From Alistipes sp. (GTDB lineage: Bacteria; Bacillota; Clostridia; Oscillospirales; Ruminococcaceae): a stretch of 64,000 bases of DNA. Position numbers and translations under genes: made by a program. Positions 1-64,000 of the stretch are shown piece by piece. Position 1 is the stretch's first letter. Each line of letters opens with the position of its first letter. The stretch spans positions 27,813 to 91,812 of the forward strand of contig JAMPAJ010000002.1 in NCBI GenBank assembly GCA_023667265.1. Reading direction: 5' to 3'. Under the pieces are notes generated by a model that ran no database searches, was not told the origin of the DNA, and saw only the letters and a program-made list of their open reading frames with translations.

Positions 1-3000
1 CTTCCTTCTTGGAAATGTGGATCTCAGAGATTTTCTTAGGCGCGTCGTTTACAATAACGTGCGTATCATCCTCAGAGTCAATTACAACGTGTGATTTGTC
101 TGTGTCAGTCTCTTCAGTTGTGCTGAGCTTGCCGTCTTTGATCGTGAAGCTCCATGCAGACTCGACCTTTTCGTAGTCATCGGATGGCGCGGTGATCTCT
201 TCGAGAACATACTTGCCGTCGGGAAGTCCCATAATAACCGTTGCTTTATCAATAGACGTGAATGTCAGTGACTTTCCGTCCTCGCTATAAGTCAATTCAT
301 TATTTGAAGCAACTTCCTCCTGATTCAGCGTGGAATCACTGTCAAGTGTGATCGTGATTACCGCACCTGCAATTTCCTCATCGCCCTTTGTGATATCGCG
401 CTTGCTGATCGAAATTGACTTCTTCGGCGCGGGGTTTCCTGCGCTATTGTAGAATCTGATCTGCTCATCATCGCCGAGCTTGGAAGTAAGGTTCAGACTT
501 ACGTCGATCGCCTTTGTACCAACAGTAATGATAAATTCGTTGTTCCGCATTGAAACCTTGTCAACAAGACCATCTGTATGCATTCCCATCATATCATAAC
601 CGTTGATATTGGACTGATCCAAACCGAAGCCATTGAGATTGACAGGATTCAACTGCTTTATTATTGTATATCCTTCGTTACTATAAGTAACTCTGCAAAG
701 GATTCCGTCGATTCTGTAGATATTTTTATAAACCGCAGGAACTGCCTCAGCAAAAGGATCGCCGAAGTTACCTTCAGAAATTTTATTTGCGGTATAGCGT
801 GTAAATACGCCGTTATTATCAAAGCCGTACCATACGCCGCCATTGAAGCTGTCATCATTTCCACTGGAACGTACATACTTGGAGGTCAGATCTTTTTCCT
901 GCTGTCCACCCATTCCAGGGAAGCCCATTCCCATACCTTGTTGTTCTGTAGAACTGTACGCCTGTACAAGAACGCCGTTTTCATCAAAAGTCAGCTCGTA
1001 CCAGGTCTCGGGATTATATCCATAAGCAGGCACAATATCCTGGACAACATACTGATTGTTGACCATGGGAATGAATTTGCCGTCATAAACGAGGCTCTGG
1101 CTGATTTCCTGTGAAACGCCGTCAGCGTTTGTCAGCTGCTCAACAGAGTGAACAGAAATGCTGTTCCATGTGCTTACATACTCGTTCTTTGCCTGCTCAT
1201 CAGCAGAAAGCTTGGAAACATCTATAGTTTCCGTCGTGCCGTCCGCCTTTGTGATGACCAAAGAAGCAAGAGCAGCTTTTTCTCCGGTCTCGACCTTATC
1301 GCCAGCGGTGATATACTCGACCGACTCAAATGCGCCGTCGTTTTCATCAACAGATGTAATGACTGCATTTCTGATATATGCGCTTACGACCTGCTGGGCG
1401 TCCTTCTCATTTTCAACGACCTTGCCGTCCTTGTCAACATACTGCCCCTGAGAATTGCGTCTCGGAACTGTTCCGCTGTAACCCAGCTCGAACTCGTATG
1501 TATTCTGGCTGTCTGAAAGCTCTGCGGAAACGACGTCGATTCCGGAGCATTTGCCCTCGGCATAAGGTACGCCGCTGAAAGGAGCTTTGTCGTCTGCAGT
1601 CGATTTGTAGACGATGATCGAAGCTTCGTCGTATGAGGTTTCGAGCTGGTCGATCTGTACGCCCTTCACGCCCTCAACGTAAACCCCAGCGCCGTTGACC
1701 GTTTTCAGTCCGCCGCCGTTTTCTTCAGATAAAAGCTTGTAGTATTTTGTGGGAGGAACGGTTTCCAGACCGTCCATTCCGCCATAGATTTTAACATCAA
1801 AAGAACCATTTTCAGTCCAGTCGCCGGAATCAGCGGATTGGCACTTCTTAACTTTTATATTAAGAGGACTGTCGACACTGTCAGGCATTGTTCCGTTTAC
1901 AACAAAGACTATTTCCTTTATGCCACTGCACTCATCCTGACTAAGTGAACCTTTTGTTGCAAATTCAAGCCAGTCAATACCCGAAAGATTGCTCTTATTA
2001 ATATTGAAAACTTTATCCTGCTTTGCTCCGTCGTTGTAACGCAAAATCATCTGATTAAGTGTGAGATCAGCCGGAACATTAGAGCCAACTAAGCCGATCT
2101 GCATAAGGCAGCCTGAGTCACCGAAAGGAACAGTTACTCTTGTCGTTCCCTTATCAACAGCAACATAATCCTTATTTTCAGGAGTAATTCCCTCTGCCTC
2201 GTTATAGACATATTCTGTTGCAGTGAATGTGGGCTTTGCATCGCCGCTGTATACCGCCTTCTTGGTTTCCGCCTTTGGAATGTGGATATAGTAGGCAGTT
2301 GTCTCGTCGAGCTTATAGCCGTCGGGAGCTTTGACCTCTGTCAGCTTGTAATAGCTGTCGTCGGAAACGCTCGCTCTCATGTGACCCTTTGAAAGCGTCA
2401 GGTACATCTCCTCGGCAGGAACGTTGATGTTATTTCCGGCATCGTCCTTGATTTCCTTGAGGTTTCCTTTTTCGTCATACTGAACAAGCTCGCTGTTTGC
2501 TGTGTAGGGCACGCCGGCTTCGTTTGTCTTTGTAAGCAGGAACTCCGCTCCGTCAAGGAGAGTGTCTGTTCCTGTGATGTATTTGTAAAAGTCTATGGTG
2601 TATTTGGAGTCAACGCCGAGAATGGATATCGGGCCTCTGAAAGGTCTGTAGCCGAATTCGGTTTTACCCTCAAAACTCTTGGCGATAAGAGCTCCGGAAA
2701 GATGTCCTGTTTCTTCGAGAGCTGACACATGAGCAAGAGGTGCAAGGATCGTACCCTGGGAAGCGCCTTTACCATAATCAATTGTACCAGTAGCATCCGG
2801 GAAATTGTAAAGGATTCTATCAACATCAGGGTAATTATTATACCAACCAGATATTTTACTCTCATACCAATTTGTTGTATTATGATTACCGAATGCAGTA
2901 TTAAAGGCATCAATATCGCCTGTAGTAGCCTTAATTTCTCCGGTGTTCCTAAAAACATCCACGTGTACGCCGTTAAGTGAAATATCTGTTGCCTTTCCGT

Positions 3001-4150
3001 CGTCGTCAACAACAGTATATGCACCCTTTGATATACTTACATCATTAATATAAGTATATCTGTCAGGAGTACCTGCCGAATCCGAACTATTAAATACAAT
3101 ATTATTTCCGTTTACTCCGGTAATATTTATGATAATATAGGCATTGTCCGGTATATTATTATACTTGATAACCTTACATTTGGCTACCTGTTCGTATTCC
3201 TCCATTGTCAGCGACAGGTATACGGTATTGTCAGAATCATTTCCTTGATATGTAAACTCTGCAACACCTGTAACGCCCTCTTTAATCTGAAAGTCGCCGT
3301 ACATTTCGCCGTCATAATTCGGCTGATGAAAATAATTAATGCTGATAACCTTATTTACATCAATATTCTTATCAAAATCTGACGATAATTCTGCAATATC
3401 AGCACTTCTCTGCTCTATTGTTGCAAACTCACCAGTTTCATCAGAAAAATCGATCAATTGGGCATTATAGAAATTGTTAAGCCAAGCTCCATAGCTTGTT
3501 TTAACATAGCTTTCACCGTCAGGATTCTGAACAGCTAAACGTTTTGGAATTACTCCATCATACGGCTTATCATATCCTCCCTCAACAGTGGGAATATAAT
3601 ACCCCTTACAGTTAATGTTCCAGAAAGTCGTATCCGGTTTTCCATCCCAAATAACCTCTGCGAAACCGTCAGTGTTCAACAGGCTTGACAGCGGAACCAT
3701 AGTGTTGAAATCGCCCTTTCCGATTTCATACGCACCATTCTCACCATACGGATTATCAATTGAAATGTTTCCGCCTACAGCAAGACGTCCCTCTGTGTCT
3801 GCACTTGTAGTTTTAAAATCTTCCTTAACAAAAACCGCAAACTGCGAAGCAATACCAAGCGCATAGTCTGCATTGAATTGCTCAATAGCTGCATCTACCG
3901 AGCTGAAATTCTTACCGTCACCAAAATAAGGATTACCGTTCGGGTCTGTTGGATTATTACCAACAAGAAGCGTAACATCATCGGTGGTTTTTGAACCGTC
4001 CAGATTTGTAACCTGGTTTGCCGCTCCTACATTCAGCACTTTTCCCAGTCCCAAAGGCACAGCCTGAGCAAAAGCTGAAAGAGCGAGCATCACAGAGGCC
4101 GCGCCGCTTATAAGACGTTTCCCCAAAGTCTTTTTCATAAAGTTTTTCAT
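1..4150 (-). CDS. Secreted surface protein, choice-of-anchor-A domain plus SpaA/Cna-B repeats (C-terminus outside window)
   Basis: The frame is open from an ATG at 4150 to the left edge, so at least 1383 residues are present and the C-terminus is missing. The start follows AAAGG and gives a signal peptide (MKNFMKKTLGKRL, then a hydrophobic stretch ending near ALSAFAQA). Residues of about 60-150 contain AVFVKEDF and DTEGRLAVGGN, typical of choice-of-anchor-A domains. Further on, SpaA/Cna-B prealbumin-like repeats recur, with signatures such as VKAPDGYKLDET, EEITAPSD and repeated APKK(S)IS linkers. Such proteins are usually anchored to the wall and act in adhesion; the sorting signal would lie beyond the edge. 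A sigma-A-like promoter sits upstream. The substrate or ligand cannot be told from the sequence. Confidence 0.85.
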   Translation of the reverse strand, partial: MKNFMKKTLGKRLISGAASVMLALSAFAQAVPLGLGKVLNVGAANQVTNLDGSKTTDDVTLLVGNNPTDPNGNPYFGDGKNFSSVDAAIEQFNADYALGIASQFAVFVKEDFKTTSADTEGRLAVGGNISIDNPYGENGAYEIGKGDFNTMVPLSSLLNTDGFAEVIWDGKPDTTFWNINCKGYYIPTVEGGYDKPYDGVIPKRLAVQNPDGESYVKTSYGAWLNNFYNAQLIDFSDETGEFATIEQRSADIAELSSDFDKNIDVNKVISINYFHQPNYDGEMYGDFQIKEGVTGVAEFTYQGNDSDNTVYLSLTMEEYEQVAKCKVIKYNNIPDNAYIIINITGVNGNNIVFNSSDSAGTPDRYTYINDVSISKGAYTVVDDDGKATDISLNGVHVDVFRNTGEIKATTGDIDAFNTAFGNHNTTNWYESKISGWYNNYPDVDRILYNFPDATGTIDYGKGASQGTILAPLAHVSALEETGHLSGALIAKSFEGKTEFGYRPFRGPISILGVDSKYTIDFYKYITGTDTLLDGAEFLLTKTNEAGVPYTANSELVQYDEKGNLKEIKDDAGNNINVPAEEMYLTLSKGHMRASVSDDSYYKLTEVKAPDGYKLDETTAYYIHIPKAETKKAVYSGDAKPTFTATEYVYNEAEGITPENKDYVAVDKGTTRVTVPFGDSGCLMQIGLVGSNVPADLTLNQMILRYNDGAKQDKVFNINKSNLSGIDWLEFATKGSLSQDECSGIKEIVFVVNGTMPDSVDSPLNIKVKKCQSADSGDWTENGSFDVKIYGGMDGLETVPPTKYYKLLSEENGGGLKTVNGAGVYVEGVKGVQIDQLETSYDEASIIVYKSTADDKAPFSGVPYAEGKCSGIDVVSAELSDSQNTYEFELGYSGTVPRRNSQGQYVDKDGKVVENEKDAQQVVSAYIRNAVITSVDENDGAFESVEYITAGDKVETGEKAALASLVITKADGTTETIDVSKLSADEQAKNEYVSTWNSISVHSVEQLTNADGVSQEISQSLVYDGKFIPMVNNQYVVQDIVPAYGYNPETWYELTFDENGVLVQAYSSTEQQGMGMGFPGMGGQQEKDLTSKYVRSSGNDDSFNGGVWYGFDNNGVFTRYTANKISEGNFGDPFAEAVPAVYKNIYRIDGILCRVTYSNEGYTIIKQLNPVNLNGFGLDQSNINGYDMMGMHTDGLVDKVSMRNNEFIITVGTKAIDVSLNLTSKLGDDEQIRFYNSAGNPAPKKSISISKRDITKGDEEIAGAVITITLDSDSTLNQEEVASNNELTYSEDGKSLTFTSIDKATVIMGLPDGKYVLEEITAPSDDYEKVESAWSFTIKDGKLSTTEETDTDKSHVVIDSEDDTHVIVNDAPKKISEIHISKKE

Positions 4151-4211
4151 CCTTTCACATTTATACTAAAGAATACACAACTGTTTTGAACAATCATTAT
4201 TCTATTTTACT

Positions 4212-4240
4212 ATTATAACATATAATATTTTAATATGCAA
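4212..4240 (-). promoter_or_regulatory. Sigma-A-like promoter for the surface protein gene
   Basis: On the minus strand TTGCAT (4240-4235) is followed by a 17-base spacer and a perfect TATAAT (4217-4212), about 60 bases upstream of the ATG at 4150. Confidence 0.65.
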
Positions 4241-4359
4241 CCCTTGAAATACTGCTCAGCGTAGAATTTTCACCATATTTTTTAGATATTTTGTCCAAAC
4301 ACTTACCGCAAGTATAAGAAATCAATTATACAGCCTTGCGTAAATCAGGCAAAACAAAA

Positions 4360-4387
4360 CAGGCTGCACAGCAAAATGTGCAGCCTG
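4360..4387 (-). terminator. Rho-independent terminator after the DUF6465 gene
   Basis: An 11-bp perfect stem (CAGGCTGCACA / TGTGCAGCCTG) with a 6-base loop is followed on the minus strand by TTTTGTTTTG. It lies just downstream of the stop at 4407. Confidence 0.8.
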
Positions 4388-4406
4388 CCATAAATCTATT
4401 CCGGAA

Positions 4407-4817
4407 TCAAAGAGCAAAATCGCCGATGTTATCCTCGTCGATCACGTAGTAAACCTTGTAATCCTCGGGCTTAACATAAATGCTTACAGACTTGGGATCA
4501 GCAACGCCTGCAAAAGCCTTTGCCTTTTCAACCATCTCGCCGTAGGAAACCTGGATTCCCTGATACTGGATGTACAGTTCAGCGGAAGCGGATGCCTTCT
4601 TGGACGCAGTCTTTCTTGTTGTCGTCTTCTTTGCAGCAGTTTTCTTATCGGCAGACTTCTTGGCAGTTCTCTTTGCGGGAGCTTTCTTCTCAGCAGGAGC
4701 CTCTGCAGCAGTCTCAACAGGAGTCTCAGCAACAGCCTCTTCTATGGCAGGAGCAGCCTCAACTACAGTCTCTGCTGCTTTTACCTCTTCAACCTTAACA
4801 GTCTTTCTTCTTGCCAT
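4407..4817 (-). CDS. DUF6465 family protein with Lys/Ala-rich histone-like N-terminus
   Basis: This is a 136-residue protein. Residues 1-78 are low complexity, rich in Ala, Glu, Lys and Thr, with repeated AKK, AAKK and TTRKTASKK runs like a histone H1 tail. The C-terminal 55 residues form a compact domain (LYIQYQGIQVSYGEMVEKAK ... YYVIDEDN) that matches my recollection of the DUF6465 family in clostridia. The basic tail suggests nucleic-acid binding, but the function is not established. The gene lies 18 bases behind HU and is probably cotranscribed with it from the 5144-5172 promoter, which favours a nucleoid-associated role by context. The start has a good GGAGGAG site. Confidence 0.8.
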   Translation of the reverse strand: MARRKTVKVEEVKAAETVVEAAPAIEEAVAETPVETAAEAPAEKKAPAKRTAKKSADKKTAAKKTTTRKTASKKASASAELYIQYQGIQVSYGEMVEKAKAFAGVADPKSVSIYVKPEDYKVYYVIDEDNIGDFAL

Positions 4818-4835
4818 TTCAATTCTCCTCCGTAA

Positions 4836-5111
4836 TTACTTGTTTACAGCGCTCTTGAGTGCCTGACCAGCCTTGAATGCAGGGGCTTTTGAAGCAGGAG
4901 CGATCATCTTCTCCTTAGTCTGGGGATTGATAACCTGCTTTTCCTTTCTGTCGCGAACCTCAAAGGTTCCAAAGCCGGCAATAGCAACCTTTTCGCCGCT
5001 TACGAGAGCAGCAGTGATAGAAGCAACAACTGCGTTAACAGCAGCTTCTGCATTCTTCTTGGTCATTTCAGTTCTTTCAGCAACTGCGCTGATAAGTTCA
5101 GTCTTTGTCAT
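4836..5111 (-). CDS. hup: HU family DNA-binding protein
   Basis: This 91-residue protein has the complete HU fold: N-terminal helices (MTKTELISAVAERTEMTKK), the GFGTFEVRDRKEKQ motif leading into the DNA-binding arm, and a C-terminal FKAGQALKSAVN helix. HU dimers bend and compact DNA and are a main nucleoid protein in Firmicutes. The length is normal. It is the first gene behind a near-perfect sigma-A promoter, as expected for an abundant protein, and its GGAGG site is well spaced from the ATG. Confidence 0.96.
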   Translation of the reverse strand: MTKTELISAVAERTEMTKKNAEAAVNAVVASITAALVSGEKVAIAGFGTFEVRDRKEKQVINPQTKEKMIAPASKAPAFKAGQALKSAVNK

Positions 5112-5143
5112 AATTTATTCCTCCATTTCAATTTTATATTTGC

Positions 5144-5172
5144 ATTATATACCCTTTCAGGCGATTTGTCAA
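5144..5172 (-). promoter_or_regulatory. Consensus sigma-A promoter for HU
   Basis: TTGACA (5172-5167), a 17-base spacer and TATAAT (5149-5144) on the minus strand, about 33 bases before the HU ATG. It matches consensus in both boxes. Confidence 0.85.
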
Positions 5173-5239
5173 GGATTTTCGGAAAAAATGACATTTCGAC
5201 CGATACTGCGGCAAAAACCGTGTATTTTTTATCAAAAAC

Positions 5240-5258
5240 AACCATAGAAAAATGGCTA
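5240..5258 (-). terminator. Weak terminator candidate after clpB
   Basis: A short CCAT/ATGG stem is followed on the minus strand by TTGTTTTTG, downstream of the clpB stop at 5286. The stem is short, so this is tentative. Confidence 0.35.
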
Positions 5259-5285
5259 TTTTACGTTCCCAGCGAACCCCAAGCC

Positions 5286-7880
5286 TCAGTCGGCTGTCAG
5301 CTCTCCGTCAGCCATATCCACAACAATAGTATCGCCGCCGCTTATATTGCCGCTCAGTATCCTTTTTGCAACAAGAGTTTCAACCCTTCGCTGAATAAAT
5401 CTTCTTAGCGGACGCGCGCCGAAATTGGGGTCATATCCGCACTCTGCAATATAATTCTTTGCTTCCTCCGTGACATTTATACGAATATGCCTGTCCTCAA
5501 GCCTTTTTTGCAGATCAACCAGCATGAGATCGACGATACCTACTATCTCCGTTCTGCCCAGGGGCTTGAAGAATATCATCTCGTCAAGCCTGTTCAGGAA
5601 CTCCGGTCTGAACTGCTGTTTAAGCAGCATATCCACCTTGCTACGAGCGTCCTCTGTGATCTCGCCGTCGCTGCCAATGCCCTCCAGTATAAAGGGCGAG
5701 CCGAGGTTGGAGGTCAGTATTATAATAGTATTTTTGAAGTCCACCGTTCTTCCCTGAGAGTCGGTTATGCGTCCGTCGTCGAGAATTTGCAGCAGAATAT
5801 TGAATACGTCCGGATGCGCCTTTTCGATCTCGTCGAAGAGCACCACAGAATACGGCTTTCTCCGGACAGCCTCAGTAAGCTGACCGCCCTCGTCATAGCC
5901 GACATATCCGGGAGGCGCTCCGATAAGGCGGCTTACACTGAATTTCTCCATATATTCGGTCATGTCAATGCGGACGATATTGCGCTCGTCGTCGAAAAGT
6001 ATCTCTGAAAGAGCCTTTGCAAGCTCCGTTTTTCCCACACCGGTAGGGCCGAGGAAAAGGAATGAGCCGATGGGTCTGTCGGGAGACTGTATGCCTGCCC
6101 TGGAACGGAGTATAGCCTCGCTCACCTTTGTGACCGCCTCTTCCTGACCAATAACACGCTTATGCAGCAGCTCCTCCAGACCAAGTATTTTCTCCTTTTC
6201 GCCTTCCATAAGCTTTGAAACAGGTATACCTGTCCATCGGCAGACGATTTTCGCCACTTCGTCCTCCGTAACTCTGTCGCGAAGCAGTCTGCCGTTTTCC
6301 ATATCAGCCTCCGCCTGCTTTTCCAGTTCAGCCAGCTTGTTTTTCAGCTGAGGCAGCCTGCCGTATTTCAGCTCCGCAGCCTTGTTCAGATCGTATTCGC
6401 GCTCAGCCTGCTCGATCTGACCGTTGACCGTCTCCAGCTCCTCGCGAAGCTTCTGAACTGCGGAAATATCAGTCTTTTCATTCTCCCACCTTGCCTTCAT
6501 GGAATTGAACTGCTCACGAAGCTCCGCCAGCTCCTTCTGTATCTCCTCGAGGTGCTCCTTTGAGATGCTGTCACTTTCCTTTTTCAAGGCAGTTTCCTCG
6601 ATCTCAAGCCGTACAATGCGCCGGGAGATAACGTCCAGCTCGGTGGGCATGGAGTCCATTTCCGTCCGTATAGTCGCACAAGCCTCGTCGATAAGGTCGA
6701 TCGCCTTATCCGGCAGGAATCTGTCGCTGATGTAACGGTTAGACAGCACAGCGGCGGAGATCAGCGCATTATCGCTTATCTTTACACCGTGGAAAACCTC
6801 GTAACGCTCCTTTAGTCCGCGGAGAATTGAGATTGTGTCCTCTACCGTCGGTTCGTCAACCATGACCGGCTGGAAACGGCGCTCCAGAGCCGGGTCTTTT
6901 TCGATATACTTCCTGTATTCATTAAGCGTAGTCGCGCCGATACAGTGCAGCTCGCCCCGGGCAAGCATAGGTTTCAGCAGATTTCCGGCGTCCATTGCAC
7001 CGTCGATTTTTCCTGCTCCGACGATAGTGTGCAGCTCGTCAATGAAGAGAAGTATCTGACCGCTGCTGTTCTTTATTTCGTTGAGGACAGCTTTCAGACG
7101 CTCCTCGAACTCGCCGCGGTATTTCGCGCCTGCCACAAGGGCGCCCATGTCAAGAGAGAAAACCTTTCTGTCCTTCAGGCTGTCCGGAACATCCCCGGCA
7201 ACTATTCTCAGGGCAAGTCCCTCTGCAATAGCCGTTTTGCCAACGCCAGGCTCGCCGATAAGGACTGGATTATTCTTCGTCTTACGCGACAAGATCCGGA
7301 TAACGTTGCGTATCTCGCTGTCTCTGCCGATAACCGGATCAAGCTTATTCTTCCGCGCAAGTCCCACAAGCTCCTGACCGTATTTTGCAAGCACATCGTA
7401 GGTGTCCTCGGGATTTTCGCTTGTGACGCGGGTATTTCCTCTGACAGACATAAGCGCCGATAGAAATTTCTCGCGGTTGATGTTGAAAGAGGTCATTACA
7501 GCCGCAGTATCCCTGTCCTTTGAATCAATAAGGGCAAGCATGATATGCTCCACTGAAACAAACTCGTCCTTCATGTTTCCGGCAATCTCCTCCGCCGCAG
7601 TCAGCATACGGTCACACTCGGCAGAAATGCCTATGCTGCTGCTTCTGCCGCTGCCGGTCACCTTCGGGAGACGATTTATTCTGCCGTCGATCTCTCGTTC
7701 AAGCATATCCGGATCCAGCTCCATTTTTCTGATAAGCTGCGGAATGAGACCGTTTTCCTGCTTCATAAGACCAGCAAGAATATGGACAGGCTCTATAACA
7801 GAGTTTGACTGCATGACAGCGACGCTCTGCGCCTTTCTGACAGCGTCCGCCGATTTCTGAGTAAATTTTTCTGCGTTCAT
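5286..7880 (-). CDS. clpB: ATP-dependent disaggregase ClpB
   Basis: An 864-residue Hsp100 chaperone of normal length. It has the N-terminal Clp repeat domain (about 1-150), the first AAA+ domain with Walker [14 protein letters not shown] near residue 205, a coiled-coil middle domain (about 400-530) that distinguishes ClpB from ClpA/ClpC, and a second AAA+ domain with [14 protein letters not shown] near residue 600, followed by the C-terminal D2-small domain ([15 protein letters not shown]). With DnaK it extracts polypeptides from aggregates in the cytoplasm. I saw no CIRCE or clear CtsR operator upstream; it is cotranscribed with the gene at 7899, 18 bases away. Confidence 0.96.
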
Positions 7881-7898
7881 AAAACAACATCCTTTCTG

Positions 7899-8540
7899 TC
7901 AAATAATATCATTATTGATCGTAAGCTTTTCAAAATCCTGCCTGTACCGTCCGAATATAGCGTCCGCATTTTCCGGGCATGCAAAATAGCTCTTCACAGC
8001 TCCGGACAGCAGCTCCAGATATGAACCGATAAGCTCGCCGCGCTCACTCTCCGGCAGGCTTCTCGGCGTGAGAACATATCTTACAAACGCTGCACCGTTA
8101 AGCTCGCAGCGATATACGCCGCAGCCCTGTTCCGCCAGCGTGTCCGACTCGACACAGGCTATATTCCGGAACGCCTCTCCGAAAAGCCCGATAAGCTGAG
8201 GACTCTGGGTTCTGATGCTCACCTTTATTCTGCCCAGATATTCTCCCGGGATCCGCTCCAGCTCCACCCGGTAGCTTATTGTGGGGCGGTATTTATACTC
8301 CAGCGCCGTTCTCAGGGTAAGCATGGCGTTTGTCTGCTGTCGGATGAAGCCGGGATCCATAAGCCGCGAGATCTCGTCAAATATCCGCTGCATCTTCATT
8401 TCCGGCGTAACGCAGGACAAATGCTCCGCGAGTATCTGATTTATAAGGTTGGAGCGGTTTGTCCCCAGCAGGTACGCCTGTCGGTCGACCGCACGTATCA
8501 CATCGTCGGTCAGCACAATACTGTAAACGTTTTTATTCAT
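7899..8540 (-). CDS. Uncharacterised protein with ribbon-helix-helix-like N-terminus, upstream of clpB
   Basis: About 213 residues. I chose the ATG at 8540 because AGAGGTG sits 6 bases upstream; a GTG at 8549 lies inside that ribosome binding site and is unlikely. The first 45 residues (VYSIVLTDDVIRAVDRQAYL ... NRSNLINQILAEHL) resemble a ribbon-helix-helix DNA-binding motif. The rest (RVELERIPGEYLGRIKVSIR and onwards) is a mixed alpha/beta domain I do not recognise. It shares a promoter with clpB, so a stress-linked regulator is possible by context only. Confidence 0.7.
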   Translation of the reverse strand: MNKNVYSIVLTDDVIRAVDRQAYLLGTNRSNLINQILAEHLSCVTPEMKMQRIFDEISRLMDPGFIRQQTNAMLTLRTALEYKYRPTISYRVELERIPGEYLGRIKVSIRTQSPQLIGLFGEAFRNIACVESDTLAEQGCGVYRCELNGAAFVRYVLTPRSLPESERGELIGSYLELLSGAVKSYFACPENADAIFGRYRQDFEKLTINNDII

Positions 8541-8561
8541 TTCGTTCACCTCTTAAAATAT

Positions 8562-8590
8562 ATTCTATCACATCTTGCGCAACTTGTCAA
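8562..8590 (-). promoter_or_regulatory. Sigma-A promoter of the RHH-like gene and clpB
   Basis: TTGACA (8590-8585), 17-base spacer, TAGAAT (8567-8562) on the minus strand, about 22 bases before the start at 8540. Confidence 0.75.
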
Positions 8591-8627
8591 GCGATTTATA
8601 TATTTTTTCACACAATTTTCAAAATAA

Positions 8628-8883
8628 CAAAAAAATACACCCCCAAAGGAGGTGCTGTGTATGACCCATACGGCAACCGCCGTTTAGCACTGCGGGTCGG
8701 ACCACGTACTATAAAGTTAAATAAGTTATTGAGAATAGAAAACATGAAAAAATCACAAATGAAAGGGATTAGTTACAAAATAAAACTAATTCGATTTCTG
8801 AAGTGAGCAGTTGGTGAGGTGATCTGATCCAGATATATGAGAGGGAAGGATACCTGCTCAAACCACCAATATTCTCAATTGCT
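8628..8883 (-). ncRNA. Unassigned structured RNA, about 255 nt, with its own promoter and terminator
   Basis: No credible reading frame lies here, yet the minus strand has promoter, structure and terminator in order. After the TATAAT at 8895-8890 a transcript would start near 8883. A 9-bp closing stem (ATTGAGAAT 8879-8871 with ATTCTCAAT 8736-8728) encloses about 135 nt containing GAGCAG/CTGCTC (8859-8854 with 8810-8805) and ATTAGTT/AACTAAT (8790-8784 with 8774-8768). A second domain follows, GACCC/GGGTC (8698-8694 with 8667-8663) around the hairpin ACGGC-GGTT-GCCGT. It ends in a GC stem (8654-8638) and a T run. I could not match it to tmRNA, SRP RNA, RNase P or a riboswitch I know; 6S RNA remains possible. 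Confidence 0.6.
8638..8654 (-). terminator. Terminator of the unassigned RNA
   Basis: CACCTCC-TTT-GGGGGTG forms a 7-bp stem with one mismatch and is followed on the minus strand by TATTTTTTTG. Confidence 0.7.
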
Positions 8884-8889
8884 GATTAT

Positions 8890-8918
8890 ATTATATTGCA
8901 AATACAAGCACTTGGCAA
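8890..8918 (-). promoter_or_regulatory. Promoter of the unassigned RNA
   Basis: TTGCCA (8918-8913), 17-base spacer, TATAAT (8895-8890) on the minus strand. No start codon with a ribosome binding site follows. Confidence 0.7.
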
Positions 8919-9059
8919 TATACAAAAGTGCACTAAACTGAACTTTTGTTCAAATCAGTAGTTTTTTCTTGCCTTCGGAAGCAAACAAAATATTAATACG
9001 TTATTTCAATTTAATTATTTACAATTCCGAAATTTAACATTTTGCTTTTTAAGCCTTTG

Positions 9060-10499
9060 TTACTCCACTGCAAAATAATTCATTCCGTCGGCAACTGTTA
9101 TTCCCTGCTGGACGCCGCCGTTTACATAAGGCTCAAAAGTGCTGCCAACAGCAATATCCTGGCTGAGCATCATTATGCACCTGAACGGATTCTGCGGCGT
9201 AAGCGACGCATACTCCATGCCGTTAAGGACAAATCCTATCGTGCTGCCTGCAGAAAGTCCGCCCTTCCACTCCGTCACAATATACGGAGAAGCCGCAGTC
9301 GTCGGAGCAGTTACCATATTTCCGGCTGCGTAAACGTTTCCGCCTGTGTAGTACAGTCCGGCAGCTGCGTAAATCGAGCTTTTCTCCTCCTTGCTTCCGC
9401 CGGCAATGAAGAAATCTCCGCCGTTGATATTCATAGTGCCCTTGGACTTCAAGCCGTTAGTTCCGCCGTTTATCGTCATTGTACCGCCGTTAAGGGTGAT
9501 ATTGTCGTTGGCAATCATTCCCGATTTAATGGAATTGATAACGTACTCGCCGCTTTCGATGATAATATCGTCGTCGCTGGCGATACCGTGGGCATTTCCG
9601 GCATTCAGCTCAAGATAGCCGCCGCCCTTGATCCGGAGCGTGTCGTTGGAGAAAATAACGCCGTCGTTGACCTTATCCTTTCCGCCGTCGCTGAGATAAT
9701 TCCGCGTGCCGTCCGCAAGCTTGATAACGCATCTTTTTGCATTGTCAACAAAAATAGCCGGGCCGCCTGAGCACGAAAGATCGAGACCGTCAAGTGTCAG
9801 CTCGACCTTTTCCTCGGAAACGGTGTTTATGTAGATCTGTCCGTTGGAGGAATATCCCCGGACGATATAATCTCCTCCGGCTGTAATGCGTACAACAGGG
9901 CCGTCGGTCTCCACGTTCACGCCGTCTGCGTAGGCGTTTTCGTCAAATGTGATCTCCGCATCAAAGGTCTTTGCCGCCTCTGTAGCCGTGGGAGTTGACG
10001 GCGTGTTCGGCGATTGAGTCACGGGCTTCGTAGCTGCCGAAGGCGTACCTGAGCCGGAATTTCCGCCTCCTGTACCGCCCTGGGAAGTTCCTGAGCCGCC
10101 GGAGCTCCCAGTCGGATCATCGCCGGAACCTCCCGGATTGCCGCTGCTTCCGGTATTTCCGCCGGAGCTGCCGCCGCTTCCTCCTGAATTATTCGCATTT
10201 CCGCCGGAAGCGCCTGTGCTTCCCGAATTTGCCGCTGTAGTCTGCGTATTTTTATCAGTCGTATCATTTTTTGCCGTAGTCCGGACAGAACCGATATTTG
10301 TCGGCGATTCGCCGCTGTCCGGCTGCTGAGTCTCCTGCTCCTCCGGTTCGTCGTCGACAACGGTATTCGACGGGTCTTCAACTACGCTGTTGAATATACC
10401 CTCGTCCGGAACAGACGGAGCTTCCTCCTTGCCGCAGCCCACGATCGACGCCAGCATCACCAGAGCGGCAAGACCCGCTGTAATTTTCTTTATTTTCAT
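9060..10499 (-). CDS. Lipoprotein with Cthe_2159-type carbohydrate-binding domain
   Basis: A 479-residue protein. The N-terminus is a lipoprotein signal peptide (MKIKKITAGLAALVMLASIVGCGK, lipobox IVGC). A long Gly/Ser/Asn/Thr-rich linker spans roughly residues 45-165. The C-terminal 310 residues form a repetitive right-handed beta-helix (phrases such as VELTLDGLDLSCSGGPAI, GGYLELNAGNAHGI, LNGGTMTINGGTNGLKSKGT) that matches the Cthe_2159 family, whose founding member from Clostridium thermocellum binds plant cell-wall polysaccharide. It probably sits on the membrane and reaches through the wall. It is the last gene of the VTC-DUF4956 operon, a linkage common in clostridia. Confidence 0.85.
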   Translation of the reverse strand: MKIKKITAGLAALVMLASIVGCGKEEAPSVPDEGIFNSVVEDPSNTVVDDEPEEQETQQPDSGESPTNIGSVRTTAKNDTTDKNTQTTAANSGSTGASGGNANNSGGSGGSSGGNTGSSGNPGGSGDDPTGSSGGSGTSQGGTGGGNSGSGTPSAATKPVTQSPNTPSTPTATEAAKTFDAEITFDENAYADGVNVETDGPVVRITAGGDYIVRGYSSNGQIYINTVSEEKVELTLDGLDLSCSGGPAIFVDNAKRCVIKLADGTRNYLSDGGKDKVNDGVIFSNDTLRIKGGGYLELNAGNAHGIASDDDIIIESGEYVINSIKSGMIANDNITLNGGTMTINGGTNGLKSKGTMNINGGDFFIAGGSKEEKSSIYAAAGLYYTGGNVYAAGNMVTAPTTAASPYIVTEWKGGLSAGSTIGFVLNGMEYASLTPQNPFRCIMMLSQDIAVGSTFEPYVNGGVQQGITVADGMNYFAVE

Positions 10500-10541
10500 A
10501 TAATTCCCCTTATAGCCTGTCCGGCATCTTATTTTTGCTTA

Positions 10542-11297
10542 TCAGTTCTCATAGATCTTGTCGTCATACTTGAAGAAAACAAGATTTATGGTCATATTTC
10601 CATTGAGGGCACGGAGCTCGTCAATGAACTTCTTCTGGTCGACGTCCTCGTTGATGTCGATAGAGTAAACAAGCTCGAACAGTGTGCCGAAGTTTGTTGT
10701 TTTTACTCTTCTGAGCTTGAAGAAATTTGTGTATCTGGAAAGAACCGGATCAAAAACGCCCTGATAGTCAAGGTTTTCGGGAATGGCTATTTTCAGCGTC
10801 ATGTGATTTGTCTTGCAGCCGCCGAAGTTGACCTCGGAAAGGATAAACATAACGACTGAAAGGATAACGAAGAAGATAACGCCGAAGCCAACGTAGCCGA
10901 TACCGCAGGCAACGCCAGCTCCCATTGCAAAGAAGATATAGGCTATATCCTTCGGGTCGCCGGGAACGCTTCGGAATCGCACAAGGGTGAACGCACCGGC
11001 AAGACTCAGCGCGCCTGCGGTGGTGTTGATGAGAAGAAGTATCATTGCCACGATAGTGGGAAGCATTATCATGGTCATTACATAGCTCTGGGAGTAGCCC
11101 TCTTTTCTGTGGCAGAAAATGTAAACGAGGCTGATGAGGAAACCGATGACAAGAGCCGCGCCTACGCAGATGCAGAACTCCTTGAGGGTGATGTTGTCAA
11201 GTCCTGTGACGGTATTTGTTGATGGATTTGAGAAGATGTCGGAGGCTGTTTCCGTTCCCTCCGAAAGTACGTTGCCGAAAAAGTTGAATGCTGCCAT
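10542..11297 (-). CDS. DUF4956 membrane protein
   Basis: A 251-residue protein with about four membrane segments (around residues 40-58, 75-115 in two passes, 120-150). Between them is the typical DUF4956 core GAFTLVRFRSVPGDPKDIAYIFFAMGAGVACG. The C-terminal 90 residues are a soluble ferredoxin-like domain (MTLKIAIPENLDYQGVFD and onwards). DUF4956 genes regularly neighbour VTC-domain genes and surface carbohydrate-binding or CotH-kinase genes; the biochemical role is unknown. It starts 2 bases after the VTC gene, so the two are translationally linked. Confidence 0.88.
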   Translation of the reverse strand: MAAFNFFGNVLSEGTETASDIFSNPSTNTVTGLDNITLKEFCICVGAALVIGFLISLVYIFCHRKEGYSQSYVMTMIMLPTIVAMILLLINTTAGALSLAGAFTLVRFRSVPGDPKDIAYIFFAMGAGVACGIGYVGFGVIFFVILSVVMFILSEVNFGGCKTNHMTLKIAIPENLDYQGVFDPVLSRYTNFFKLRRVKTTNFGTLFELVYSIDINEDVDQKKFIDELRALNGNMTINLVFFKYDDKIYEN

Positions 11298-11299
11298 TT

Positions 11300-12103
11300 T
11301 TAAACGCTCCTGTTCATTACTAAATTATTGTTTATCATATTGTTGTTCACCATTGATATGCCTGAGATCTGAATACGGCTCTTCGTCGCCTGCTCCCGGA
11401 CAAAATTGGTGTAAGCCCTGCCGTACTTGGAGAAGCTTGTCTTGTAGATTCCCAGCTCCGACAGCTTGCTTACCAGCCAATCGGGTACGGAATCGCCCAC
11501 CTTTACCTCCATGAGACGCTGGTCAGCTTCAATTATAAAGTTTCCGTAGCTCTGGCAGCCAAGGGTCAGGTCATATCTGCGCTCTACAAGCTTTCTGTCG
11601 AAGGTGAGCCGGAAATCGCTGTTTTCCTTGCCGAAGAACGCCTCGCGCTGATAGCTGATGTACTGCTTCGGCGCGACCGGATAGTGGTCGAGAAAAGCGT
11701 CGAGCTCGGTGAAAACCTGTCCGGTTATGTACTTATGTCCCTCGCGCTTGCGGCGTGTCGCAAGGTACTCCTCGCTTTCAGCCAGCGTCATGGAGACTCT
11801 GCGCTTTGTTACGATGCCGCCGATCTTACGCTTTATTTCCAGGAAAACCGGAGAATCCGGAGTCGCCGGAGAGTAGTAGCTGCGAAGTCTCAGCTTTTCC
11901 TTGAAGTAAGGCTTTGCCAGGGATTCTCTTATGAGAAAGTCATCAGGGGTATCGTAATATATGTTGTATATCCCGTACTCCTTGCCGCCTACGCAATAAG
12001 CATCGGGGTTCATATACTGGCTGATAACTTCCATAAGACCTTCGTACTGGTGCATATTCAGCAGAAATTTTATCTCCTTGCGGGCAAATGAGTTTATTGC
12101 CAT
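11300..12103 (-). CDS. VTC domain (polyphosphate polymerase-like) protein
   Basis: A 267-residue stand-alone VTC domain in the triphosphate-tunnel fold. Conserved basic and acidic tunnel strands are visible: RKEIKFLL at the N-terminus, KEKLRLRSYYS, PVFLEIKRKIGGIVTKRRV in the middle, and FIIEADQRLMEVKV near the end. In yeast the same domain makes polyphosphate from ATP; in bacteria its substrate is usually unproven. It lacks the SPX and membrane domains of the eukaryotic protein, and the DUF4956 partner may supply the membrane part. First gene of a three-gene operon. Confidence 0.88.
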   Translation of the reverse strand: MAINSFARKEIKFLLNMHQYEGLMEVISQYMNPDAYCVGGKEYGIYNIYYDTPDDFLIRESLAKPYFKEKLRLRSYYSPATPDSPVFLEIKRKIGGIVTKRRVSMTLAESEEYLATRRKREGHKYITGQVFTELDAFLDHYPVAPKQYISYQREAFFGKENSDFRLTFDRKLVERRYDLTLGCQSYGNFIIEADQRLMEVKVGDSVPDWLVSKLSELGIYKTSFSKYGRAYTNFVREQATKSRIQISGISMVNNNMINNNLVMNRSV

Positions 12104-12207
12104 ACAAATGCTCCTTTCATTTTTCGTTCCATGATGCCATTATACAACCAATGTCTTAAAATAATCTTAAAGATTTTGTAAAGACTGTGAAAAATTCATA
12201 AAGGAAA

Positions 12208-12244
12208 CACCGCACAAACACCTTGATCGTGTGTCTATGCGGTG
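12208..12244 (-). terminator. Terminator candidate after the SGNH hydrolase gene
   Basis: CACCGCA / TGCGGTG stem (7 bp) with a 23-base loop, 12 bases past the stop at 12256. The T-rich tail is interrupted, so strength is uncertain. Confidence 0.45.
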
Positions 12245-12255
12245 ATTTGCAGATC

Positions 12256-13617
12256 CTATGAAATTATTCCGCCCTCTGTCCAGTCTATACCGCCGGGCTC
12301 AACAGCTCCACCGCCCATTTGCGTCTGTGATGCTGCGATACCGGAGGAAACCAGGACTTTCTTTTCCTCAAGATCCTCCGGACTGTTGATAACTATATTG
12401 TCGCTTTCGGTCGAAGGAAGCTTATAGCCATCGCCGTTTATTTCGATAAGCTTTTCTGCAATATTCGTAAGCTTCCGGCGCATAAGAACCAGGTCATAAG
12501 CGTCAAGTCTGCCGTCCTTGTTCATGTCGCACTTTCCGCTGTCCGGGAGACAGCCCTCGACAGAAAGACCGTTGAGATAACGTGCAAGCTTTACCATATC
12601 GCTGATCTCGATCCTGTCGTCAATGACCGGAGCAGACGTCGTCGTTGTCACCTCGGTCGTTGGCGCAGCCGCAGAAGCTGTTGTGGTCGTGGCAGACGTG
12701 GTGGTGGTGGTGGTAGTCACCGGCTCAGAAACAGTCGTAACAGGCGGCTCTATCGGTGCGCTGCCGTTAAGGTATTCCTCTATAATCGCCGTCCAGGAAT
12801 CGCCCATAGCCTTATAGCCGATATTATTCGGGTGAACGCCGTCGAAAAGCTGGTTTTTTACATCCGTGATAGCCCCGGGAGCCTCTGACAGATACACGTT
12901 TCTGCCCTGAGCCTGCTTCTTTTCAGCAAGAGCCGCAATGTCAGCATTATAGTCCGCAATAGTCTGAACTACAGCAGCCTCAGCCTCTTCGTCGGAATAC
13001 TGCGTCTGCCAGTCGGCAGAATGACGATAATTGCCGAACCAGCTGTAAACATCGCTTCTGTTCGGGTCAACATTGGGAATCGTGGAAAGAAACAAAGTTG
13101 AATCTGCCGGAATATTATCCAGGATATAGTCCACGACCACCTCAAGGCGGTCAACGGCTGTGTCCATTTCGTGATTGTCTATCATATCGTTCGTACCGAT
13201 CTGAAGCGTGACAATATCGGGAGCTGTGCTCTGGAGGCAGCCTGTCTCCTGGAGAACCTCGTATATACCCGATCTGCCGCTGTAATTCTGGATAGAATAG
13301 CCGCTGTAGCCGGTGTAGTCGTTGTCAAAGCTGAAGCTCTCCCCTGTTGCGCTGTCGGTATATTCGGGAGTCCAGCCGCCGCTGCTCTTAGAGCCGACCA
13401 TATCAATACTGTAGCCCTTTTCCGTAAGGTTGTGATAAATAAATTTACGGTATGAACCAACATAATCGTTAGTATAGCCGTCTGTGATAGAGTCGCCGAT
13501 ACACATTATTTTTATCATTTCGTCTGCCGCCTCCGCTTTTCCGTCAGAAATATTAACAGCTGCTGCCGAACTGAACACCATAGCCGCTGCGGAAACCGCG
13601 GAAATTATTTTTTTCAT
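12256..13617 (-). CDS. Secreted SGNH/GDSL hydrolase with dockerin module
   Basis: About 453 residues from the ATG at 13617, chosen because AGGAGG sits 7 bases upstream; the longer reading from 13659 has no such site. A signal peptide (MKKIISAVSAAAMVFSSAAA) is followed by an SGNH domain: block I GDSITDG, block III GTNDM and the catalytic His motif DGVHPN. These enzymes typically deacetylate plant polysaccharides. A Thr-rich linker leads to a dockerin-like segment (ISDMVKLARYLNGL ... DMNKDGRLDAYDLVLMRRKL), with a clear calcium loop in the second repeat and a degenerate first one. It likely docks to a cohesin scaffold outside the cell. Confidence 0.88.
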   Translation of the reverse strand: MKKIISAVSAAAMVFSSAAAVNISDGKAEAADEMIKIMCIGDSITDGYTNDYVGSYRKFIYHNLTEKGYSIDMVGSKSSGGWTPEYTDSATGESFSFDNDYTGYSGYSIQNYSGRSGIYEVLQETGCLQSTAPDIVTLQIGTNDMIDNHEMDTAVDRLEVVVDYILDNIPADSTLFLSTIPNVDPNRSDVYSWFGNYRHSADWQTQYSDEEAEAAVVQTIADYNADIAALAEKKQAQGRNVYLSEAPGAITDVKNQLFDGVHPNNIGYKAMGDSWTAIIEEYLNGSAPIEPPVTTVSEPVTTTTTTTSATTTTASAAAPTTEVTTTTSAPVIDDRIEISDMVKLARYLNGLSVEGCLPDSGKCDMNKDGRLDAYDLVLMRRKLTNIAEKLIEINGDGYKLPSTESDNIVINSPEDLEEKKVLVSSGIAASQTQMGGGAVEPGGIDWTEGGIIS

Positions 13618-13676
13618 TTTTATTCCTCCTGAACTGCCTGGAAAGGCGTTTTTTTCCAATATCCATCTCTATTGAT

Positions 13677-13705
13677 AGTATAACATATAAACCGCAAAAA
13701 TGCAA
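13677..13705 (-). promoter_or_regulatory. Promoter of the SGNH hydrolase gene
   Basis: TTGCAT (13705-13700), 17-base spacer, TATACT (13682-13677) on the minus strand, 60 bases before the start at 13617. Confidence 0.65.
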
Positions 13706-13873
13706 GCCGCGCGGGAAAAATATTAATTGCAATTTTTTCACCGCGAAACTGTAGGCGAAGACTCCCCGAGTATAACATATAATTTTGAAAAAATGCAACA
13801 GCCGCGGAAAGAAATCAGAACCTATCCACATAAAATTAATGTACTGATTTTCGTAAGAATTTATTCCAGGATA

Positions 13874-13902
13874 TTGCAAATACTTATATATAGTGGTATA
13901 AT
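13874..13902 (+). promoter_or_regulatory. Promoter of the membrane glycosyltransferase gene
   Basis: TTGCAA (13874-13879), 17-base spacer, TATAAT (13897-13902), 35 bases before the chosen start. Confidence 0.65.
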
Positions 13903-13936
13903 ATGTACAGCAATACACTTTTTAGGAGAAATGAAA

Positions 13937-16117
13937 ATGAAAGAAAAATCTTCTGCAAACATAAGCATCACCGGAGAATTTTCAAAATTCTTCTCCGCTG
14001 TATTCAGGATCATTTTGCTGATAACAGCTTTTTTCCTCCTATACGTTTCAGCCTGCTCTTTTTTTGATATAATGGACGCGCCATTTAAGACAGAGCATCC
14101 GGCGCTTATTCTCATTCCCGGAACGCTGCTTCTCATAGCTTTTCTATCTTCTGTTTATTTTATATCAAAGAAAATATCCGACAAGGCAGTTACCGCTGCG
14201 ACGGCTGCGATCCTCGGCGTTTTTTCTTTGATATGCTTCGCTTTCCTTTTCAATTTCAGAGTTTTCAACCACCATGACTATTCCAATATACGCGCTATCA
14301 TATCCGACAGGCTTTCGTCCGGCGAATGGGATCCCTACTACGTTTCAAAATATCCGAATAATCTCCCTCTGCTTGCAATGATGCTCCCTGTCAACCGTCT
14401 TGCCGATTTATTGGGAATGGACAGACTTTTCGCCGAGGGACTCGTCAACACGCTCTGCATTATAGGCACGGCTGTATTTACGACTTTTGCTTCGGGAAAA
14501 ATGTTCAATAAAAGAGCCGGTCTTATCGCATCCGTACTTTTCCTGATAACTATTGTGCTCTACCCATGGACAAGCAATATTTACTCGGACTGCCCCTCAA
14601 TGATGCTCATGATGCTGGGCGTTTACCTGTTTCAGCACGGTCTTGGAGCCGGAAAAAAATCGGCAAAAATCATTTTCTGCGGCTGTTCTGGGGCTGCATT
14701 TGCCGCCGCCGGGTGGATAAGGATCACCGCAGCTTTTTTCCTTATAGGCATCGCTGCTTATTTAATATGCTGCAAACAGCGGAAAAATCATATTTCTGCC
14801 GCCGTTTCGGCTATAATGTCTTTTGCCGCAGTTTTCGCGCTGCTTACCTGTGCCGGAAATTCTCTCATTCCCGACAGCTACGACAGCGAGAGCCGCAGGA
14901 TCCCGACAGTGCACTGGGTAATGATGGGCTTGAATCCCGAGACAAACGGCTATTATAATGTCGATGATGTTAAGTATACCGAGAGCTTTCCCGGCTATGA
15001 GGAAAAAACCGCAGGCGATATAAAAATGCTGAAAGAGCGGCTCAGCGCGCATGATCCCATATCCCTTACAAAATTCTGCCTTAAAAAAATGCAGATAATG
15101 TGGTCGGGCGGACATCATAATATAAAAAATCAGGCAAAACAGGCTACAGATTACGGCGGTCTGTATCAGTATACCGTAGGCTCTAAAGACGATTTCTTCG
15201 TATATTTTAATCAGATCTCATGGTCGTCGCTGCTTATCCTGTCTCTTGCGTCTGTAATTTCTGCATTGTTAAGACGGCGTCACGGTCTGGAAGCCGCCAT
15301 ACAAATCGGGCTTTTCGGATTCTTCCTGTTCTATCTGATGTGGGAGACAAACAGAAGATACAGCTTTTTCTGCATCCCGGTGATGATAACGCTTTCATCC
15401 GGCGCGGTGCATTCGATATATACGCTTGTGCAAAAAAACATTACAGCGCGCGAAGGCTCTCGAAAAAAAGCTTTTATCATTTCCTATGCCGCTATTGGGG
15501 CTGCTTTTCTCGTGGGGATAACGGCGTCCTTCGGAATAAAATGGAATCACTACACCAGGGAAAATATACGCTTTAACAAAACGGTTTTTCTTCAGAGAGC
15601 CGGCGGAAATAAATTCGAGCTCGGAGCCGGCGACGTTTACACCGAAACATTCCCGGTAAAACAAGGCTTTAACCGCATTTCGCTTATGTTTTCCGGCGAT
15701 AATGAAAAAGCCGCCGGGGAATATAGGATCAGCGGAGAAACCGACGGCGGAGAAATTATATTTGAACGTTCCTGTACTGCCTCTGAACTGCTGAAAAGGA
15801 AAAAATACTCCTTTGATACCGGAAGCTTCACTCCCGACGGCAAGGAGTATGTCACTGTCAAAGTAGAATGTATCTCCTCCGGTGAAGAGCCCGTCAGCCT
15901 GCGCGGCGAAACGCACTATCCCTGCAACGACACGAAATTTTATAAAAATAATAAATTGCAGCCAAACGCTTCGATGATGCTGAATGTTACTGCCAGAGCC
16001 GACGAACGATTTATGTCTCCTGTCCTGTATCTGACCGTTATGGCAGGATATCTTATCATCTGGACAGCGGCTTTCGGCGTTCCGGTGCTTCTCTTCTATA
16101 AACGACGATACCGCTGA
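13937..16117 (+). CDS. GT39-like polytopic membrane glycosyltransferase
   Basis: About 726 residues from the ATG at 13937, chosen because AGGAGA lies 7 bases upstream and a promoter lies just before it; an upstream in-frame reading from 13727 would overlap that promoter. About 11 hydrophobic segments cover residues 15-520, with an acidic exposed loop near FNHHDYSNIR and another at WDPYYVSKYPNNLPLL, as in the ArnT/PMT (GT39) group that use polyprenyl-phosphate sugars at the outer membrane face. A soluble beta-rich C-terminal domain (about 540-700) precedes one last membrane helix. Acceptor and sugar are unknown. It stands alone on the plus strand. Confidence 0.75.
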   Translation: MKEKSSANISITGEFSKFFSAVFRIILLITAFFLLYVSACSFFDIMDAPFKTEHPALILIPGTLLLIAFLSSVYFISKKISDKAVTAATAAILGVFSLICFAFLFNFRVFNHHDYSNIRAIISDRLSSGEWDPYYVSKYPNNLPLLAMMLPVNRLADLLGMDRLFAEGLVNTLCIIGTAVFTTFASGKMFNKRAGLIASVLFLITIVLYPWTSNIYSDCPSMMLMMLGVYLFQHGLGAGKKSAKIIFCGCSGAAFAAAGWIRITAAFFLIGIAAYLICCKQRKNHISAAVSAIMSFAAVFALLTCAGNSLIPDSYDSESRRIPTVHWVMMGLNPETNGYYNVDDVKYTESFPGYEEKTAGDIKMLKERLSAHDPISLTKFCLKKMQIMWSGGHHNIKNQAKQATDYGGLYQYTVGSKDDFFVYFNQISWSSLLILSLASVISALLRRRHGLEAAIQIGLFGFFLFYLMWETNRRYSFFCIPVMITLSSGAVHSIYTLVQKNITAREGSRKKAFIISYAAIGAAFLVGITASFGIKWNHYTRENIRFNKTVFLQRAGGNKFELGAGDVYTETFPVKQGFNRISLMFSGDNEKAAGEYRISGETDGGEIIFERSCTASELLKRKKYSFDTGSFTPDGKEYVTVKVECISSGEEPVSLRGETHYPCNDTKFYKNNKLQPNASMMLNVTARADERFMSPVLYLTVMAGYLIIWTAAFGVPVLLFYKRRYR

Positions 16118-16125
16118 ACAATAAA

Positions 16126-16149
16126 AGCGACCAGCCTTTCCTGGTCGCT
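16126..16149 (+). terminator. Terminator of the glycosyltransferase gene
   Basis: AGCGACCAG / CTGGTCGCT, a 9-bp perfect stem with a 6-base loop, right after the stop at 16117. The T run is short. Confidence 0.65.
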
Positions 16150-16197
16150 TTCAACATGATGTATATTAAAGGAGGAATGAATTAAAAATCATTTATT

Positions 16198-17235
16198 TCA
16201 TCTCATCTTAGCGTCGATCCTCTGAACCTCAAGGGCATCGAGAGCCGTGACCTCTCCGCTTCCGTCAGCATCGGCATTGTACGCGCCCTGGGCGGTAAGC
16301 TTGTATTTATCGGAATTTCCGATATACTGGAGTATCAGCGTTGCATCGGCAATGTCAAGCTCTCCGTCGGTGTTGGCGTCGCCTTCTACTGCGTTGTAGA
16401 GGTCAATGACTTCGCCGCCGGCTGGAACTACTCCAATGGCAGCCGAAGATCCACTTGGAGATACGCCAAACTTCTCATATATTTCGAGTGCAATATCAAG
16501 CTGTTCCTCTAAGGAAGCACTGCCGGAAGTTTCCAGCATCATATAGCTTCCTTCATCAACGCTTTCAACAGGCTGGCGGCAATGTTTAGCTTGAACATCA
16601 TAAAAATTAGGTACTGCAAGATTATTATCTATGACATACTCGGCTATTTTCCTGATAGTCTCCGTGTCTGTATAATATTCATAATTCAAAATCTGCTCAA
16701 AACAGATATCCCTCTTGCTATAGAAGCCCGCCTGGGTCATATAACCGTTAATCAAGCCCTCTTCCTTGAGAAATCTGCTGATTTCTTTATCACGTCCGCT
16801 GACAAAATCCACAAGGTAATATGTCTCGCCGTTTATCTCCTCTTTTTCACCAGAAGCCTTGGGATATTCATACCACGTGTCAGCCGGGGTTCCGACTGCT
16901 ACAGCTTCAAAATTCTGTTCGAGAACTTCGTTTATCTGTGATAATGTCACTCCCGACGCCGGAATAAGACCGCTGTTTGCCATATCGACCTCATACATAA
17001 CTGTAGCGCATTTTGTTGCGTCGATATACACTGTGACCTCATCGTCTGTCTTACCTGTTACTTTTTCCCAATTAAACAGGCAATTGTATTTCGGATCAAC
17101 TTTCGTAAGACCTTCCGTCCACTCTTTCATGACATCCGCGGTGCTTGTATGATAGAAAAGCGCAGACGAGCTCATAGGTGTCAATGAAAGAAGAGAAAGA
17201 GTCAATGCAGCTATTGTTGTAATTTTCTTTTTCAT
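16198..17235 (-). CDS. Secreted dockerin-containing protein of unknown catalytic role
   Basis: A 345-residue protein with signal peptide (MKKKITTIAALTLSLLSLTPMSSSA), a mixed domain I do not recognise (about 30-275) and a C-terminal type I dockerin with two calcium loops: DANTDGELDIADATLILQYI and DADGSGEVTALDALEVQRI. The dockerin should bind a cohesin on a cell-surface scaffoldin. It is last in an operon with a V8-like protease and a free dockerin, starting 18 bases after the protease stop. A protease inhibitor, substrate or partner are possible roles, but none is shown by the sequence. Confidence 0.82.
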   Translation of the reverse strand: MKKKITTIAALTLSLLSLTPMSSSALFYHTSTADVMKEWTEGLTKVDPKYNCLFNWEKVTGKTDDEVTVYIDATKCATVMYEVDMANSGLIPASGVTLSQINEVLEQNFEAVAVGTPADTWYEYPKASGEKEEINGETYYLVDFVSGRDKEISRFLKEEGLINGYMTQAGFYSKRDICFEQILNYEYYTDTETIRKIAEYVIDNNLAVPNFYDVQAKHCRQPVESVDEGSYMMLETSGSASLEEQLDIALEIYEKFGVSPSGSSAAIGVVPAGGEVIDLYNAVEGDANTDGELDIADATLILQYIGNSDKYKLTAQGAYNADADGSGEVTALDALEVQRIDAKMR

Positions 17236-17253
17236 AAAAATATCTCCTTCTTA

Positions 17254-18186
17254 TTACGCAGTTAAATATTCATTACTGCAATAAAATTTAAGATGATTTG
17301 CGTCTATACGGATGCCGGCGTTATAGTCCTGTTCTTCAGACTGCGAACCTTTTTCTGAGACATTAATTGCCACAACTGTCCTGTATTCATAATTCGTTGT
17401 TTTCCCATTTGACGTTATGGAAAATCCCTCTTCAACGTAAACCGGTCCTCCGCTCTCTCCAGTAAGCATATCTGCATCGTATCTCAATTTATAAGAATCT
17501 GTTAAATCCGGCAGAATATTACCAGATGACTTAAATCTAAGTCCATAAGATGCTCCCTCATATGTCGGTTTATATCCTACCGGAAAACCAGAAACAATTA
17601 CCTGTCCTTCGTTTTCAACATATTTCTGTGTGGCAATACCAAAGCTAAAAACTCCATATTGACTAAGATCTTCCTCTACATATAAAAGTGCATAATCAAA
17701 ATCATTAGTATCATAATCATCTGACGTAACATAATCTCTGCTAATATGAGCATACACAGGTCTTACCGTAAGCAATTCCTCATTATCAGAACCTACAACG
17801 GAAATCTCTATATTGTAAAACCTCTCAAAGTTCTTATTGTATACACAATGAGCGGCTGTAGCAATAATATGTTTACCCACTATAAAGCCGCTGCCAACAC
17901 GTGGCAACCCATTGCCTGTAAGACTTAAACAAACAACAGAAGTATCTTTATCCCTTATCATATCGTTTGAACCAATGACCATACGCGAACTTTCCTCAAC
18001 AGACAGAGAATACTGTGTGTACGAATCAAGGGCAGGATCACTGTAATCATGTCGCCAGTAATAGCGTTTGAAATAAGCTGCATTTGCATCTTGCGGATTG
18101 CCATATGCTGAAAAAGCAACAACTGCTACAACAAGAGCTATAACAAATGCGGCTAATCTAATCGAAACATTTTTTACTCTGCTCAT
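17254..18186 (-). CDS. Secreted V8/trypsin-like serine protease
   Basis: A 310-residue protein with an N-terminal signal or anchor segment (about 8-30). The chymotrypsin-fold triad is complete: His in ATAAHC, Asp in NDFDYALL and Ser in TGESGGPVY. The arrangement GSGFIVGKHIIATAAHCVY resembles glutamyl endopeptidase (S1B, V8-like). It probably acts outside the cell. Unlike its neighbours it has no dockerin of its own, but the gene immediately upstream is a free dockerin whose last codons overlap its start by 4 bases. Cleavage specificity cannot be read from the sequence. Confidence 0.88.
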   Translation of the reverse strand: MSRVKNVSIRLAAFVIALVVAVVAFSAYGNPQDANAAYFKRYYWRHDYSDPALDSYTQYSLSVEESSRMVIGSNDMIRDKDTSVVCLSLTGNGLPRVGSGFIVGKHIIATAAHCVYNKNFERFYNIEISVVGSDNEELLTVRPVYAHISRDYVTSDDYDTNDFDYALLYVEEDLSQYGVFSFGIATQKYVENEGQVIVSGFPVGYKPTYEGASYGLRFKSSGNILPDLTDSYKLRYDADMLTGESGGPVYVEEGFSITSNGKTTNYEYRTVVAINVSEKGSQSEEQDYNAGIRIDANHLKFYCSNEYLTA

Positions 18187-18461
18187 TTTATTACCCCCGC
18201 ATCCTTAAACATACATATCATTGCATCAGCCTCTGAAACAATGCCATTGCCATCAACATTTAAAGGTGTATAGTTTGTAAGCAAATACCTGCCGGCAAGC
18301 ACCTGATATATAAACGTTGCGTCTGCAATGTCGATTACTCCGTCACCGTTAGGGTCTGCACCCGGTACTATCAGAGACGCTGAGGATGTAAGCGGCACGA
18401 AAGCTGCCATTGCGAGTACAGCCGTTAAAGAACAGGCTGCAATTTTTTTGATCAAATTCAT
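18183..18461 (-). CDS. Free-standing secreted dockerin protein
   Basis: Only 92 residues: a signal peptide (MNLIKKIAACSLTAVLAMAAF) followed directly by a complete dockerin with two calcium loops (DPNGDGVIDIADATFIYQVL and NVDGNGIVSEADAMICMF). Dockerins are normally fused to an enzyme; here no other domain is present. The stop overlaps the protease start (ATGA), so the two are translationally coupled. It may be a separate docking subunit for the protease, or one product of an ancestral fusion gene that was split. AGGAGG lies 7 bases before the ATG. Confidence 0.85.
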   Translation of the reverse strand: MNLIKKIAACSLTAVLAMAAFVPLTSSASLIVPGADPNGDGVIDIADATFIYQVLAGRYLLTNYTPLNVDGNGIVSEADAMICMFKDAGVIK

Positions 18462-19103
18462 AAAATGACCTCCTGTTTTTTATTTTTTGTGATTGCAATA
18501 TTTCTATTAAGCTATCACCTTTCCTTTCTTATTACGTTATCAAGACAGATAATAACATATTACCTGATCAATCGGAATAAAACTGACCTCCACGCAGCTG
18601 AACTGCATATTTTATTCCGATTTGACCAGAACTCACCGCACAAATGCAGTAAGTTATGATACCCAGACGAAGATTGACGTAGCTGTTATATTCAATCTAC
18701 CGGGAAATCACCTTATTTATGCTTGCCTCTATTGCAAACTATCCGGTAATTCTGACAGGAAATCCGTCTGTCTGCGTCATCCCCTCACCACACGACAATG
18801 TGCGAACTATTTATCAACTTTTACCGACAAATATTACTTTTCTGATAATAAGAAAGCCGCTGAGCATAACGCCAACCAATTTTATTACCTATAATAATTA
18901 TACTTTCTTATTTTTCTGATGTCAACATATGTGGCACGAAATTCCGTTTTTGGGTCTGAAATGCATATTATTTCCAGTCAGCGCCAGATCGTGCCAGAGA
19001 TATGTTTTCATTCTGTAAAACTAAAGGCAGCATCGTACAAAGTCGTCAGATGTGCTTGGTGCGTTCGCCCTTTACTCATGCTATCATATGCAGTCTTTTT
19101 TGT
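18462..19103 (-). other. Gene-free stretch with one long hairpin
   Basis: No reading frame here looks like a gene: those present are short and lack ribosome binding sites. The most notable object is a 12-bp inverted repeat, ATCGGAATAAAA (18571-18582) with TTTTATTCCGAT (18610-18621), enclosing a smaller GCAG/CTGC hairpin. It lies in the presumed leader of the dockerin-protease operon, about 110-160 bases before the start at 18461. I see no convincing -35/-10 pair for that operon. Confidence 0.5.
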
Positions 19104-19141
19104 AAAAAAAGAACTTCCGAAGAACAATGTCCTCCGGAAGT
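19104..19141 (-). terminator. Terminator downstream of the broken small gene
   Basis: ACTTCCG / CGGAAGT stem (19141-19135 with 19119-19113) followed on the minus strand by T7. It lies about 150 bases past the stop at 19290. Confidence 0.6.
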
Positions 19142-19289
19142 CCCGAAAAATTATTCTATTACAGAATGAGAGTGAATGAAAAACTCCTCCTGGCTCGGCT
19201 GCCATGCCTTGTTTTATTACAACTTTGCGGCAAACAGATACTATAATTTCTAAGTGAGAAGCAAAACTAACAAAGCACATACATTAATG

Positions 19290-19675
19290 TTAATAACACG
19301 TTGTATAGATACTTAATTTTTCAACATCAGATAAATATCCACCGCTCATCTTTATTAACTTAAGCGTATCGTCAAATCTAGACTTTAAATCCCTTTGAAC
19401 TTGTTGACATAATTTTACCATGTTCGAGTAATTTTCTGTTTTGGACGGAATTTCTAACGTTGTTGATCTCAGCATACCATTAATGTCACCTACTAGTTTA
19501 CTTGCTTTTTGGCAGATGTCATCAGCCTCATATGCAAAACCCGTAAAGAAGTCATCACAATTCCCAGTCCATTGATTATCACAAAAGTAATTATTTATAC
19601 ACTTGTGATATTGATTTTGTAAATTTGAGTAATCATTTACCAGTTTTTAAATATACCTTGGTTTGTATGCGGCAT
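19290..19675 (-). pseudogene. Small gene of unknown function, frame broken near its start
   Basis: An ATG at 19675 follows AGGAGG at ideal spacing (8 bases) but reads only MPHTNQGIFKNW before TAA (19639-19637). Shifting by -1 at the A run near 19644-19648 joins a coding-like frame that runs to 19290 and gives about 128 residues (KLVNDYSNLQNQYHKC ... SDVEKLSIYTTCY), helical, with several Cys and a QWTGN motif. A downstream terminator fits a real transcript. It is either a pseudogene with a one-base change or, less likely, uses programmed frameshifting. I do not recognise the family. Confidence 0.5.
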
Positions 19676-19731
19676 AAATACAACCTCCTAAATTTAATTT
19701 CACTTTATTATACTTTTTGTAATATAAAGTA

Positions 19732-19807
19732 TGGTTGGGGCAGCGGGATTTGAACCCACGCAGTGACAGAGTCAAAGTCTGTTGCCTTACCGCTTGGCTA
19801 TGCCCCA
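19732..19807 (-). tRNA. tRNA-Gln (TTG)
   Basis: Full cloverleaf on the minus strand, acceptor TGGGGCA/TGCCCCA, anticodon loop CTTTGAC giving anticodon TTG, encoded CCA (19734-19732). Last of five tRNAs in one cluster. Confidence 0.95.
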
Positions 19808-19854
19808 ATTGACAAATATAGAAAAAAGCCCGAAATATCGGACTTTCTCTAACA

Positions 19855-19928
19855 TGGAGGCGCCACCCAGATTTGAACTGGGGATCAGGGTGTTGCAGAC
19901 CCACGCCTTACCACTTGGCTATAGCGCC
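19855..19928 (-). tRNA. tRNA-Cys (GCA)
   Basis: Acceptor GGCGCTA/TGGCGCC, anticodon loop CTGCAAC giving GCA, encoded CCA. Minus strand. Confidence 0.95.
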
Positions 19929-19932
19929 ATGC

Positions 19933-20008
19933 TGGAGCGGATTACGAGGCTCGAACTCGCTACCTCCACCTTGGCAAGGTGGCGCTCTACCAGATGAGCT
20001 AAATCCGC
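19933..20008 (-). tRNA. tRNA-Gly (GCC)
   Basis: Acceptor GCGGATT, anticodon stem-loop CCACC-TTGCCAA-GGTGG giving GCC, T-loop GTTCGAGCC, encoded CCA. Minus strand. Confidence 0.95.
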
Positions 20009-20009
20009 A

Positions 20010-20086
20010 TGGCGACCCGGATGAGGCTCGAACTCACGACCTCTAGCGTGACAGGCTAGCGTTCTAACCAACTGAACTACCGGGCC
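20010..20086 (-). tRNA. tRNA-Asp (GTC)
   Basis: Acceptor GGCCCGG, anticodon loop CTGTCAC giving GTC, discriminator G and encoded CCA. Minus strand. Confidence 0.95.
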
Positions 20087-20090
20087 AATA

Positions 20091-20166
20091 TGGTGGGGAC
20101 TACAGGGCTCGAACCTGTGACCCTCTGCTTGTAAGGCAGATGCTCTCCCAGCTGAGCTAAACCCCC
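20091..20166 (-). tRNA. tRNA-Val (TAC)
   Basis: Acceptor GGGGGTT, anticodon loop CTTACAA giving TAC, encoded CCA. First tRNA behind the cluster promoter. Confidence 0.95.
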
Positions 20167-20208
20167 ACACCTTTTGCCGTCGCCCACTCTATCGCTGACG
20201 ACTTATTT

Positions 20209-20237
20209 ATTATATCACATCTTTTTTCATTTGTCAA
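20209..20237 (-). promoter_or_regulatory. Consensus promoter of the tRNA cluster
   Basis: TTGACA (20237-20232), 17-base spacer, TATAAT (20214-20209) on the minus strand, 43 bases before tRNA-Val. Confidence 0.88.
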
Positions 20238-20273
20238 GCCCTTTTTCAAAAATTTTCAAAAAAATTTTTATGA

Positions 20274-20296
20274 CCAGATTTTCTACGAAAATCTGG
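20274..20296. repeat. Perfect 10-bp hairpin between the tRNA cluster and hpt
   Basis: CCAGATTTTC / GAAAATCTGG with a 3-base loop. On the minus strand a T-rich tract follows, as in a terminator, but no gene upstream on that strand would use it. Confidence 0.5.
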
Positions 20297-20374
20297 CGGA
20301 TAGCCTCCGTTAGCCTTTATATAATAAATACCAATTGCAAATAAAAAGCTAAAGGCTCTATACTATAAAATAAC

Positions 20375-20403
20375 TTGCATTTTTGCTGTTAATATGATAT
20401 AAT
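20375..20403 (+). promoter_or_regulatory. Promoter of hpt
   Basis: TTGCAT (20375-20380), 17-base spacer, TATAAT (20398-20403), 28 bases before the ATG. Confidence 0.7.
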
Positions 20404-20431
20404 TAGCATATCATAACCGACGGAGGAAAAA

Positions 20432-20968
20432 ATGAATACTACAGACTACGCTGCGCATATCGGCAGAACTATCATAACTCAAGAGGAAATAAGCGGGAGA
20501 ATTTCAGATACAGGCAGGCAGATCAGTGCAGAATATAGCGGAAAGCCGCTTCTTCTCATCAGTGTGCTGAACGGAGCGTTCGTCTTTATGTCAGATCTGT
20601 GCCGTTCACTTACGATCCCATGTGAAATCGGTTTTATATGCGCCAAAAGCTACTGCGGAACGGAATCGACCGGAAAAGTAGAGATAACTATGGATGTGAA
20701 ACAGGACATCAGCAAATTTCACGTTATTATTGTTGAGGACATTATCGACACCGGCAGGACTCTTGACATTCTCTCGCGTATGCTGCGTGACCGGAAGCCA
20801 TTGTCCCTGAAAATCGTCACTCTCCTTGACAAACCCTCCCGAAGAACTGTCGAGTTGAAGCCGGATATAGCCCTTTTCACGATCCCTGACCTGTTCATTA
20901 TAGGCTATGGGCTCGACTGCAACGACTACTATCGCAATCTTCCTTATATTGCAGAGTATATTCACTAA
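20432..20968 (+). CDS. hpt: Hypoxanthine phosphoribosyltransferase
   Basis: A 178-residue type I phosphoribosyltransferase of normal length. The PRPP-binding loop is VIIVEDIIDTGRTL (about residues 96-109), the PPi loop is near LISVLNGAFVF, and the hood and C-terminal FIIGYGLDCNDYYRNLPYIA are typical. It salvages hypoxanthine (and often guanine) to IMP/GMP with PRPP in the cytoplasm. GGAGG precedes the ATG. It is single and on the plus strand; all genes beyond it up to 59 kb are minus, so it probably marks the last chromosomal gene before the mobile region. Confidence 0.94.
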   Translation: MNTTDYAAHIGRTIITQEEISGRISDTGRQISAEYSGKPLLLISVLNGAFVFMSDLCRSLTIPCEIGFICAKSYCGTESTGKVEITMDVKQDISKFHVIIVEDIIDTGRTLDILSRMLRDRKPLSLKIVTLLDKPSRRTVELKPDIALFTIPDLFIIGYGLDCNDYYRNLPYIAEYIH

Positions 20969-21121
20969 TGTCAGACAATATGCAATAGTCATAAAAAAAC
21001 GAGTCTCGCAAACGGGTATATAAACCGTCCGCAGAAACTCGATGCTGTAACTCTGGAACAAAATAGATGACATTGATTTTTACCGTATTTACGTCGTTTA
21101 TGAAGAATTTTTAAAATATTT

Positions 21122-21192
21122 TTTCATTCTCAAACCCACGAGTTTCATGGATTTGAGAATGAAATTCAGCGGTACATTTAATACCGCTGAAT
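21122..21192. repeat. Two adjacent hairpins at the edge of the mobile region
   Basis: A 13-bp perfect inverted repeat (TTTCATTCTCAAA 21122-21134 with TTTGAGAATGAAA 21152-21164) directly abuts an 11-bp hairpin (ATTCAGCGGTA 21164-21174 with TACCGCTGAAT 21182-21192). The second lies 8 bases past the stop of the 21200 gene and probably serves as its terminator on the minus strand. Confidence 0.6.
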
Positions 21193-21199
21193 GCAAAAA

Positions 21200-21469
21200 T
21201 CAATTCTCGTTAAACTCGTCCAACATCCTCTGATACTCCTTTTCCTCGCAGTCGATGTAGTCTTTTGCGAATTGCTCCGCTTCATTGAGATTATTTTTCA
21301 CCAGTTCAAAATCCACCGCAGCGGAAAAGACATCGATTTCTACATTTTCAGATTCGTCAGCAAAAATTTCGATTCTGAATCCTTCACAGGCAACAATTTC
21401 GCCGTCCTCATTTTCCCTCGGCAAGTAATTATCAGGTGTGATCTTCACAAAAAATCCTTTATACTTCAT
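21200..21469 (-). CDS. Small conserved element-borne protein, function unknown
   Basis: An 89-residue acidic protein (KYKGFFVKITPDNYLPREN, FRIEIFADESENVEIDVFSA, acidic helical C-terminus). I know no function. It is the last gene of the operon with the cyclotransferase-like and amidoligase genes, 17 bases behind the former, and has a good AAGGAG site. Its company suggests an accessory role in the amidoligase pathway or in the element. Confidence 0.7.
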   Translation of the reverse strand: MKYKGFFVKITPDNYLPRENEDGEIVACEGFRIEIFADESENVEIDVFSAAVDFELVKNNLNEAEQFAKDYIDCEEKEYQRMLDEFNEN

Positions 21470-21486
21470 ACTGTCAGTTCTCCTTT

Positions 21487-21999
21487 TTATAGTTCCATTT
21501 GAAAATCATCGTTATAATCGATATCCTCAAAATCGTCCATATCAAAATCTTCATCGAATTCTTCCTCTGCAAACTCCATTTTAAGTGAATTTTCCAGAGC
21601 CTTTTGCAGATAAGATTCGTCAAGACTATTATCTCTGTATCCCTGCAGAATAGTGTTATAATACTGCTGACTCGGCGGCGATATTTCTCCATGATTCATC
21701 AGATACGCCATGCCCTCATAGGATTTTCCGTCCAACTCAAAAGGCATTTTTTCTTGTCTATAAAGTCGAGGCCATCCCTCGTACCGGTTCAATATGGGCA
21801 GATCCCTTTCATCAAGTTCCCATATCAGAACCGGAACGCTTGCGTTTTCTTTCGGTACGATAGTAGCAACCCCTCTGAATTCCAATTCAAAATCCTTGAT
21901 TTCAGATGTACCAACCACTTTTGAATGCGGACATCTGAACGCGATCTGCCCCAGATTAATATTACTTCCATAGGCAATGTATAGTTGTTTATTTTTCAT
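21487..21999 (-). CDS. Gamma-glutamylcyclotransferase-like (AIG2/GGCT) protein
   Basis: A 170-residue protein. The N-terminus YIAYGSNINLGQIAFRCPHS is the substrate-binding loop of the GGCT fold, and a conserved Glu is visible in NRYEGWPRLY. The fold releases 5-oxoproline from gamma-glutamyl amines. The C-terminal 35 residues are a very acidic tail. AIG2/GGCT genes paired with amidoligase genes on mobile elements were noted in comparative work on amidoligases by Iyer and colleagues; the pair could make and unmake gamma-glutamyl amide bonds. It starts 11 bases after the amidoligase stop with GGAGG. Confidence 0.85.
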   Translation of the reverse strand: MKNKQLYIAYGSNINLGQIAFRCPHSKVVGTSEIKDFELEFRGVATIVPKENASVPVLIWELDERDLPILNRYEGWPRLYRQEKMPFELDGKSYEGMAYLMNHGEISPPSQQYYNTILQGYRDNSLDESYLQKALENSLKMEFAEEEFDEDFDMDDFEDIDYNDDFQMEL

Positions 22000-22010
22000 A
22001 AATCCTCCAT

Positions 22011-22273
22011 TTACATACTTAATTCAAATGCTTCTTCCTGCTCCATACCCTCGTCCTCAAAAATCGGCTCACGCTCGTTTTCTGTCGGCTCTGAAATTTC
22101 ATCGGGTACATTTTCGATTTCCTGCCTAACCTCTGCTATAGGCTCGACACGTTGCTCACGGGCGGCGATTCTCTCGGCTTTAAGACGTTCCCTCTGCTTG
22201 ATTGCATCTTCGGGGTGAAGCCAAGCTATATTACCCTCAAGATGAGAAATCAGATGTTTTCGGCAGTATTGCG
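22011..22273 (-). CDS. Amidoligase gene, 3' exon behind the group II intron
   Basis: These 263 bases continue the amidoligase reading frame interrupted at 24966. The exon encodes roughly QYCRKHLISHLEGNIAWLHP, a Lys/Arg/Glu-rich helix and an acidic tail ending ELSM before TAA at 22013-22011. Alone it has no start codon or ribosome binding site. Joined to the 847-base 5' exon it makes 1110 bases, exactly 369 codons plus stop, which supports the proposed splice points. Confidence 0.75.
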
Positions 22274-22316
22274 ATAGGTAAGGTTTTGAAATAATCTCCG
22301 CCTTTTCCCCCGCTTA

Positions 22317-22350
22317 GCACCGTGCAAGCGACTTTCACCGCACACGGCGC
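22317..22350 (-). ncRNA. Group II intron domain V
   Basis: A 34-nt hairpin starting GCGCCGTGTGCGG and ending CTTGCACGGTGC with a GAAA-containing tip, the catalytic core of the intron. The triad position reads CGC rather than AGC. Confidence 0.75.
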
Positions 22351-22404
22351 CCCATCGGTATTACAAATTCGTTAGATTGGTATTGATTTCAAAGTTTTAA
22401 AACG

Positions 22405-24261
22405 TTAAATTGCAGGATTTCCTGCTGACATTCGGAATTTATTTATTTTGTCAAGCTGAGATTTATTAGGTTTTATTTTATCAAGATATGCCTGAATAGT
22501 CTCGGATTTCACAGCGTGGATTAACATGTGAACGTCTTTGTGAACAATCACAAGATTATTGTATTCATCCGTACCGCCCTGACTTGTCGGCTTTTTATGA
22601 TGACAATGAATTTCATCAATCCACAGCACCTTGCCCGTGACAGCACATTTTCCATATTGGGCAGCATATAGAGACACTCTGTTATCCAGATATTCAATAC
22701 TCCTGTTTGAAATAACAGCTTTTGCAAGCATATGAAGCACCGTCATAACACTTTCGTCAAATTTCAGACGTTTATGAATTTCTTCTCTGCCCTCTGCTGT
22801 ATATTTGCATATCTTTTTCTTTTTGTACATTGGGTTCTTGGTCTGTATATATCCAATCGGACATATTGGTTCTTCACATACAAAGCGTAACATTTTACTT
22901 TCGCTATAGTGTTCTGCAATATATTTACTGGTAACCGTACCATGTCTTTTAAGCTGCCTTTTCAGACGATTATATATTATCCTGCTGATTTGAAACTGAA
23001 TTGCCATACAATCAGAATTAACTGCCGTTGCATATCTGTAATAATTATGAATACCAATAACCAACTCGTTGTATTGCCTGATTTTCAATGCTTCTTCTTT
23101 ATTGTTTTTACAATGTTCTATTAATTTAATTTGTTCTTTCAGCTTTTCAGTTTCACGCTTAACTGATTTATCGGACATATGAGACCTGACTACGTACTTT
23201 TTTCCCTTGCGAACCGCTTTTAATTTAAACCCTAAAAATTCAGAATAATGCCTTTTGAGATTCACAACCTTTGATTTTTCTTCACTTACTTCAAGCTTTA
23301 ATTGGTTTCTAAGCCACTTTTGGACAGCAATAAATATTTTATCTGCATCACTGCGCTTACGACAGAAAATCTTAAAATCATCTGCATATCGCACAATATA
23401 CATTTCTTTCAGCTTCGTTTTCCTTAAAGCATTTACTACATTGCTTTTATCAACTGTCCCATTTTCCATAATTCGGCACTTGTACTGTGTTTTCGTAGGA
23501 AGACTTTCCCATTGTGAACTTATCCACCAATCAAACTCGTTCAACACTATATTTGCAAGCAGTGGTGATAAAATACCGCCCTGTGGTGTTCCTTTCGTTG
23601 GAAAAGCTTTATTTCCATCGGGCAATATTATCGGCGCTTTTAGCATTTGCTTGATTATACATATTAGTTGCTTATCCCTGATACCCATTGTCCACATCTG
23701 ACGTATCAGCTTTGAATGATTCACATTGTCGAAAAATCCTTTGATGTCAACGTCAACAACAAAATGTAAATTCTGCTGTTGTATCATTTTATAGCATTGC
23801 GCCAATGCGTGTTCTGCCGACCTGTTTGGTCTGAAACCGTTGCTTCTTTCATGGAATTTTGCTTCGCATATCGGCTCCAGTACCTGTAAAATACACTGTT
23901 GAACAAGTCGGTCAATAATGCATGGTATTCCTAAAGGTCTGGTCTTACCGTTGGACTTTGGGATTTCTACCCGCCTGACAGGTTTGGATTTGTAAAATTT
24001 TAGTTTTCTCTGAATTATCAGGGCTAACTTTTCAGCGGATAACCTCTCAATATCTCTGATATTCAGATTATCCGTACCGCTTGTATAACTGCCTGAATTT
24101 CGCTTGATATTCCTGTATGCGAGCCGTATATTTTCCTCACTTGAAATTATCTCCATGAGCTTTGTGAAAACTTCACCTTGTTTACTTTTAGCATACAAAT
24201 TATCAAAACATTCCTGCAAGTCATAATATTCCAAATGTCTTAGTTTTTTCTGCTTTGTCAT
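22405..24261 (-). CDS. ltrA: Group II intron reverse transcriptase/maturase with HNH endonuclease
   Basis: About 618 residues, starting at the ATG at 24261 (GGGGGAG 6 bases upstream) rather than the in-frame TTG at 24267. Reverse transcriptase blocks are clear: RPLGIPCIIDRLVQQ, DIKGFFDNVNH, GTPQGGILSPLLANI and the catalytic YADD (IVRYADDFKIF). A maturase (X) domain follows (about 380-500), and the C-terminus is an HNH endonuclease (CAVTGK ... HCHHKKPTSQGGTD, HKDVHMLIHA). It splices the host intron and moves it by retrohoming. All catalytic motifs are intact, so the intron could be active. Confidence 0.95.
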   Translation of the reverse strand: MTKQKKLRHLEYYDLQECFDNLYAKSKQGEVFTKLMEIISSEENIRLAYRNIKRNSGSYTSGTDNLNIRDIERLSAEKLALIIQRKLKFYKSKPVRRVEIPKSNGKTRPLGIPCIIDRLVQQCILQVLEPICEAKFHERSNGFRPNRSAEHALAQCYKMIQQQNLHFVVDVDIKGFFDNVNHSKLIRQMWTMGIRDKQLICIIKQMLKAPIILPDGNKAFPTKGTPQGGILSPLLANIVLNEFDWWISSQWESLPTKTQYKCRIMENGTVDKSNVVNALRKTKLKEMYIVRYADDFKIFCRKRSDADKIFIAVQKWLRNQLKLEVSEEKSKVVNLKRHYSEFLGFKLKAVRKGKKYVVRSHMSDKSVKRETEKLKEQIKLIEHCKNNKEEALKIRQYNELVIGIHNYYRYATAVNSDCMAIQFQISRIIYNRLKRQLKRHGTVTSKYIAEHYSESKMLRFVCEEPICPIGYIQTKNPMYKKKKICKYTAEGREEIHKRLKFDESVMTVLHMLAKAVISNRSIEYLDNRVSLYAAQYGKCAVTGKVLWIDEIHCHHKKPTSQGGTDEYNNLVIVHKDVHMLIHAVKSETIQAYLDKIKPNKSQLDKINKFRMSAGNPAI

Positions 24262-24965
24262 AGGCAACTCCCCCTTTCAGGTTCGTTTTTCTCGGATAAC
24301 TCCTAAATCTTACTCGAAGCTATGAATTTCCATACCTATAACGATTTTGTAATATCGACTTGTGGCTGTCCCTCCGTTTTTCATTACAGAAAACATCATC
24401 AGTAATGCCACGACTTAGCCCACAATCAGAACAGCTTATTATTCTTCGTCTGTACCGCAATAATGCGTATTGTAGGCTGCCACGTTCCGATAATCCTATC
24501 TTTACATATATACTTAGGTGCCATACTATGAGCCTAACGGCTTGGCAGTGCCTGTAACACTGCAAGGTATTTCATATCAAAAAATCTTACTTTACCCCAC
24601 CGTCACTGCACTTAGGCAGTCTGCACATTTCTATGCAGTAGAGTTATAGACCCGTACATTCGCAGGTTTGTCAGATGTTCCCACCATTCTCACCATATAT
24701 ATTTTATAGACCCCCGACCTATAGGATACACCGTTCACCTCTGAACAGCTTTCGTTCTGCTTTCGCAGTTTACGGTATCTCTCAGCCGACTTCACCGAGC
24801 TTCTGACAAAATCAGTTTCCCAATAATGCCAGTCGGAGTATCAGGGGAGACGTTTCAAGGCGTTACTCTTTCATTCCACCTCTCGGATTATCAGTTCTCC
24901 TAATAAGAAAAACTGTCACGTTCTTTTATTAGTGCCTGACCTTTTCAGTCAGAAACGTGTCGCAC

Positions 24966-25812
24966 TCTTAAACTCGTCACCGTTGAGTCCTAAATTTATC
25001 AGCCAGACTCTTGCGCTGTATCTCAGATTTTCACTTTGAGAAATGTGCGGAGAACAGAATTTTTTTGTCAGCGCAGCATTGGAAATTGCAAGCGCCAAAG
25101 TCACGTATGAACGGATCACACCGGCGTGAAGCGATGAGTTACAGGCTCTCATTTCCCAATTTCCGTTGGCAAAAAAGCTATGCAAATTACAAGCCCGATA
25201 TCTCATATTTGAGTAGTGATGATGCACCTCGTTCATATCGCCCCTATACCAAAGCCTCTGTATTTCTTCGAGCGATTTCGGCTTTTGTTTATTCAGCTTT
25301 TCCAAAAAATCTCTGTCTACCTTTTTACAGTAAGTTTCACGCATAGGCGATACCTGAAGCATATCGAAAAGGAAGTTTTCCTTACTGGCAAAAATATTTA
25401 CCAAGTTTCTCAATGTCCGCGCGTCGTAAGGCGCGCCGTCAATGTGAACATGAATGCCCGCCCGATACTCTGCTCCGGTCACGCCGCCTGATTTTCTGAC
25501 TGCACGAACAACCTCCTGAAGCATCGGCATATCTTCGTATTCCAACACCGGAGTGACAAGCTCTACAGCATAATTTCTCGACGCTGAATTCCCGTTTTTG
25601 TCAACACATCTGATGCTCGAATCATAAACAACAGACCATTTTCTGTCCTTGCTGTCACGGACATTATACTTGTCATAACTTCCTCCATAATACTCAACCG
25701 AACCGCCCAAAACCTTGCTTATCGCCTTTGCAGCGGACTCTCTGGTCAAGCCTGTACACTCCACTTCTACGCCGAATTTTTGCGTTTTTATTCCTTCAAA
25801 ATTTCCTGACAA
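24966..25812 (-). CDS. Amidoligase (COOH-NH2 ligase fold), 5' exon
   Basis: Most of the amidoligase_2 domain lies here: KFGVEVECTGLTRESA at the start, WSVVYDSSIR, YAVELVTPVLEYEDMPML, GIHVHIDGAPYDARTLRNLV and RACNLHSFFANGNWEMR. The family makes amide bonds between carboxyl and amine groups using ATP, like glutamine synthetase. I chose a TTG at 25812 because GGAGG sits 7 bases upstream; a longer reading from 25950 overlaps the recombinase. Coding continues to GDEFK, where the group II intron begins; unspliced message would end four codons later. The gene lies just behind a strong terminator. Confidence 0.82.
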
Positions 25813-25832
25813 ATTATCGCCTCCAATGAAAA

Positions 25833-25860
25833 ATGTCTGTAGATTTTTCTCTACAGACAT
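25833..25860 (-). terminator. Terminator between recombinase 3 and the amidoligase gene
   Basis: ATGTCTGTAGA / TCTACAGACAT, an 11-bp perfect stem with a 6-base loop, then TTTTTC on the minus strand. Confidence 0.82.
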
Positions 25861-25871
25861 CTTGATTTTTA

Positions 25872-27488
25872 TTATGCAATATCGGTTTTCACTTCGTAAC
25901 CGCCCTTGAAAATAACCAGTATTTCGGTCTTTGAGAGTACCTTTACACACTCTATAAGCTTGCGTATCAGCACATTATCAAAGGTTTCCAGTTCAAACTT
26001 TTCATGCTCTATCATATCCATGATCTTATCGAGTTTTTTCTGAGTTTCGGCAGAGGTTTTATTCTGTGATTTCAGAGTTTCCAACCTCTCGGTCAGCTGC
26101 TGTTCCTCCTGATACAGCCTTGAAAATTCGCTGTCAAGCTTGTCCTCATCGCAGCCTCCGGAGGCTATCAGTCCTACCAGATCATTCCTCGCTTGGTCTA
26201 TTTCTTTCAGACGATTTTCGATGCCGATTATTTCTTCCTGCCCCTGACATTCCAGCACCGTTCCGATATTTGCTTTCAGAATTCTTGCAATATCGTCTCG
26301 GCAGCAGTAATAATTATTTATCGCTCGGATTATGCCCTTGTGAAGATTTTCTTCTTTGATCGTCGGCGAATCGGGACAATATTTTTTGCCATGTTCAAGG
26401 CGGCTGATACACCGCCAGACGACCTGTTTTTTCCCTCTTGCAGACCAAGTAGTTCGACGATATAGAGTACCGCAATGACCGCATATTAACAGCTCTGTAA
26501 GCGCATATTTACTGGAGTATTTGCCCTGTTCGGTAACAGTTTTGTCGCTGATTTTACGCTTTGAACTTCGCCTTGCAAGCTCCTGCTGAACCCGATTAAA
26601 AGTATCTCTGTCGACTATCGGGACGTGATGATCTGTTACCAGATACATGGGGCGTTCTCCATGATTTTTCACGATTTTGTGTGTTATGCAGTCGACTGTA
26701 AACGACTTCTGGAGCAGTGCGTCGCCAACATATTTTTCATTTTGCAGAATCCTTGAAATCGTATTTGAACGCCACTCGATTTCGCCGTATTTATTGAGTT
26801 TGCCGAGGCTTTTCAGCGTAATTGCAATCTCTTTCATAGAGTAGCCGTCGAGGAATAGCTTGAAAATCATCCGCACCGTTTCCGCTTCTTCGGGAACGAT
26901 TTCCGGCTGTCCGTCATCGCCTCTTTTGTAGCCAAGCAGATGCTTGTATTGGAACTGAACCTTGCCCTCACGGTAGGCTTTTTCCTTGCCCCAGCTGACA
27001 TTTTTACTTATCGATTCCGATTCCGCTTGAGCGAAACTGCCATATAATGCAATCATAAATTCGCTTGTCATGGTCAAGGTATTGATGTTTTCTTTTTCAA
27101 AAATCACGCCGATTCCGAGGTTTTTGAGCTGCCTTACATATTCAAGGCAATCCACGGTATTTCGGGCGAATCTTGATATCGACTTGGTGATCACCAGATC
27201 AATTTTCTTGTTTTTGCACATACGGATCATGCGGTTGAACTCTGTTCTTTTCTTGGTCTGCGTACCGCTTATGCCTTCGTCTGCGAAAATTCCGGCAAGA
27301 GTCCATTCCTTTTTTCTGTTGATCAAGTCGGTGTAATATGCGATTTGAACTTGATAACTGTTCTGTTGTTCCTCTTGTTCAGTTGACACCCTACAATAGG
27401 CTGCCACTCTTAATTGGTGATACTTATCACGGTTTATTTCCGTCTGCGCTTTCGCCGGAATTATCGTCACATTTGAAGCTATGCTCAT
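25872..27488 (-). CDS. Large serine recombinase (third of three)
   Basis: About 538 residues. The N-terminal resolvase domain has the catalytic Ser in AAYCRVSTEQEEQ and the helper motif KSISRFARNTVDCLEYVR; a recombinase domain (about 195-300), a zinc-ribbon CGHCGTLYRRT and a long coiled coil (about 420-500) follow. Such enzymes integrate and excise mobile elements. The ATG at 27488 is preferred over a GTG at 27497. The gene overlaps the upstream recombinase gene by about 60 bases, so the two are translated together. Confidence 0.92.
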   Translation of the reverse strand: MSIASNVTIIPAKAQTEINRDKYHQLRVAAYCRVSTEQEEQQNSYQVQIAYYTDLINRKKEWTLAGIFADEGISGTQTKKRTEFNRMIRMCKNKKIDLVITKSISRFARNTVDCLEYVRQLKNLGIGVIFEKENINTLTMTSEFMIALYGSFAQAESESISKNVSWGKEKAYREGKVQFQYKHLLGYKRGDDGQPEIVPEEAETVRMIFKLFLDGYSMKEIAITLKSLGKLNKYGEIEWRSNTISRILQNEKYVGDALLQKSFTVDCITHKIVKNHGERPMYLVTDHHVPIVDRDTFNRVQQELARRSSKRKISDKTVTEQGKYSSKYALTELLICGHCGTLYRRTTWSARGKKQVVWRCISRLEHGKKYCPDSPTIKEENLHKGIIRAINNYYCCRDDIARILKANIGTVLECQGQEEIIGIENRLKEIDQARNDLVGLIASGGCDEDKLDSEFSRLYQEEQQLTERLETLKSQNKTSAETQKKLDKIMDMIEHEKFELETFDNVLIRKLIECVKVLSKTEILVIFKGGYEVKTDIA

Positions 27489-28368
27489 GATTTTCACCTT
27501 TCCTTTCCGTTATATTTTTGATATGTATCCCATTGATAAACTCAACTTCTATGGTACAAAAATGGCTTATCCAAATCCTGTTTACACAGGACTTAAACAA
27601 GCCAATATCCAAGCTGTTTAATTGTTCATGTTTTTCAAGCAAACTGAGTAGCTGTGCCGTTTTCTGAGGATTATCATCATAGGTGCAGCAGTCGTATTTC
27701 ATCTCGGCAAGCCTGAAAATTTCCGACTTTACTCGATCAAAATCAACTTGCGGAGAATCCGTCATCTGACTGATCTCGTTCTGCTTGCGGATCACATCAG
27801 CAGTAGGGGAATACACGCTTATCTCGCTGCTTGATTCTATCAAATTCGGGTTAATAATGACTGTATTCATAACCGTCAGAACTGCTCCGATGATCATCTG
27901 ATCTGTAAGCCGATATTCAAGTTTATAACAATCGGGATTTCTGCAATCCCATTTTGCACAGTGGCTGTTACCGCCTATCCTTGACAATCTGTGACCGCAT
28001 TCGGAGCAGTATGTACGGTTTCTTATTTCCTGTAATTTCTCTGAAATCATGCACACGGAGGTTGCTTTTGACACTCTTTTTTCATTTGCCTGATTGAAGA
28101 ATTTTTCGCTGATTATCTGCGGATATTTGTCATTGCCAAGATACTTTTCATTCTCGATTATCCGCTTGACCATATTCTTATTCCAACGGTCTAAATCCTC
28201 GTTGTACTTGATTTTCTCGGACTCCATTAGCTTTGCAATCTGCATTAAGCTGCTGCCGTTCAGATACTCTTCAAATATTTTTACGACCGCTTTTGATTCT
28301 GTAAAATCGACTGTAATCTTGCCGTTTTTCATGCAGTAACCGAACGGTATTGTGCGATTTTTAGACAT
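27427..28368 (-). CDS. Serine recombinase-like protein lacking the catalytic domain (second of three)
   Basis: About 313 residues from the ATG at 28368 (AAAGGAG 8 bases upstream). It begins directly with the recombinase DNA-binding domain (IPFGYCMKNGKITVDFTESK ... VKRIIENEKYLGND), then a zinc ribbon with YCSECGHRLSRI and CRNPDCYKLEYR. The resolvase domain with its catalytic Ser is absent and no remnant lies upstream: a terminator and the stop of recombinase 1 are there instead. It may act as a DNA-binding partner or directionality factor for the two complete recombinases. Confidence 0.85.
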   Translation of the reverse strand: MSKNRTIPFGYCMKNGKITVDFTESKAVVKIFEEYLNGSSLMQIAKLMESEKIKYNEDLDRWNKNMVKRIIENEKYLGNDKYPQIISEKFFNQANEKRVSKATSVCMISEKLQEIRNRTYCSECGHRLSRIGGNSHCAKWDCRNPDCYKLEYRLTDQMIIGAVLTVMNTVIINPNLIESSSEISVYSPTADVIRKQNEISQMTDSPQVDFDRVKSEIFRLAEMKYDCCTYDDNPQKTAQLLSLLEKHEQLNSLDIGLFKSCVNRIWISHFCTIEVEFINGIHIKNITERKGENHEHSFKCDDNSGESADGNKP

Positions 28369-28439
28369 TATATCAGCTCCTTTCAACTGACAAGGATACC
28401 ACACTTTTATGTGAAAATCCAGTATCAGAACTAACAAAA

Positions 28440-28473
28440 ATATGCTCCGAAATTTTACTTTTACGGAGCATAT
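28440..28473 (-). terminator. Terminator between recombinases 1 and 2
   Basis: ATATGCTCCG / CGGAGCATAT, 10-bp stem, followed on the minus strand by TTTTTG. Confidence 0.8.
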
Positions 28474-28477
28474 TACA

Positions 28478-29998
28478 TTATATTTTTTCTTTAAATTTTA
28501 AGCCTCCGATCATGTGAAATTCCAACTCATTTTGGTTTATCACAACAATTTTCTCCACGATATTTTCAAACGCCGATTCGTCAAATTCACTTATTGGAAC
28601 ATCTTGCTTTTCAAAGTGATCTATCAGCATTTCGATTTGTTCAAGCGTTTCGTCCTCATCGTCATGATACGTGATTTTCTTCAGTTCCGACTGCAGCTTA
28701 TTCACTTTTGCATTAAGCTCTGTCGTCTGCTCAAGGTACTTCGCATTGTCAAGAAAACCTTTTGTTTTCAGCCTTGCAAGAACGTGTGTCTGCTCTTTGA
28801 GTTTTGCGATTTCTTTGTGAATTTCCATTACATTGGAATTGCCGCTGCAACGCCGTAATTTTAAGTCCTGCAATGCAATTTGCAAGGGAACGAGAATCTG
28901 TTTGTAATTGAACCATAGCTTGCTGTGCAAAGCTATAAATGCGTTATAAAACCGCTGCTCTGAAATTTGTTTTATACTGCAATTCTTAGCGGACGTATTA
29001 TGATTTCGACATTCCCAATATGTGCTGCCGTTGATGTGCTTTATGCGAAACATTGTACCGCATTCTCCGCAGTAAATTTTCTGACTTAGTGGGCAAATAC
29101 ATTTTTTCACTTCAAAAGATCGTGATGACATTAATTGTTGTACCTTGTCAAACTGTTCCTGCAGAATTATGGGGTCATGAGTATTTTCCATATAATATTT
29201 TTCTTCATAGCCGTTATTTATAATTGTTTTGTAGGGAAGTACCGTAGTGGTACACGTTTTATGCCACAATGAATTTCCGGTGTATTTTTCATTCGTCAAA
29301 ATATATCTTACAGCTATGCTTGACCATTTCCTTTTATCCGATTTCTGATTTAATAAATTCGCAATTGCTTCAGTACCCAAACCATTCAAATAGCTGTCGT
29401 AAATAAGCCGAATAATTTTGGCTTCCTCTTCAACAATTATAAGCTGTTTATTTTCTATCCGATAGCCATAGGGAGCATGAGGAAGCACATAAGTCCCGTT
29501 CTGCATTCGCTTCTGAACGCTCCAGCGCATATTCTGCGAAATCGAAGTCGATTCCTCCTGCGCCAGACCGCCCATGATCGTTATCATCATTTCATCGGTC
29601 ATGTTGGTGGTGTCGATATTTTCTTTCTCAAAAAATACCGTAATTCCGAGTGATTTCAGTTCTCTGATATTTTTAAGACAATCTCTCGTATTCCTTGCAA
29701 ATCGGCTGATTGACTTAGTGTAAATCCTGTCGATTTTTCCCTTTCGGCAGTCCTTCATCATGCGCTGAAATTCCTCACGCTTATCATCACGAGTACCTGT
29801 CACGCCCTCGTCGGCATAAATATCGATCAGAATTTCCGTTTCCGAATTTTCAAAAATCTGTCCGTAATACCTCGTCTGAGCCATAAAGGAATTCAACTGA
29901 TCCTCGCTGTCGGAACTTACCCTACAGTACGCTGCACAGCGTATCAGCGTACTTTTTTCTTCTGTTATTGTCGGCTGAATTACTGTAACTGTCGGCAT
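28478..29998 (-). CDS. Large serine recombinase (first of three)
   Basis: About 506 residues from the ATG at 29998, preceded by GGAGGTG at 6 bases. The catalytic domain has CAAYCRVSSDSEDQLNSF with the nucleophilic Ser, then YTKSISRFARNTRDCLKNI and FFEKENIDTTNMTDEMM. The recombinase domain (PYGYRIENKQL, ILTNEKYTGN), a zinc ribbon (YCGECGTMFRIK ... CRNHNTSAKNC) and a coiled coil (about 400-450) follow. Its close similarity in plan to the 25872 gene suggests an old duplication. The three genes together are likely the excision/integration module of a serine-type element. Confidence 0.92.
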   Translation of the reverse strand: MPTVTVIQPTITEEKSTLIRCAAYCRVSSDSEDQLNSFMAQTRYYGQIFENSETEILIDIYADEGVTGTRDDKREEFQRMMKDCRKGKIDRIYTKSISRFARNTRDCLKNIRELKSLGITVFFEKENIDTTNMTDEMMITIMGGLAQEESTSISQNMRWSVQKRMQNGTYVLPHAPYGYRIENKQLIIVEEEAKIIRLIYDSYLNGLGTEAIANLLNQKSDKRKWSSIAVRYILTNEKYTGNSLWHKTCTTTVLPYKTIINNGYEEKYYMENTHDPIILQEQFDKVQQLMSSRSFEVKKCICPLSQKIYCGECGTMFRIKHINGSTYWECRNHNTSAKNCSIKQISEQRFYNAFIALHSKLWFNYKQILVPLQIALQDLKLRRCSGNSNVMEIHKEIAKLKEQTHVLARLKTKGFLDNAKYLEQTTELNAKVNKLQSELKKITYHDDEDETLEQIEMLIDHFEKQDVPISEFDESAFENIVEKIVVINQNELEFHMIGGLKFKEKI

Positions 29999-30070
29999 TT
30001 TGATCACCTCCGTTTCACCAACAAGGATACCACATTTTTCGCCGGAATGGTATCACCAAACTCAATAAAA

Positions 30071-30190
30071 TTACTTGTCTGAACCTGTGCAGTTTTTACG
30101 CTTATCGGCTTGTCCTGCCGCCACGCAAAGACAAGCTGCAAACATTCCGACAATGCCGCCGATTACCATACCTATGAAAAATATTAACAT
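30071..30190 (-). CDS. DUF3789-type small membrane protein
   Basis: A 39-residue peptide with GGAGG 7 bases before its ATG: MLIFFIGMVIGGIVGMF and then ACLCVAAGQADKRKN. One membrane helix followed by the CLCxAAGQAD motif is the DUF3789 pattern seen on clostridial conjugative elements. Function unknown. It follows the 52-residue gene by 11 bases. Confidence 0.72.
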   Translation of the reverse strand: MLIFFIGMVIGGIVGMFAACLCVAAGQADKRKNCTGSDK

Positions 30191-30201
30191 CTCAAAACCT
30201 C

Positions 30202-30360
30202 CTATGCCGCGTCCCTTGAGGACGGAAACTTTCTGTAAATATCCTCTGCATTTTTGCTGTTGAAATTCTGCTTTTCGCTTTCTTTAAGAATTTTGCTGAT
30301 CTTATCGGCAAACATTTTTGCCATAAAATCGCTGTATTCTGCTTGTCCGAATTTAGTCAT
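30202..30360 (-). CDS. 52-residue helical protein overlapping mazF
   Basis: Encodes MTKFGQAEYSDFMAKMFADK followed by ISKILKESEKQNFN and a short C-terminus. The start overlaps the mazF stop (ATGACTAA), which implies translational coupling. The size would suit an antitoxin, although MazE-type antitoxins normally precede the toxin and have a recognisable DNA-binding fold; I see none here. Function therefore open. Confidence 0.6.
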   Translation of the reverse strand: MTKFGQAEYSDFMAKMFADKISKILKESEKQNFNSKNAEDIYRKFPSSRDAA

Positions 30361-30700
30361 TGCAATCAACTCCAATACTGATTTTTACTGCTCTGTCCAC
30401 TTTCTCCATAACTTCCAACCCTACCGAACCCACATATCTCAGCAGTCGGTTTCGGTCAATTGTGCGTATCTGCTCTGCAAGAACGATCGAGTTCTTGGGC
30501 AGCAATTTTGAACCTCTGATATGAATATGAGTGGGCATATTATTCTTTTTTGCTGACGATATTGGCAGCACAACTACCGTCGGACTATATTTGTTCCCAA
30601 CATTATTCTGCACCACCAGAACAAGTCTGATACCGCCTTGTTCCGAACCAATAATCGGGTCAAGGTCAGCATAGAATATATCTCCGCGCTTTACAACCAT
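30353..30700 (-). CDS. mazF: MazF/PemK-family toxin
   Basis: A 115-residue protein with the MazF fold: KRGDIFYADLDPIIGSEQGG at the N-terminus, RLVLVVQNNVGN with the conserved turn, TVVVLPISSA and LAEQIRTIDRNRL. MazF enzymes cut mRNA at short motifs. Length is normal and the Arg and Thr/Ser active-site regions are present. No mazE gene precedes it; a 52-residue gene overlaps its end. A hairpin (ACGGCGGT/ACCGCCGT, 30734-30763) sits in the leader. Confidence 0.9.
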   Translation of the reverse strand: MVVKRGDIFYADLDPIIGSEQGGIRLVLVVQNNVGNKYSPTVVVLPISSAKKNNMPTHIHIRGSKLLPKNSIVLAEQIRTIDRNRLLRYVGSVGLEVMEKVDRAVKISIGVDCND

Positions 30701-31197
30701 TTCGATTCTCCTTTCGTAACTTTTTATATGTAACGGCGGTCTGCCAAACGCAAACCGCCGTATAATTTCATTTTGCCTTCGTCTGATTATTCAGACGATT
30801 TTCCATGATATTTATTCTCAATACCCGTCATGGCGGAACATCGTGAACGATCGGCAGCTTACCGATCTCATGGAAATCTCATCCCTCTATGGTTCTCATA
30901 GAGCCGCCCTCATTGCCTGATTCCCCGACCAAGGGGTGCTGTGACTGGACGGAAGTATCATTGTCCTCCTGCGTTTCATTGCCGTTCCGAAAAGCTGTTC
31001 CGGATTTTGAAGCTTCATATTTGTCGCTCGCTCTTTCGAGGTCTTGGCGTATGGCTTCTGTGGCTGACGATTTTTAGACCGCCCGCAAGATTAACGTATT
31101 ACCGATGCTGTATATTCGATTTTCAAGATGCCAAGGGATTCAGATTACTCTTTTGCCCTTTCACCCTATAGCCGACGAGAATGCCCGTTTTACCCAC
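30701..31197 (-). other. Leader hairpins and coding remnants between mazF and the sigma-like gene
   Basis: About 500 bases without an intact gene. It holds two hairpins, ACGGCGGT/ACCGCCGT (30734-30763) and CGTCTGA/TCAGACG (30780-30797), a coding-like remnant at 30879-31073, and a shorter open stretch near 31107-31190. I see no clear promoter. Confidence 0.5.
30879..31073 (-). pseudogene. C-terminal remnant of an element gene
   Basis: A frame of about 64 codons without a start runs from a stop at 31076-31074 to TGA at 30881-30879. It reads SATEAIRQDLERASDKYEAS and later NETQEDNDTSVQSQ, charged and polar, like the tail of a mobilisation or relaxase protein. It looks coding by composition but has no start codon or ribosome binding site. 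Confidence 0.4.
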
Positions 31198-31620
31198 TTA
31201 CAATAAAATTTCAGCGATTTTAACAATCCATCGGGATATTGTTTGCTGTGGTTTCAGTAATTTTGACGAAATTTCTTTCTGAGAGTACCCGTCAAATATG
31301 TACATTGTGAATGCTTCACGCCAGATTTCCGGCAGAGACATTACTTTTTCATACTTCTCAGGGTTCTCAATTTTGTCTATCCAACCGTAGCGATTATTGG
31401 CTGAATAATCGTCATAAACCCTCAGCCTTTTTATATTCAGATTATCTGAAAGACCTACGGTTCTTTCCCTATAGCGGCGGTCCGAGTTGAAAACCTTTCG
31501 GTCAAACCTGTAAATTGCCGCTATTTGTTCTTCCGTCATTCCTGATTTTCTGTATTCTTCAGCAGTTTTCTTCCACTGCTCTTCAAAGATTTTTTCTTCC
31601 AAGCCATGATTATAGCTCAC
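31198..31620 (-). CDS. Sigma-70 region 4-like helix-turn-helix protein
   Basis: A 140-residue protein starting at a GTG with GGAGGTG 7 bases upstream. The C-terminal third (SLPEIWREAFTMYIFDGYSQ then KEISSKLLKPQQTISRWIVK) is a sigma region 4-type helix-turn-helix. The N-terminal part, with MTEEQIAAIYRFDRKVFNSD, is typical of sigma-like proteins carried by clostridial conjugative elements. Region 2 is missing, so it is not a complete sigma factor. It may control the recombinase genes downstream. Confidence 0.78.
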   Translation of the reverse strand: MSYNHGLEEKIFEEQWKKTAEEYRKSGMTEEQIAAIYRFDRKVFNSDRRYRERTVGLSDNLNIKRLRVYDDYSANNRYGWIDKIENPEKYEKVMSLPEIWREAFTMYIFDGYSQKEISSKLLKPQQTISRWIVKIAEILL

Positions 31621-31748
31621 TTTTTCTCACCTCCGTTCGATTTAAAATCAAACGAAGGCTATGGATACTTTGCTGCCAGACAAGACCATTTTGCCGTAAA
31701 AAACATGATTTTCCTTTCCATTTATTGTCGTTAGGGCATAAAAAAAGA

Positions 31749-31770
31749 CCTGCGTATTTTCATACGCAGG
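31749..31770 (-). terminator. Second terminator behind the toxin-immunity operon
   Basis: CCTGCGTAT / ATACGCAGG, 9-bp stem, 4-base loop, followed on the minus strand by TCTTTTTTTA. Confidence 0.82.
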
Positions 31771-31811
31771 CCTCACGATTAATCTTAGTTAATATTAAAT
31801 TTTGAAAAAAA

Positions 31812-31840
31812 TCCCTGTTCCGCTTAACGCAGAACAGGGA
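31812..31840 (-). terminator. Terminator behind the toxin-immunity operon
   Basis: TCCCTGTTC / GAACAGGGA, 9-bp stem, followed on the minus strand by TTTTTTTC. It lies 79 bases past the immunity gene stop. Confidence 0.85.
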
Positions 31841-31918
31841 AAAACGAAAAAACTCGTATAAATTTAGAAACTTATTTTGCTCCGTAATATATTATTGGTA
31901 ATTTGGGTATTGCAAATT

Positions 31919-32530
31919 TTAAAATTGAAGAAACTCCGGATGAATAATCAATTCAGTATTAATATCGTAAGCCACACCCACATCTGTTGAGACACCAGAA
32001 ATACCGATATATTGCGGTTCATTTTCCAGTTTGTTGTCATATTCATCAGTAATTTCATCCCATCCGGTATGGTAGAATCCATAAGTAATATTGACTTTCA
32101 ACTCATCAATATGCATAACGTTGTAAAAATATCCCTTAGTCCAATAAAGCCGTGTCACTATTAAAGGATTTGTAATTAAATTGTGAAAATCGGGAACAAA
32201 AGATATATTATCCAATGATTTGGTTTTATTCTTAAACAGCATAACCACATACATCCCGTCACCATTGTGGTTTGTAACATCGCTGTTTGCAACAATACCA
32301 TAGAAATAAACCTCGTCACGCGGAGAAAAAACAAAAACATCGCCTTTTTGCGGATACTTTCTGGTTCTTTTTATTACTCGCAATTGATGTCCGTTTATTT
32401 TTCCATACCCTCCGTTGTGAAAAAATTCAGTTTCATTATCTAATTCCTTTTTCACAGAATCCGATAGTTTCTCATATCTTTTTTTCCATCTTGACAATAT
32501 AATGTTTTCTTCTTTGTCCAGTTTAATCAC
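31919..32530 (-). CDS. Probable immunity protein of the RHS toxin (Imm26-like)
   Basis: A 203-residue protein beginning 2 bases after the RHS gene stop, the usual place for an immunity gene. The core KYPQKGDVFVFSPRDEVYFY then GIVANSD resembles Imm26-type immunity proteins, which often start with a gated beta-strand of this form. The assignment to that family is from memory and moderate; the role as immunity rests mainly on position. The GTG start at 32530 lies in a weak GAG site; a CTG at 32521 would be better spaced from AGAGGTG. Confidence 0.68.
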   Translation of the reverse strand: MIKLDKEENIILSRWKKRYEKLSDSVKKELDNETEFFHNGGYGKINGHQLRVIKRTRKYPQKGDVFVFSPRDEVYFYGIVANSDVTNHNGDGMYVVMLFKNKTKSLDNISFVPDFHNLITNPLIVTRLYWTKGYFYNVMHIDELKVNITYGFYHTGWDEITDEYDNKLENEPQYIGISGVSTDVGVAYDINTELIIHPEFLQF

Positions 32531-32532
32531 CT

Positions 32533-35500
32533 CTAGCGTTTATGAGATTTTCTATACTGCGAAGCCCATTTTTGCGATTCGGAGTAATATTGATGTTTGG
32601 GACTAATACTATTAATTTTATTCATTGTATTTGGTCCATTTATAATATCATATTGTTCTAATGCACGTGCCTGATTTCTTGTTAGTCCACTATATTGTAC
32701 ATTAAGTGAAGAGAAATCCTTTCCTTTTTTGTTATGTTGATAAAGTCTTTTATCTATACTTTGTTTTGTTATACCTGTATACACATTCTTTCCACTTTTA
32801 TCAACTCCATAGTACACTTTATTGTTGGATTCCCCTTTATTTAACCATGCTTCAAAACCATTTGATTTGCCTTTAGTTAACGCTTTTGAGGAATCCTTAC
32901 CGGCATCAACGATATTAGAAGCCTTCTTAATATCTTTAGCTGCGTCTGCCGCATCAAGAAGATCGTCGCCTTTACTGATAACATTTTTAGCCGTTTTAGC
33001 TGCCTTAGAGGCATCCCCTAATTTGTCAGTTGCCCTATAGATGTCATATGCTGCACCAACAGCTTCTGTTCCTACCTCAATACCGGCTTTTAATCCGGCG
33101 CTTGGAACACCCGGAATAAGCAGTCCTGCTACATCTGCTAAAACGTCAACAGCGCCCATCGGCGTAGGTTCTACAATCAACGCTACAACATCAACCGCAA
33201 GACTTGCTATATCAAACAGCGTGTCGAGGAAATGACCTGTGGAATCCGTACCAATAATCGGATTATTGTGACAGTAAGTATAAAGGTTAAGACTTAAAGG
33301 TGAAGAATTATCGCCGGCATATGAATCGCGGCTAATGAATCGACCTGTTGACGGATCATAATATCTTGCTCTAAGGTAAATTGTACCCGTTTCGGTATCG
33401 TAATATTCACCGCAGTAACGGAACGCATTTGTATCGTTTTTGTCGATATTCTTTTCAACGCCGAAAGCGTCGTAGGTATACTTCTTAGTAACCTTACCGT
33501 CTTTATCAGTAAGATTTACGACATCGCCGTGAGCGTTCTGAGTATAGTAAGTATACTCGGACTTATCGCCGTTTCTGTAGTTGTACTTAGCGACAAGATT
33601 TGTGCCGCGGATATAGCAGTCAGCTTCATAGAACTGGTTGTCGATAACGTCAGCAACGATCTGCTTACCGCCGTCCCAGACATGATTTATTCTCTGTCCA
33701 TCAACAGTCTTTTCATATCTCAGACCGTCAACATTGTAAGCATAGCTTGCAGTCGTATCTCCATCGGTAAATCCGATAAGCTGATTCAGACCGTCATAAG
33801 TGTTAGTTTCAGTCTTGCCGTCTGCAACTTTCTTGATCTGATTACCGTTTTTGTCATAGGTGTAAACTGTCTGCTCGACTTTATCATTCTTATCCAGAGG
33901 ATTTTTGCCGTCATTCTTGACAGTTTTGGTTTCCTTCTGAAGCAGAGCGGTATATTTACCCTGAGCGTCATTGTAGCTGTACTCGGTGACATAATCCTCA
34001 GTACCGGTCGCTGTCATCTTAGAGCGGTTGCCGTAATCGTCATACTCATATGCATAGGTATCAGTTGTGTTGTTGCCAACCTTGACAGACTCCTCAGTCA
34101 GTCTTTTCAGACTGTCGTATTCATATGACGTTGATTCTATTATACCACTTTCATTGCGTACTTTGCAAGCGTCAGAACCGTCTAAATAATAGGAATATTC
34201 ATAGCTTGAAATTGTGGAATTTTCCTTTTTATTGGTGATTCCGATTACTTTGTTGTTATTATTGTAGGTATAGGTCGAAACCACGCCGTTTGCAAGAGTT
34301 TCAGACTTTTTGTTACCATTTGCGTCATAGGTGTAAGATACAGTTTCATTTCCTGATTCTTTGACCTTGACAATACGCATCTCATCGTCATATTCATAAG
34401 TTTTGTCTGAATAGAACAGCAAATGCGTCTGACCTGTAAGTTCTTCTCTTGCATACTTTGAAATACCTTCATAGAAGTAACCTCTGAAGATGGAATAGCC
34501 GTTGCCGTCAGATTCTGTTTCGGTATACTTTCTGCCAAGAGCATCATAACTTATATCTGTAGTCAGCTCGTTGCTTACAGATTTTGTAACTCTTCCCATG
34601 CTGTCGTAAGTATAGGACTTGCTGACATTTTTGGAGGAATCTTTTGAATTTACAGTATTTGCCGTAAGCACACGATTGAGCGCGTCGTAAGTGTTTTCTG
34701 TAATGTTTTCGTTTGCATCCTTGTTTGTAAGAACATTGCCGTTCAGATCGTAGGTTATCGTACCCGAATTATAACCGGCGCTGTCCTTTGTACGAACAAG
34801 ATGATTGCGTGAATCATAAACATACTCTGTTTTCAGATATGAGGTATCGTTGTCAGACGACAGACCTGTACGCATTTCTGTCTGGATACCGTCATGGTTA
34901 TAGAAATACTGAGTAATATTCTTTTCGTTTGAACCTGTTCCACTGAGAATTACTTTTGAAAGCAATCCAAGACCGTTGTACTCGTTCTGAGTAATACTGT
35001 ACTTTGCGGTACTTGAATCTTCCTTCTGAACAGTCTGTTTTGTAAGGATTATATTTCCGTTTTTGTCATACTGATTTTCAGTAACAGAATATTTTTCCTT
35101 ACCGTTAAAAGGAGTGTAGGTTTTGCTGACTTTGCGTAAAGTATTATTTACTTCAACTACCGTATTTTCATGCTTTGTGATATTACCCAGCGCATCAGTT
35201 TCACGCGCAGTTTCCCCATTTGCATAATATGCAATTGTACGCTTTACTTTACCGTTTGTCTTTTCATAAACAGGGTTTTCTTTCCAGTCTGCAAGAATCT
35301 CGTTAACTATCTGTTTGTCTGCAGTAATATATGTTTTCTTGATAGTTTTAAGACCGCTGCATGACTTTGAGGAAGAACTATTGATAGCAGTGTAAACATC
35401 AAAGCCGTGACCCTTTACAAACTCATAATCCGTAGAAGTGAGAATTTGCTTTTCTGCTTCTGCATTGGACTTGAAATATGTGGCTTTTTCACGCTGCAAA

Positions 35501-38500
35501 CCGTCGTATTCTGTAACACTGACTGTACCATCAGGATCAATTTTTTCAATAACGTTGCCATAAGCGTCATATTTATAAGATAATACATTTCCGAGTGGAT
35601 CAGTTTGGGTCTTAATCGCATCATTTGGATAATAAGTTGTCAGTGTTCCATGACTCTTATCAGCAGAATAGTTAGGAGCATATTCGGCAATTTTTCTGCC
35701 AAGCTTATCATATTCTGCAATTGTAACTGCAGCTGTTGAATCAGGAGCAGTTCCTTTATCAATAGTTTTTATTACATTGTTGAATTTGTCGTACTCGTAT
35801 TCCTTTACATAGCCCTCGGAACTTGTTTCCTTTGAAACCTGAAGCTGCGAATTATATTCATAACGAGTACCGTGAGCTGGCTTTGAAATTCCGTTTCCGT
35901 AAACCCATTTTTCACTTACAAGACCTTTACCGTTTCCGGATTTGTGGTAGTCATATTCTGTGATATTCCCCTCAGGATCGGTTGTCATATGAATAAGTCC
36001 GATCACTCCGCTGACATAGCTGTCGGCATAGTATTCGTGGCTTGTAATGGCATAGCTGCTTTCATTTGCAGCGAGATAAGTTATAGGATCAAAATTCTTT
36101 GCGGTTACTTTATCAATATCTGTTTGTGAAAGCGTATTCAGACTTTGCGCTTCCTTGACTAAACGAACTCCGTCCTTTTCATATGCCTTGATAGTCGCAT
36201 AGCCCATTTCGTCAACTTCGGCAATCACATTATTTTTACTGTTGTAATTTGCTAAAGTAAATGTGCCGTCGGGATTTGTAGTCTTTGTCACATTGCCGTT
36301 ATCGTCACGGTCATACTTTGTTACATTGCCCATGATGTCAACGCTTTCGGACATTTCGTCATACTTGTTTTCATCGTCAACCATTTTATAGGTGATCTTG
36401 TCAACGTCGTATTTCTGACCGTCTGTTTCAACCTTATTGGTCTTTACAGCATATTTTTCATCATAATCATACTCAAAGGTTTTAACGAGCTTATCGCCGT
36501 CATATTCCTTTGTGCCGGTATGCTTTTTAGCCTTATTATATGTGTATTCCTGCTTTAGACCTGATGCGTTTTTCAGCCAATTAACAGAGCCGTTGTCATT
36601 GTAAACTATCTGATCCGTCATCTCGTCATAGCAGTTTGTGATCTTGCAAAGTCTGCCCTTGCCGTCGTATTCGTACTTTTCAGTACCGTCTGCAACATTT
36701 GTTGCGGAAATCAACTGAAAATCGGAATTGTATTCATAGGTTACAATTCTGTCTGCCGAAGTATCCTCGATTTTTGTTACACGGGAATGCTCTTTATTGC
36801 CGTTGTAAGTGATTTTGTAGGTTCTGCCTGTGGAATCTTTAACTATTCTTTGATCGTTTTTCTTTGCAGAAATTGTAAGCTCATTTCCCTCAGCGTCCTC
36901 GACCTTGTACATTTCTCCGTCTGCATTAAAATAATACTTAGACTGAGCTGCGTTGGTAATAATATATTCGCTGCCCGATTTTGTCATTGTACTGTGAGCA
37001 TTTAAGCATTCATAACCGCCGCTTTCCTTATCCTTGAAAGTCGTATTAGAACCGTCGGGAAGTACAACCTGATAGTAACCCGGCGCAGGAATTACCATTT
37101 TGCTGACGTCAATATTGAAGTCCCAGCCAATACCAAACGAGCCTTCTTCATCGCTTGTTGAGTTATAGGTTCTTACAAAATCGGACTGAACTCCGGGTGA
37201 TTCAACACTCAGATCTGTAAATGATTTTGTGTAGTTTCCGGTTGCGATATGTACGCCGTCGCCCATTTCCCAGCCTTTACGGTAGAGAGTGTAATCCGGT
37301 TCGTCATAAGGTCTCCACCATGGTCTGAACCAATATTTATCCTCCGAATATCCATAAGGGAAAATCAAGCCGTCATTTTCAAAATTGAAAGTACGCTGCG
37401 TATTCAAACTGCCGTCCTCTTCGTCAATATATGTCAGACAGTTATCCCAGAGAATAGTTTGTTTACCGTCTGTATAATAAAACAAAATGCAGTGATCTCC
37501 GGAGGAATATATGGACTTCGGACCTGAATGTTCATTTACTTCCCAGATCGGTCCTCGAAAGTCAATTTCGCCGGCTGTCCATTTTCCTTCCATATCAGTC
37601 AGCGTAATATAGTTCCAATTGCCCCAGATTTCCAGATAATCAGCGGCATCGTTCATCCATATTGTATCATAACAGCCTATCTGACCAAAGTTAAAATCTC
37701 CGCCGATTACCACAGCGCCGCTGTTGAGATACATATTCTGTCCTGCTCCGCTGTTTTGATCAGCGGTACGAAAAACAAGATTGTTCCAAACGTCCAAATA
37801 TCCGCCGTTAATATCCAGAGTTGCTCCACTGTCACCCCAAAACTGCGGCATATCTGTTGTAAATGACATACAGTCATCAACATACAAATTATATCCGTTT
37901 AAATCAAGGTTTGTATCATGCAGATTGAAACTGTATGGAAAATAGCCATCAGATAAAAGTGTCATATTTCTCTTGAAAGCGTGATCCCAATCAAGATCGC
38001 CTTTATATGCATCTGTAAACCACGCTACATCGGTAGGCTCGATTGTACCGTTATCGTCCTTGTCCATGTACTCAAAGTAATTTTCGGAACGACCTCTTTT
38101 CTTTGCGACTTCATTTATTTTTGCAAGGCCTTCTTCATAATCCTTCTTGTCTACGGTTACATCGCCTGTCATTTCATGGTTGTAAATGTAAGCCCATGTA
38201 TTCGGCTGGCGAACACCGCTGAGTTCACTTTCAAATGCCGACAAATATTCCTCGGAAGCGCCGGATTCCTCTAAAATCTCATAATCGGTATCGTTGATAA
38301 CGCCGTCAAGATTTATATCTAAATCCTGAATTTCCTGCGGTAGTGTGTATTCGTCATCACCAAGATTTTCATAAAACGCATTAAATGCGTCAAGATCTGC
38401 TTGACTTATGACATTATCGCCGTCAGCGTCCATACTCGGATTGAAATCGCTGTCGCCACGAGTTTCGCCAAGGCAGCTTTGAACATATGCCGAATCGGCA

Positions 38501-38766
38501 GCGTTGAGTACGTCGTCGCTCCATTGATTGTCGTTTTCTTCATTCCATGTGGTGTCGCCGGGAACAAGCGTTATTGTATCATCTGAATCGCCTGAACCTA
38601 CCATATAAGCACCATTTCCGAAATCCTTCAAATAAAACGGCAGATAACCGTCACATTCAAATTTAACATGATAAACGTCCGAGCCACTTGCCTCTACACT
38701 GAATTCTTCTCCGTCTGCGATTTCCACTGAGTTGATTTCTGCCCAGTCGCCGTTAAAGATACGCAC
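32533..38766 (-). CDS. RHS-repeat polymorphic toxin with dockerin-like N-terminus and GIY-YIG-like tip
   Basis: A 2077-residue frame. From the N-terminus: a beta domain, EF-hand/dockerin-like loops (DADGDNVISQADLDAFNAFY, DINLDGVINDTDYEIL, DKDDNGTIEPTDVAWF), a repetitive beta-helix region (about 265-400), a DUF6531-like start (GDGVHIATGNYTKSFTDLSV), roughly 1200 residues of YD repeats and the RHS core end (YLRARYYDPSTGRFISRDSY). A pretoxin linker leads to a C-terminal domain with VYYGVDKSGKNVYTGITKQS and LTRNQARALEQY, fitting a GIY-YIG (Tox-URI-like) nuclease. The frame continues upstream to a TAA at 38901-38899; the GTG at 38766 has no ribosome binding site and the signal peptide is encoded beyond that stop. 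Confidence 0.85.
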   Translation of the reverse strand: MRIFNGDWAEINSVEIADGEEFSVEASGSDVYHVKFECDGYLPFYLKDFGNGAYMVGSGDSDDTITLVPGDTTWNEENDNQWSDDVLNAADSAYVQSCLGETRGDSDFNPSMDADGDNVISQADLDAFNAFYENLGDDEYTLPQEIQDLDINLDGVINDTDYEILEESGASEEYLSAFESELSGVRQPNTWAYIYNHEMTGDVTVDKKDYEEGLAKINEVAKKRGRSENYFEYMDKDDNGTIEPTDVAWFTDAYKGDLDWDHAFKRNMTLLSDGYFPYSFNLHDTNLDLNGYNLYVDDCMSFTTDMPQFWGDSGATLDINGGYLDVWNNLVFRTADQNSGAGQNMYLNSGAVVIGGDFNFGQIGCYDTIWMNDAADYLEIWGNWNYITLTDMEGKWTAGEIDFRGPIWEVNEHSGPKSIYSSGDHCILFYYTDGKQTILWDNCLTYIDEEDGSLNTQRTFNFENDGLIFPYGYSEDKYWFRPWWRPYDEPDYTLYRKGWEMGDGVHIATGNYTKSFTDLSVESPGVQSDFVRTYNSTSDEEGSFGIGWDFNIDVSKMVIPAPGYYQVVLPDGSNTTFKDKESGGYECLNAHSTMTKSGSEYIITNAAQSKYYFNADGEMYKVEDAEGNELTISAKKNDQRIVKDSTGRTYKITYNGNKEHSRVTKIEDTSADRIVTYEYNSDFQLISATNVADGTEKYEYDGKGRLCKITNCYDEMTDQIVYNDNGSVNWLKNASGLKQEYTYNKAKKHTGTKEYDGDKLVKTFEYDYDEKYAVKTNKVETDGQKYDVDKITYKMVDDENKYDEMSESVDIMGNVTKYDRDDNGNVTKTTNPDGTFTLANYNSKNNVIAEVDEMGYATIKAYEKDGVRLVKEAQSLNTLSQTDIDKVTAKNFDPITYLAANESSYAITSHEYYADSYVSGVIGLIHMTTDPEGNITEYDYHKSGNGKGLVSEKWVYGNGISKPAHGTRYEYNSQLQVSKETSSEGYVKEYEYDKFNNVIKTIDKGTAPDSTAAVTIAEYDKLGRKIAEYAPNYSADKSHGTLTTYYPNDAIKTQTDPLGNVLSYKYDAYGNVIEKIDPDGTVSVTEYDGLQREKATYFKSNAEAEKQILTSTDYEFVKGHGFDVYTAINSSSSKSCSGLKTIKKTYITADKQIVNEILADWKENPVYEKTNGKVKRTIAYYANGETARETDALGNITKHENTVVEVNNTLRKVSKTYTPFNGKEKYSVTENQYDKNGNIILTKQTVQKEDSSTAKYSITQNEYNGLGLLSKVILSGTGSNEKNITQYFYNHDGIQTEMRTGLSSDNDTSYLKTEYVYDSRNHLVRTKDSAGYNSGTITYDLNGNVLTNKDANENITENTYDALNRVLTANTVNSKDSSKNVSKSYTYDSMGRVTKSVSNELTTDISYDALGRKYTETESDGNGYSIFRGYFYEGISKYAREELTGQTHLLFYSDKTYEYDDEMRIVKVKESGNETVSYTYDANGNKKSETLANGVVSTYTYNNNNKVIGITNKKENSTISSYEYSYYLDGSDACKVRNESGIIESTSYEYDSLKRLTEESVKVGNNTTDTYAYEYDDYGNRSKMTATGTEDYVTEYSYNDAQGKYTALLQKETKTVKNDGKNPLDKNDKVEQTVYTYDKNGNQIKKVADGKTETNTYDGLNQLIGFTDGDTTASYAYNVDGLRYEKTVDGQRINHVWDGGKQIVADVIDNQFYEADCYIRGTNLVAKYNYRNGDKSEYTYYTQNAHGDVVNLTDKDGKVTKKYTYDAFGVEKNIDKNDTNAFRYCGEYYDTETGTIYLRARYYDPSTGRFISRDSYAGDNSSPLSLNLYTYCHNNPIIGTDSTGHFLDTLFDIASLAVDVVALIVEPTPMGAVDVLADVAGLLIPGVPSAGLKAGIEVGTEAVGAAYDIYRATDKLGDASKAAKTAKNVISKGDDLLDAADAAKDIKKASNIVDAGKDSSKALTKGKSNGFEAWLNKGESNNKVYYGVDKSGKNVYTGITKQSIDKRLYQHNKKGKDFSSLNVQYSGLTRNQARALEQYDIINGPNTMNKINSISPKHQYYSESQKWASQYRKSHKR

Positions 38767-38898
38767 AAAAATAGACGTATCATCAAAAGCAGTGTGCCCA
38801 CTTACTATACCTTTTTTTACATATCCTGTAATAGTAAGACTATCGGCATAAACGATTTCTTCTTCGCTCTCGCTATACGCTGTAATATTGGCATCTGA

Positions 38899-39120
38899 TT
38901 AATCATTAAAATAATCTACCTCACCAAGTCCATCAATCGCATTTTCATATTCCTGCTGTAAATCGTCTGCATTCTCGGAAAGCTGAAGAGATTCCTTGAT
39001 TGCCTCAATGGTTTCCGCATGAGCGATGCCCTGCGAACTGCCATCGCCGTATATCAGAACCTGTCCAACGAACATAACGGACAAAACTCCTGAAACTATT
39101 CGTCTGAATTTTTTATTCAT
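38899..39120 (-). CDS. Signal-peptide fragment of the RHS toxin gene, ended by an in-frame TAA
   Basis: A 73-residue frame with GGAGG before its ATG: signal peptide NKKFRRIVSGVLSVMFVGQV then about 40 residues ending GLGEVDYFND. The TAA at 38901-38899 is followed, in the same frame and without further stops, by 44 sense codons (SDANITAYSESEEE and onwards) that join the 2077-residue RHS frame. One base change therefore seems to separate the export signal from the toxin. Either this copy is inactivated, or the stop is read through, or the variant is recent. Confidence 0.8.
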   Translation of the reverse strand: MNKKFRRIVSGVLSVMFVGQVLIYGDGSSQGIAHAETIEAIKESLQLSENADDLQQEYENAIDGLGEVDYFND

Positions 39121-39148
39121 TCATTTCCTCCTAACTAACAAATCTTAA

Positions 39149-39191
39149 GAATGCTGTGTAAAATGCCGTTAAAACATTTCTCACAGCATTC
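39149..39191 (-). terminator. Attenuator-like hairpin between agrD and the RHS gene
   Basis: GAATGCTGTG / CACAGCATTC, a 10-bp stem with a 23-base loop, followed on the minus strand by CTTAAGATTTGTT. The T tract is poor, so partial read-through from agrBD into the toxin gene is plausible. Confidence 0.6.
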
Positions 39192-39222
39192 TCATCGATT
39201 TGTTTTCTTTTGATTTTTGTCT

Positions 39223-39369
39223 TTAAGACTTGCGGAGCTTTCTTACAGCTTCGGATTCTTTCGGCTGGTGATATCCCAAAACAGAAGCGGAATTTGCGCC
39301 GACTACAGCGCTGATCTTACCTGCTTTGGCAATAGCCTTAAGAACGTTTTCTTTTAAATTCTTTTTCAT
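39223..39369 (-). CDS. agrD: AgrD-like cyclic autoinducer precursor
   Basis: A 48-residue peptide with AGGATG upstream of the ATG. It has an amphipathic N-terminal leader (MKKNLKENVLKAIAKAGKIS), a middle segment NSASVLGY and the charged C-terminal tail HQPKESEAVRKLRKS. The YHQPK junction matches AgrD-type cyclic lactone precursors of Firmicutes, where AgrB cuts before the tail. There is no Cys; the residue four before the Tyr is Ser (SVLGY), so a lactone instead of a thiolactone ring is expected. It starts 2 bases after agrB. Confidence 0.85.
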   Translation of the reverse strand: MKKNLKENVLKAIAKAGKISAVVGANSASVLGYHQPKESEAVRKLRKS

Positions 39370-39371
39370 AT

Positions 39372-39950
39372 TTATTCACATCCTTTCATTCGAAATCCTG
39401 ATATCACCATTGCAAGCGCAACAAAAAATATTGTCGCATCAAGCAAAACGGTGCATTGGAATTTCTTAATATATGTCAAACAGGTTATCAGCGACATGAG
39501 TACGCATATAACTCTGCTGAGCGCTTTAAATACTTTTCTGCTGCTCTTGCTTAGCTGTTTGTTTTTATTTTCGATCGGTGCAAATGCAAATACAGACAAT
39601 ATCCAAAATGCTGTTATCAAATAATGCAATACGCCGCATATATCGACCGAAACATATTTATTTGCCGCTATAACTATAAATGTTGTGAATGTAAAAATTA
39701 TATTGCATTTTAAATACGATTCAGCGTGATAACCTCCGCATATTTGCCTCAATAATGCAAATATGCCAAAGTATATCAAAGCGGCAGAAAGACTTTTCAT
39801 TACGATCCCCAATATTATCACAATTGCAAATGTAATAATAGTTGAAATCATGATTTCAAAACCATAATTATAAACGTCGGTATCCTTTTTAGAAATCAAT
39901 TTATTTTTCTCTAAACATATGGTTATTTTATTGGCTATTTCAGAAATCAT
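39372..39950 (-). CDS. agrB: AgrB-like autoinducer-processing protease
   Basis: About 192 residues from the ATG at 39950 (AGGTGATAAA upstream). Five or six hydrophobic segments make up most of it. The catalytic region LRQICGGYHAESYLKC carries the His and Cys of AgrB cysteine endopeptidases. AgrB sits in the membrane, cleaves the AgrD tail and helps close and export the ring. It is followed directly by agrD and preceded by a strong promoter with a tandem operator-like repeat. Confidence 0.92.
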   Translation of the reverse strand: MISEIANKITICLEKNKLISKKDTDVYNYGFEIMISTIITFAIVIILGIVMKSLSAALIYFGIFALLRQICGGYHAESYLKCNIIFTFTTFIVIAANKYVSVDICGVLHYLITAFWILSVFAFAPIENKNKQLSKSSRKVFKALSRVICVLMSLITCLTYIKKFQCTVLLDATIFFVALAMVISGFRMKGCE

Positions 39951-39983
39951 TTTATCACCTGCTGTTTCCATATTTTCAGTTCC

Positions 39984-40011
39984 ATTATAGCATTTTCCTA
40001 TTTCATGTCAA
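39984..40011 (-). promoter_or_regulatory. Promoter of agrBD (and probably the RHS toxin)
   Basis: TTGACA (40011-40006), 16-base spacer, TATAAT (39989-39984) on the minus strand, 34 bases before the agrB start. Confidence 0.8.
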
Positions 40012-40020
40012 TAGATTTGT

Positions 40021-40052
40021 CGTAATTGGTCATTCTGGTGACGTAATTGGTC
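40021..40052 (-). promoter_or_regulatory. Tandem AgrA-type operator
   Basis: The 11-base sequence CGTAATTGGTC occurs at 40021-40031 and again at 40042-40052, so the repeat is 21 bp, two helical turns, and ends 9 bases from the -35 box. Paired direct repeats in this position are how LytTR regulators such as AgrA bind. Confidence 0.75.
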
Positions 40053-40096
40053 GAAAATATAAAAATCCGCACTAAAAAGTGCGGATAAATGCTTTA

Positions 40097-41410
40097 TTAT
40101 TTATAATTATGATTTATTTTCAGCAGTATATTAGCTATGAACCAGTTTCCCTCCTCGAAAAATTCCTGCATACCGTCATTTTTCTGAACGGTTTCTATAA
40201 TACTCAATATTCCAAATCCGTGGTGTTCTTTATCTTTTTTCGACGTTTTTAAGGATTTATTATTTTCAAGAACCGAATCTGATATATAATTTTTCATTTT
40301 CACGCTCAAATAATTGCCGATTATTGATATATCCAGCTTGATCGCCGGACTGCTTTCCTTAATTTCGGCTTCAATGGCATTATCAAAAAGATTTGCAAGT
40401 ACAATACACAAATCAACGTCGTCAATTTCAGGCAGTTCGTCCGGAATGCAGCATTTTAAATCTATGCCTTGTTCATTACATTTATTCATTTTTAAATTCA
40501 AAACTGCATTTAAAGCGGAATGATTTGTACAAATACGATTTGGTATCTGATCAATTGTTTTTTCACAAAGTTTTTCAACATAACGTTCAGCTCGTTCATA
40601 ATTATCGTTCTTCATTAAATCAAGGATACACCCCAAATGATTTTTTATGTCATGCTGTATTGTTTCAACCTTCCTGTTCCATACCAACGATTCTTCCATG
40701 CTCTTTTTTTCGCTTTTCATTTGAAGCTTCAGCAATGCGTTTTGCATCCTTTCATTATTTTGAGTGGATATGAGATATGCGACAGCCAATAATAAGCAGT
40801 TTATTAAAATCAGACATACTGTTATAATAATCGATTCAAAACCGGTAATTTTATTTTCTAATTGTATCTTTTCTAACGTAACGCCAATGCCAAATGATAT
40901 CAGAAGAATTGTAAAAATCACAGTACACTGCGATGTACTGAAAATCAATTTTCTTTTGGTTATTAACGTTTCTAAAATATACAAAAATATGCCAAGCAGT
41001 AATTTCGTAAAAAACAGAAGAAAAATACGAAGAGGATTTCTCATTAAAAGAACGTCGTTCATAGATAAATTCAATATATTGGAAACAACTAATGTCACGC
41101 TAATGTTAATTATATATATGCACATATACACAAGTATAACTGTAATACACTGAAACCAGATCTTTCTCCGCAACGCAAGCCTGCAAAACAAAATCAAAAT
41201 GAAGATATATAGAATCGTTAATATACCTTCAATTGTATAAAACCAATTCAGCATAAAAACCAATATGTTATAAACAACATACGAAGAAAAAGTTATACTA
41301 TATTTTTTAAAATTTGTTTGTTCCTTAAAGGATAAAACATTTATTAAAAATGCAAAGATAATCGTACTTTCAACAAGTGTAGCGATCCACTCGGCTATGT
41401 CATAAATCAT
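40097..41410 (-). CDS. agrC: AgrC-like sensor histidine kinase
   Basis: A 437-residue protein. Six or so membrane helices fill residues 5-215. The kinase part has the H-box ETIQHDIKNHLGCILDLMK, an N-box NLFDNAIEAE and a glycine box HGFGILSIIE, all typical of the GHKL (HPK10) family used in peptide quorum sensing. It should bind the cyclic peptide outside and phosphorylate the AgrA-like regulator. Its start overlaps the agrA stop by 4 bases, so the two are coupled. The gene is clearly AT-rich. Confidence 0.93.
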   Translation of the reverse strand: MIYDIAEWIATLVESTIIFAFLINVLSFKEQTNFKKYSITFSSYVVYNILVFMLNWFYTIEGILTILYIFILILFCRLALRRKIWFQCITVILVYMCIYIINISVTLVVSNILNLSMNDVLLMRNPLRIFLLFFTKLLLGIFLYILETLITKRKLIFSTSQCTVIFTILLISFGIGVTLEKIQLENKITGFESIIITVCLILINCLLLAVAYLISTQNNERMQNALLKLQMKSEKKSMEESLVWNRKVETIQHDIKNHLGCILDLMKNDNYERAERYVEKLCEKTIDQIPNRICTNHSALNAVLNLKMNKCNEQGIDLKCCIPDELPEIDDVDLCIVLANLFDNAIEAEIKESSPAIKLDISIIGNYLSVKMKNYISDSVLENNKSLKTSKKDKEHHGFGILSIIETVQKNDGMQEFFEEGNWFIANILLKINHNYK

Positions 41411-42126
41411 ATTAGATTCCCCCTTGACAACTTCAAAAAATCCTCTTTTACTTCTTTTACCTTTCTTCTTGGTATATATAAATTTTCATTGTTTTTTAAT
41501 AATATACAGTCTTTTTCTATCGAAAATATATATCTGTAATTCACTATACAGCTTGCGCTTATTGATATAAAATCAGAAAAACTGATCAGTTCTGTTAACG
41601 AGGTCAACGTGCCGCGCATTTTTAATGTATCTTTCTGATTTCTTATATGAAAAAGCAAATTATGATCCTCGCTTAAAACATATATGATATCTTCTATATT
41701 GATCTGATAAAGTTTTCCTGAACTTACGATTGAAATTTCATGCAAGTGCGACTCTATTTCCTTTAATACCTGATCCAATATATCGGGAAGTTCCTTATCC
41801 ATAACGTTTTTTCTGATAAAGCCCACCGCCTTATATTTAAACGCCTGATATACCAAGTCGTTTCTATTGGTAATATACACTATTGGAATATTTTCATTTA
41901 CTTTTCTTATTTTATCTGAAATTTCAAATCCGGATTGAATGGGCATATCCAAATCTATAAATAGTATTTGAAATTTTAATTTGAAAAAATCAGACAAAAA
42001 TTTAATAGGATCAGTATATACATCAATTTGATGCTTTACATTTGATTTACTTAAGTGGGACTTTATAATTTTGCTTATCTTTTCAACAGCAATTTCTTCG
42101 TCGTCAACAACCGCAATCCGAATCAT
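41407..42126 (-). CDS. agrA: AgrA-like response regulator (LytTR)
   Basis: About 239 residues from the ATG at 42126 (GGAGGTG at 6 bases). The receiver domain has acidic VVDDEE, the phosphoacceptor Asp in LFIDLDMP, and Lys in YKAVGFIRKN. A LytTR DNA-binding domain follows (about 140-238; IVSSGKLYQINIEDIIYVLS, ISASCIVNYRYI). LytTR proteins bind paired direct repeats such as those at 40021-40052. It is the first gene of agrA-agrC, 80-odd bases from one of the inverted repeats that enclose the neighbouring recombinase. Confidence 0.92.
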   Translation of the reverse strand: MIRIAVVDDEEIAVEKISKIIKSHLSKSNVKHQIDVYTDPIKFLSDFFKLKFQILFIDLDMPIQSGFEISDKIRKVNENIPIVYITNRNDLVYQAFKYKAVGFIRKNVMDKELPDILDQVLKEIESHLHEISIVSSGKLYQINIEDIIYVLSEDHNLLFHIRNQKDTLKMRGTLTSLTELISFSDFISISASCIVNYRYIFSIEKDCILLKNNENLYIPRRKVKEVKEDFLKLSRGNLI

Positions 42127-42148
42127 GCAGAACACCTCCGTATTTTCC

Positions 42149-42177
42149 ATAATATCACACATTTACATATATTTCAA
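42149..42177 (-). promoter_or_regulatory. Promoter of agrAC
   Basis: TTGAAA (42177-42172), 17-base spacer, TATTAT (42154-42149) on the minus strand. Confidence 0.6.
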
Positions 42178-42230
42178 GAAATTTTTCGTAAAACCTGTGA
42201 TATAATAGAACGTAGGGAAGTCGTTTTGAC

Positions 42231-42250
42231 TTTCGTCAATTCCGCCAATT
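42231..42250 (+). repeat. Left copy of 20-bp inverted repeat around the tyrosine recombinase
   Basis: TTTCGTCAATTCCGCCAATT, identical to the reverse complement of 43604-43623. Inside it AATT-CCGCC-AATT is itself a small inverted repeat with 5-base spacer, as in recombinase core sites. Confidence 0.85.
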
Positions 42251-42327
42251 AGTAAAATCAAAACCGTAAACAGCGCAGAATAGGGGTTTTTAATGAAACC
42301 AATTACAATGTTTTGACGGCTGACAGC

Positions 42328-43428
42328 TTAAGCGGTAAGTTTTAATCTGTTAACATAATTTTTCTTCATCTGCATGGAAGAATGCACATAACGATTGAGA
42401 GTAATGCTTGCGTCCGCATGACCGAGCAGCTCGCTGAGAGTTTTCGGATCGAATCCATTTTCAATACAAACGGTCGCATAGGTATGGCGAAGCAAATGAA
42501 AGTTTACGTTTCTGATACCGCAGATTTTCAGGATTGCCTTGAAACGGTTCTGCATAGTTCTCGGTTCGGTAGGCTTGCACATTCCGGTAATGATGTAAAA
42601 ATCATTACCTTTTCTTTTTGATTTTAAAATTGCAAGCAAAAAGTCAGGAATAGGAACGGTGCGAATAGAGCTTTTGCTTTTCGGAGAACCGATAACAACC
42701 TCGGATTTACCATGCTTGTTGATTCTCTGAACTGTTCTGCTGACAGAAATTGTTCCGTTTTCAAAATCAACATCGCCCCACTTCAGACCGCATAGTTCAC
42801 CAACACGAAGTCCTGTAAAAAGGCAAAGTAAGACAGAAATATTTGTATTATTCTGATTATGGAGCAGATAATTTTCAAGTCTTTTTCTTTCAAAAGCGTT
42901 CAGCACATCGGTCTGCTTTTTTTCGGTTTTAGGCATGGTAAAATGGGTCTCACGAATCCCATACTCCCTCGCCGCATAAGCTTCAATGCTGCGGTATACG
43001 GTCATAATATCACGGACTGATTTCGCAGAAAGACCGCCTTTGCCGTTGAGTCTGCCGTGATTTAACTTGTGGTGAATGAAATCGTTAAGTTTGCTTGTGG
43101 TCAGATTTTGCATATACTTGCCTCCTAAGATCGGCAGAATATGCTTTGAAATAATGTTCTCATAGTTGGCGTAGCTTGATTCCTTAACACGCAGCTTTGC
43201 GGAGGAAAGCCATTGCTGCGCCGCATCACGGACAGTAAGTTTTATTGCGGAAACGCTGTGATTCTGTTTGATTGAATACACTTCAGACATCTTCTCCTTG
43301 ACCTCTGAAAGCGTTCTTGCATAAACGGACTTATACTTGATTTTTCCGTTATCCTGATAACCCACAGGGACACGTCCCTCAAACCGACCGTCTTTTCGTT
43401 TATATATATTGCTCCCTCTTTTAGCCAT
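42328..43428 (-). CDS. int: Tyrosine recombinase/integrase
   Basis: A 366-residue phage-type integrase: N-terminal arm-binding AP2-like domain (about 1-55), core-binding SAM-like domain (about 60-165) and catalytic domain with Arg in FTGLRVGELCGL, the HLLRHTYAT box, LGHADASITLNRY and the nucleophile Tyr in RYVHSS. GGAGG precedes the ATG. The gene is flanked by perfect 20-bp inverted repeats 78 bases past its stop and 176 bases before its start. It could be the integrase of the conjugative element, or a local invertase, or both. Confidence 0.94.
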   Translation of the reverse strand: MAKRGSNIYKRKDGRFEGRVPVGYQDNGKIKYKSVYARTLSEVKEKMSEVYSIKQNHSVSAIKLTVRDAAQQWLSSAKLRVKESSYANYENIISKHILPILGGKYMQNLTTSKLNDFIHHKLNHGRLNGKGGLSAKSVRDIMTVYRSIEAYAAREYGIRETHFTMPKTEKKQTDVLNAFERKRLENYLLHNQNNTNISVLLCLFTGLRVGELCGLKWGDVDFENGTISVSRTVQRINKHGKSEVVIGSPKSKSSIRTVPIPDFLLAILKSKRKGNDFYIITGMCKPTEPRTMQNRFKAILKICGIRNVNFHLLRHTYATVCIENGFDPKTLSELLGHADASITLNRYVHSSMQMKKNYVNRLKLTA

Positions 43429-43522
43429 AAAAATCCTCCCGTTCCGACTGAAATGTGACGGTTTAAAAGCTTGAAATTTTGCATTTCAACCCACTTTTCA
43501 GCTTTAATTTTTCAAAAAACAC

Positions 43523-43550
43523 TTTACATTTACAAAAATTGTGCTATAAT
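43523..43550 (+). promoter_or_regulatory. Outward-facing promoter inside the inverted-repeat segment
   Basis: TTTACA (43523-43528), 16-base spacer, TATAAT (43545-43550), pointing right, away from the recombinase and out across the right repeat. No plus-strand gene follows. Confidence 0.65.
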
Positions 43551-43603
43551 AATCATATATTATCATTAAATTCGCTCGAAAATTGTCAAAAACCGCCTTC
43601 ATC

Positions 43604-43623
43604 AATTGGCGGAATTGACGAAA
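43604..43623 (-). repeat. Right copy of 20-bp inverted repeat around the tyrosine recombinase
   Basis: Perfect 20/20 inverted match to 42231-42250; identity stops exactly at both ends. The two copies enclose 1.35 kb holding only the recombinase gene and a promoter. Confidence 0.85.
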
Positions 43624-43667
43624 AAAGCACACCATTAAAATTGATGTGCCTGTTTTATATAACGAAA

Positions 43668-43698
43668 ACGGAGTACAGCCTTACCTACCGTACTCCGT
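43668..43698 (-). terminator. Terminator after the Hsp20 gene
   Basis: ACGGAGTA / TACTCCGT, 8-bp stem, then TTTTCGTTAT on the minus strand, 6 bases past the stop. Confidence 0.65.
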
Positions 43699-43703
43699 TT
43701 CTG

Positions 43704-44123
43704 CTATTTTATTTCAATGCGTTTGGTTTTAGGCTGCTCCTTTTCTTTCTTGGGCAAAGACAGCCTTAAAATACCGTTGGTGTATTCCGCGTCGATAGCG
43801 CTTTCATCGATATTCGAAATATCAAAGCTCCTGCAGTATGAGCCGCAGCTTCTTTCTCTGCGGATATACTCTCCGGCGTCGTTTTTCTCATCGTTTTCAA
43901 TTTTATGCTCTGCGCACAAAGTAAGCGTACTGCCGTTAATATCTATCCTGATATCGTTTTTGTCAAAACCGGGCATTTCGCACTCAAGAAGATATCTATT
44001 TCCTTCGTCCCTGATATCTGTCCTGCAGCGACCCGATGCTCCAAATCCTCTGAAAAAATCCTTTTCAAAATCTCTGAACGGATTCCAAATATCGTTTCTT
44101 TCATATGGTGTTAATCCAAACAT
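43704..44123 (-). CDS. Small heat-shock protein, Hsp20/alpha-crystallin family
   Basis: About 139 residues from the ATG at 44123, which has AGGAGGG 8 bases upstream. The alpha-crystallin domain (about 35-128) includes CRTDIRDEGNRYLLECEMPG, the family signature phrase MPGFDKNDIRIDI and the terminal ILRLSLPKKE strand. Such proteins hold unfolding proteins in the cytoplasm. It is the last gene of the relaxase-Ku-ligase-Hsp20 run, 44 bases after the ligase stop, so it may be element cargo. Confidence 0.93.
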   Translation of the reverse strand: MFGLTPYERNDIWNPFRDFEKDFFRGFGASGRCRTDIRDEGNRYLLECEMPGFDKNDIRIDINGSTLTLCAEHKIENDEKNDAGEYIRRERSCGSYCRSFDISNIDESAIDAEYTNGILRLSLPKKEKEQPKTKRIEIK

Positions 44124-44167
44124 AATAAAATCCCTCCTACACTTTATTATTGTATTTTTATAAATCA

Positions 44168-45109
44168 TTATTCGTTACAAGTACATTCTTCCGGCAATTT
44201 ATCTTCTCTAAGCCCTTTAAATACGGGCTGCCGCATACCTCCGCTTTCGGTTTTCATCATGTATTTGACTGTACACACCAGTTCCGATTTTACCCATACA
44301 GCATTTTCATTTCCTTGGGGAACTTCTGAAAACGGACAGCTTGTTCTGTCAAGGAATTTGATTTTCCGGAACGGATCGCCGCCCACTCCCAGAGTAACAT
44401 GACCCTTGTAAACAAGCCGGTTTTTACGGTACTGCCCAAGGATAACGCTGTTCATATTATTTTCTTTGGGAACATAACCGAGAATAACAAAGTCGTCGTC
44501 CTGCATATACTTGATTTTTATCCAGTCCTTTGTACGCTTATCAAAGTAATATTTGCTGTCCTTACGTTTTGCAACGATACCCTCCAATTCCTGCCGTTTT
44601 GCAAGCTCATAAAAAGCCGTACCGTTTTTCTCGATAAATCTTGATATTGCAAATTTACTGTTTTCAAATTTTATTGCTTTCTGCAAAAGTTCCTTTCGCT
44701 CTGTCAACGGCAGATCTGTGACTTGCCTGTCATCGAAATAAATAACGTCGAATGCCGTAAAACAGGTGGGATACTTATTTGCAGCCATATCGATTTTAAC
44801 GGGATTACTCATCATACTGCGTTTCTGAATTTCAAAAAAATCCGGCTTACCGTCCTTTATAACCGCAAGTTCTCCGTCCAGAATACAGCGGACTCTGACA
44901 TTTTTGTAAATCTCGGCAAGCTCCGGTACTTTTGGCAGCATTAAAATATTCCGCTTGTTTTTCAGAATAGTTTTATCATTGTCAAGATATGCGATACATC
45001 GTTCGCCGTCGAGCTTCAGCTCGTAGATATAATCATCGCTGTCAAAGGGTTGCCCCTCCGTACCGATAAGCATAGGCTTGATATTTTTGGTTTTCCAGAT
45101 ATCAGTCAT
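44168..45109 (-). CDS. ligD: ATP-dependent DNA ligase, LigD ligase type
   Basis: A 313-residue stand-alone ligase. Motif I is ELKLDGERCIAY with the nucleotidylated Lys at residue 32; motif III is TCFTAFDVIYF, motif IV LEGIVAKR and motif V WIKIKYM. A C-terminal OB-fold (about 205-310) is present. The polymerase and phosphoesterase domains of larger LigD proteins are absent. With Ku it should seal double-strand breaks by end joining. It overlaps the Ku gene by 8 bases, so the pair is translated together. Confidence 0.94.
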   Translation of the reverse strand: MTDIWKTKNIKPMLIGTEGQPFDSDDYIYELKLDGERCIAYLDNDKTILKNKRNILMLPKVPELAEIYKNVRVRCILDGELAVIKDGKPDFFEIQKRSMMSNPVKIDMAANKYPTCFTAFDVIYFDDRQVTDLPLTERKELLQKAIKFENSKFAISRFIEKNGTAFYELAKRQELEGIVAKRKDSKYYFDKRTKDWIKIKYMQDDDFVILGYVPKENNMNSVILGQYRKNRLVYKGHVTLGVGGDPFRKIKFLDRTSCPFSEVPQGNENAVWVKSELVCTVKYMMKTESGGMRQPVFKGLREDKLPEECTCNE

Positions 45110-45872
45110 TCTTCACGCCTGCCTGTGCAAGACTCTGCTTGAGAGCCTCCATAATGTCGATAACATTGACATTAACATTCGGAGAGGAGACTTTTATATC
45201 CTTGCCTGCGATCTTCCGTTCGATAATTTCACGTAAACGCACCTGATATTCATCCTTGTACAAACTCGGCTCAAAATCCTTGACCATTGTATTTATAAGC
45301 GTTTTCGCCATAGTCAGTTCAGCTTCGCTTACTTCGGGATGCGTTGACTCCTTTGGAGCTTGCTTTACCTCGTCTGCAAAAAACATGGTTTCGATCAATA
45401 TACCATCGTCTGTAGGGATAAGAGCCAGCAGCTTTTCCTTTGTCCCGATGACCGTCTTGGCGATCGCAACCTTGTTTTCGTCTTTCATTGCTTTTCTGAG
45501 AAGTTCAAACGCTTTATCGCCTCCTGCTTCGGGAACTGCATGATATGTCTTATCATAATAAATCGGGCGAATAGAATTTAAATCGGTAAAATGCAGAATA
45601 TGAATTGTCTTATCCTTTTCGGACTTTGCCTTTTCAAAATCCTCGTCCGTCATAATTACAAATTTGTCTTTGTCGTACTCAAAGCCTTTTACGATATCCT
45701 TTGAGGAAATCTCCTTGCCGCATGAAGCGCAGACTTTTTTGTACTTTACTCTGCTGCCGTCCTCTCGGCAAAGCTGATTGAAGTGAATATCGTTATCCTG
45801 CGTTGCCGTATACAATCCAACCGGAATGTGAACCAAGCCAAATGAAACAGCGCCTCTGTGTGATACTGCCAT
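45102..45872 (-). CDS. ku: Ku protein for non-homologous end joining
   Basis: About 256 residues from the ATG at 45872, which lies 6 bases after GGAGGTG. The bacterial Ku core is complete: SHRGAVSFGLVHIPVGLYTA, the ring-forming CREDGSRVKYKKVCASCGKE, FVIMTDEDFEKA and the C-terminal EIIERKIAGKDI. Homodimers thread onto DNA ends and recruit LigD. The gene begins 41 bases after the relaxase stop, which puts an NHEJ set inside a conjugation operon. NHEJ genes are uncommon in this bacterial group. Confidence 0.95.
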   Translation of the reverse strand: MAVSHRGAVSFGLVHIPVGLYTATQDNDIHFNQLCREDGSRVKYKKVCASCGKEISSKDIVKGFEYDKDKFVIMTDEDFEKAKSEKDKTIHILHFTDLNSIRPIYYDKTYHAVPEAGGDKAFELLRKAMKDENKVAIAKTVIGTKEKLLALIPTDDGILIETMFFADEVKQAPKESTHPEVSEAELTMAKTLINTMVKDFEPSLYKDEYQVRLREIIERKIAGKDIKVSSPNVNVNVIDIMEALKQSLAQAGVKND

Positions 45873-45913
45873 TGCTAACACCTCCGTTTTTATTATTGGA
45901 TTTTCATGAGTTG

Positions 45914-47365
45914 TTATTCACTATATGATTGCTCAAAATTCTGCTCCTGCTTAATGCCGAGCGCTTGCTTCTTCTCCTGAATAACTCTTTTCAGCTTGCT
46001 GTCTATCATTTTTCTGCCCGATTGGAACTTGTGATGGTAGTTGTCCTCGATGCATCTGCTAAGATTTATAAACAGGCTGAATACGGTATTTACGAGCATT
46101 TCATTTTCAAACTTCTCGGTGTTATCAATAATACCTTGAGCGTACTCATTTCCTTGTTCAGCAGATAAATTCAGATATATCATAGCCTTTTCTTTATTTT
46201 TTTCCAAATCTTCAGCGCCGAAAAAGTAAAGCCTGCCAAGCTGATAGCCCGACCACATATTCTTATCGGCGGACTTTTCAAAATAAAAAATTGCTTTTTC
46301 AATATCATAATTTTCCTTTTGCAGATATATTTTACCAAGCTTGTAACAAGAAAAAGCATCGCCGCTGTCGGCTTGCTTGACGAGCGTTTCCAAATCCTCC
46401 TGAGTCATAATTTCCGGCGATCCAAATTCAATATCATCATTCGGATATTTCATTTTCATCACGGTCTGAATTATCATATTTTTCACAGACCTGAACTCCT
46501 TGTTATCAACCAAATCCGGAAAATTAACTTTTGCGGACGAGTACACGTCATGCTTTTGCTGTTCCATTTCGCACCACAAATCGTACATCTTCCTGACCGA
46601 TTCGTTATCCGCAAGCCTTGTAAAAATTTCATTGACAGTTTTCTTTACATCCTGTTTCAAATATCCGTATACTTTCTTGCCCTTTGATTCCGCAAGCTGA
46701 GTTCGTAATTTGGCAACAAGATTTATAAGTTCCACATCAAAATTTTGATCCTGTGAAATTTTTTCGGCAAGACTTTTCATCAACTGCTCCGACTCTTTTT
46801 TCAGCAAATTACGCAAGTTTGTCTGCTGCTCGTAGAGGTGGTGAAGTTCATCATAGTAGATATCGTTTGCGAATCCGCTGCGGATTTTTTCAATGCCATG
46901 ATTGGTCAGAAATCCCTCACGTTCATCTTCCGAATAGACGATGATGTGAACGTGAGGATTTGTTTCCTTGTCATGAAATGCAGCGTACCAGCGCATATTT
47001 TTCAAATCTATCTTCTGATTTTTAGCGATGCTCGGAATCTGTCTGAGTACCAGATCACGCCAAGCATTCAGATTATCGTAACCCATTTTCTGAGCGTTGT
47101 CACGTCTTAGTGAAACCACATGAGACCACACATTACCTCTATGATCAGCAATCTCTTTTGCAGTCTTTTCAAGATTTATCGGCTCATCTTTTTCATTGAA
47201 AAGTCCGTGAGAATTCGGACGGTTAGCAAGGTAACCCACGTAATTTTTACGCTCGCTAATAGTATTAATCACTCCCTCACGAGTGGCGATATATTTTACA
47301 TAGTTTTTCAATTTCTTTTTTGAGCTGCTTTTCAAGTAGCGGCTTGTGACAATAATTTTCGGCAT
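45914..47365 (-). CDS. MobP-type relaxase with C-terminal Sel1-like repeats
   Basis: A 483-residue protein. The relaxase domain (about 1-190) has the family opening MPKIIVTSRYLKSSSKKKL, the catalytic region YVKYIATREGV, and the metal-binding HxH motif in HDKETNPHVHIIVYS. It nicks one strand at oriT and leads it to the recipient. The C-terminal half has helical Sel1/TPR-like repeats (CYKLGKIYLQKENYDIEKAI, GYQLGRLYFFGAEDLEKNKE), probably a protein-contact module. It lies 4 bases after the accessory gene and just before Ku. Confidence 0.92.
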   Translation of the reverse strand: MPKIIVTSRYLKSSSKKKLKNYVKYIATREGVINTISERKNYVGYLANRPNSHGLFNEKDEPINLEKTAKEIADHRGNVWSHVVSLRRDNAQKMGYDNLNAWRDLVLRQIPSIAKNQKIDLKNMRWYAAFHDKETNPHVHIIVYSEDEREGFLTNHGIEKIRSGFANDIYYDELHHLYEQQTNLRNLLKKESEQLMKSLAEKISQDQNFDVELINLVAKLRTQLAESKGKKVYGYLKQDVKKTVNEIFTRLADNESVRKMYDLWCEMEQQKHDVYSSAKVNFPDLVDNKEFRSVKNMIIQTVMKMKYPNDDIEFGSPEIMTQEDLETLVKQADSGDAFSCYKLGKIYLQKENYDIEKAIFYFEKSADKNMWSGYQLGRLYFFGAEDLEKNKEKAMIYLNLSAEQGNEYAQGIIDNTEKFENEMLVNTVFSLFINLSRCIEDNYHHKFQSGRKMIDSKLKRVIQEKKQALGIKQEQNFEQSYSE

Positions 47366-47369
47366 TTAA

Positions 47370-47774
47370 TCACTCTTTCTGATACTCCACAGCGTCCTCG
47401 TAATCGATGATACCGTTGATTTTTCTGACCTCTGTCACGCACATGGCATGAAGGCTTTTCAGCGTTTCATCGTCCACGTCGTTCATGGCAGCAGTCATGT
47501 GCGACAGCTTTCCAAGCTCAACTGCGACTTTGAAAATCAATCTTGCAAGCCGCTGCTCAGTACCTTTGATTTGCGCTTTGACCGTTTCCGTAATCATCGG
47601 CGAAATATAGTTCACACTTTTTTCCTCGTCAAGGTAGCCAACATAAAATTTTATCGCCTTTTCAATGAACTCGCTCTGCGACTTGCAGTTGTCGTTTTTG
47701 TAATGAATCTCCACATCTTTCAGCGTTTCGGGATACGCCCACAGCGGAAATTTCACTTTATTCTGAAAACTCAT
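47370..47774 (-). CDS. Relaxosome accessory protein (MobC-like, RHH)
   Basis: A 134-residue protein. The N-terminus (KVKFPLWAYPETLKDVEIHY then KNDNCKSQSEFIEKAIKFYV) has the strand-helix-helix plan of ribbon-helix-helix DNA-binding proteins; the C-terminal half is helical. In this position, directly before a MobP relaxase and behind an oriT-like region, such proteins bind oriT and help the relaxase. Upstream GGAGTTGATGAGAG can serve as ribosome binding site. Confidence 0.82.
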   Translation of the reverse strand: MSFQNKVKFPLWAYPETLKDVEIHYKNDNCKSQSEFIEKAIKFYVGYLDEEKSVNYISPMITETVKAQIKGTEQRLARLIFKVAVELGKLSHMTAAMNDVDDETLKSLHAMCVTEVRKINGIIDYEDAVEYQKE

Positions 47775-48136
47775 TTTACTCTCATCAACTCCTTAAAAAA
47801 TTCCTTATCTACGCTGTTTTCTGCACTTACAACTCCTAAATTCTTAAAAGTCCGATTTTGCAACCCCTTTGCTGAAAACTTCATAAACCTCGCAAAATGG
47901 CGGTCGGCTTTGCCGTCCGCTGTGACTGTATCGGGGCTGCAACCCCGATACTTTAACTAGCAATGAATTCTCACCATTCATTTCTCCCCCAAATCCTCCC
48001 GAAAATCCATTGAACCTCCCATTTTCAAACTCCGCGGCAAACGCCCGAATTTGCCCTTGAACGCTCTCGGAGGGTAGTTATCCCACCCACTCTCCGAAAA
48101 CGCCGCACGAGGGCACACGGTGCAAACTGGGGGAAG
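47775..48136 (-). other. oriT: Probable oriT region
   Basis: A 362-base non-coding gap ahead of the accessory and relaxase genes with dense secondary structure: GCGG-T-CGGC/GCCG-T-CCGC near 47901-47921, a 9-bp hairpin GTATCGGGG/CCCCGATAC (47928-47951), and TCGGAG/CTCCGA enclosing GGGT/ACCC (about 48070-48097), followed by CGCACGAGGGCACACGGTGC, a nic-like tract. None has a T run as a terminator would. Nic site not determined. Confidence 0.6.
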
Positions 48137-48373
48137 TTACTGCTCTGATCGATTTCCTGATTCGATAGGAGCAGTACACTTTGTTTTGCGAGGAGGTTTC
48201 TTTGCCGCCGTCAACTCGATAAATTCACGGACGTTGGACGGCACATATTTCTGATAGAGCTGTTCCGAAAACTTTTCAAGTTCCTCGATCAGCTTCATAT
48301 TTTTCTGCCCCAAGTACATTTCCAGAGCGGTCAATTTTTCCGCTTCTACACTCACCGTAACCGACTTTTTCAT
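48137..48373 (-). CDS. DUF6103 family protein
   Basis: A 78-residue protein (KKSVTVSVEAEKLTALEMYL, KFSEQLYQKYVPSNVREFIE). The sequence fits my recollection of DUF6103, a small family on clostridial conjugative elements. A first strand followed by helices suggests possible DNA binding. Its start overlaps the preceding gene's stop by 4 bases (ATGA). Confidence 0.78.
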   Translation of the reverse strand: MKKSVTVSVEAEKLTALEMYLGQKNMKLIEELEKFSEQLYQKYVPSNVREFIELTAAKKPPRKTKCTAPIESGNRSEQ

Positions 48374-49560
48374 AGGCTCATACCTCCCATTTCCATTTCG
48401 ATATCCTCGTCAAAATCTTCTTCACATTCTTCTTCGAAGTCCTCCACAAGCTGCTGAACAGGCTGAACAGTCAGCGCAGAATACAGCTCCTGACCTCTGC
48501 CTGAAATCGCTCCGTATGACGTAACCTCGCCGCCTGTCTGCGCTAAAATCTTTAAGCTGAAGTCGTACAGATCCATATCCTCAAGCGTTGAAACATCAAA
48601 ATTTGTGGGCAGATTTCTCGACAGATACGACCTGCCAAACTCGTTATAGTCCTGAACAGATCGGTCAAATTCATACTCCGACAGCCTGTCAAGAGCGGTT
48701 GCCGCATCGTATATATCATGAATATTTTCCGTTTCCATAACCGCTTTCAGCTTCACAAAATCATTGTGAGACAGCTCTGAAAGAGACTTTGCAAGGTCGT
48801 TCAGCTTATGAATATTTTCAATTGTAAGCTGATTCTGAGGCAGTTCCGGCAGCGAGGATTCTCTTTTTACACAGGTCATTTTTTCAAAGTCAATGTCCTG
48901 ATTTTTCTCGTCAAAAGGCAGAGACAGCCATTGTGCAGAGTCATAATCGGGAACGCCGTTTTGCTTTATCGGCGCGATCAGCAGACGGAAAAAACATCTT
49001 TCCGGTCTGCCTATTTCGATATTGATATCCGGCGGCTCATAGCCTGAAGTCACGCAGTAATTCTCGCCGATAAACACGCCGCAGTCGCGCTCCTGCATGA
49101 GCTTTCCTACTTTTTCACGATCAAGAAGTTTCAGAATCTTATCGGAACAGCCTTCGAGTTCCGGCAGCATCTCATTCTCAATAACCGTTTCTCCCAATTC
49201 ACGGCAGTTTTGACAGGGATAAACCATCACGGAATCCAAGCCGTAAGTCATCAGCAGTATGCCCTCAAAATCACACTCAGGGTTGGAAACCAACAGGCTT
49301 TTAAACGCCGTCATCTCCGAGGGATCAAGATTTTCAAGCCTTTCTGCAAACAGGTTCAGTTTATAAATATCCGCTGAAAATTTCTTGTCGCATATGCTCA
49401 TCGGCAGTTCCATGTTGTTATATTCCGAAATTTCAAACTGCACTATCGGCTTATCATCGGGGATTTTCAGCTTGTCAAGCGTATCCTGAAGCTCAAAAAC
49501 ATTCATGGGAAATTCCTTTGTCAGCACTGAAAACTGACCGCTTTTTAAATTAATTTTCAT
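48370..49560 (-). CDS. ArdA-like antirestriction domain protein (tentative)
   Basis: A 396-residue acidic protein with GGAGG before its ATG. The N-terminal part (about 1-120) is unfamiliar; the centre has paired beta segments, and the C-terminal third (ENIHKLNDLAKSLSELSHND, then ALDRLSEYEFDRSV and FGRSYLSRN) resembles the C-terminal domain of ArdA-like DNA mimics. Acidic composition (tail EEECEEDFDEDIEMEMG) would suit a DNA mimic. The match is from memory and partial; it may only be a conserved hypothetical of this element family. Confidence 0.55.
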   Translation of the reverse strand: MKINLKSGQFSVLTKEFPMNVFELQDTLDKLKIPDDKPIVQFEISEYNNMELPMSICDKKFSADIYKLNLFAERLENLDPSEMTAFKSLLVSNPECDFEGILLMTYGLDSVMVYPCQNCRELGETVIENEMLPELEGCSDKILKLLDREKVGKLMQERDCGVFIGENYCVTSGYEPPDINIEIGRPERCFFRLLIAPIKQNGVPDYDSAQWLSLPFDEKNQDIDFEKMTCVKRESSLPELPQNQLTIENIHKLNDLAKSLSELSHNDFVKLKAVMETENIHDIYDAATALDRLSEYEFDRSVQDYNEFGRSYLSRNLPTNFDVSTLEDMDLYDFSLKILAQTGGEVTSYGAISGRGQELYSALTVQPVQQLVEDFEEECEEDFDEDIEMEMGGMSL

Positions 49561-49572
49561 TCAATTTTCCTC

Positions 49573-51036
49573 CTATTTTTTAATATAATCGATATACGGA
49601 ATCTGAAGCCAATGCGTCCATTCACGCCCTGCAAGCTGAGTTCTTGTCACGCCTCGGAGGGTGTTCATGGCTTCAATTACCTCGCCGTTGCCGATATAAA
49701 TTCCGATGTGACCGTCCACCCAAACGGCAAGTCCGGGGACTTCGGGGATCGTATCTATCGTGCCTTTGACGGTAGCATTGGCAAACATTGCGTTTGCCCC
49801 AACGTCCATCATGCCGTTAGAACCCACTCTGATCTCGCCGTTTGCTTTATCATACCAACCGTATCCCTTGATCAAGCCAACGCAGTCGGCACAGCGCTTT
49901 CCCATCCAATTCTGACGAATGAAATCCATATAATCCGTGACCTCGCTGCCGAAAACAGCGGCTCTGTCCTGAAGCAAATTCTCCGTCAAAACGTTGCCGT
50001 AAGTGCCGTAAATATACCCCCAGCCGTTTTCGTGAGCCTGAATTGCCCACTGCACAAGCCCCAGATTATTTTTCTTGCTTTCATCATATTCATCGAACTT
50101 GATGGCGGTATTATACGCCGATCCGCTGATGGAACTCCACGAATTCCATGCGCCGTCAACAACCTTTTCCTTAGTAACACAGCCTGATTCTTTCGATGCA
50201 AAAATCACTTCGCCGTTACCAATATACACTCCAAAATCAGTACCGTCGGACAGGATAGTTCCTGCCTCATCGGGCATTTTGTCAAGACCGCCTTTGGAGG
50301 TAAAGTGCAGACTGCTCGGTTCGCTGTTGAATACTTTTTGCTCCGGATCATACTTGAGATACCCCAATATCAAGCCTGCGCTGTCACTATATCTGATTCG
50401 GTCTGACTCGTCCCTATCGCCGAAAGCACCGTCCTTGTAACCCCAGCCTGCAAGGTACGCATTCTCTGCCCAAGCCGCAAGATCGGCAGCATTTTTACTT
50501 TTGGAATCTGCAAACATATACTGATTCATCGTGGAGTTCATGATCCATGTGTAGCTTTTCATAAACTCATTGTAGTCTATTTTCAGACTGTAAGCAGAGT
50601 TTATTGCGTTGATTAGAGCCTTATCGTCTGCCGAATTTTTGAACAAATCGGCATAAGACTGCGCATTGAAATTCTGCGCATTTTCCAAAAAAGACAGGTA
50701 TATTAGCTGCGCTTTTATGGTCTGATTTCTGATTTCCGCCGCCGTCATAGCGTCCTCGATAGCCTGTCCTTGATTCTGCAAATTTGCAAGCTGCGTCTGC
50801 TGATCGCTGCTCAGATTTTGTATAAAAGCCGCCTCATTAAACAGACTTTTGTCTATCTGAGGCGGCTCGATTTCCATGTTTCCAAGGCTCGCAATCACCA
50901 CAACAGGAAGACAAAGCAGTCCCAAAAATCCGCAGACGATACTGCCGATTACCACAAAAGCCTTGCCCCGAAGCTCCTTGTCGCTGAGAATATATGCGGC
51001 TATTTTTTTCAACGCCGCCGCAACTGCTGCCGACAT
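49573..51036 (-). CDS. Membrane-bound peptidoglycan hydrolase with two NlpC/P60-like domains
   Basis: A 487-residue protein. One membrane helix (about 27-50) anchors it; a helical stretch follows (about 65-190). Two NlpC/P60-like repeats come next. In the second the Cys-His pair is intact (KRCADCVGLIKGYGW, then GHIGIYIGNGEVIEA). In the first, the equivalent Cys is Ser (YSDSAGLILGYLKY), so that copy is probably inactive or only binds substrate. It likely opens the wall for the transfer channel, like VirB1-type proteins. It ends 12 bases before the ArdA-like gene. Confidence 0.88.
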   Translation of the reverse strand: MSAAVAAALKKIAAYILSDKELRGKAFVVIGSIVCGFLGLLCLPVVVIASLGNMEIEPPQIDKSLFNEAAFIQNLSSDQQTQLANLQNQGQAIEDAMTAAEIRNQTIKAQLIYLSFLENAQNFNAQSYADLFKNSADDKALINAINSAYSLKIDYNEFMKSYTWIMNSTMNQYMFADSKSKNAADLAAWAENAYLAGWGYKDGAFGDRDESDRIRYSDSAGLILGYLKYDPEQKVFNSEPSSLHFTSKGGLDKMPDEAGTILSDGTDFGVYIGNGEVIFASKESGCVTKEKVVDGAWNSWSSISGSAYNTAIKFDEYDESKKNNLGLVQWAIQAHENGWGYIYGTYGNVLTENLLQDRAAVFGSEVTDYMDFIRQNWMGKRCADCVGLIKGYGWYDKANGEIRVGSNGMMDVGANAMFANATVKGTIDTIPEVPGLAVWVDGHIGIYIGNGEVIEAMNTLRGVTRTQLAGREWTHWLQIPYIDYIKK

Positions 51037-51037
51037 T

Positions 51038-52864
51038 TTATCTACCTCCTGCTTTACCGAACAGTTTCATCTTGTAATCAGTTGCATGAACCTGTAAAAG
51101 ATACCTCTCATTACCACAGCGATACAGGCAAGTACCACGTTCGGGATACTTTATCAAGCCGTATTCCGACTGCTCCACCTGAAGCGTATCCATGAAGTCT
51201 GACGGCGAAATATTTCCCGGATTGAACAGAAAATGATGCGCCGGAATGCTGAACAGAGGCTTGGTAAATTCCTTGATCTCCGGCAGTAAAAAATCCTCGA
51301 TATTCTGACTTGCCAGAATAAACGAGGACTCCTTTTTACGCACACGCTTCATGCCGTTTCGGATATATTCTATCGCCGTCACATTTGTTAAAAATAAATA
51401 CATTTCATCTATTGCTGCAACAGTATTTCCACGCCCTAAAAGCTGATTTGACATATACGATAAAATGTTGAACAGCAGCGTATCCTTGAGCCTTTTGTTG
51501 GTGTCCATCAAGCCTTTCACCCCGAAACAAATGAACTCACCGTCACGAATATTGGTGTGTCCGTTGAAGTATTTACTTTCCGCACCTTTGCACATGGAGT
51601 GCAAGCCAAGACAGATATTCTGCAGAATTTCCTCTGTATACAGATGCTTTTTACTGCTGTCGAACGACAAGAATTCCTTTTCAATAAGATCGTAAAGGTC
51701 GCTCATTATCGGATATTTTTCTGATTTCAGATCGTCAAAATCTGTGGAATCATCGATGTCAAATCTTGAGTACAGCTTCATCAACATGATCTCTATGGTG
51801 TCGATTTCGGCGTCGGTGAAATCCTTGTAGGCTCTGAAAAAGTCCTTTAAATAGCTGATATGCTGACTTAATCTTGTGACCTTTCTGAACGTTTCCGGCG
51901 AGTCAGCGTCACACCGATCGTCATTAGACGACCACGCTTTAGGTTCTAATGGATTTATCATAAACTCGCCCGACATCATATCAATGTAAGTGCCGCCAAG
52001 ATTGTAACAGAGGTCATGATACTCCGATTCCGGATCGAGGCACAGGATCGATTTTCCTGCCTCACGCTGATTGCACAGCAGCAGTTTCATGAGGTGCGAC
52101 TTGCCCTGACCGCTGTTGCCGAGTATTAAAATATTGCTGTTGGTCTTGTCCTCGGTGCGCCTGTCGAAGTCCACCAGAACGTTGCTGCCGTACTTGTCAC
52201 GACCGAGATAAAAACCGTTTTCATCGGTCTTTCCGCTGTAATTCAGAGGATACATATTCGCCACGGAACTCGCCGGCAAGACACGTTCAAACTGGCTGCC
52301 GAACATATTATTTCCGGTCGGAAGCACAGACAAAAATCCTTCTTTCTGACGGAGCAGAAGCCTGTCAACGCTGATTTTCGAGCGCGTCAGTTCCATAGTT
52401 ATATCCGCCTGAAGCTCCTTTAATTTGTCCTCGGAATTCGCTTTTAGCTCGACAAAAACTGCCGTGTGCAGCAGATTTTCTTTGTTCCTACGAAGCTCCG
52501 ACAGCAGCTCAACCACGTCGTTTATATTGTCCTGAGCCTTGATACTTTCGTTGACGTCGTTTGTGGTGGTCATCATGTGGTTTTTCCTCATCGCCTGCTG
52601 AACGATTTTTCTTTGCTCCATGCTCGTAACAAGGCGGTTGTAGATGCGTAAGGTCACGCCGTTTCGGTCCGCTAAATGTGCTAAAATAGCGGTTTCTTCC
52701 GTGTTGGGAGGGTACTCCGTTACCGCCCAGCATGACTTATAAAAGTTACCGCAAATGTAGTGGTCGGTGTAAAACCTGATCATTCCCGGCACGATCCTAT
52801 CAAAAAAATCCTTTGTTTCCACAGCCTCGATCTGCGCTGCCGACAGTTCCTTTTTCTTAAACAT
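51038..52864 (-). CDS. virB4: VirB4-like conjugation ATPase
   Basis: A 608-residue protein with the VirB4/TraC plan. Walker A is LGNSGQGKSHLMKLL (near residue 250), Walker B ending TVAAIDEMYLFL (near 485) and a conserved FILASQNIEDFL motif follows. It powers assembly of the type IV secretion channel at the membrane. The N-terminal domain usual in VirB4 proteins is partly supplied by the separate upstream gene, whose end overlaps its start by 8 bases. Confidence 0.94.
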   Translation of the reverse strand: MFKKKELSAAQIEAVETKDFFDRIVPGMIRFYTDHYICGNFYKSCWAVTEYPPNTEETAILAHLADRNGVTLRIYNRLVTSMEQRKIVQQAMRKNHMMTTTNDVNESIKAQDNINDVVELLSELRRNKENLLHTAVFVELKANSEDKLKELQADITMELTRSKISVDRLLLRQKEGFLSVLPTGNNMFGSQFERVLPASSVANMYPLNYSGKTDENGFYLGRDKYGSNVLVDFDRRTEDKTNSNILILGNSGQGKSHLMKLLLCNQREAGKSILCLDPESEYHDLCYNLGGTYIDMMSGEFMINPLEPKAWSSNDDRCDADSPETFRKVTRLSQHISYLKDFFRAYKDFTDAEIDTIEIMLMKLYSRFDIDDSTDFDDLKSEKYPIMSDLYDLIEKEFLSFDSSKKHLYTEEILQNICLGLHSMCKGAESKYFNGHTNIRDGEFICFGVKGLMDTNKRLKDTLLFNILSYMSNQLLGRGNTVAAIDEMYLFLTNVTAIEYIRNGMKRVRKKESSFILASQNIEDFLLPEIKEFTKPLFSIPAHHFLFNPGNISPSDFMDTLQVEQSEYGLIKYPERGTCLYRCGNERYLLQVHATDYKMKLFGKAGGR

Positions 52865-53435
52865 TTTCAGTTACCCCCAATTCAAAATTTTCAGAGCCTT
52901 CTATATCGGATATTTCCTCGCCTGAAATACTCGTGCCAAAGTACAGCGCAAGCATTCTTTTTATTTCGGATTTCGTCATCCTTCTCGCCGCAAATCCATG
53001 CTCGGAAATCGCCTTGTCAACACGATTCACAACGTTAAAAATCTGCTCGTCCTTTTCTCTGCGGAATCTTATCGAGAACATAAACTGCCTTGCCGACGAC
53101 ATCTCTGCCTGAATCTCATCAAGGAAAGAATGGTCAGCCTGCAGCAGCTTTCTGACTTCCTCGTTCTGCTCGGTCTGCAAGCGTTCCTTCACATAAATTT
53201 TGTTGCTGTCGAAACATTCGCAGGAGTCCAGAGCGATAATTTCAAGGTCGGGAATCGTGCTTAAAAGCATCATCAGATGATGTATCTTGGTATCGATATT
53301 TGCCGCCGACAACACCGAAATATTGGTCGGTTCTACGCTGAAAAACGCTATGTCAGCCTTGTCCGTTTTTACTCCAAAACGTGAAAAACGTTCAAAGCCG
53401 ATAAGGCTCTGAACGCTGTTTTTCTTCTTTGCCAT
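52857..53435 (-). CDS. Conjugation protein, detached VirB4 N-terminal-like domain
   Basis: A 192-residue protein (FERFSRFGVKTDKADIAFFS ... DLEIIALDSCECFDS ... ARQFMFSIRFRREKDEQIFN). The pattern resembles the N-terminal domain of VirB4/TrsE proteins encoded as its own gene, as in other clostridial elements. It lies between the VirB3-like and VirB4 genes and overlaps VirB4 by 8 bases, so the two proteins probably work together. Family assignment moderate. Confidence 0.65.
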   Translation of the reverse strand: MAKKKNSVQSLIGFERFSRFGVKTDKADIAFFSVEPTNISVLSAANIDTKIHHLMMLLSTIPDLEIIALDSCECFDSNKIYVKERLQTEQNEEVRKLLQADHSFLDEIQAEMSSARQFMFSIRFRREKDEQIFNVVNRVDKAISEHGFAARRMTKSEIKRMLALYFGTSISGEEISDIEGSENFELGVTENV

Positions 53436-53702
53436 TTAATTTTTCCTCCATGAATAAATTTGCTGCGAAGTCACAAAAAATTTCACAGCATTGAAAATGT
53501 AGTCCATAATTGCCGTATCGTCAACCCTAAGACTTAAGAATCCGTAGCATACCGTTGCTGCAATAGGCAGCACGTTCCACAGATTCACGAACACGATCAC
53601 CGACAGAATTATTCCGCCGCAGATTATTATAAAGTCCCTTACGTTCCAGAACCACAGCTTGACCGTGGCTCTCAGATTTTCGGGGTAAATATAGGTTTTC
53701 AT
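53436..53702 (-). CDS. VirB3/PrgI-like membrane protein
   Basis: An 88-residue protein with two close membrane helices (about 22-45 and 47-60), starting KTYIYPENLRATVKLWFWNV. Position between VirB6-like and VirB4 genes plus this topology fits VirB3/PrgI-type channel subunits. It touches both neighbours by a few bases. Confidence 0.78.
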   Translation of the reverse strand: MKTYIYPENLRATVKLWFWNVRDFIIICGGIILSVIVFVNLWNVLPIAATVCYGFLSLRVDDTAIMDYIFNAVKFFVTSQQIYSWRKN

Positions 53703-54628
53703 TTCGCCGCTCCTTTCAGCATTCCGACAGCCTTAGCGCCCATAGAAACCGTGTGGCTGACGGACATCATATTTACCTTAACGCTTGTATCAAGTCCGAA
53801 CATCTGCGCAATTCTCGGCACTTCCGTTGCCGACAGGCAGATTCCCACCGCAAGCAGAGGATGCTGCGTGTAACTTAAAAGTCCGAGATATAGGATCGTT
53901 GTCTGCAAAAAAGCCGTCAGACAGGTCGCAATTACCTGCTTGCACCAGCCGTAAAATCCGTCTGTGTAACCTCTCGGAACGCCAAATAAATACAGGCTTC
54001 CGACAGCGATCTGACAGAGCATTATGCCGCCTCTTTTGATGTTCGCAAATATAACTTTTATGGTGCAATACCCGAATAAAATTATAAAAAACAGGCTGAA
54101 CAGCGACACGTCGGAGGCAAGGGCGATTATGACTCTGAGTCCTGAATCCGCTACGGAATCACTTACATCGCCTATGAAATTGCCCAATAAATCGTGGGCA
54201 AAAGTACCTTGAGTGGCGGTGCAGAACGAGTATAATCGCTGCGGCACGACCGTCACCAGACTCGCCGCCATGAAGCCTTTCAGCACGTTCAGACAAGTAT
54301 TTTTTATGTTCGCCTGCCCCGATTCATAGGCTATCGCCGTATCGAAAACCGCCACGATAAGTCCGCATACAAACAGCATCCAGCCAAGATTTTGAAACAG
54401 CGAAATAAAGGTCTGAACCCAAGACATCGCAAAAATATCCGAGGTTGTTTCATTAATAAACTCAAACAGATCGGCAATCGCTCCGTAGATCAGATTGAAC
54501 AGCCATTCAAACATGGCCTCCCATATCCAGTCGCCGATAGCGTCCGCAACGCCTCCGATAGTATTGTCCCAGATTTTTGAAATTCCGTCGCCGATCCAGT
54601 CGACGGCGTCGCCTATCCAATCAAACAT
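53699..54628 (-). CDS. VirB6/TrbL-like channel membrane protein
   Basis: A 309-residue protein with an amphipathic Trp-rich N-terminus (DWIGDAVDWIGDGISKIWDN) and about six membrane helices (from residue 70 to 290). Phrases such as NLGWMLFVCGLIVAVFDTAI and GFMAASLVTVVPQRLYSF are typical of the TrbL/CD0411-like family of Gram-positive conjugation systems. It should form the inner part of the transfer channel. It overlaps the helix-turn-helix gene upstream by 8 bases. Confidence 0.88.
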   Translation of the reverse strand: MFDWIGDAVDWIGDGISKIWDNTIGGVADAIGDWIWEAMFEWLFNLIYGAIADLFEFINETTSDIFAMSWVQTFISLFQNLGWMLFVCGLIVAVFDTAIAYESGQANIKNTCLNVLKGFMAASLVTVVPQRLYSFCTATQGTFAHDLLGNFIGDVSDSVADSGLRVIIALASDVSLFSLFFIILFGYCTIKVIFANIKRGGIMLCQIAVGSLYLFGVPRGYTDGFYGWCKQVIATCLTAFLQTTILYLGLLSYTQHPLLAVGICLSATEVPRIAQMFGLDTSVKVNMMSVSHTVSMGAKAVGMLKGAAK

Positions 54629-54902
54629 TTTTCTTCACTCCGATCTCTCCTTTGATTTTGTACAGCGAGCTTCGCTGTCCGCCCAGAACATGATATCGAT
54701 GATTTATCTCCAGCAGATCATTCTTTTCAAGTTCCTTGAACGCCCTGTACACCGTCGTTTTCGAGAGCTTCAAGTCCTCTGCGATCCTGCGAATTGCCGG
54801 AAAACACTCGCCGTTTTCGTCCGCACGATTTGCCAGATAACAGTACACCGAGACCGCCTTGTGGCTTAGTCCCAGATCGTAAATTCTTCTTGGAAATATC
54901 AA
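54621..54902 (-). CDS. Winged helix-turn-helix protein
   Basis: A 93-residue protein starting at TTG (AAGGAG upstream). It reads IFPRRIYDLGLSHKAVSVYC and ENGECFPAIRRIAEDLKLSK then TTVYRAFKELEKNDLLEI, the replication-initiator-like winged helix used by many element regulators. Placed between the coupling protein and channel genes, it may regulate the transfer operon. It starts 6 bases after the VirD4 gene. Confidence 0.82.
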   Translation of the reverse strand: MIFPRRIYDLGLSHKAVSVYCYLANRADENGECFPAIRRIAEDLKLSKTTVYRAFKELEKNDLLEINHRYHVLGGQRSSLYKIKGEIGVKKNV

Positions 54903-54908
54903 TTTTCA

Positions 54909-56684
54909 TCAACTCCTTGTCCTGATATTTGTCTTTTTCTTAGGGAGCTCCTCGTCGTCAAATTCCGGCTGAAAAATTTCCTTTTTTTGCGGATATTTGA
55001 CCTCCACATCACGAATCAGCTCGCCGCAATCCTTGTAGGAAACCTTTCTTGCAGCCTTATCCGACAGGCGGTATTCTTCCTCGAATTTGATGCTCCATTT
55101 GAAGTACAGCTTCAGCTTTGAGATCATCGGGTGGACTCCTGTTTTCATGACGATAAACTGTCCCTTGGGCATGGATTTCAATTCATCCACCGTCATCAAT
55201 GGTCTGCCGATCATCTGCAAGGACTGCGATTTTTCTCTGCCCGTGGTGACATATCCTGACAAAACGGTCTGCTCTCCCAAGGACTTTGACAGCACTTCCG
55301 CAGACTGAGAATTTGGCGCAAAACCGCCGAAAACAGTCAATTGGGTGTTGTCCGTAATGATCTCCATGCCCTGCTTTCCGTAGTTTTTTTCAAGCTGCGC
55401 AAAGGACTGAATTATCGCAATTATGCTGATTTTTCGGCTTCTTCCTGCCGAGAACATCGCCTCCATACCGTCAATTTTTGGAAAAGTGCCGAGCTCGTCT
55501 GCATAGAACATTACACGGTTTTTCAGCTTGCCGCCGTTCTCGTCGGCGATTACCAAAATCTCACGATATAACTGCTGAATCAGCATACTCACCATAAAAT
55601 ATTTCGACTGATCCTCCTCCGGAAGCACAATAAAAATCGCCGATTTTTCATTGCAGAATTTCTCCGCGTCTATCGCCGTACCAAAGCACAGCATTTGCTC
55701 CATTTCCGTGTCCAGAAAGCTGTTGAGCCTCGACAGCGCCGTCGACATTACCGACAGCATGGTCTGCTCTGAGGTGTTCAGGGCTGCTCCCGCAAGCCAT
55801 TTTGCTTTGTGTTCCGGAGGCAGCTTTTCCATAAGCTCTGAAAAATAAGTCTTGGCTTTGGCTTTTGAATCCGGCTGCGTCTTTGCAAGCAAGTCCTGTA
55901 TCAGCTTGAAAACCGACACAATATGCCGTTCGTTTTTGTCGCCGAACTCTGCAAGCAGCAGTATCGTTGACGCAAGAAGTCCCTCCGCGGCGTCGTAAAA
56001 GTATGCGTTTGCACCGCTCGATTCAGAACCGCCGCCAATGTCGATTATGGTTTTCGCCGTGATTTTGGCGTACTTCTCGGCCTTTGCCTTTGCCGAAATA
56101 TTGCTTTTGTCGGACAAATAAATGTCCATATATTTGTTGACAAGATGCAGGATATTATTCTCATCAGAGCGCGTTGGATTTCTTAAATCCAAAACTGACA
56201 CATTGTAGCCGTAATACTTTTTTGCAATCGTTCCATAGTTACGAACCACGTCGCCTTTGCAGTCAGTATTTATAAAACTCATACCGCTTGCACAGGCAAA
56301 TTCGATATTCGGGTACAAGAAAAAGGCGGTCTTTCCAACGCCCGCAGCTCCGACCATAAGGGTATGAACATCGCCCTCGTCAACAAGAGCAAAGGTCTTT
56401 TTTCCCGAACCTCTGCACCCAACAACAGTACCCTGAACAGTCGGCAGATCCACGCCTTTACGCCATTTTTCAGGCTTGAACGGCAGAGAAACAAAAGTCT
56501 TTTTTATCTCGGATTTGCTTGCCCAACGGGCAGTTCCGTGCTGACCGTCACCAATTTTTTTAGACTTGATTCCATTAAGCGATTTATTATCGAGCAGATT
56601 TACTATCATTAAAAAGGCGACAAAAATTACTGCCAACACGCCGATCAGAATCATCTTTTTTTCACTCAATTTATCACATCCCAA
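54909..56684 (-). CDS. virD4: VirD4-like type IV coupling protein
   Basis: A 591-residue protein. One N-terminal membrane helix (about 11-30), then GQHGTARWASKSEI, Walker A MVGAAGVGKTAFFLYPN (near 130), FINTDCKGDVVRNYG, Walker B RVMFYADELGTFPKIDGM and the conserved AIIQSFAQLEKNYGKQG. It brings the relaxase-DNA complex to the channel and pumps DNA. The start is uncertain: the listed ATG has a poor ribosome binding site, and a TTG 12 bases further in may be used instead. Confidence 0.94.
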   Translation of the reverse strand: MGCDKLSEKKMILIGVLAVIFVAFLMIVNLLDNKSLNGIKSKKIGDGQHGTARWASKSEIKKTFVSLPFKPEKWRKGVDLPTVQGTVVGCRGSGKKTFALVDEGDVHTLMVGAAGVGKTAFFLYPNIEFACASGMSFINTDCKGDVVRNYGTIAKKYYGYNVSVLDLRNPTRSDENNILHLVNKYMDIYLSDKSNISAKAKAEKYAKITAKTIIDIGGGSESSGANAYFYDAAEGLLASTILLLAEFGDKNERHIVSVFKLIQDLLAKTQPDSKAKAKTYFSELMEKLPPEHKAKWLAGAALNTSEQTMLSVMSTALSRLNSFLDTEMEQMLCFGTAIDAEKFCNEKSAIFIVLPEEDQSKYFMVSMLIQQLYREILVIADENGGKLKNRVMFYADELGTFPKIDGMEAMFSAGRSRKISIIAIIQSFAQLEKNYGKQGMEIITDNTQLTVFGGFAPNSQSAEVLSKSLGEQTVLSGYVTTGREKSQSLQMIGRPLMTVDELKSMPKGQFIVMKTGVHPMISKLKLYFKWSIKFEEEYRLSDKAARKVSYKDCGELIRDVEVKYPQKKEIFQPEFDDEELPKKKTNIRTRS

Positions 56685-56764
56685 TATATTTTTCTTTCTG
56701 TATTTGACAGAATTGTTTGTTTATTATCTTCAAGGTGTTGCGCTGTGAAACCGGGGGTATTGCA

Positions 56765-58180
56765 TTACCCGAATTCCATGCACGGTTCGGGTTCACAAAC
56801 GATTTCCATATTTTCTTTCTGCTCCTGAATCGGCTGCGACAGTACCGAATCTACCTCTAACCGTACAGCGTTATCCGCAAGCTGAAACAGCAGTTTTGCC
56901 GTGTTTACCGACTGCTCACGGGTACGGGCAGTCTGCTTTAAATCCCGCATTACAGCCTGCACACAATCGCTCAGATTCCGCTGTTTCTGAGCCGTTTTAC
57001 CCTTATCGGTATACGCCTTGTAATCGTCCTTAAGCTTTCTCTGAAGCCTCAAAAACGCCCTGTTTTCATCGCTTAGCTGCGGTGTTTTGGGCAAGAAAAA
57101 CGCCGAGGCAGCAAGCGCATACTCGGCAAGATACTTGTATTGTCCATTTTTAAAAGTGGCGTAAATCTGCGATCTCAGCTTATCGGGACGGCATTTCAGA
57201 TACTCCAAATTCTCAGCCTGACGATGATATTCTTCCTTGATTTTGTGCTGAACAGAAGGCAGAGGTGTCACTCCATTTTGGAATTTTAAAACTTCATTCC
57301 AATCTTTAAATTGCGGCAAAAGTCGGTTGACATCTGAGTATCCATTTACTTTCAAAATGTCCCGAAGCCTGTCCGCTGCGTCGATGCCGCCGATATCGTT
57401 ATCGGTGCAAATCACAATTTCAGACAAATTTGAATGCCCCTTTAACGCCGTTAAAACAGCGTTTTCGTAAACTCCGTTCATAGCGATATACGAGTGCTGC
57501 TGCCAGTTTTCGGGGTGCAAAGAAAGATAAGAAAGCATATCGATCGGAGCTTCGAATACGAACAGCTTTTCCGATTTTCCGAAGTGAGAGAAGCTGTATT
57601 TTGTGTCCGAACCCTCGACAGTCTGCCTGAAAGATTTCCCGAAAGTTGCCGTCCCACGCTTGTGAGCCTGTTTTGGGACTCCGTTTTCGTCAATGCCTAC
57701 AAATACTGCGTTGTGATGATTTTTATCCTCATACAGCATGTGATTTTTGGCAAAATGTGTAATAATTTCGGAACTTATGAACCTCTGCTTAATCAAATAT
57801 GCGAACACTCTGTGCATATTTTCATTGGCTTCGGGCAGCTTGAATTCCTTGTGCCTTTCCTCTTGAATTTTTTCCCTTTGCGGAACAGGAGACAGAGGCA
57901 TTACCCTCTGTCCTAAAAGCTCCTGCACCGCCGTCGGGAAGTCCATTCCGTAGTGGTACTGCATGAATTTTATAGCGCCGCCGCCCACCTGATTTTTGTG
58001 GTCGAACCACGTTGAATCACGAATCGTTATGCTGTCGTGACTGCCCGAACCATCGCTGTAGATCAGCTTGTATTCACGTCCGGCACGTTCTAATTTCTCG
58101 CCCCTTGACCTCAGAAGATCTGCCAGATCTACGCTGTTTGCGATCGCTTTTTGTTCCTCTGTAAATGGAATATACGGCAA
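56765..58180 (-). CDS. DUF3991/Toprim domain primase-like protein
   Basis: About 471 residues. I placed the start at a TTG (58180) because GGAGGTG lies 6 bases upstream; an ATG 15 bases earlier lies within that site. The N-terminal part has LADLLRSRGEKLERAGREYK and FDHKNQVGGGAIKFMQYHYG as in CHC2-like primases; a DUF3991 segment and a Toprim domain (LFVFEAPIDMLSYLSLH, IVICTDNDIGGIDAADRL) follow. Such proteins prime the complementary strand of transferred DNA. The C-terminal helical part may bind relaxase or helicase. Confidence 0.87.
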   Translation of the reverse strand: MPYIPFTEEQKAIANSVDLADLLRSRGEKLERAGREYKLIYSDGSGSHDSITIRDSTWFDHKNQVGGGAIKFMQYHYGMDFPTAVQELLGQRVMPLSPVPQREKIQEERHKEFKLPEANENMHRVFAYLIKQRFISSEIITHFAKNHMLYEDKNHHNAVFVGIDENGVPKQAHKRGTATFGKSFRQTVEGSDTKYSFSHFGKSEKLFVFEAPIDMLSYLSLHPENWQQHSYIAMNGVYENAVLTALKGHSNLSEIVICTDNDIGGIDAADRLRDILKVNGYSDVNRLLPQFKDWNEVLKFQNGVTPLPSVQHKIKEEYHRQAENLEYLKCRPDKLRSQIYATFKNGQYKYLAEYALAASAFFLPKTPQLSDENRAFLRLQRKLKDDYKAYTDKGKTAQKQRNLSDCVQAVMRDLKQTARTREQSVNTAKLLFQLADNAVRLEVDSVLSQPIQEQKENMEIVCEPEPCMEFG

Positions 58181-58236
58181 TTTTTTCACCTCCATTGAAA
58201 TGAAAAATCCGCCCTTTCGGACGGATTCAATTCTTG

Positions 58237-58482
58237 TTATTCGCTAAATAAAGCAGCAGCTATTTTTGCGCCAAGTTTTATTCCTGCCGCAGCCGAAGCG
58301 CTTTCCACAGCGGATATCAGCCTGCCTATCATTTCTCCGATTTGATTTGCTTTTTCCTGTGAAAATTCTTTTTCAAGAAATTCATTAAGCGACATGGTGA
58401 TATTTTTGTAATTTTCATCTGCCGACATTTCTTTGTCTATCTCCACTAAAAATTTGTCGGTTATAAAATCGCTCATCTGCAC
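58237..58482 (-). CDS. Small helical protein of unknown function
   Basis: An 81-residue protein starting at GTG (GGGGGTG 5 bases upstream). It is acidic and helical at first (DKFLVEIDKEMSADENYKNI) and ends in a Gly/Ala-rich hydrophobic helix (AAAGIKLGAKIAAALF). I do not recognise a family. It sits between the SLOG and primase genes. Confidence 0.65.
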   Translation of the reverse strand: MQMSDFITDKFLVEIDKEMSADENYKNITMSLNEFLEKEFSQEKANQIGEMIGRLISAVESASAAAGIKLGAKIAAALFSE

Positions 58483-58549
58483 GTTCTCACCCCCGACTCA
58501 ACAATACCACATTTTTCAGAATAAAGCTATCACCAAATCTGACAAATTT

Positions 58550-59035
58550 TCAGTCTGAAAGCCTGCCAAGATTGACGATCTCCAAGCCTTTTTGACGAGC
58601 GTAATTAACGGTATACGCCGTACCTCCGCTGTTTTCATTAAGATAGGCAACGCAATATCCGCTGAAATTCACAAGGTGACGATTGCGCCTATGCATACAA
58701 TCTTTGAAGTAATTTTCAGATGTGTACACTATTTTATCAGCCTGATTTTTAATTTCGGCAAACGCCTTTTTGTTATCCACAGTCCAGTATTTCTCCTGAT
58801 TTTGACAGGGAAGCACAAGTATTAATTTTATCTCACGATGCTTGTTCCTTGCCCGTATCACCGCCCTTTCCGCCAGCATATCAAAGCCGTATGAGCCGCC
58901 AACGCCGTAAAATATCACTCCTTTTTTATACAGCTTTTCAATGATCTTGTCGAGCTGCTTTTCCACTTTTTTGATGTCATTTTCGGGCATCTTTCTGTGA
59001 CCTGTAAAACAGGCTGTTCTCTTTTTGTCTATCAC
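58550..59035 (-). CDS. SLOG-family (DUF1273-like) nucleotide-binding protein
   Basis: About 161 residues from the GTG at 59035, chosen for AGAGGTG at 6 bases. It has the Rossmann-like SLOG signature ACFTGHRK at the N-terminus, then YGVGGSYGFDMLAERAVI, LVLPCQ and a C-terminal GTAYTVNYARQKGLEIVNL. SLOG proteins bind nucleotides or nucleotide-derived signals and often sit in conflict or mobile-element systems. Here the gene is divergent from an XRE repressor and shares an operator-containing promoter with it. Confidence 0.82.
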   Translation of the reverse strand: MIDKKRTACFTGHRKMPENDIKKVEKQLDKIIEKLYKKGVIFYGVGGSYGFDMLAERAVIRARNKHREIKLILVLPCQNQEKYWTVDNKKAFAEIKNQADKIVYTSENYFKDCMHRRNRHLVNFSGYCVAYLNENSGGTAYTVNYARQKGLEIVNLGRLSD

Positions 59036-59070
59036 ACGTTTCACCTCTTTTAAAACTTTAAGTCATATAT

Positions 59071-59099
59071 ATTATAACTTAAATGCATAATAATTACAA
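59071..59099 (-). promoter_or_regulatory. Promoter of the SLOG gene, overlapped by an operator half-site
   Basis: TTGTAA (59099-59094), 17-base spacer, TATAAT (59076-59071) on the minus strand. The spacer contains ATGCATAAT, part of the palindrome found again at 59115-59126. Confidence 0.72.
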
Positions 59100-59114
59100 G
59101 TGATACGAATAAAT

Positions 59115-59126
59115 ATTATGCATAAT
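59115..59126. promoter_or_regulatory. Palindromic operator for the XRE repressor (candidate)
   Basis: ATTATGCATAAT is a perfect 12-bp palindrome 30 bases before the XRE start; a related ATGCATAAT copy lies at 59083-59091. Two such sites between divergent genes suit repression of both. Confidence 0.65.
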
Positions 59127-59155
59127 TGTAGTAAAATTAAAACAGAGGTGATTAA

Positions 59156-59470
59156 ATGAGACTTAAAGAATTAAGAGAATCCAGAGGGGAAAGTCAGCAA
59201 AGTCTTGCGTTGAAAGTGAACAGTTCGCAAGCTATGATAAGCCGTTTTGAACTTGGGATATCTTATCCCGATGTGCAGACTGTGATTGCTCTTTCAAAGC
59301 ATTATGGCGTTTCAACAGATTATCTGCTTGGGGTTTCTGATGTGAAACTTCCATACACAAAATCAGACTTATCCGAAAAGGAACAAAACTTGCTGTTTTT
59401 ATTTAAAAAACTGACTTCTACTCAAAAGGAAAAAGCAACCGCATATATTGAGGGAATGCTTGATAAATAG
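59156..59470 (+). CDS. XRE-family transcriptional repressor
   Basis: A 104-residue protein, the only plus-strand gene in the conjugation module. An HTH_3 domain covers residues 1-60 (LKELRESRGESQQSLALKVN, SQAMISRFELGISYPDVQTV), followed by a linker and a helical C-terminal segment likely for dimerisation. AGAGGTG precedes the ATG. By position and operator it probably controls itself and the divergent SLOG-first operon that may run into the transfer genes. Confidence 0.93.
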   Translation: MRLKELRESRGESQQSLALKVNSSQAMISRFELGISYPDVQTVIALSKHYGVSTDYLLGVSDVKLPYTKSDLSEKEQNLLFLFKKLTSTQKEKATAYIEGMLDK

Positions 59471-59489
59471 TAGCTTTACAGCAAAGTTT

Positions 59490-60200
59490 TTAATACTTCA
59501 CATTCTCCGCAAACCTTGCCATGAGCTGCATAAAATTCTGCCTGTCCATCATATCGGAACTGAGAAACGCACCCGATACAACGGTCAGCTTGCCCTCGGC
59601 AAGTACGGCGTAGGTTTCGGTGTAACCAAACTGCGCAGCCATACCGTCGGTTTTCTGAACAGAGGAATATCTTTGATATTTTCCCTTTGACATCACGCTG
59701 CTTACCATGCGGTAATTGGATACGAAATCGTCCTCTGTGATGCCGTTCATCTGCGAGGCGGTCAGTCCGAAGTAGTAATTGCCGAAGTTTTCGAGGATAT
59801 ATTCAAAGCCGTAACTCAGATTGCTTTGGCTCATATCGATGCACATTGCATTCACAATACCGCCGCCGTTAGCGGTTTTTAAAGTTATCTTTTGTATTCC
59901 GTTCGACGATTCTGTTTGGTTCTCAAAGGTACAGTTTTTCATTGACTCCGTCACAAGATCCTGCACGTCGGCAAACAGGATACCGGAATCAAAAAACTCC
60001 GCAATAAAAGCGTTTGACTTTATCTGTTCTTCCTCAGAATTATCGATTGTTTCCGTAGGAACAGTGTGTTCTTCTGTTGGCTCTATTGCTTCTGTAACAG
60101 CCACTTCCGGCTGAGTCTGAACAGGCGGACTGATAGTTCCGCAAGCTGTCAAGGTCATCGCAGCGATTGTAATTAAAATTATAAGCGTTTTCTTTTTCAT
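59490..60200 (-). CDS. Element-borne lipoprotein
   Basis: About 236 residues from the ATG at 60200 (AAGGGG upstream). A lipoprotein signal peptide (KKKTLIILITIAAMTLTACG) is followed by a Glu/Thr-rich linker and a globular domain (about 75-236: FIAEFFDSGILFADVQDLVT, SYGFEYILENFGNYYFGLTA). I know no named family. It should sit on the outer face of the membrane, next to pilin-like and sortase genes, so a role in cell contact or channel assembly is possible. Confidence 0.75.
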   Translation of the reverse strand: MKKKTLIILITIAAMTLTACGTISPPVQTQPEVAVTEAIEPTEEHTVPTETIDNSEEEQIKSNAFIAEFFDSGILFADVQDLVTESMKNCTFENQTESSNGIQKITLKTANGGGIVNAMCIDMSQSNLSYGFEYILENFGNYYFGLTASQMNGITEDDFVSNYRMVSSVMSKGKYQRYSSVQKTDGMAAQFGYTETYAVLAEGKLTVVSGAFLSSDMMDRQNFMQLMARFAENVKY

Positions 60201-60255
60201 ATTCAAGCCCCTTTTCAATTTGTTTTCCTCGCAAGTGTTTGGCAACATTTACGAG

Positions 60256-60300
60256 TTAGTGAAATATGCGTATGGGTCCAGCGTCACGCTGGTTTTTCAT
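60256..60300 (-). CDS. Possible 14-residue leader peptide
   Basis: MKNQRDAGPIRIFH, with GGGGGA 8 bases before the ATG. It overlaps the CCAGCG/CGCTGG hairpin. It may be a leader peptide or only a feature of the hairpin. Confidence 0.3.
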   Translation of the reverse strand: MKNQRDAGPIRIFH

Positions 60301-60314
60301 ACACAGATTCCCCC

Positions 60315-60638
60315 TTAAATAATCGACCAGATATACAGCGGAGCAGTCAGGGTAAAGATCAGACAGCCGAAAATAATAGCGATCGGAGTCCATTCAAGCT
60401 GACCATGTTTGCGATAATCGAGATATGCGAGACCTATCTTGACAAACAGCAGAATCGCCAGAATTACGTCGATCACGGGGAATATAACGTTGTCCACAAC
60501 CGACACGATCTGCGACTTTGCGGTACTCCAAGTGCCCTCCACAGCTCCGGCAACATCGCCGCTTGCGTATGCCGTAAGACCGCAAAAAGCGGTCATCACA
60601 GCGATTGAAATTAATGCAATAAATGTTTTCTTTTTCAT
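60315..60638 (-). CDS. DUF3852-type, pilin-like (VirB2-like) membrane protein
   Basis: About 107 residues from the ATG at 60638 (AAAGGAG at 7 bases). A signal peptide (KKKTFIALISIAVMTAFCGL TAYA) is followed by two hydrophobic helices (VVDNVIFPVIDVILAILLFV and WTPIAIIFGCLIFTLTAPLY) with a short charged loop, KHGQLE. This is the plan of VirB2-like pilins and matches my recollection of DUF3852. It lies between the sortase and lipoprotein genes. Confidence 0.78.
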   Translation of the reverse strand: MKKKTFIALISIAVMTAFCGLTAYASGDVAGAVEGTWSTAKSQIVSVVDNVIFPVIDVILAILLFVKIGLAYLDYRKHGQLEWTPIAIIFGCLIFTLTAPLYIWSII

Positions 60639-60651
60639 ACAAAAACTCCTT

Positions 60652-61413
60652 TCATATTTCAACTAGCTTTCCGGTAAGAACAGTCCTTGAGCTGCCCTCG
60701 GAATCGGTACAGGTGGACAGCGAAATAAACCAATCTTTCTCGGAAACGCCGATATTTCTCCAGATAAAAGAGTTGGCTCTTAGATCGTCAAGCCAAGCGT
60801 TTACGTCTGCCGACACATTATAAAAATCATCATAATTTTCCGGCTGAGACAGCGAGAAAAAGTCAATTTTATACACAGTATTTTCCGTGGTAAGCCAGCC
60901 GTAATTATGACTGTCAAAGTAGTCCGTATCGATGAATTTCATCACGTCCGCAAACATACTTCCGTCGCTCATGTTGTGACCGTACAGAACGTTGATTTTT
61001 CTCGTAAAATCGGCATTGCAGCGGTAATCGAGAAAGATCGAACCCACCCTCAGATAGCTGCCGTCAACGGCTCTGTGAAGGTAAAAATCATTGTCGCCGG
61101 AGTACATAATAGGGTAGTTTATTTTCGTTTCGGGAACGTTTATCCAACCCACAGAATTGTCAAAATCACCGCATAAATTCTGCATTTGCTCTTTCAATTT
61201 TTCCTCGGCATCAACAGAAATTTTATTCGTATTTTCTTCTTCCTGATTTTCATTTTCCATAGATTCTAAAACAGTAAAGTCAGGCACATACGGCTTGATT
61301 TTTTCCTGCTGAATCAGCTCTCCGACATCGTCACAAAGCAGCAGAAAAAGTCCTCCGAAGAGGAGGGCGATCGCTAAAACGACCGCCGATATTTTGATTA
61401 TTTTATTCCTCAT
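60652..61413 (-). CDS. srtB: Class B sortase
   Basis: About 253 residues from the ATG at 61413. An N-terminal membrane helix (about 8-28) precedes the catalytic domain: GWINVPETKINYPIMYSGDN, the catalytic His in VLYGHNMSDG, the nucleophilic Cys in SLSTCTDSEG and Arg in SSRTVLTG. Sortases join surface proteins to the wall. Its start overlaps the end of the adhesin gene, so this enzyme very probably anchors that protein. Confidence 0.92.
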   Translation of the reverse strand: MRNKIIKISAVVLAIALLFGGLFLLLCDDVGELIQQEKIKPYVPDFTVLESMENENQEEENTNKISVDAEEKLKEQMQNLCGDFDNSVGWINVPETKINYPIMYSGDNDFYLHRAVDGSYLRVGSIFLDYRCNADFTRKINVLYGHNMSDGSMFADVMKFIDTDYFDSHNYGWLTTENTVYKIDFFSLSQPENYDDFYNVSADVNAWLDDLRANSFIWRNIGVSEKDWFISLSTCTDSEGSSRTVLTGKLVEI

Positions 61414-64000
61414 TCTTAACGCCCTTTTTCTTTCTGCGAATGAATAAAACCGAACCAATCGTAAGAGACAATCCTATCATGATCCATGCTAAAAGATCGC
61501 TGTGGTTATCGCCTGTATACGGCGTAGGCTGATGCGGAATCTTGGTGTTTGTCATGCTGCATTTCACGATCTCGCCGTTCTCCTTGATGGTGAACGGGTA
61601 GGAATTTTCATCGAGAATATATCCGTCCGGAGCGTCGAATTCACGGTAAAAATAATCGCCGACACGGAGCATATCAAAGGTAACAACACCGTTTTCATCT
61701 GTCCGTCCCTGAAGGACAACATTGCCGTCCTTGTCGAGAATTTCAATGCCGCAGTTTGGTATCAATTCGCCCGTTGAAATGTCAGTCTTGGTGATCTCCA
61801 CGCCGCCTTTTTCCGGCTTGTTAGCAAAGCCTTTTCCGACTTCTGTGTTGCTTATTTCGATTGTTTCGCCGTCATTCTCAATGCTGAACGGATACACATT
61901 TTCGTCGATAATAAAGCCGTCGGGAGCGACAGTTTCCTTCAAGAAATACTTGCCGTATTCAAGGTTTTCAATGAGGTAAACGCCCTTTTCTGTTTCAGAT
62001 AATTTGCCGATTTCAGACTCGCATTTTTCATCGGAATAAACGGTGAACTCTGCGCCGGAAAGCCTGTTGTCAGGGTATTCCTCGTCGATTTTTGTGACAG
62101 TGACATTGCCTCTGATTTTCTCGTTAACTGTACGAATGCTGATAGTTTCGCCGTCCTCAGACACAGTTACAGGGTAGCTTTGCTCGCTTAAAACATAGCC
62201 TGTTGGAGCTGCGATTTCGCGCACGATATAGCTGCCGAAAGGCACATCTTCAAAGCTGAATTCACCCTTAGAATCGGACTCGGAAGTCATGATCGCAGTA
62301 TCCTCTGTGAACTCGGTTTCTTCATTAGAAAACAATCCGAAGAGAGCGTTTTCAAGAGGCTCGTCAGCTTCATTTACCTTGATTCCTTTAACAGTTCCAC
62401 GTTTAAGGAAATTCTTAAACTGTCCGCAGTCCACGTACACCGTGGACATTTCCTGACCCTGATATTCAAAGCTTACAAGGTACTTTTCGCCGTTTAAAAT
62501 ATAATGTTCATCGGTTGCGATTTCCTGAACATAGTATTTAGCGAACGGTACTTTTTCAGCGATGACAGCCTTCATATTTTCATCGAGGGAGACCTCTGCA
62601 ATAAGTCCATCTTCGGGTATCGAACTGCCGTCAGCGGCTGTGATCTCCTCTGCTGCGAACAGTCCAAAACGGACATTTTTGTACTCGGAATTCATGCCGA
62701 TTTCAAAGATTTCATCCTGTTCCATAACCTTTTCAAGGCTTATCTCAACGCCCTGATAATTGTTGACAAAGGCTGCATTTACAGTATCTCTCACGATAAC
62801 CTCCTGTCCTGCGTAGGCGAGTTCCACAAGCTGCGGCTCGCTGTTTAAAACATAGCCGTAAGGGGCGGTAATTTCTTTCACTTCATACTTTCCGAGGTAC
62901 AATAAATCGGTTTCGGCAAACCCGTTTTCATCGGTTGTAAGCTCGGCAACAACGTCGCCTGCAGAGGCTCTGACTGTGCCGTCGGCGGTCACGATATCCT
63001 CGCTTGCAATGACCTGATAAACTGCGTTTGCAAGCCCGTTTTCCTCGAAAACTGGTGTGTATATTGTCTGTCCGCTTTCATGTGTTTCGCCGTTTTCATC
63101 AACGGAAATAGCGCTGCCAAGAGCAGTCACGGAACTGAAAATATCTCCTGTTTTCTGCACAGAAATTTTTCCTTTCTGCGCAATATCCGACTTCTGAACC
63201 TTGACGATATTCACGGCATTTTCTATCTCGGAATTTGCCGCAGTCACGCTGAATGGAACGGGTTCGCTGTCCAGAACATAACCCATAGGTGCCTGAACTT
63301 CAACAAGAGTATAATCGCCGTAATGGAGCGTTTCGGGAGTGATAAGATAGCCTTCGGAATTGGTGTAGAACGTGTCCACGCCCATGTTTACAATGCTTCC
63401 GCTGTTGTCAAAAATCTGAAATCCTGCGCCCTCGTAGGCAATGTTTTTACCTGTTTCAGCGTCAAGTTTTGTGATGTGGATATACGATTTGAACGGCGCG
63501 TTATTGAGAATATATTCATAGGTTTTTCCGTTTTCTGCTATGAAAACATCGAAATCAGAAACGAATGCAGCGTCGTTGACTGTCTTTGTCTGATGGACAA
63601 CATAAATTCCGTATGGCATTAATTTGGTTTCTGCAAAGCCGTTTTCATCGGTAATGAGGTGATCCTTTTCGCTGTCCTTTGCGTTTGCATAAGAGCCTGC
63701 TGATTTAAGGTAAACCTCGAATTCTGCGCCCTTTTCAAGATTCTCAACAACATTTTCGTCATCGTCCGAATGCTTGATTATGCTGATTTTTCCCTTTACC
63801 GAATCCTCGGTTACGGTCATAGAAATCGGGTTGTGTTCGATAGCATAATTCTTTGCTTCAGCGCCAACAGGATGTGAAGTTTCGTCGAGTAAATAACCCT
63901 CTGACGGACTGATTTCCTGAATAGTGTAATTGCCGCAAACGTACTCCTTGGTCTTGAAATATCCGTTTTCATCGGTTGTATACTCGTCAATTAATTTGCC
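61403..64000 (-). CDS. SpaA-repeat surface adhesin of the element (N-terminus outside window)
   Basis: Open from the right edge to a stop at 61403, so over 860 residues are present without the N-terminus. At least eight SpaA/prealbumin-like repeats follow one another, each with a motif like EVQAPMGYVLDSEPVPFSV or KEITAPYGYVLNSEP, often spaced by TDENGFAETDLL. The C-terminus has a sorting signal: motif TPYTGD, a hydrophobic helix (LLAWIMIGLSLTIGSVLF) and a basic tail (IRRKKKG). It is likely attached by the adjacent class B sortase and may bring donor and recipient together. Internal starts such as the ATG at 63820 are not the real one. Confidence 0.88.
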   Translation of the reverse strand, partial: GKLIDEYTTDENGYFKTKEYVCGNYTIQEISPSEGYLLDETSHPVGAEAKNYAIEHNPISMTVTEDSVKGKISIIKHSDDDENVVENLEKGAEFEVYLKSAGSYANAKDSEKDHLITDENGFAETKLMPYGIYVVHQTKTVNDAAFVSDFDVFIAENGKTYEYILNNAPFKSYIHITKLDAETGKNIAYEGAGFQIFDNSGSIVNMGVDTFYTNSEGYLITPETLHYGDYTLVEVQAPMGYVLDSEPVPFSVTAANSEIENAVNIVKVQKSDIAQKGKISVQKTGDIFSSVTALGSAISVDENGETHESGQTIYTPVFEENGLANAVYQVIASEDIVTADGTVRASAGDVVAELTTDENGFAETDLLYLGKYEVKEITAPYGYVLNSEPQLVELAYAGQEVIVRDTVNAAFVNNYQGVEISLEKVMEQDEIFEIGMNSEYKNVRFGLFAAEEITAADGSSIPEDGLIAEVSLDENMKAVIAEKVPFAKYYVQEIATDEHYILNGEKYLVSFEYQGQEMSTVYVDCGQFKNFLKRGTVKGIKVNEADEPLENALFGLFSNEETEFTEDTAIMTSESDSKGEFSFEDVPFGSYIVREIAAPTGYVLSEQSYPVTVSEDGETISIRTVNEKIRGNVTVTKIDEEYPDNRLSGAEFTVYSDEKCESEIGKLSETEKGVYLIENLEYGKYFLKETVAPDGFIIDENVYPFSIENDGETIEISNTEVGKGFANKPEKGGVEITKTDISTGELIPNCGIEILDKDGNVVLQGRTDENGVVTFDMLRVGDYFYREFDAPDGYILDENSYPFTIKENGEIVKCSMTNTKIPHQPTPYTGDNHSDLLAWIMIGLSLTIGSVLFIRRKKKGVKNEE

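Follow-up and report, generated by a model that had tools for sequence, protein, structure and literature searches.

A putative self-carried promoter inverton beside an agr/RHS cassette in a probable conjugative element

The recombinase segment and its host element

The window, by which we mean the whole stretch of 64,000 nucleotides analysed here, contains a set of signalling genes on the minus strand, comprising an agrA-like response regulator with Response_reg and LytTR domains (41407..42162), an agrC-like sensor kinase with a HATPase_c_5 domain (40097..41410), and agrB (39372..39971; AgrB, PF04647, E 1e-34). Since the Pfam matches place AgrB, a sensor kinase and a LytTR regulator together in one operon, these genes were classified as an agr quorum-sensing operon. 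A reading frame of 48 amino acids without Pfam match (39223..39369, minus strand) is a candidate agrD signal-peptide precursor from its position beside agrB only. Downstream of the agr genes lies, on the same strand, the gene of an RHS/YD-repeat protein of 2077 amino acids (32533..38766), presumed to be an antibacterial effector. All of these genes are located to the left of a 1,393-bp segment that encodes a tyrosine recombinase, while Hsp20, an ATP-dependent ligase, Ku, a MobL relaxase, a TraG/VirB4-like ATPase, TrbL and a type IV coupling protein are encoded to its right. At 25872-30007 there are two full serine recombinases, together with a third gene in which the Recombinase domain stands alone. 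Given these mobilization and transfer genes and the serine recombinases around the segment, the surrounding DNA is most likely a conjugative element to which the tyrosine recombinase is internal. A putative amidoligase gene (24949-25950; PF12224, E 6e-61) adjoins the serine recombinases at the presumed element edge. The Hsp20, ATP-dependent DNA ligase and Ku genes occupy 43704-45881, between the segment and mobL; three related elements (L055, L057 and L113) are without them, homology resuming at the mobL 3' end within about 60 bp of the arm, and the block may represent a mobile end-joining repair set.

The recombinase (366 amino acids; 42328..43428, minus strand) matches Phage_integrase (PF00589, E 2e-28) and Phage_int_SAM_3. 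Residues R208, K250, H311, R314, H337 and Y347, which we take to be the catalytic R-K-H-R-H-Y set, are conserved in at least 113 of 114 aligned recombinase sequences, and the set is complete in the window protein, which the alignment and PF00589 thus identify as a tyrosine recombinase. Its closest solved relatives are the Int proteins 6en0, 6emy and 6emz, presumably Int of Tn1549.

The segment is bounded by a perfect 20-bp inverted repeat, as the preliminary description of this DNA had stated. The left arm, TTTCGTCAATTCCGCCAATT (42231..42250, plus strand), is the putative recombination site on the agrA side, and the right arm (43604..43623, minus strand) is its exact reverse complement. The identity ends abruptly at both edges, and the recombinase gene is the only gene between the arms, accompanied by an outward promoter; the spacers on either side of the gene measure 77 and 175 bp, and no distinct xis-like gene is apparent in them. 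At up to 3 mismatches, the arm 20-mer matches only the two arms in the window, and a chance origin of the pair is excluded because shuffled sequences gave an expectation of 0.01. By eye, the right arm and the adjoining inner sequence read TTCGTCAATT-CCGCC-AATTGATGAA, a near-palindromic core site. TGACGG repeats at 42314-42319 and 43456-43461, which also occur in many close units, flank the recombinase gene inside the segment and are possibly accessory binding sites.

The promoter had been described as TTTACA-N16-TATAAT pointing right, and it was confirmed at 43523..43550 (plus strand) with 11 of 12 consensus positions and an extended TG. The agr operon lies behind this predicted promoter (P_out) in the present orientation, and agrA would lie in front of it after inversion, as had been proposed. 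Three further features bear on its reading. Directly outside the right arm, P_out now faces a terminator-like hairpin with a T run (43625..43651, minus strand), which had been missed. The agr operon has a promoter-like site of its own (TTGAAA-N17-TATTAT; 42149..42177, minus strand, read from 42177 to 42149), so that the raising of agr expression by P_out, as proposed in the preliminary description, is something that we infer. Finally, the agrA flank contains an extended -10-like box, TGATATAAT (42198..42206, plus strand; P_A), likewise missed before, which points into the segment and would give sense transcription of the recombinase gene once the segment is inverted, but not before. Single matches of this kind are not clearly above chance in this region, where 7 promoter-like sites were found against 3.7 expected from shuffles (sd 1.9) and 2 terminator-like sites against 1.7 expected (sd 1.2); their weight lies in their conservation.

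Conservation of arms and promoters among relatives

The exact arm 20-mer was found in six other genome stretches, two of which hold it twice, in inverted copies separated by about 1.4-1.5 kb. A DNA search gave hits in 75 of the 396 family genomes, the majority of them short. Searches with the recombinase protein matched 70 of 396 family genomes at E 1e-70 and 12 of 391 class genomes at 1e-80, and genus-level protein searches with stricter limits matched 4 of 11 and 25 of 125 genomes; these counts include the genome of the window where it was in the set. In viral contigs, neither the exact 20-mer nor a relative of the recombinase was found, and plasmids gave no DNA match. Phage records yielded seven distant recombinase matches (36-42% identity, below E 1e-60). 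From the 116 listed family matches of the recombinase, 76 were examined with their flanks, namely the strongest 71 and five others. All searches together gave 116 entries and, as L023 and L209b are one locus, 115 distinct units, the duplicates L019, L098, L106 and L107 having been left out. One of the contigs, L209, contains two recombinase-agr cassettes in tandem (5178-11569), the second recombinase being matched only from residue 36 and being without a clear arm pair.

The units had not been chosen for having arms. Inverted repeats bracket the recombinase at a score of at least 14 in 101 of the 115, at least 17 in 92 and at least 20 in 71, while in controls that paired a left flank with the shuffled right flank of another unit a score of 14 was reached in 1 of 342. 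The remaining 14 are without a clear arm pair, and several of these are truncated or lie at contig ends. This result bears on the alternative already named in the preliminary description, according to which the recombinase is the integrase of the conjugative element and one arm its attachment site, the other a leftover. The closest solved relatives of the protein are indeed integrases. However, the arms form inverted pairs in 101 of the 115 units, and a search for a third copy in the 45 contigs of the genome found no further 20-mer with fewer than 2 mismatches. Moreover, the recombinase lies between the agr cassette and the genes for MobL, the TraG/VirB4-like ATPase, TrbL and the coupling protein, and the serine recombinases at 25872-30007 are the better integrase candidates. 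We therefore regard this alternative as highly improbable.

Three other places in the same genome resemble the arm 20-mer at 2-3 mismatches. One of them, on contig C42, belongs to a broken recombinase paralogue with agr-like genes behind it, i.e. adjoining another agr set (L005, G000:C42:1-1081). It was rejected as a switch, as its recombinase gene is broken and it has one arm-like repeat with no second arm before the contig start. A further recombinase relative in this genome (L068, on C11) was also rejected, having one arm-like 20-mer with 3 mismatches whose mate was not found.

We then compared the two arms within each of the 21 units with at least 65% recombinase identity and an arm score of at least 14. 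The left arm matches the right arm closely within these units, with 14 mismatches in total, against a mean of 47.8 and a minimum of 32 in 10,000 permutations and 34 when each left arm was compared with the closest relative's right arm; relatedness therefore explains part of the agreement, not all of it. Two mismatches each occur in L055, L060 and L206. Arm positions 1-6 are almost invariant, positions 7-17 are variable with mostly the same change at both ends of a unit, and position 20 deviates on the left in 8 of 21 units and on the right in none. Such a pattern would be expected if strand exchange in the central spacer homogenises what lies between.

Conservation was also found for P_out. 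Among the 91 armed units whose spacer on the 5' side of the recombinase gene has at least 100 bases, 81 have a promoter of at least 10/12 consensus positions in that spacer, compared with 9.8% of simple and 7.3% of dinucleotide shuffles; 10 fall below 10/12. The promoter is kept although the surrounding spacers otherwise diverge. No promoter was found in the 3' spacer of any of the 91 units, a zero that reflects the shorter spacers there (median 103 vs 213), but the difference persists at equal spacer length (54 on the 5' side, 0 on the 3' side). Controls for length and relatedness reduce both the promoter and the arm contrast to some extent. A sense-direction promoter of the recombinase gene reached at least 10/12 in 29 of 91 units, too weak a signal for one to be named. 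On the far side from agr, hairpins of at least 9 pairs were present in 18 of the 29 agr-linked loci, which correspond to 30 entries, compared with 0.7% of shuffles; the window hairpin scores only 7 on this stricter measure. The strict P_A motif occurs in 18 of the 30 agr entries against 0.35 expected from simple shuffles, although these flanks are related by shared ancestry and the entries are not independent; L056 counts as lacking the motif solely because the P_A box was absorbed into its called arm.

Orientation and exchange of neighbours

Both orientations were found among related genomes, agr-linked units included. In 27 of 29 distinct agr-linked units agr lies on the 3' side of the recombinase gene and P_out points away from it (OFF), as it does in the window, while in L066 and L159 agr lies on the P_out side. 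L159 and L222 share the agr-side flank (88% over 132 bp) with its arm and carry the segment (88.5% over 1,413 bp) in opposite orientation. L157, with 44 bp of flank, and L227, judged by eye, agree with the arrangement of L222. On the far side, the flank of L159 shows no homology with those of L222 and L157. In genome G312, two units (L129 and L132) have reciprocally swapped flanks, with 93% identity over 889 bp and 81% over 707 bp. One-sided flank swaps were also seen beside helicase-like and signal-peptidase genes, and 74 pairs keep the same arrangement.

A junction in the assembly of genome G126 agrees with an inverted form. Contig C44 of this genome continues from the right arm into 35 bases of its own left flank in reverse complement and then ends. 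The resulting overlap of 35+20=55 bases is the 55-mer expected if the reads held both orientations. Among the contig ends of G126 that were examined, 9 of 43 (C44 included) recur for exactly 55 bases and none for longer, and 21 of 43 recur for at least 20 bases among the contigs compared; the 55-mer of C44 is also present on C121. The inner side of the junction is the sequence of C44 itself, unlike that of the two other copies in G126. The junction, which comes from the assembly rather than from reads, suggests a recent inversion in G126. With two more near copies in G126, one of them carrying this 35-bp flank as well, the junction may also stem from an exchange between copies or from misassembly. 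Contig breaks near many other units were rejected as a sign of inversion, as repeats explain them too; the overlap length was checked for C44 only.

All of the 22 distinct agr-linked units with at least 65% recombinase identity have one and the same orientation, and flipping there may therefore be rare, strongly biased or lost. The last case would correspond to a locked or decayed inverton, which once flipped, is now fixed in one orientation and has an irrelevant promoter. However, the arms stay matched while the adjoining spacers diverge, enzyme and promoter are conserved, and C44 suggests a recent inversion, which makes a locked state unlikely in our assessment.

The agr genes themselves differ strongly between close elements. 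Among those whose recombinases are 90-97% identical to that of the window (L055-L058, L113, L205 and L206), AgrA, AgrB and AgrC are only about 25-37% identical, the AgrA value of L055 covering 49 residues, and they appear to be hypervariable signalling cassettes. The 1,392-bp segment is identical in L059 and L210, and their mob sides are 96% identical, while the other flank is homologous for only 77 bp; agr is found at this divergent flank in L210 and is absent from L059, which points to a cassette exchange at a sharp boundary. Judged from such comparisons, the signalling cassettes seem to change while the switch that receives them stays fixed, like a socket.

Only in the close clade is agr the common partner, adjoining the switch in 22 of the 24 distinct units that have at least 65% identity. 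Ten non-agr neighbours examined with Pfam comprise surface, lectin, dockerin or repeat proteins, Wzz, a signal peptidase, a restriction methylase and a patatin, and one without match. Helicase-like genes recur on either side of the recombinase (L101, L111, L148, L110, L127 and L161), the ResIII match having been examined for L101 only. In 43 of 101 units the first neighbour on the 3' side of the recombinase gene points away from the segment and the other toward it, in 32 both point away, in 11 the first arrangement is reversed, and 15 are others; as both neighbours point away in 32 units, one ON/OFF logic does not fit all.

The variety of adjoining genes, like the three near copies in G126, would also suit a compact transposable unit, whose inverted repeats would be its termini and whose recombinase would mobilise it in the manner of an insertion sequence. 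We consider this very unlikely. The close copies compared share the agr-side flank and, where the contig continues, the mob side, and therefore travel with the whole element; no target duplication was seen by eye at the edges, and orientation flips within fixed flanks are not expected of such a unit.

Relation to known switches and proposed function

Tn1549/Tn916-type integrases (PDB 6en0 and relatives), the closest solved relatives of the window enzyme, integrate and excise an element; unlike them, the window enzyme sits between its own inverted sites. The Hin flagellar switch has a promoter inside its invertible segment, and Hin is a serine recombinase that differs from the window recombinase in enzyme family, sites and target. 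As in the window, the recombinase gene of this Salmonella switch lies within the segment (PMC5903667). The C. difficile flagellar switch (154 bp, 21-bp repeats; PMC5386303) and the other RecV switches of this species likewise combine a clostridial tyrosine recombinase with repeats of about 20 bp, and expression is phase-variable there (PMC5386303, PMC5903667). RecV acts on several sites, and only one of the switches of the strain described lies near a recombinase, whereas in the window enzyme and sites stand together (PMC5903667). Invertible promoters (invertons) of gut bacteria are known (PMC11892184, PMC8748976) and, like the window segment, have inverted repeats, a promoter inside and a tyrosine recombinase nearby (PMC11892184). 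Inverton group 139, with 33 invertons of which 32 are from Clostridia, is linked with a tyrosine recombinase group; two examples from this group span about 255 bp and therefore cannot hold a recombinase, whereas that of the window lies inside a 1.4-kb segment (PMC11892184). The terms quorum and accessory gene are absent from the main text of that study. A search of mainly open-access literature by titles and abstract openings found neither an agr inverton nor a family from Clostridia whose invertible segment encloses a tyrosine recombinase. Invertible promoters are already known, as are recombinases that lie inside them, while the compact integrase-like unit and its agr target may be new.

Taken together, the agreement of the arms, the conserved P_out, both orientations in relatives and one assembly junction lend strong comparative weight to the DNA switch originally suggested, and its alternative of an attachment site with a leftover is disfavoured. 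The structure is real, and a working switch is the most likely reading of the sequence at this locus. Quite probably, the segment forms a self-carried promoter inverton whose role would be to prime an agr/RHS cassette inside a conjugative element. Inversion at the window locus, the role of the recombinase in it and the effect on agr transcription are what we infer from these comparisons. The recombinase would bind both 20-bp inverted sites, carry out strand exchange in the central spacer that they share (about CCGCC) and so invert the segment together with its own gene. In the observed orientation, P_out would run into the terminator-like hairpin (OFF). In the opposite orientation, P_out would be directed into agrA-agrC-agrB-agrD and then the RHS gene (ON), and a minority of the cells would in this way have their quorum-sensing loop primed.

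A more tentative extension, possible but rather doubtful at present, is a feedback-biased quorum-sensing switch carried by the conjugative element, in which P_out ignites agr and P_A resets the segment to OFF. After inversion P_A would face the recombinase gene, and its sense transcription would drive the segment back to OFF, while in the OFF state P_A would make antisense RNA. If this is true, only a few cells in each population would begin to signal and to produce the effector, and exchangeable agr cassettes would be plugged in beside a conserved switch.

Since enzyme, sites and promoter lie within 1.4 kb, the proposed inverton is directly testable in a laboratory host. If the proposed function is true, one cassette of a conjugative element would unite two levels at which a population is controlled, the random inversion of DNA and the sensing of density, and an integrase-type enzyme would have been reused in Clostridia as a compact promoter switch beside agr, surface-protein, polysaccharide and restriction/helicase genes.
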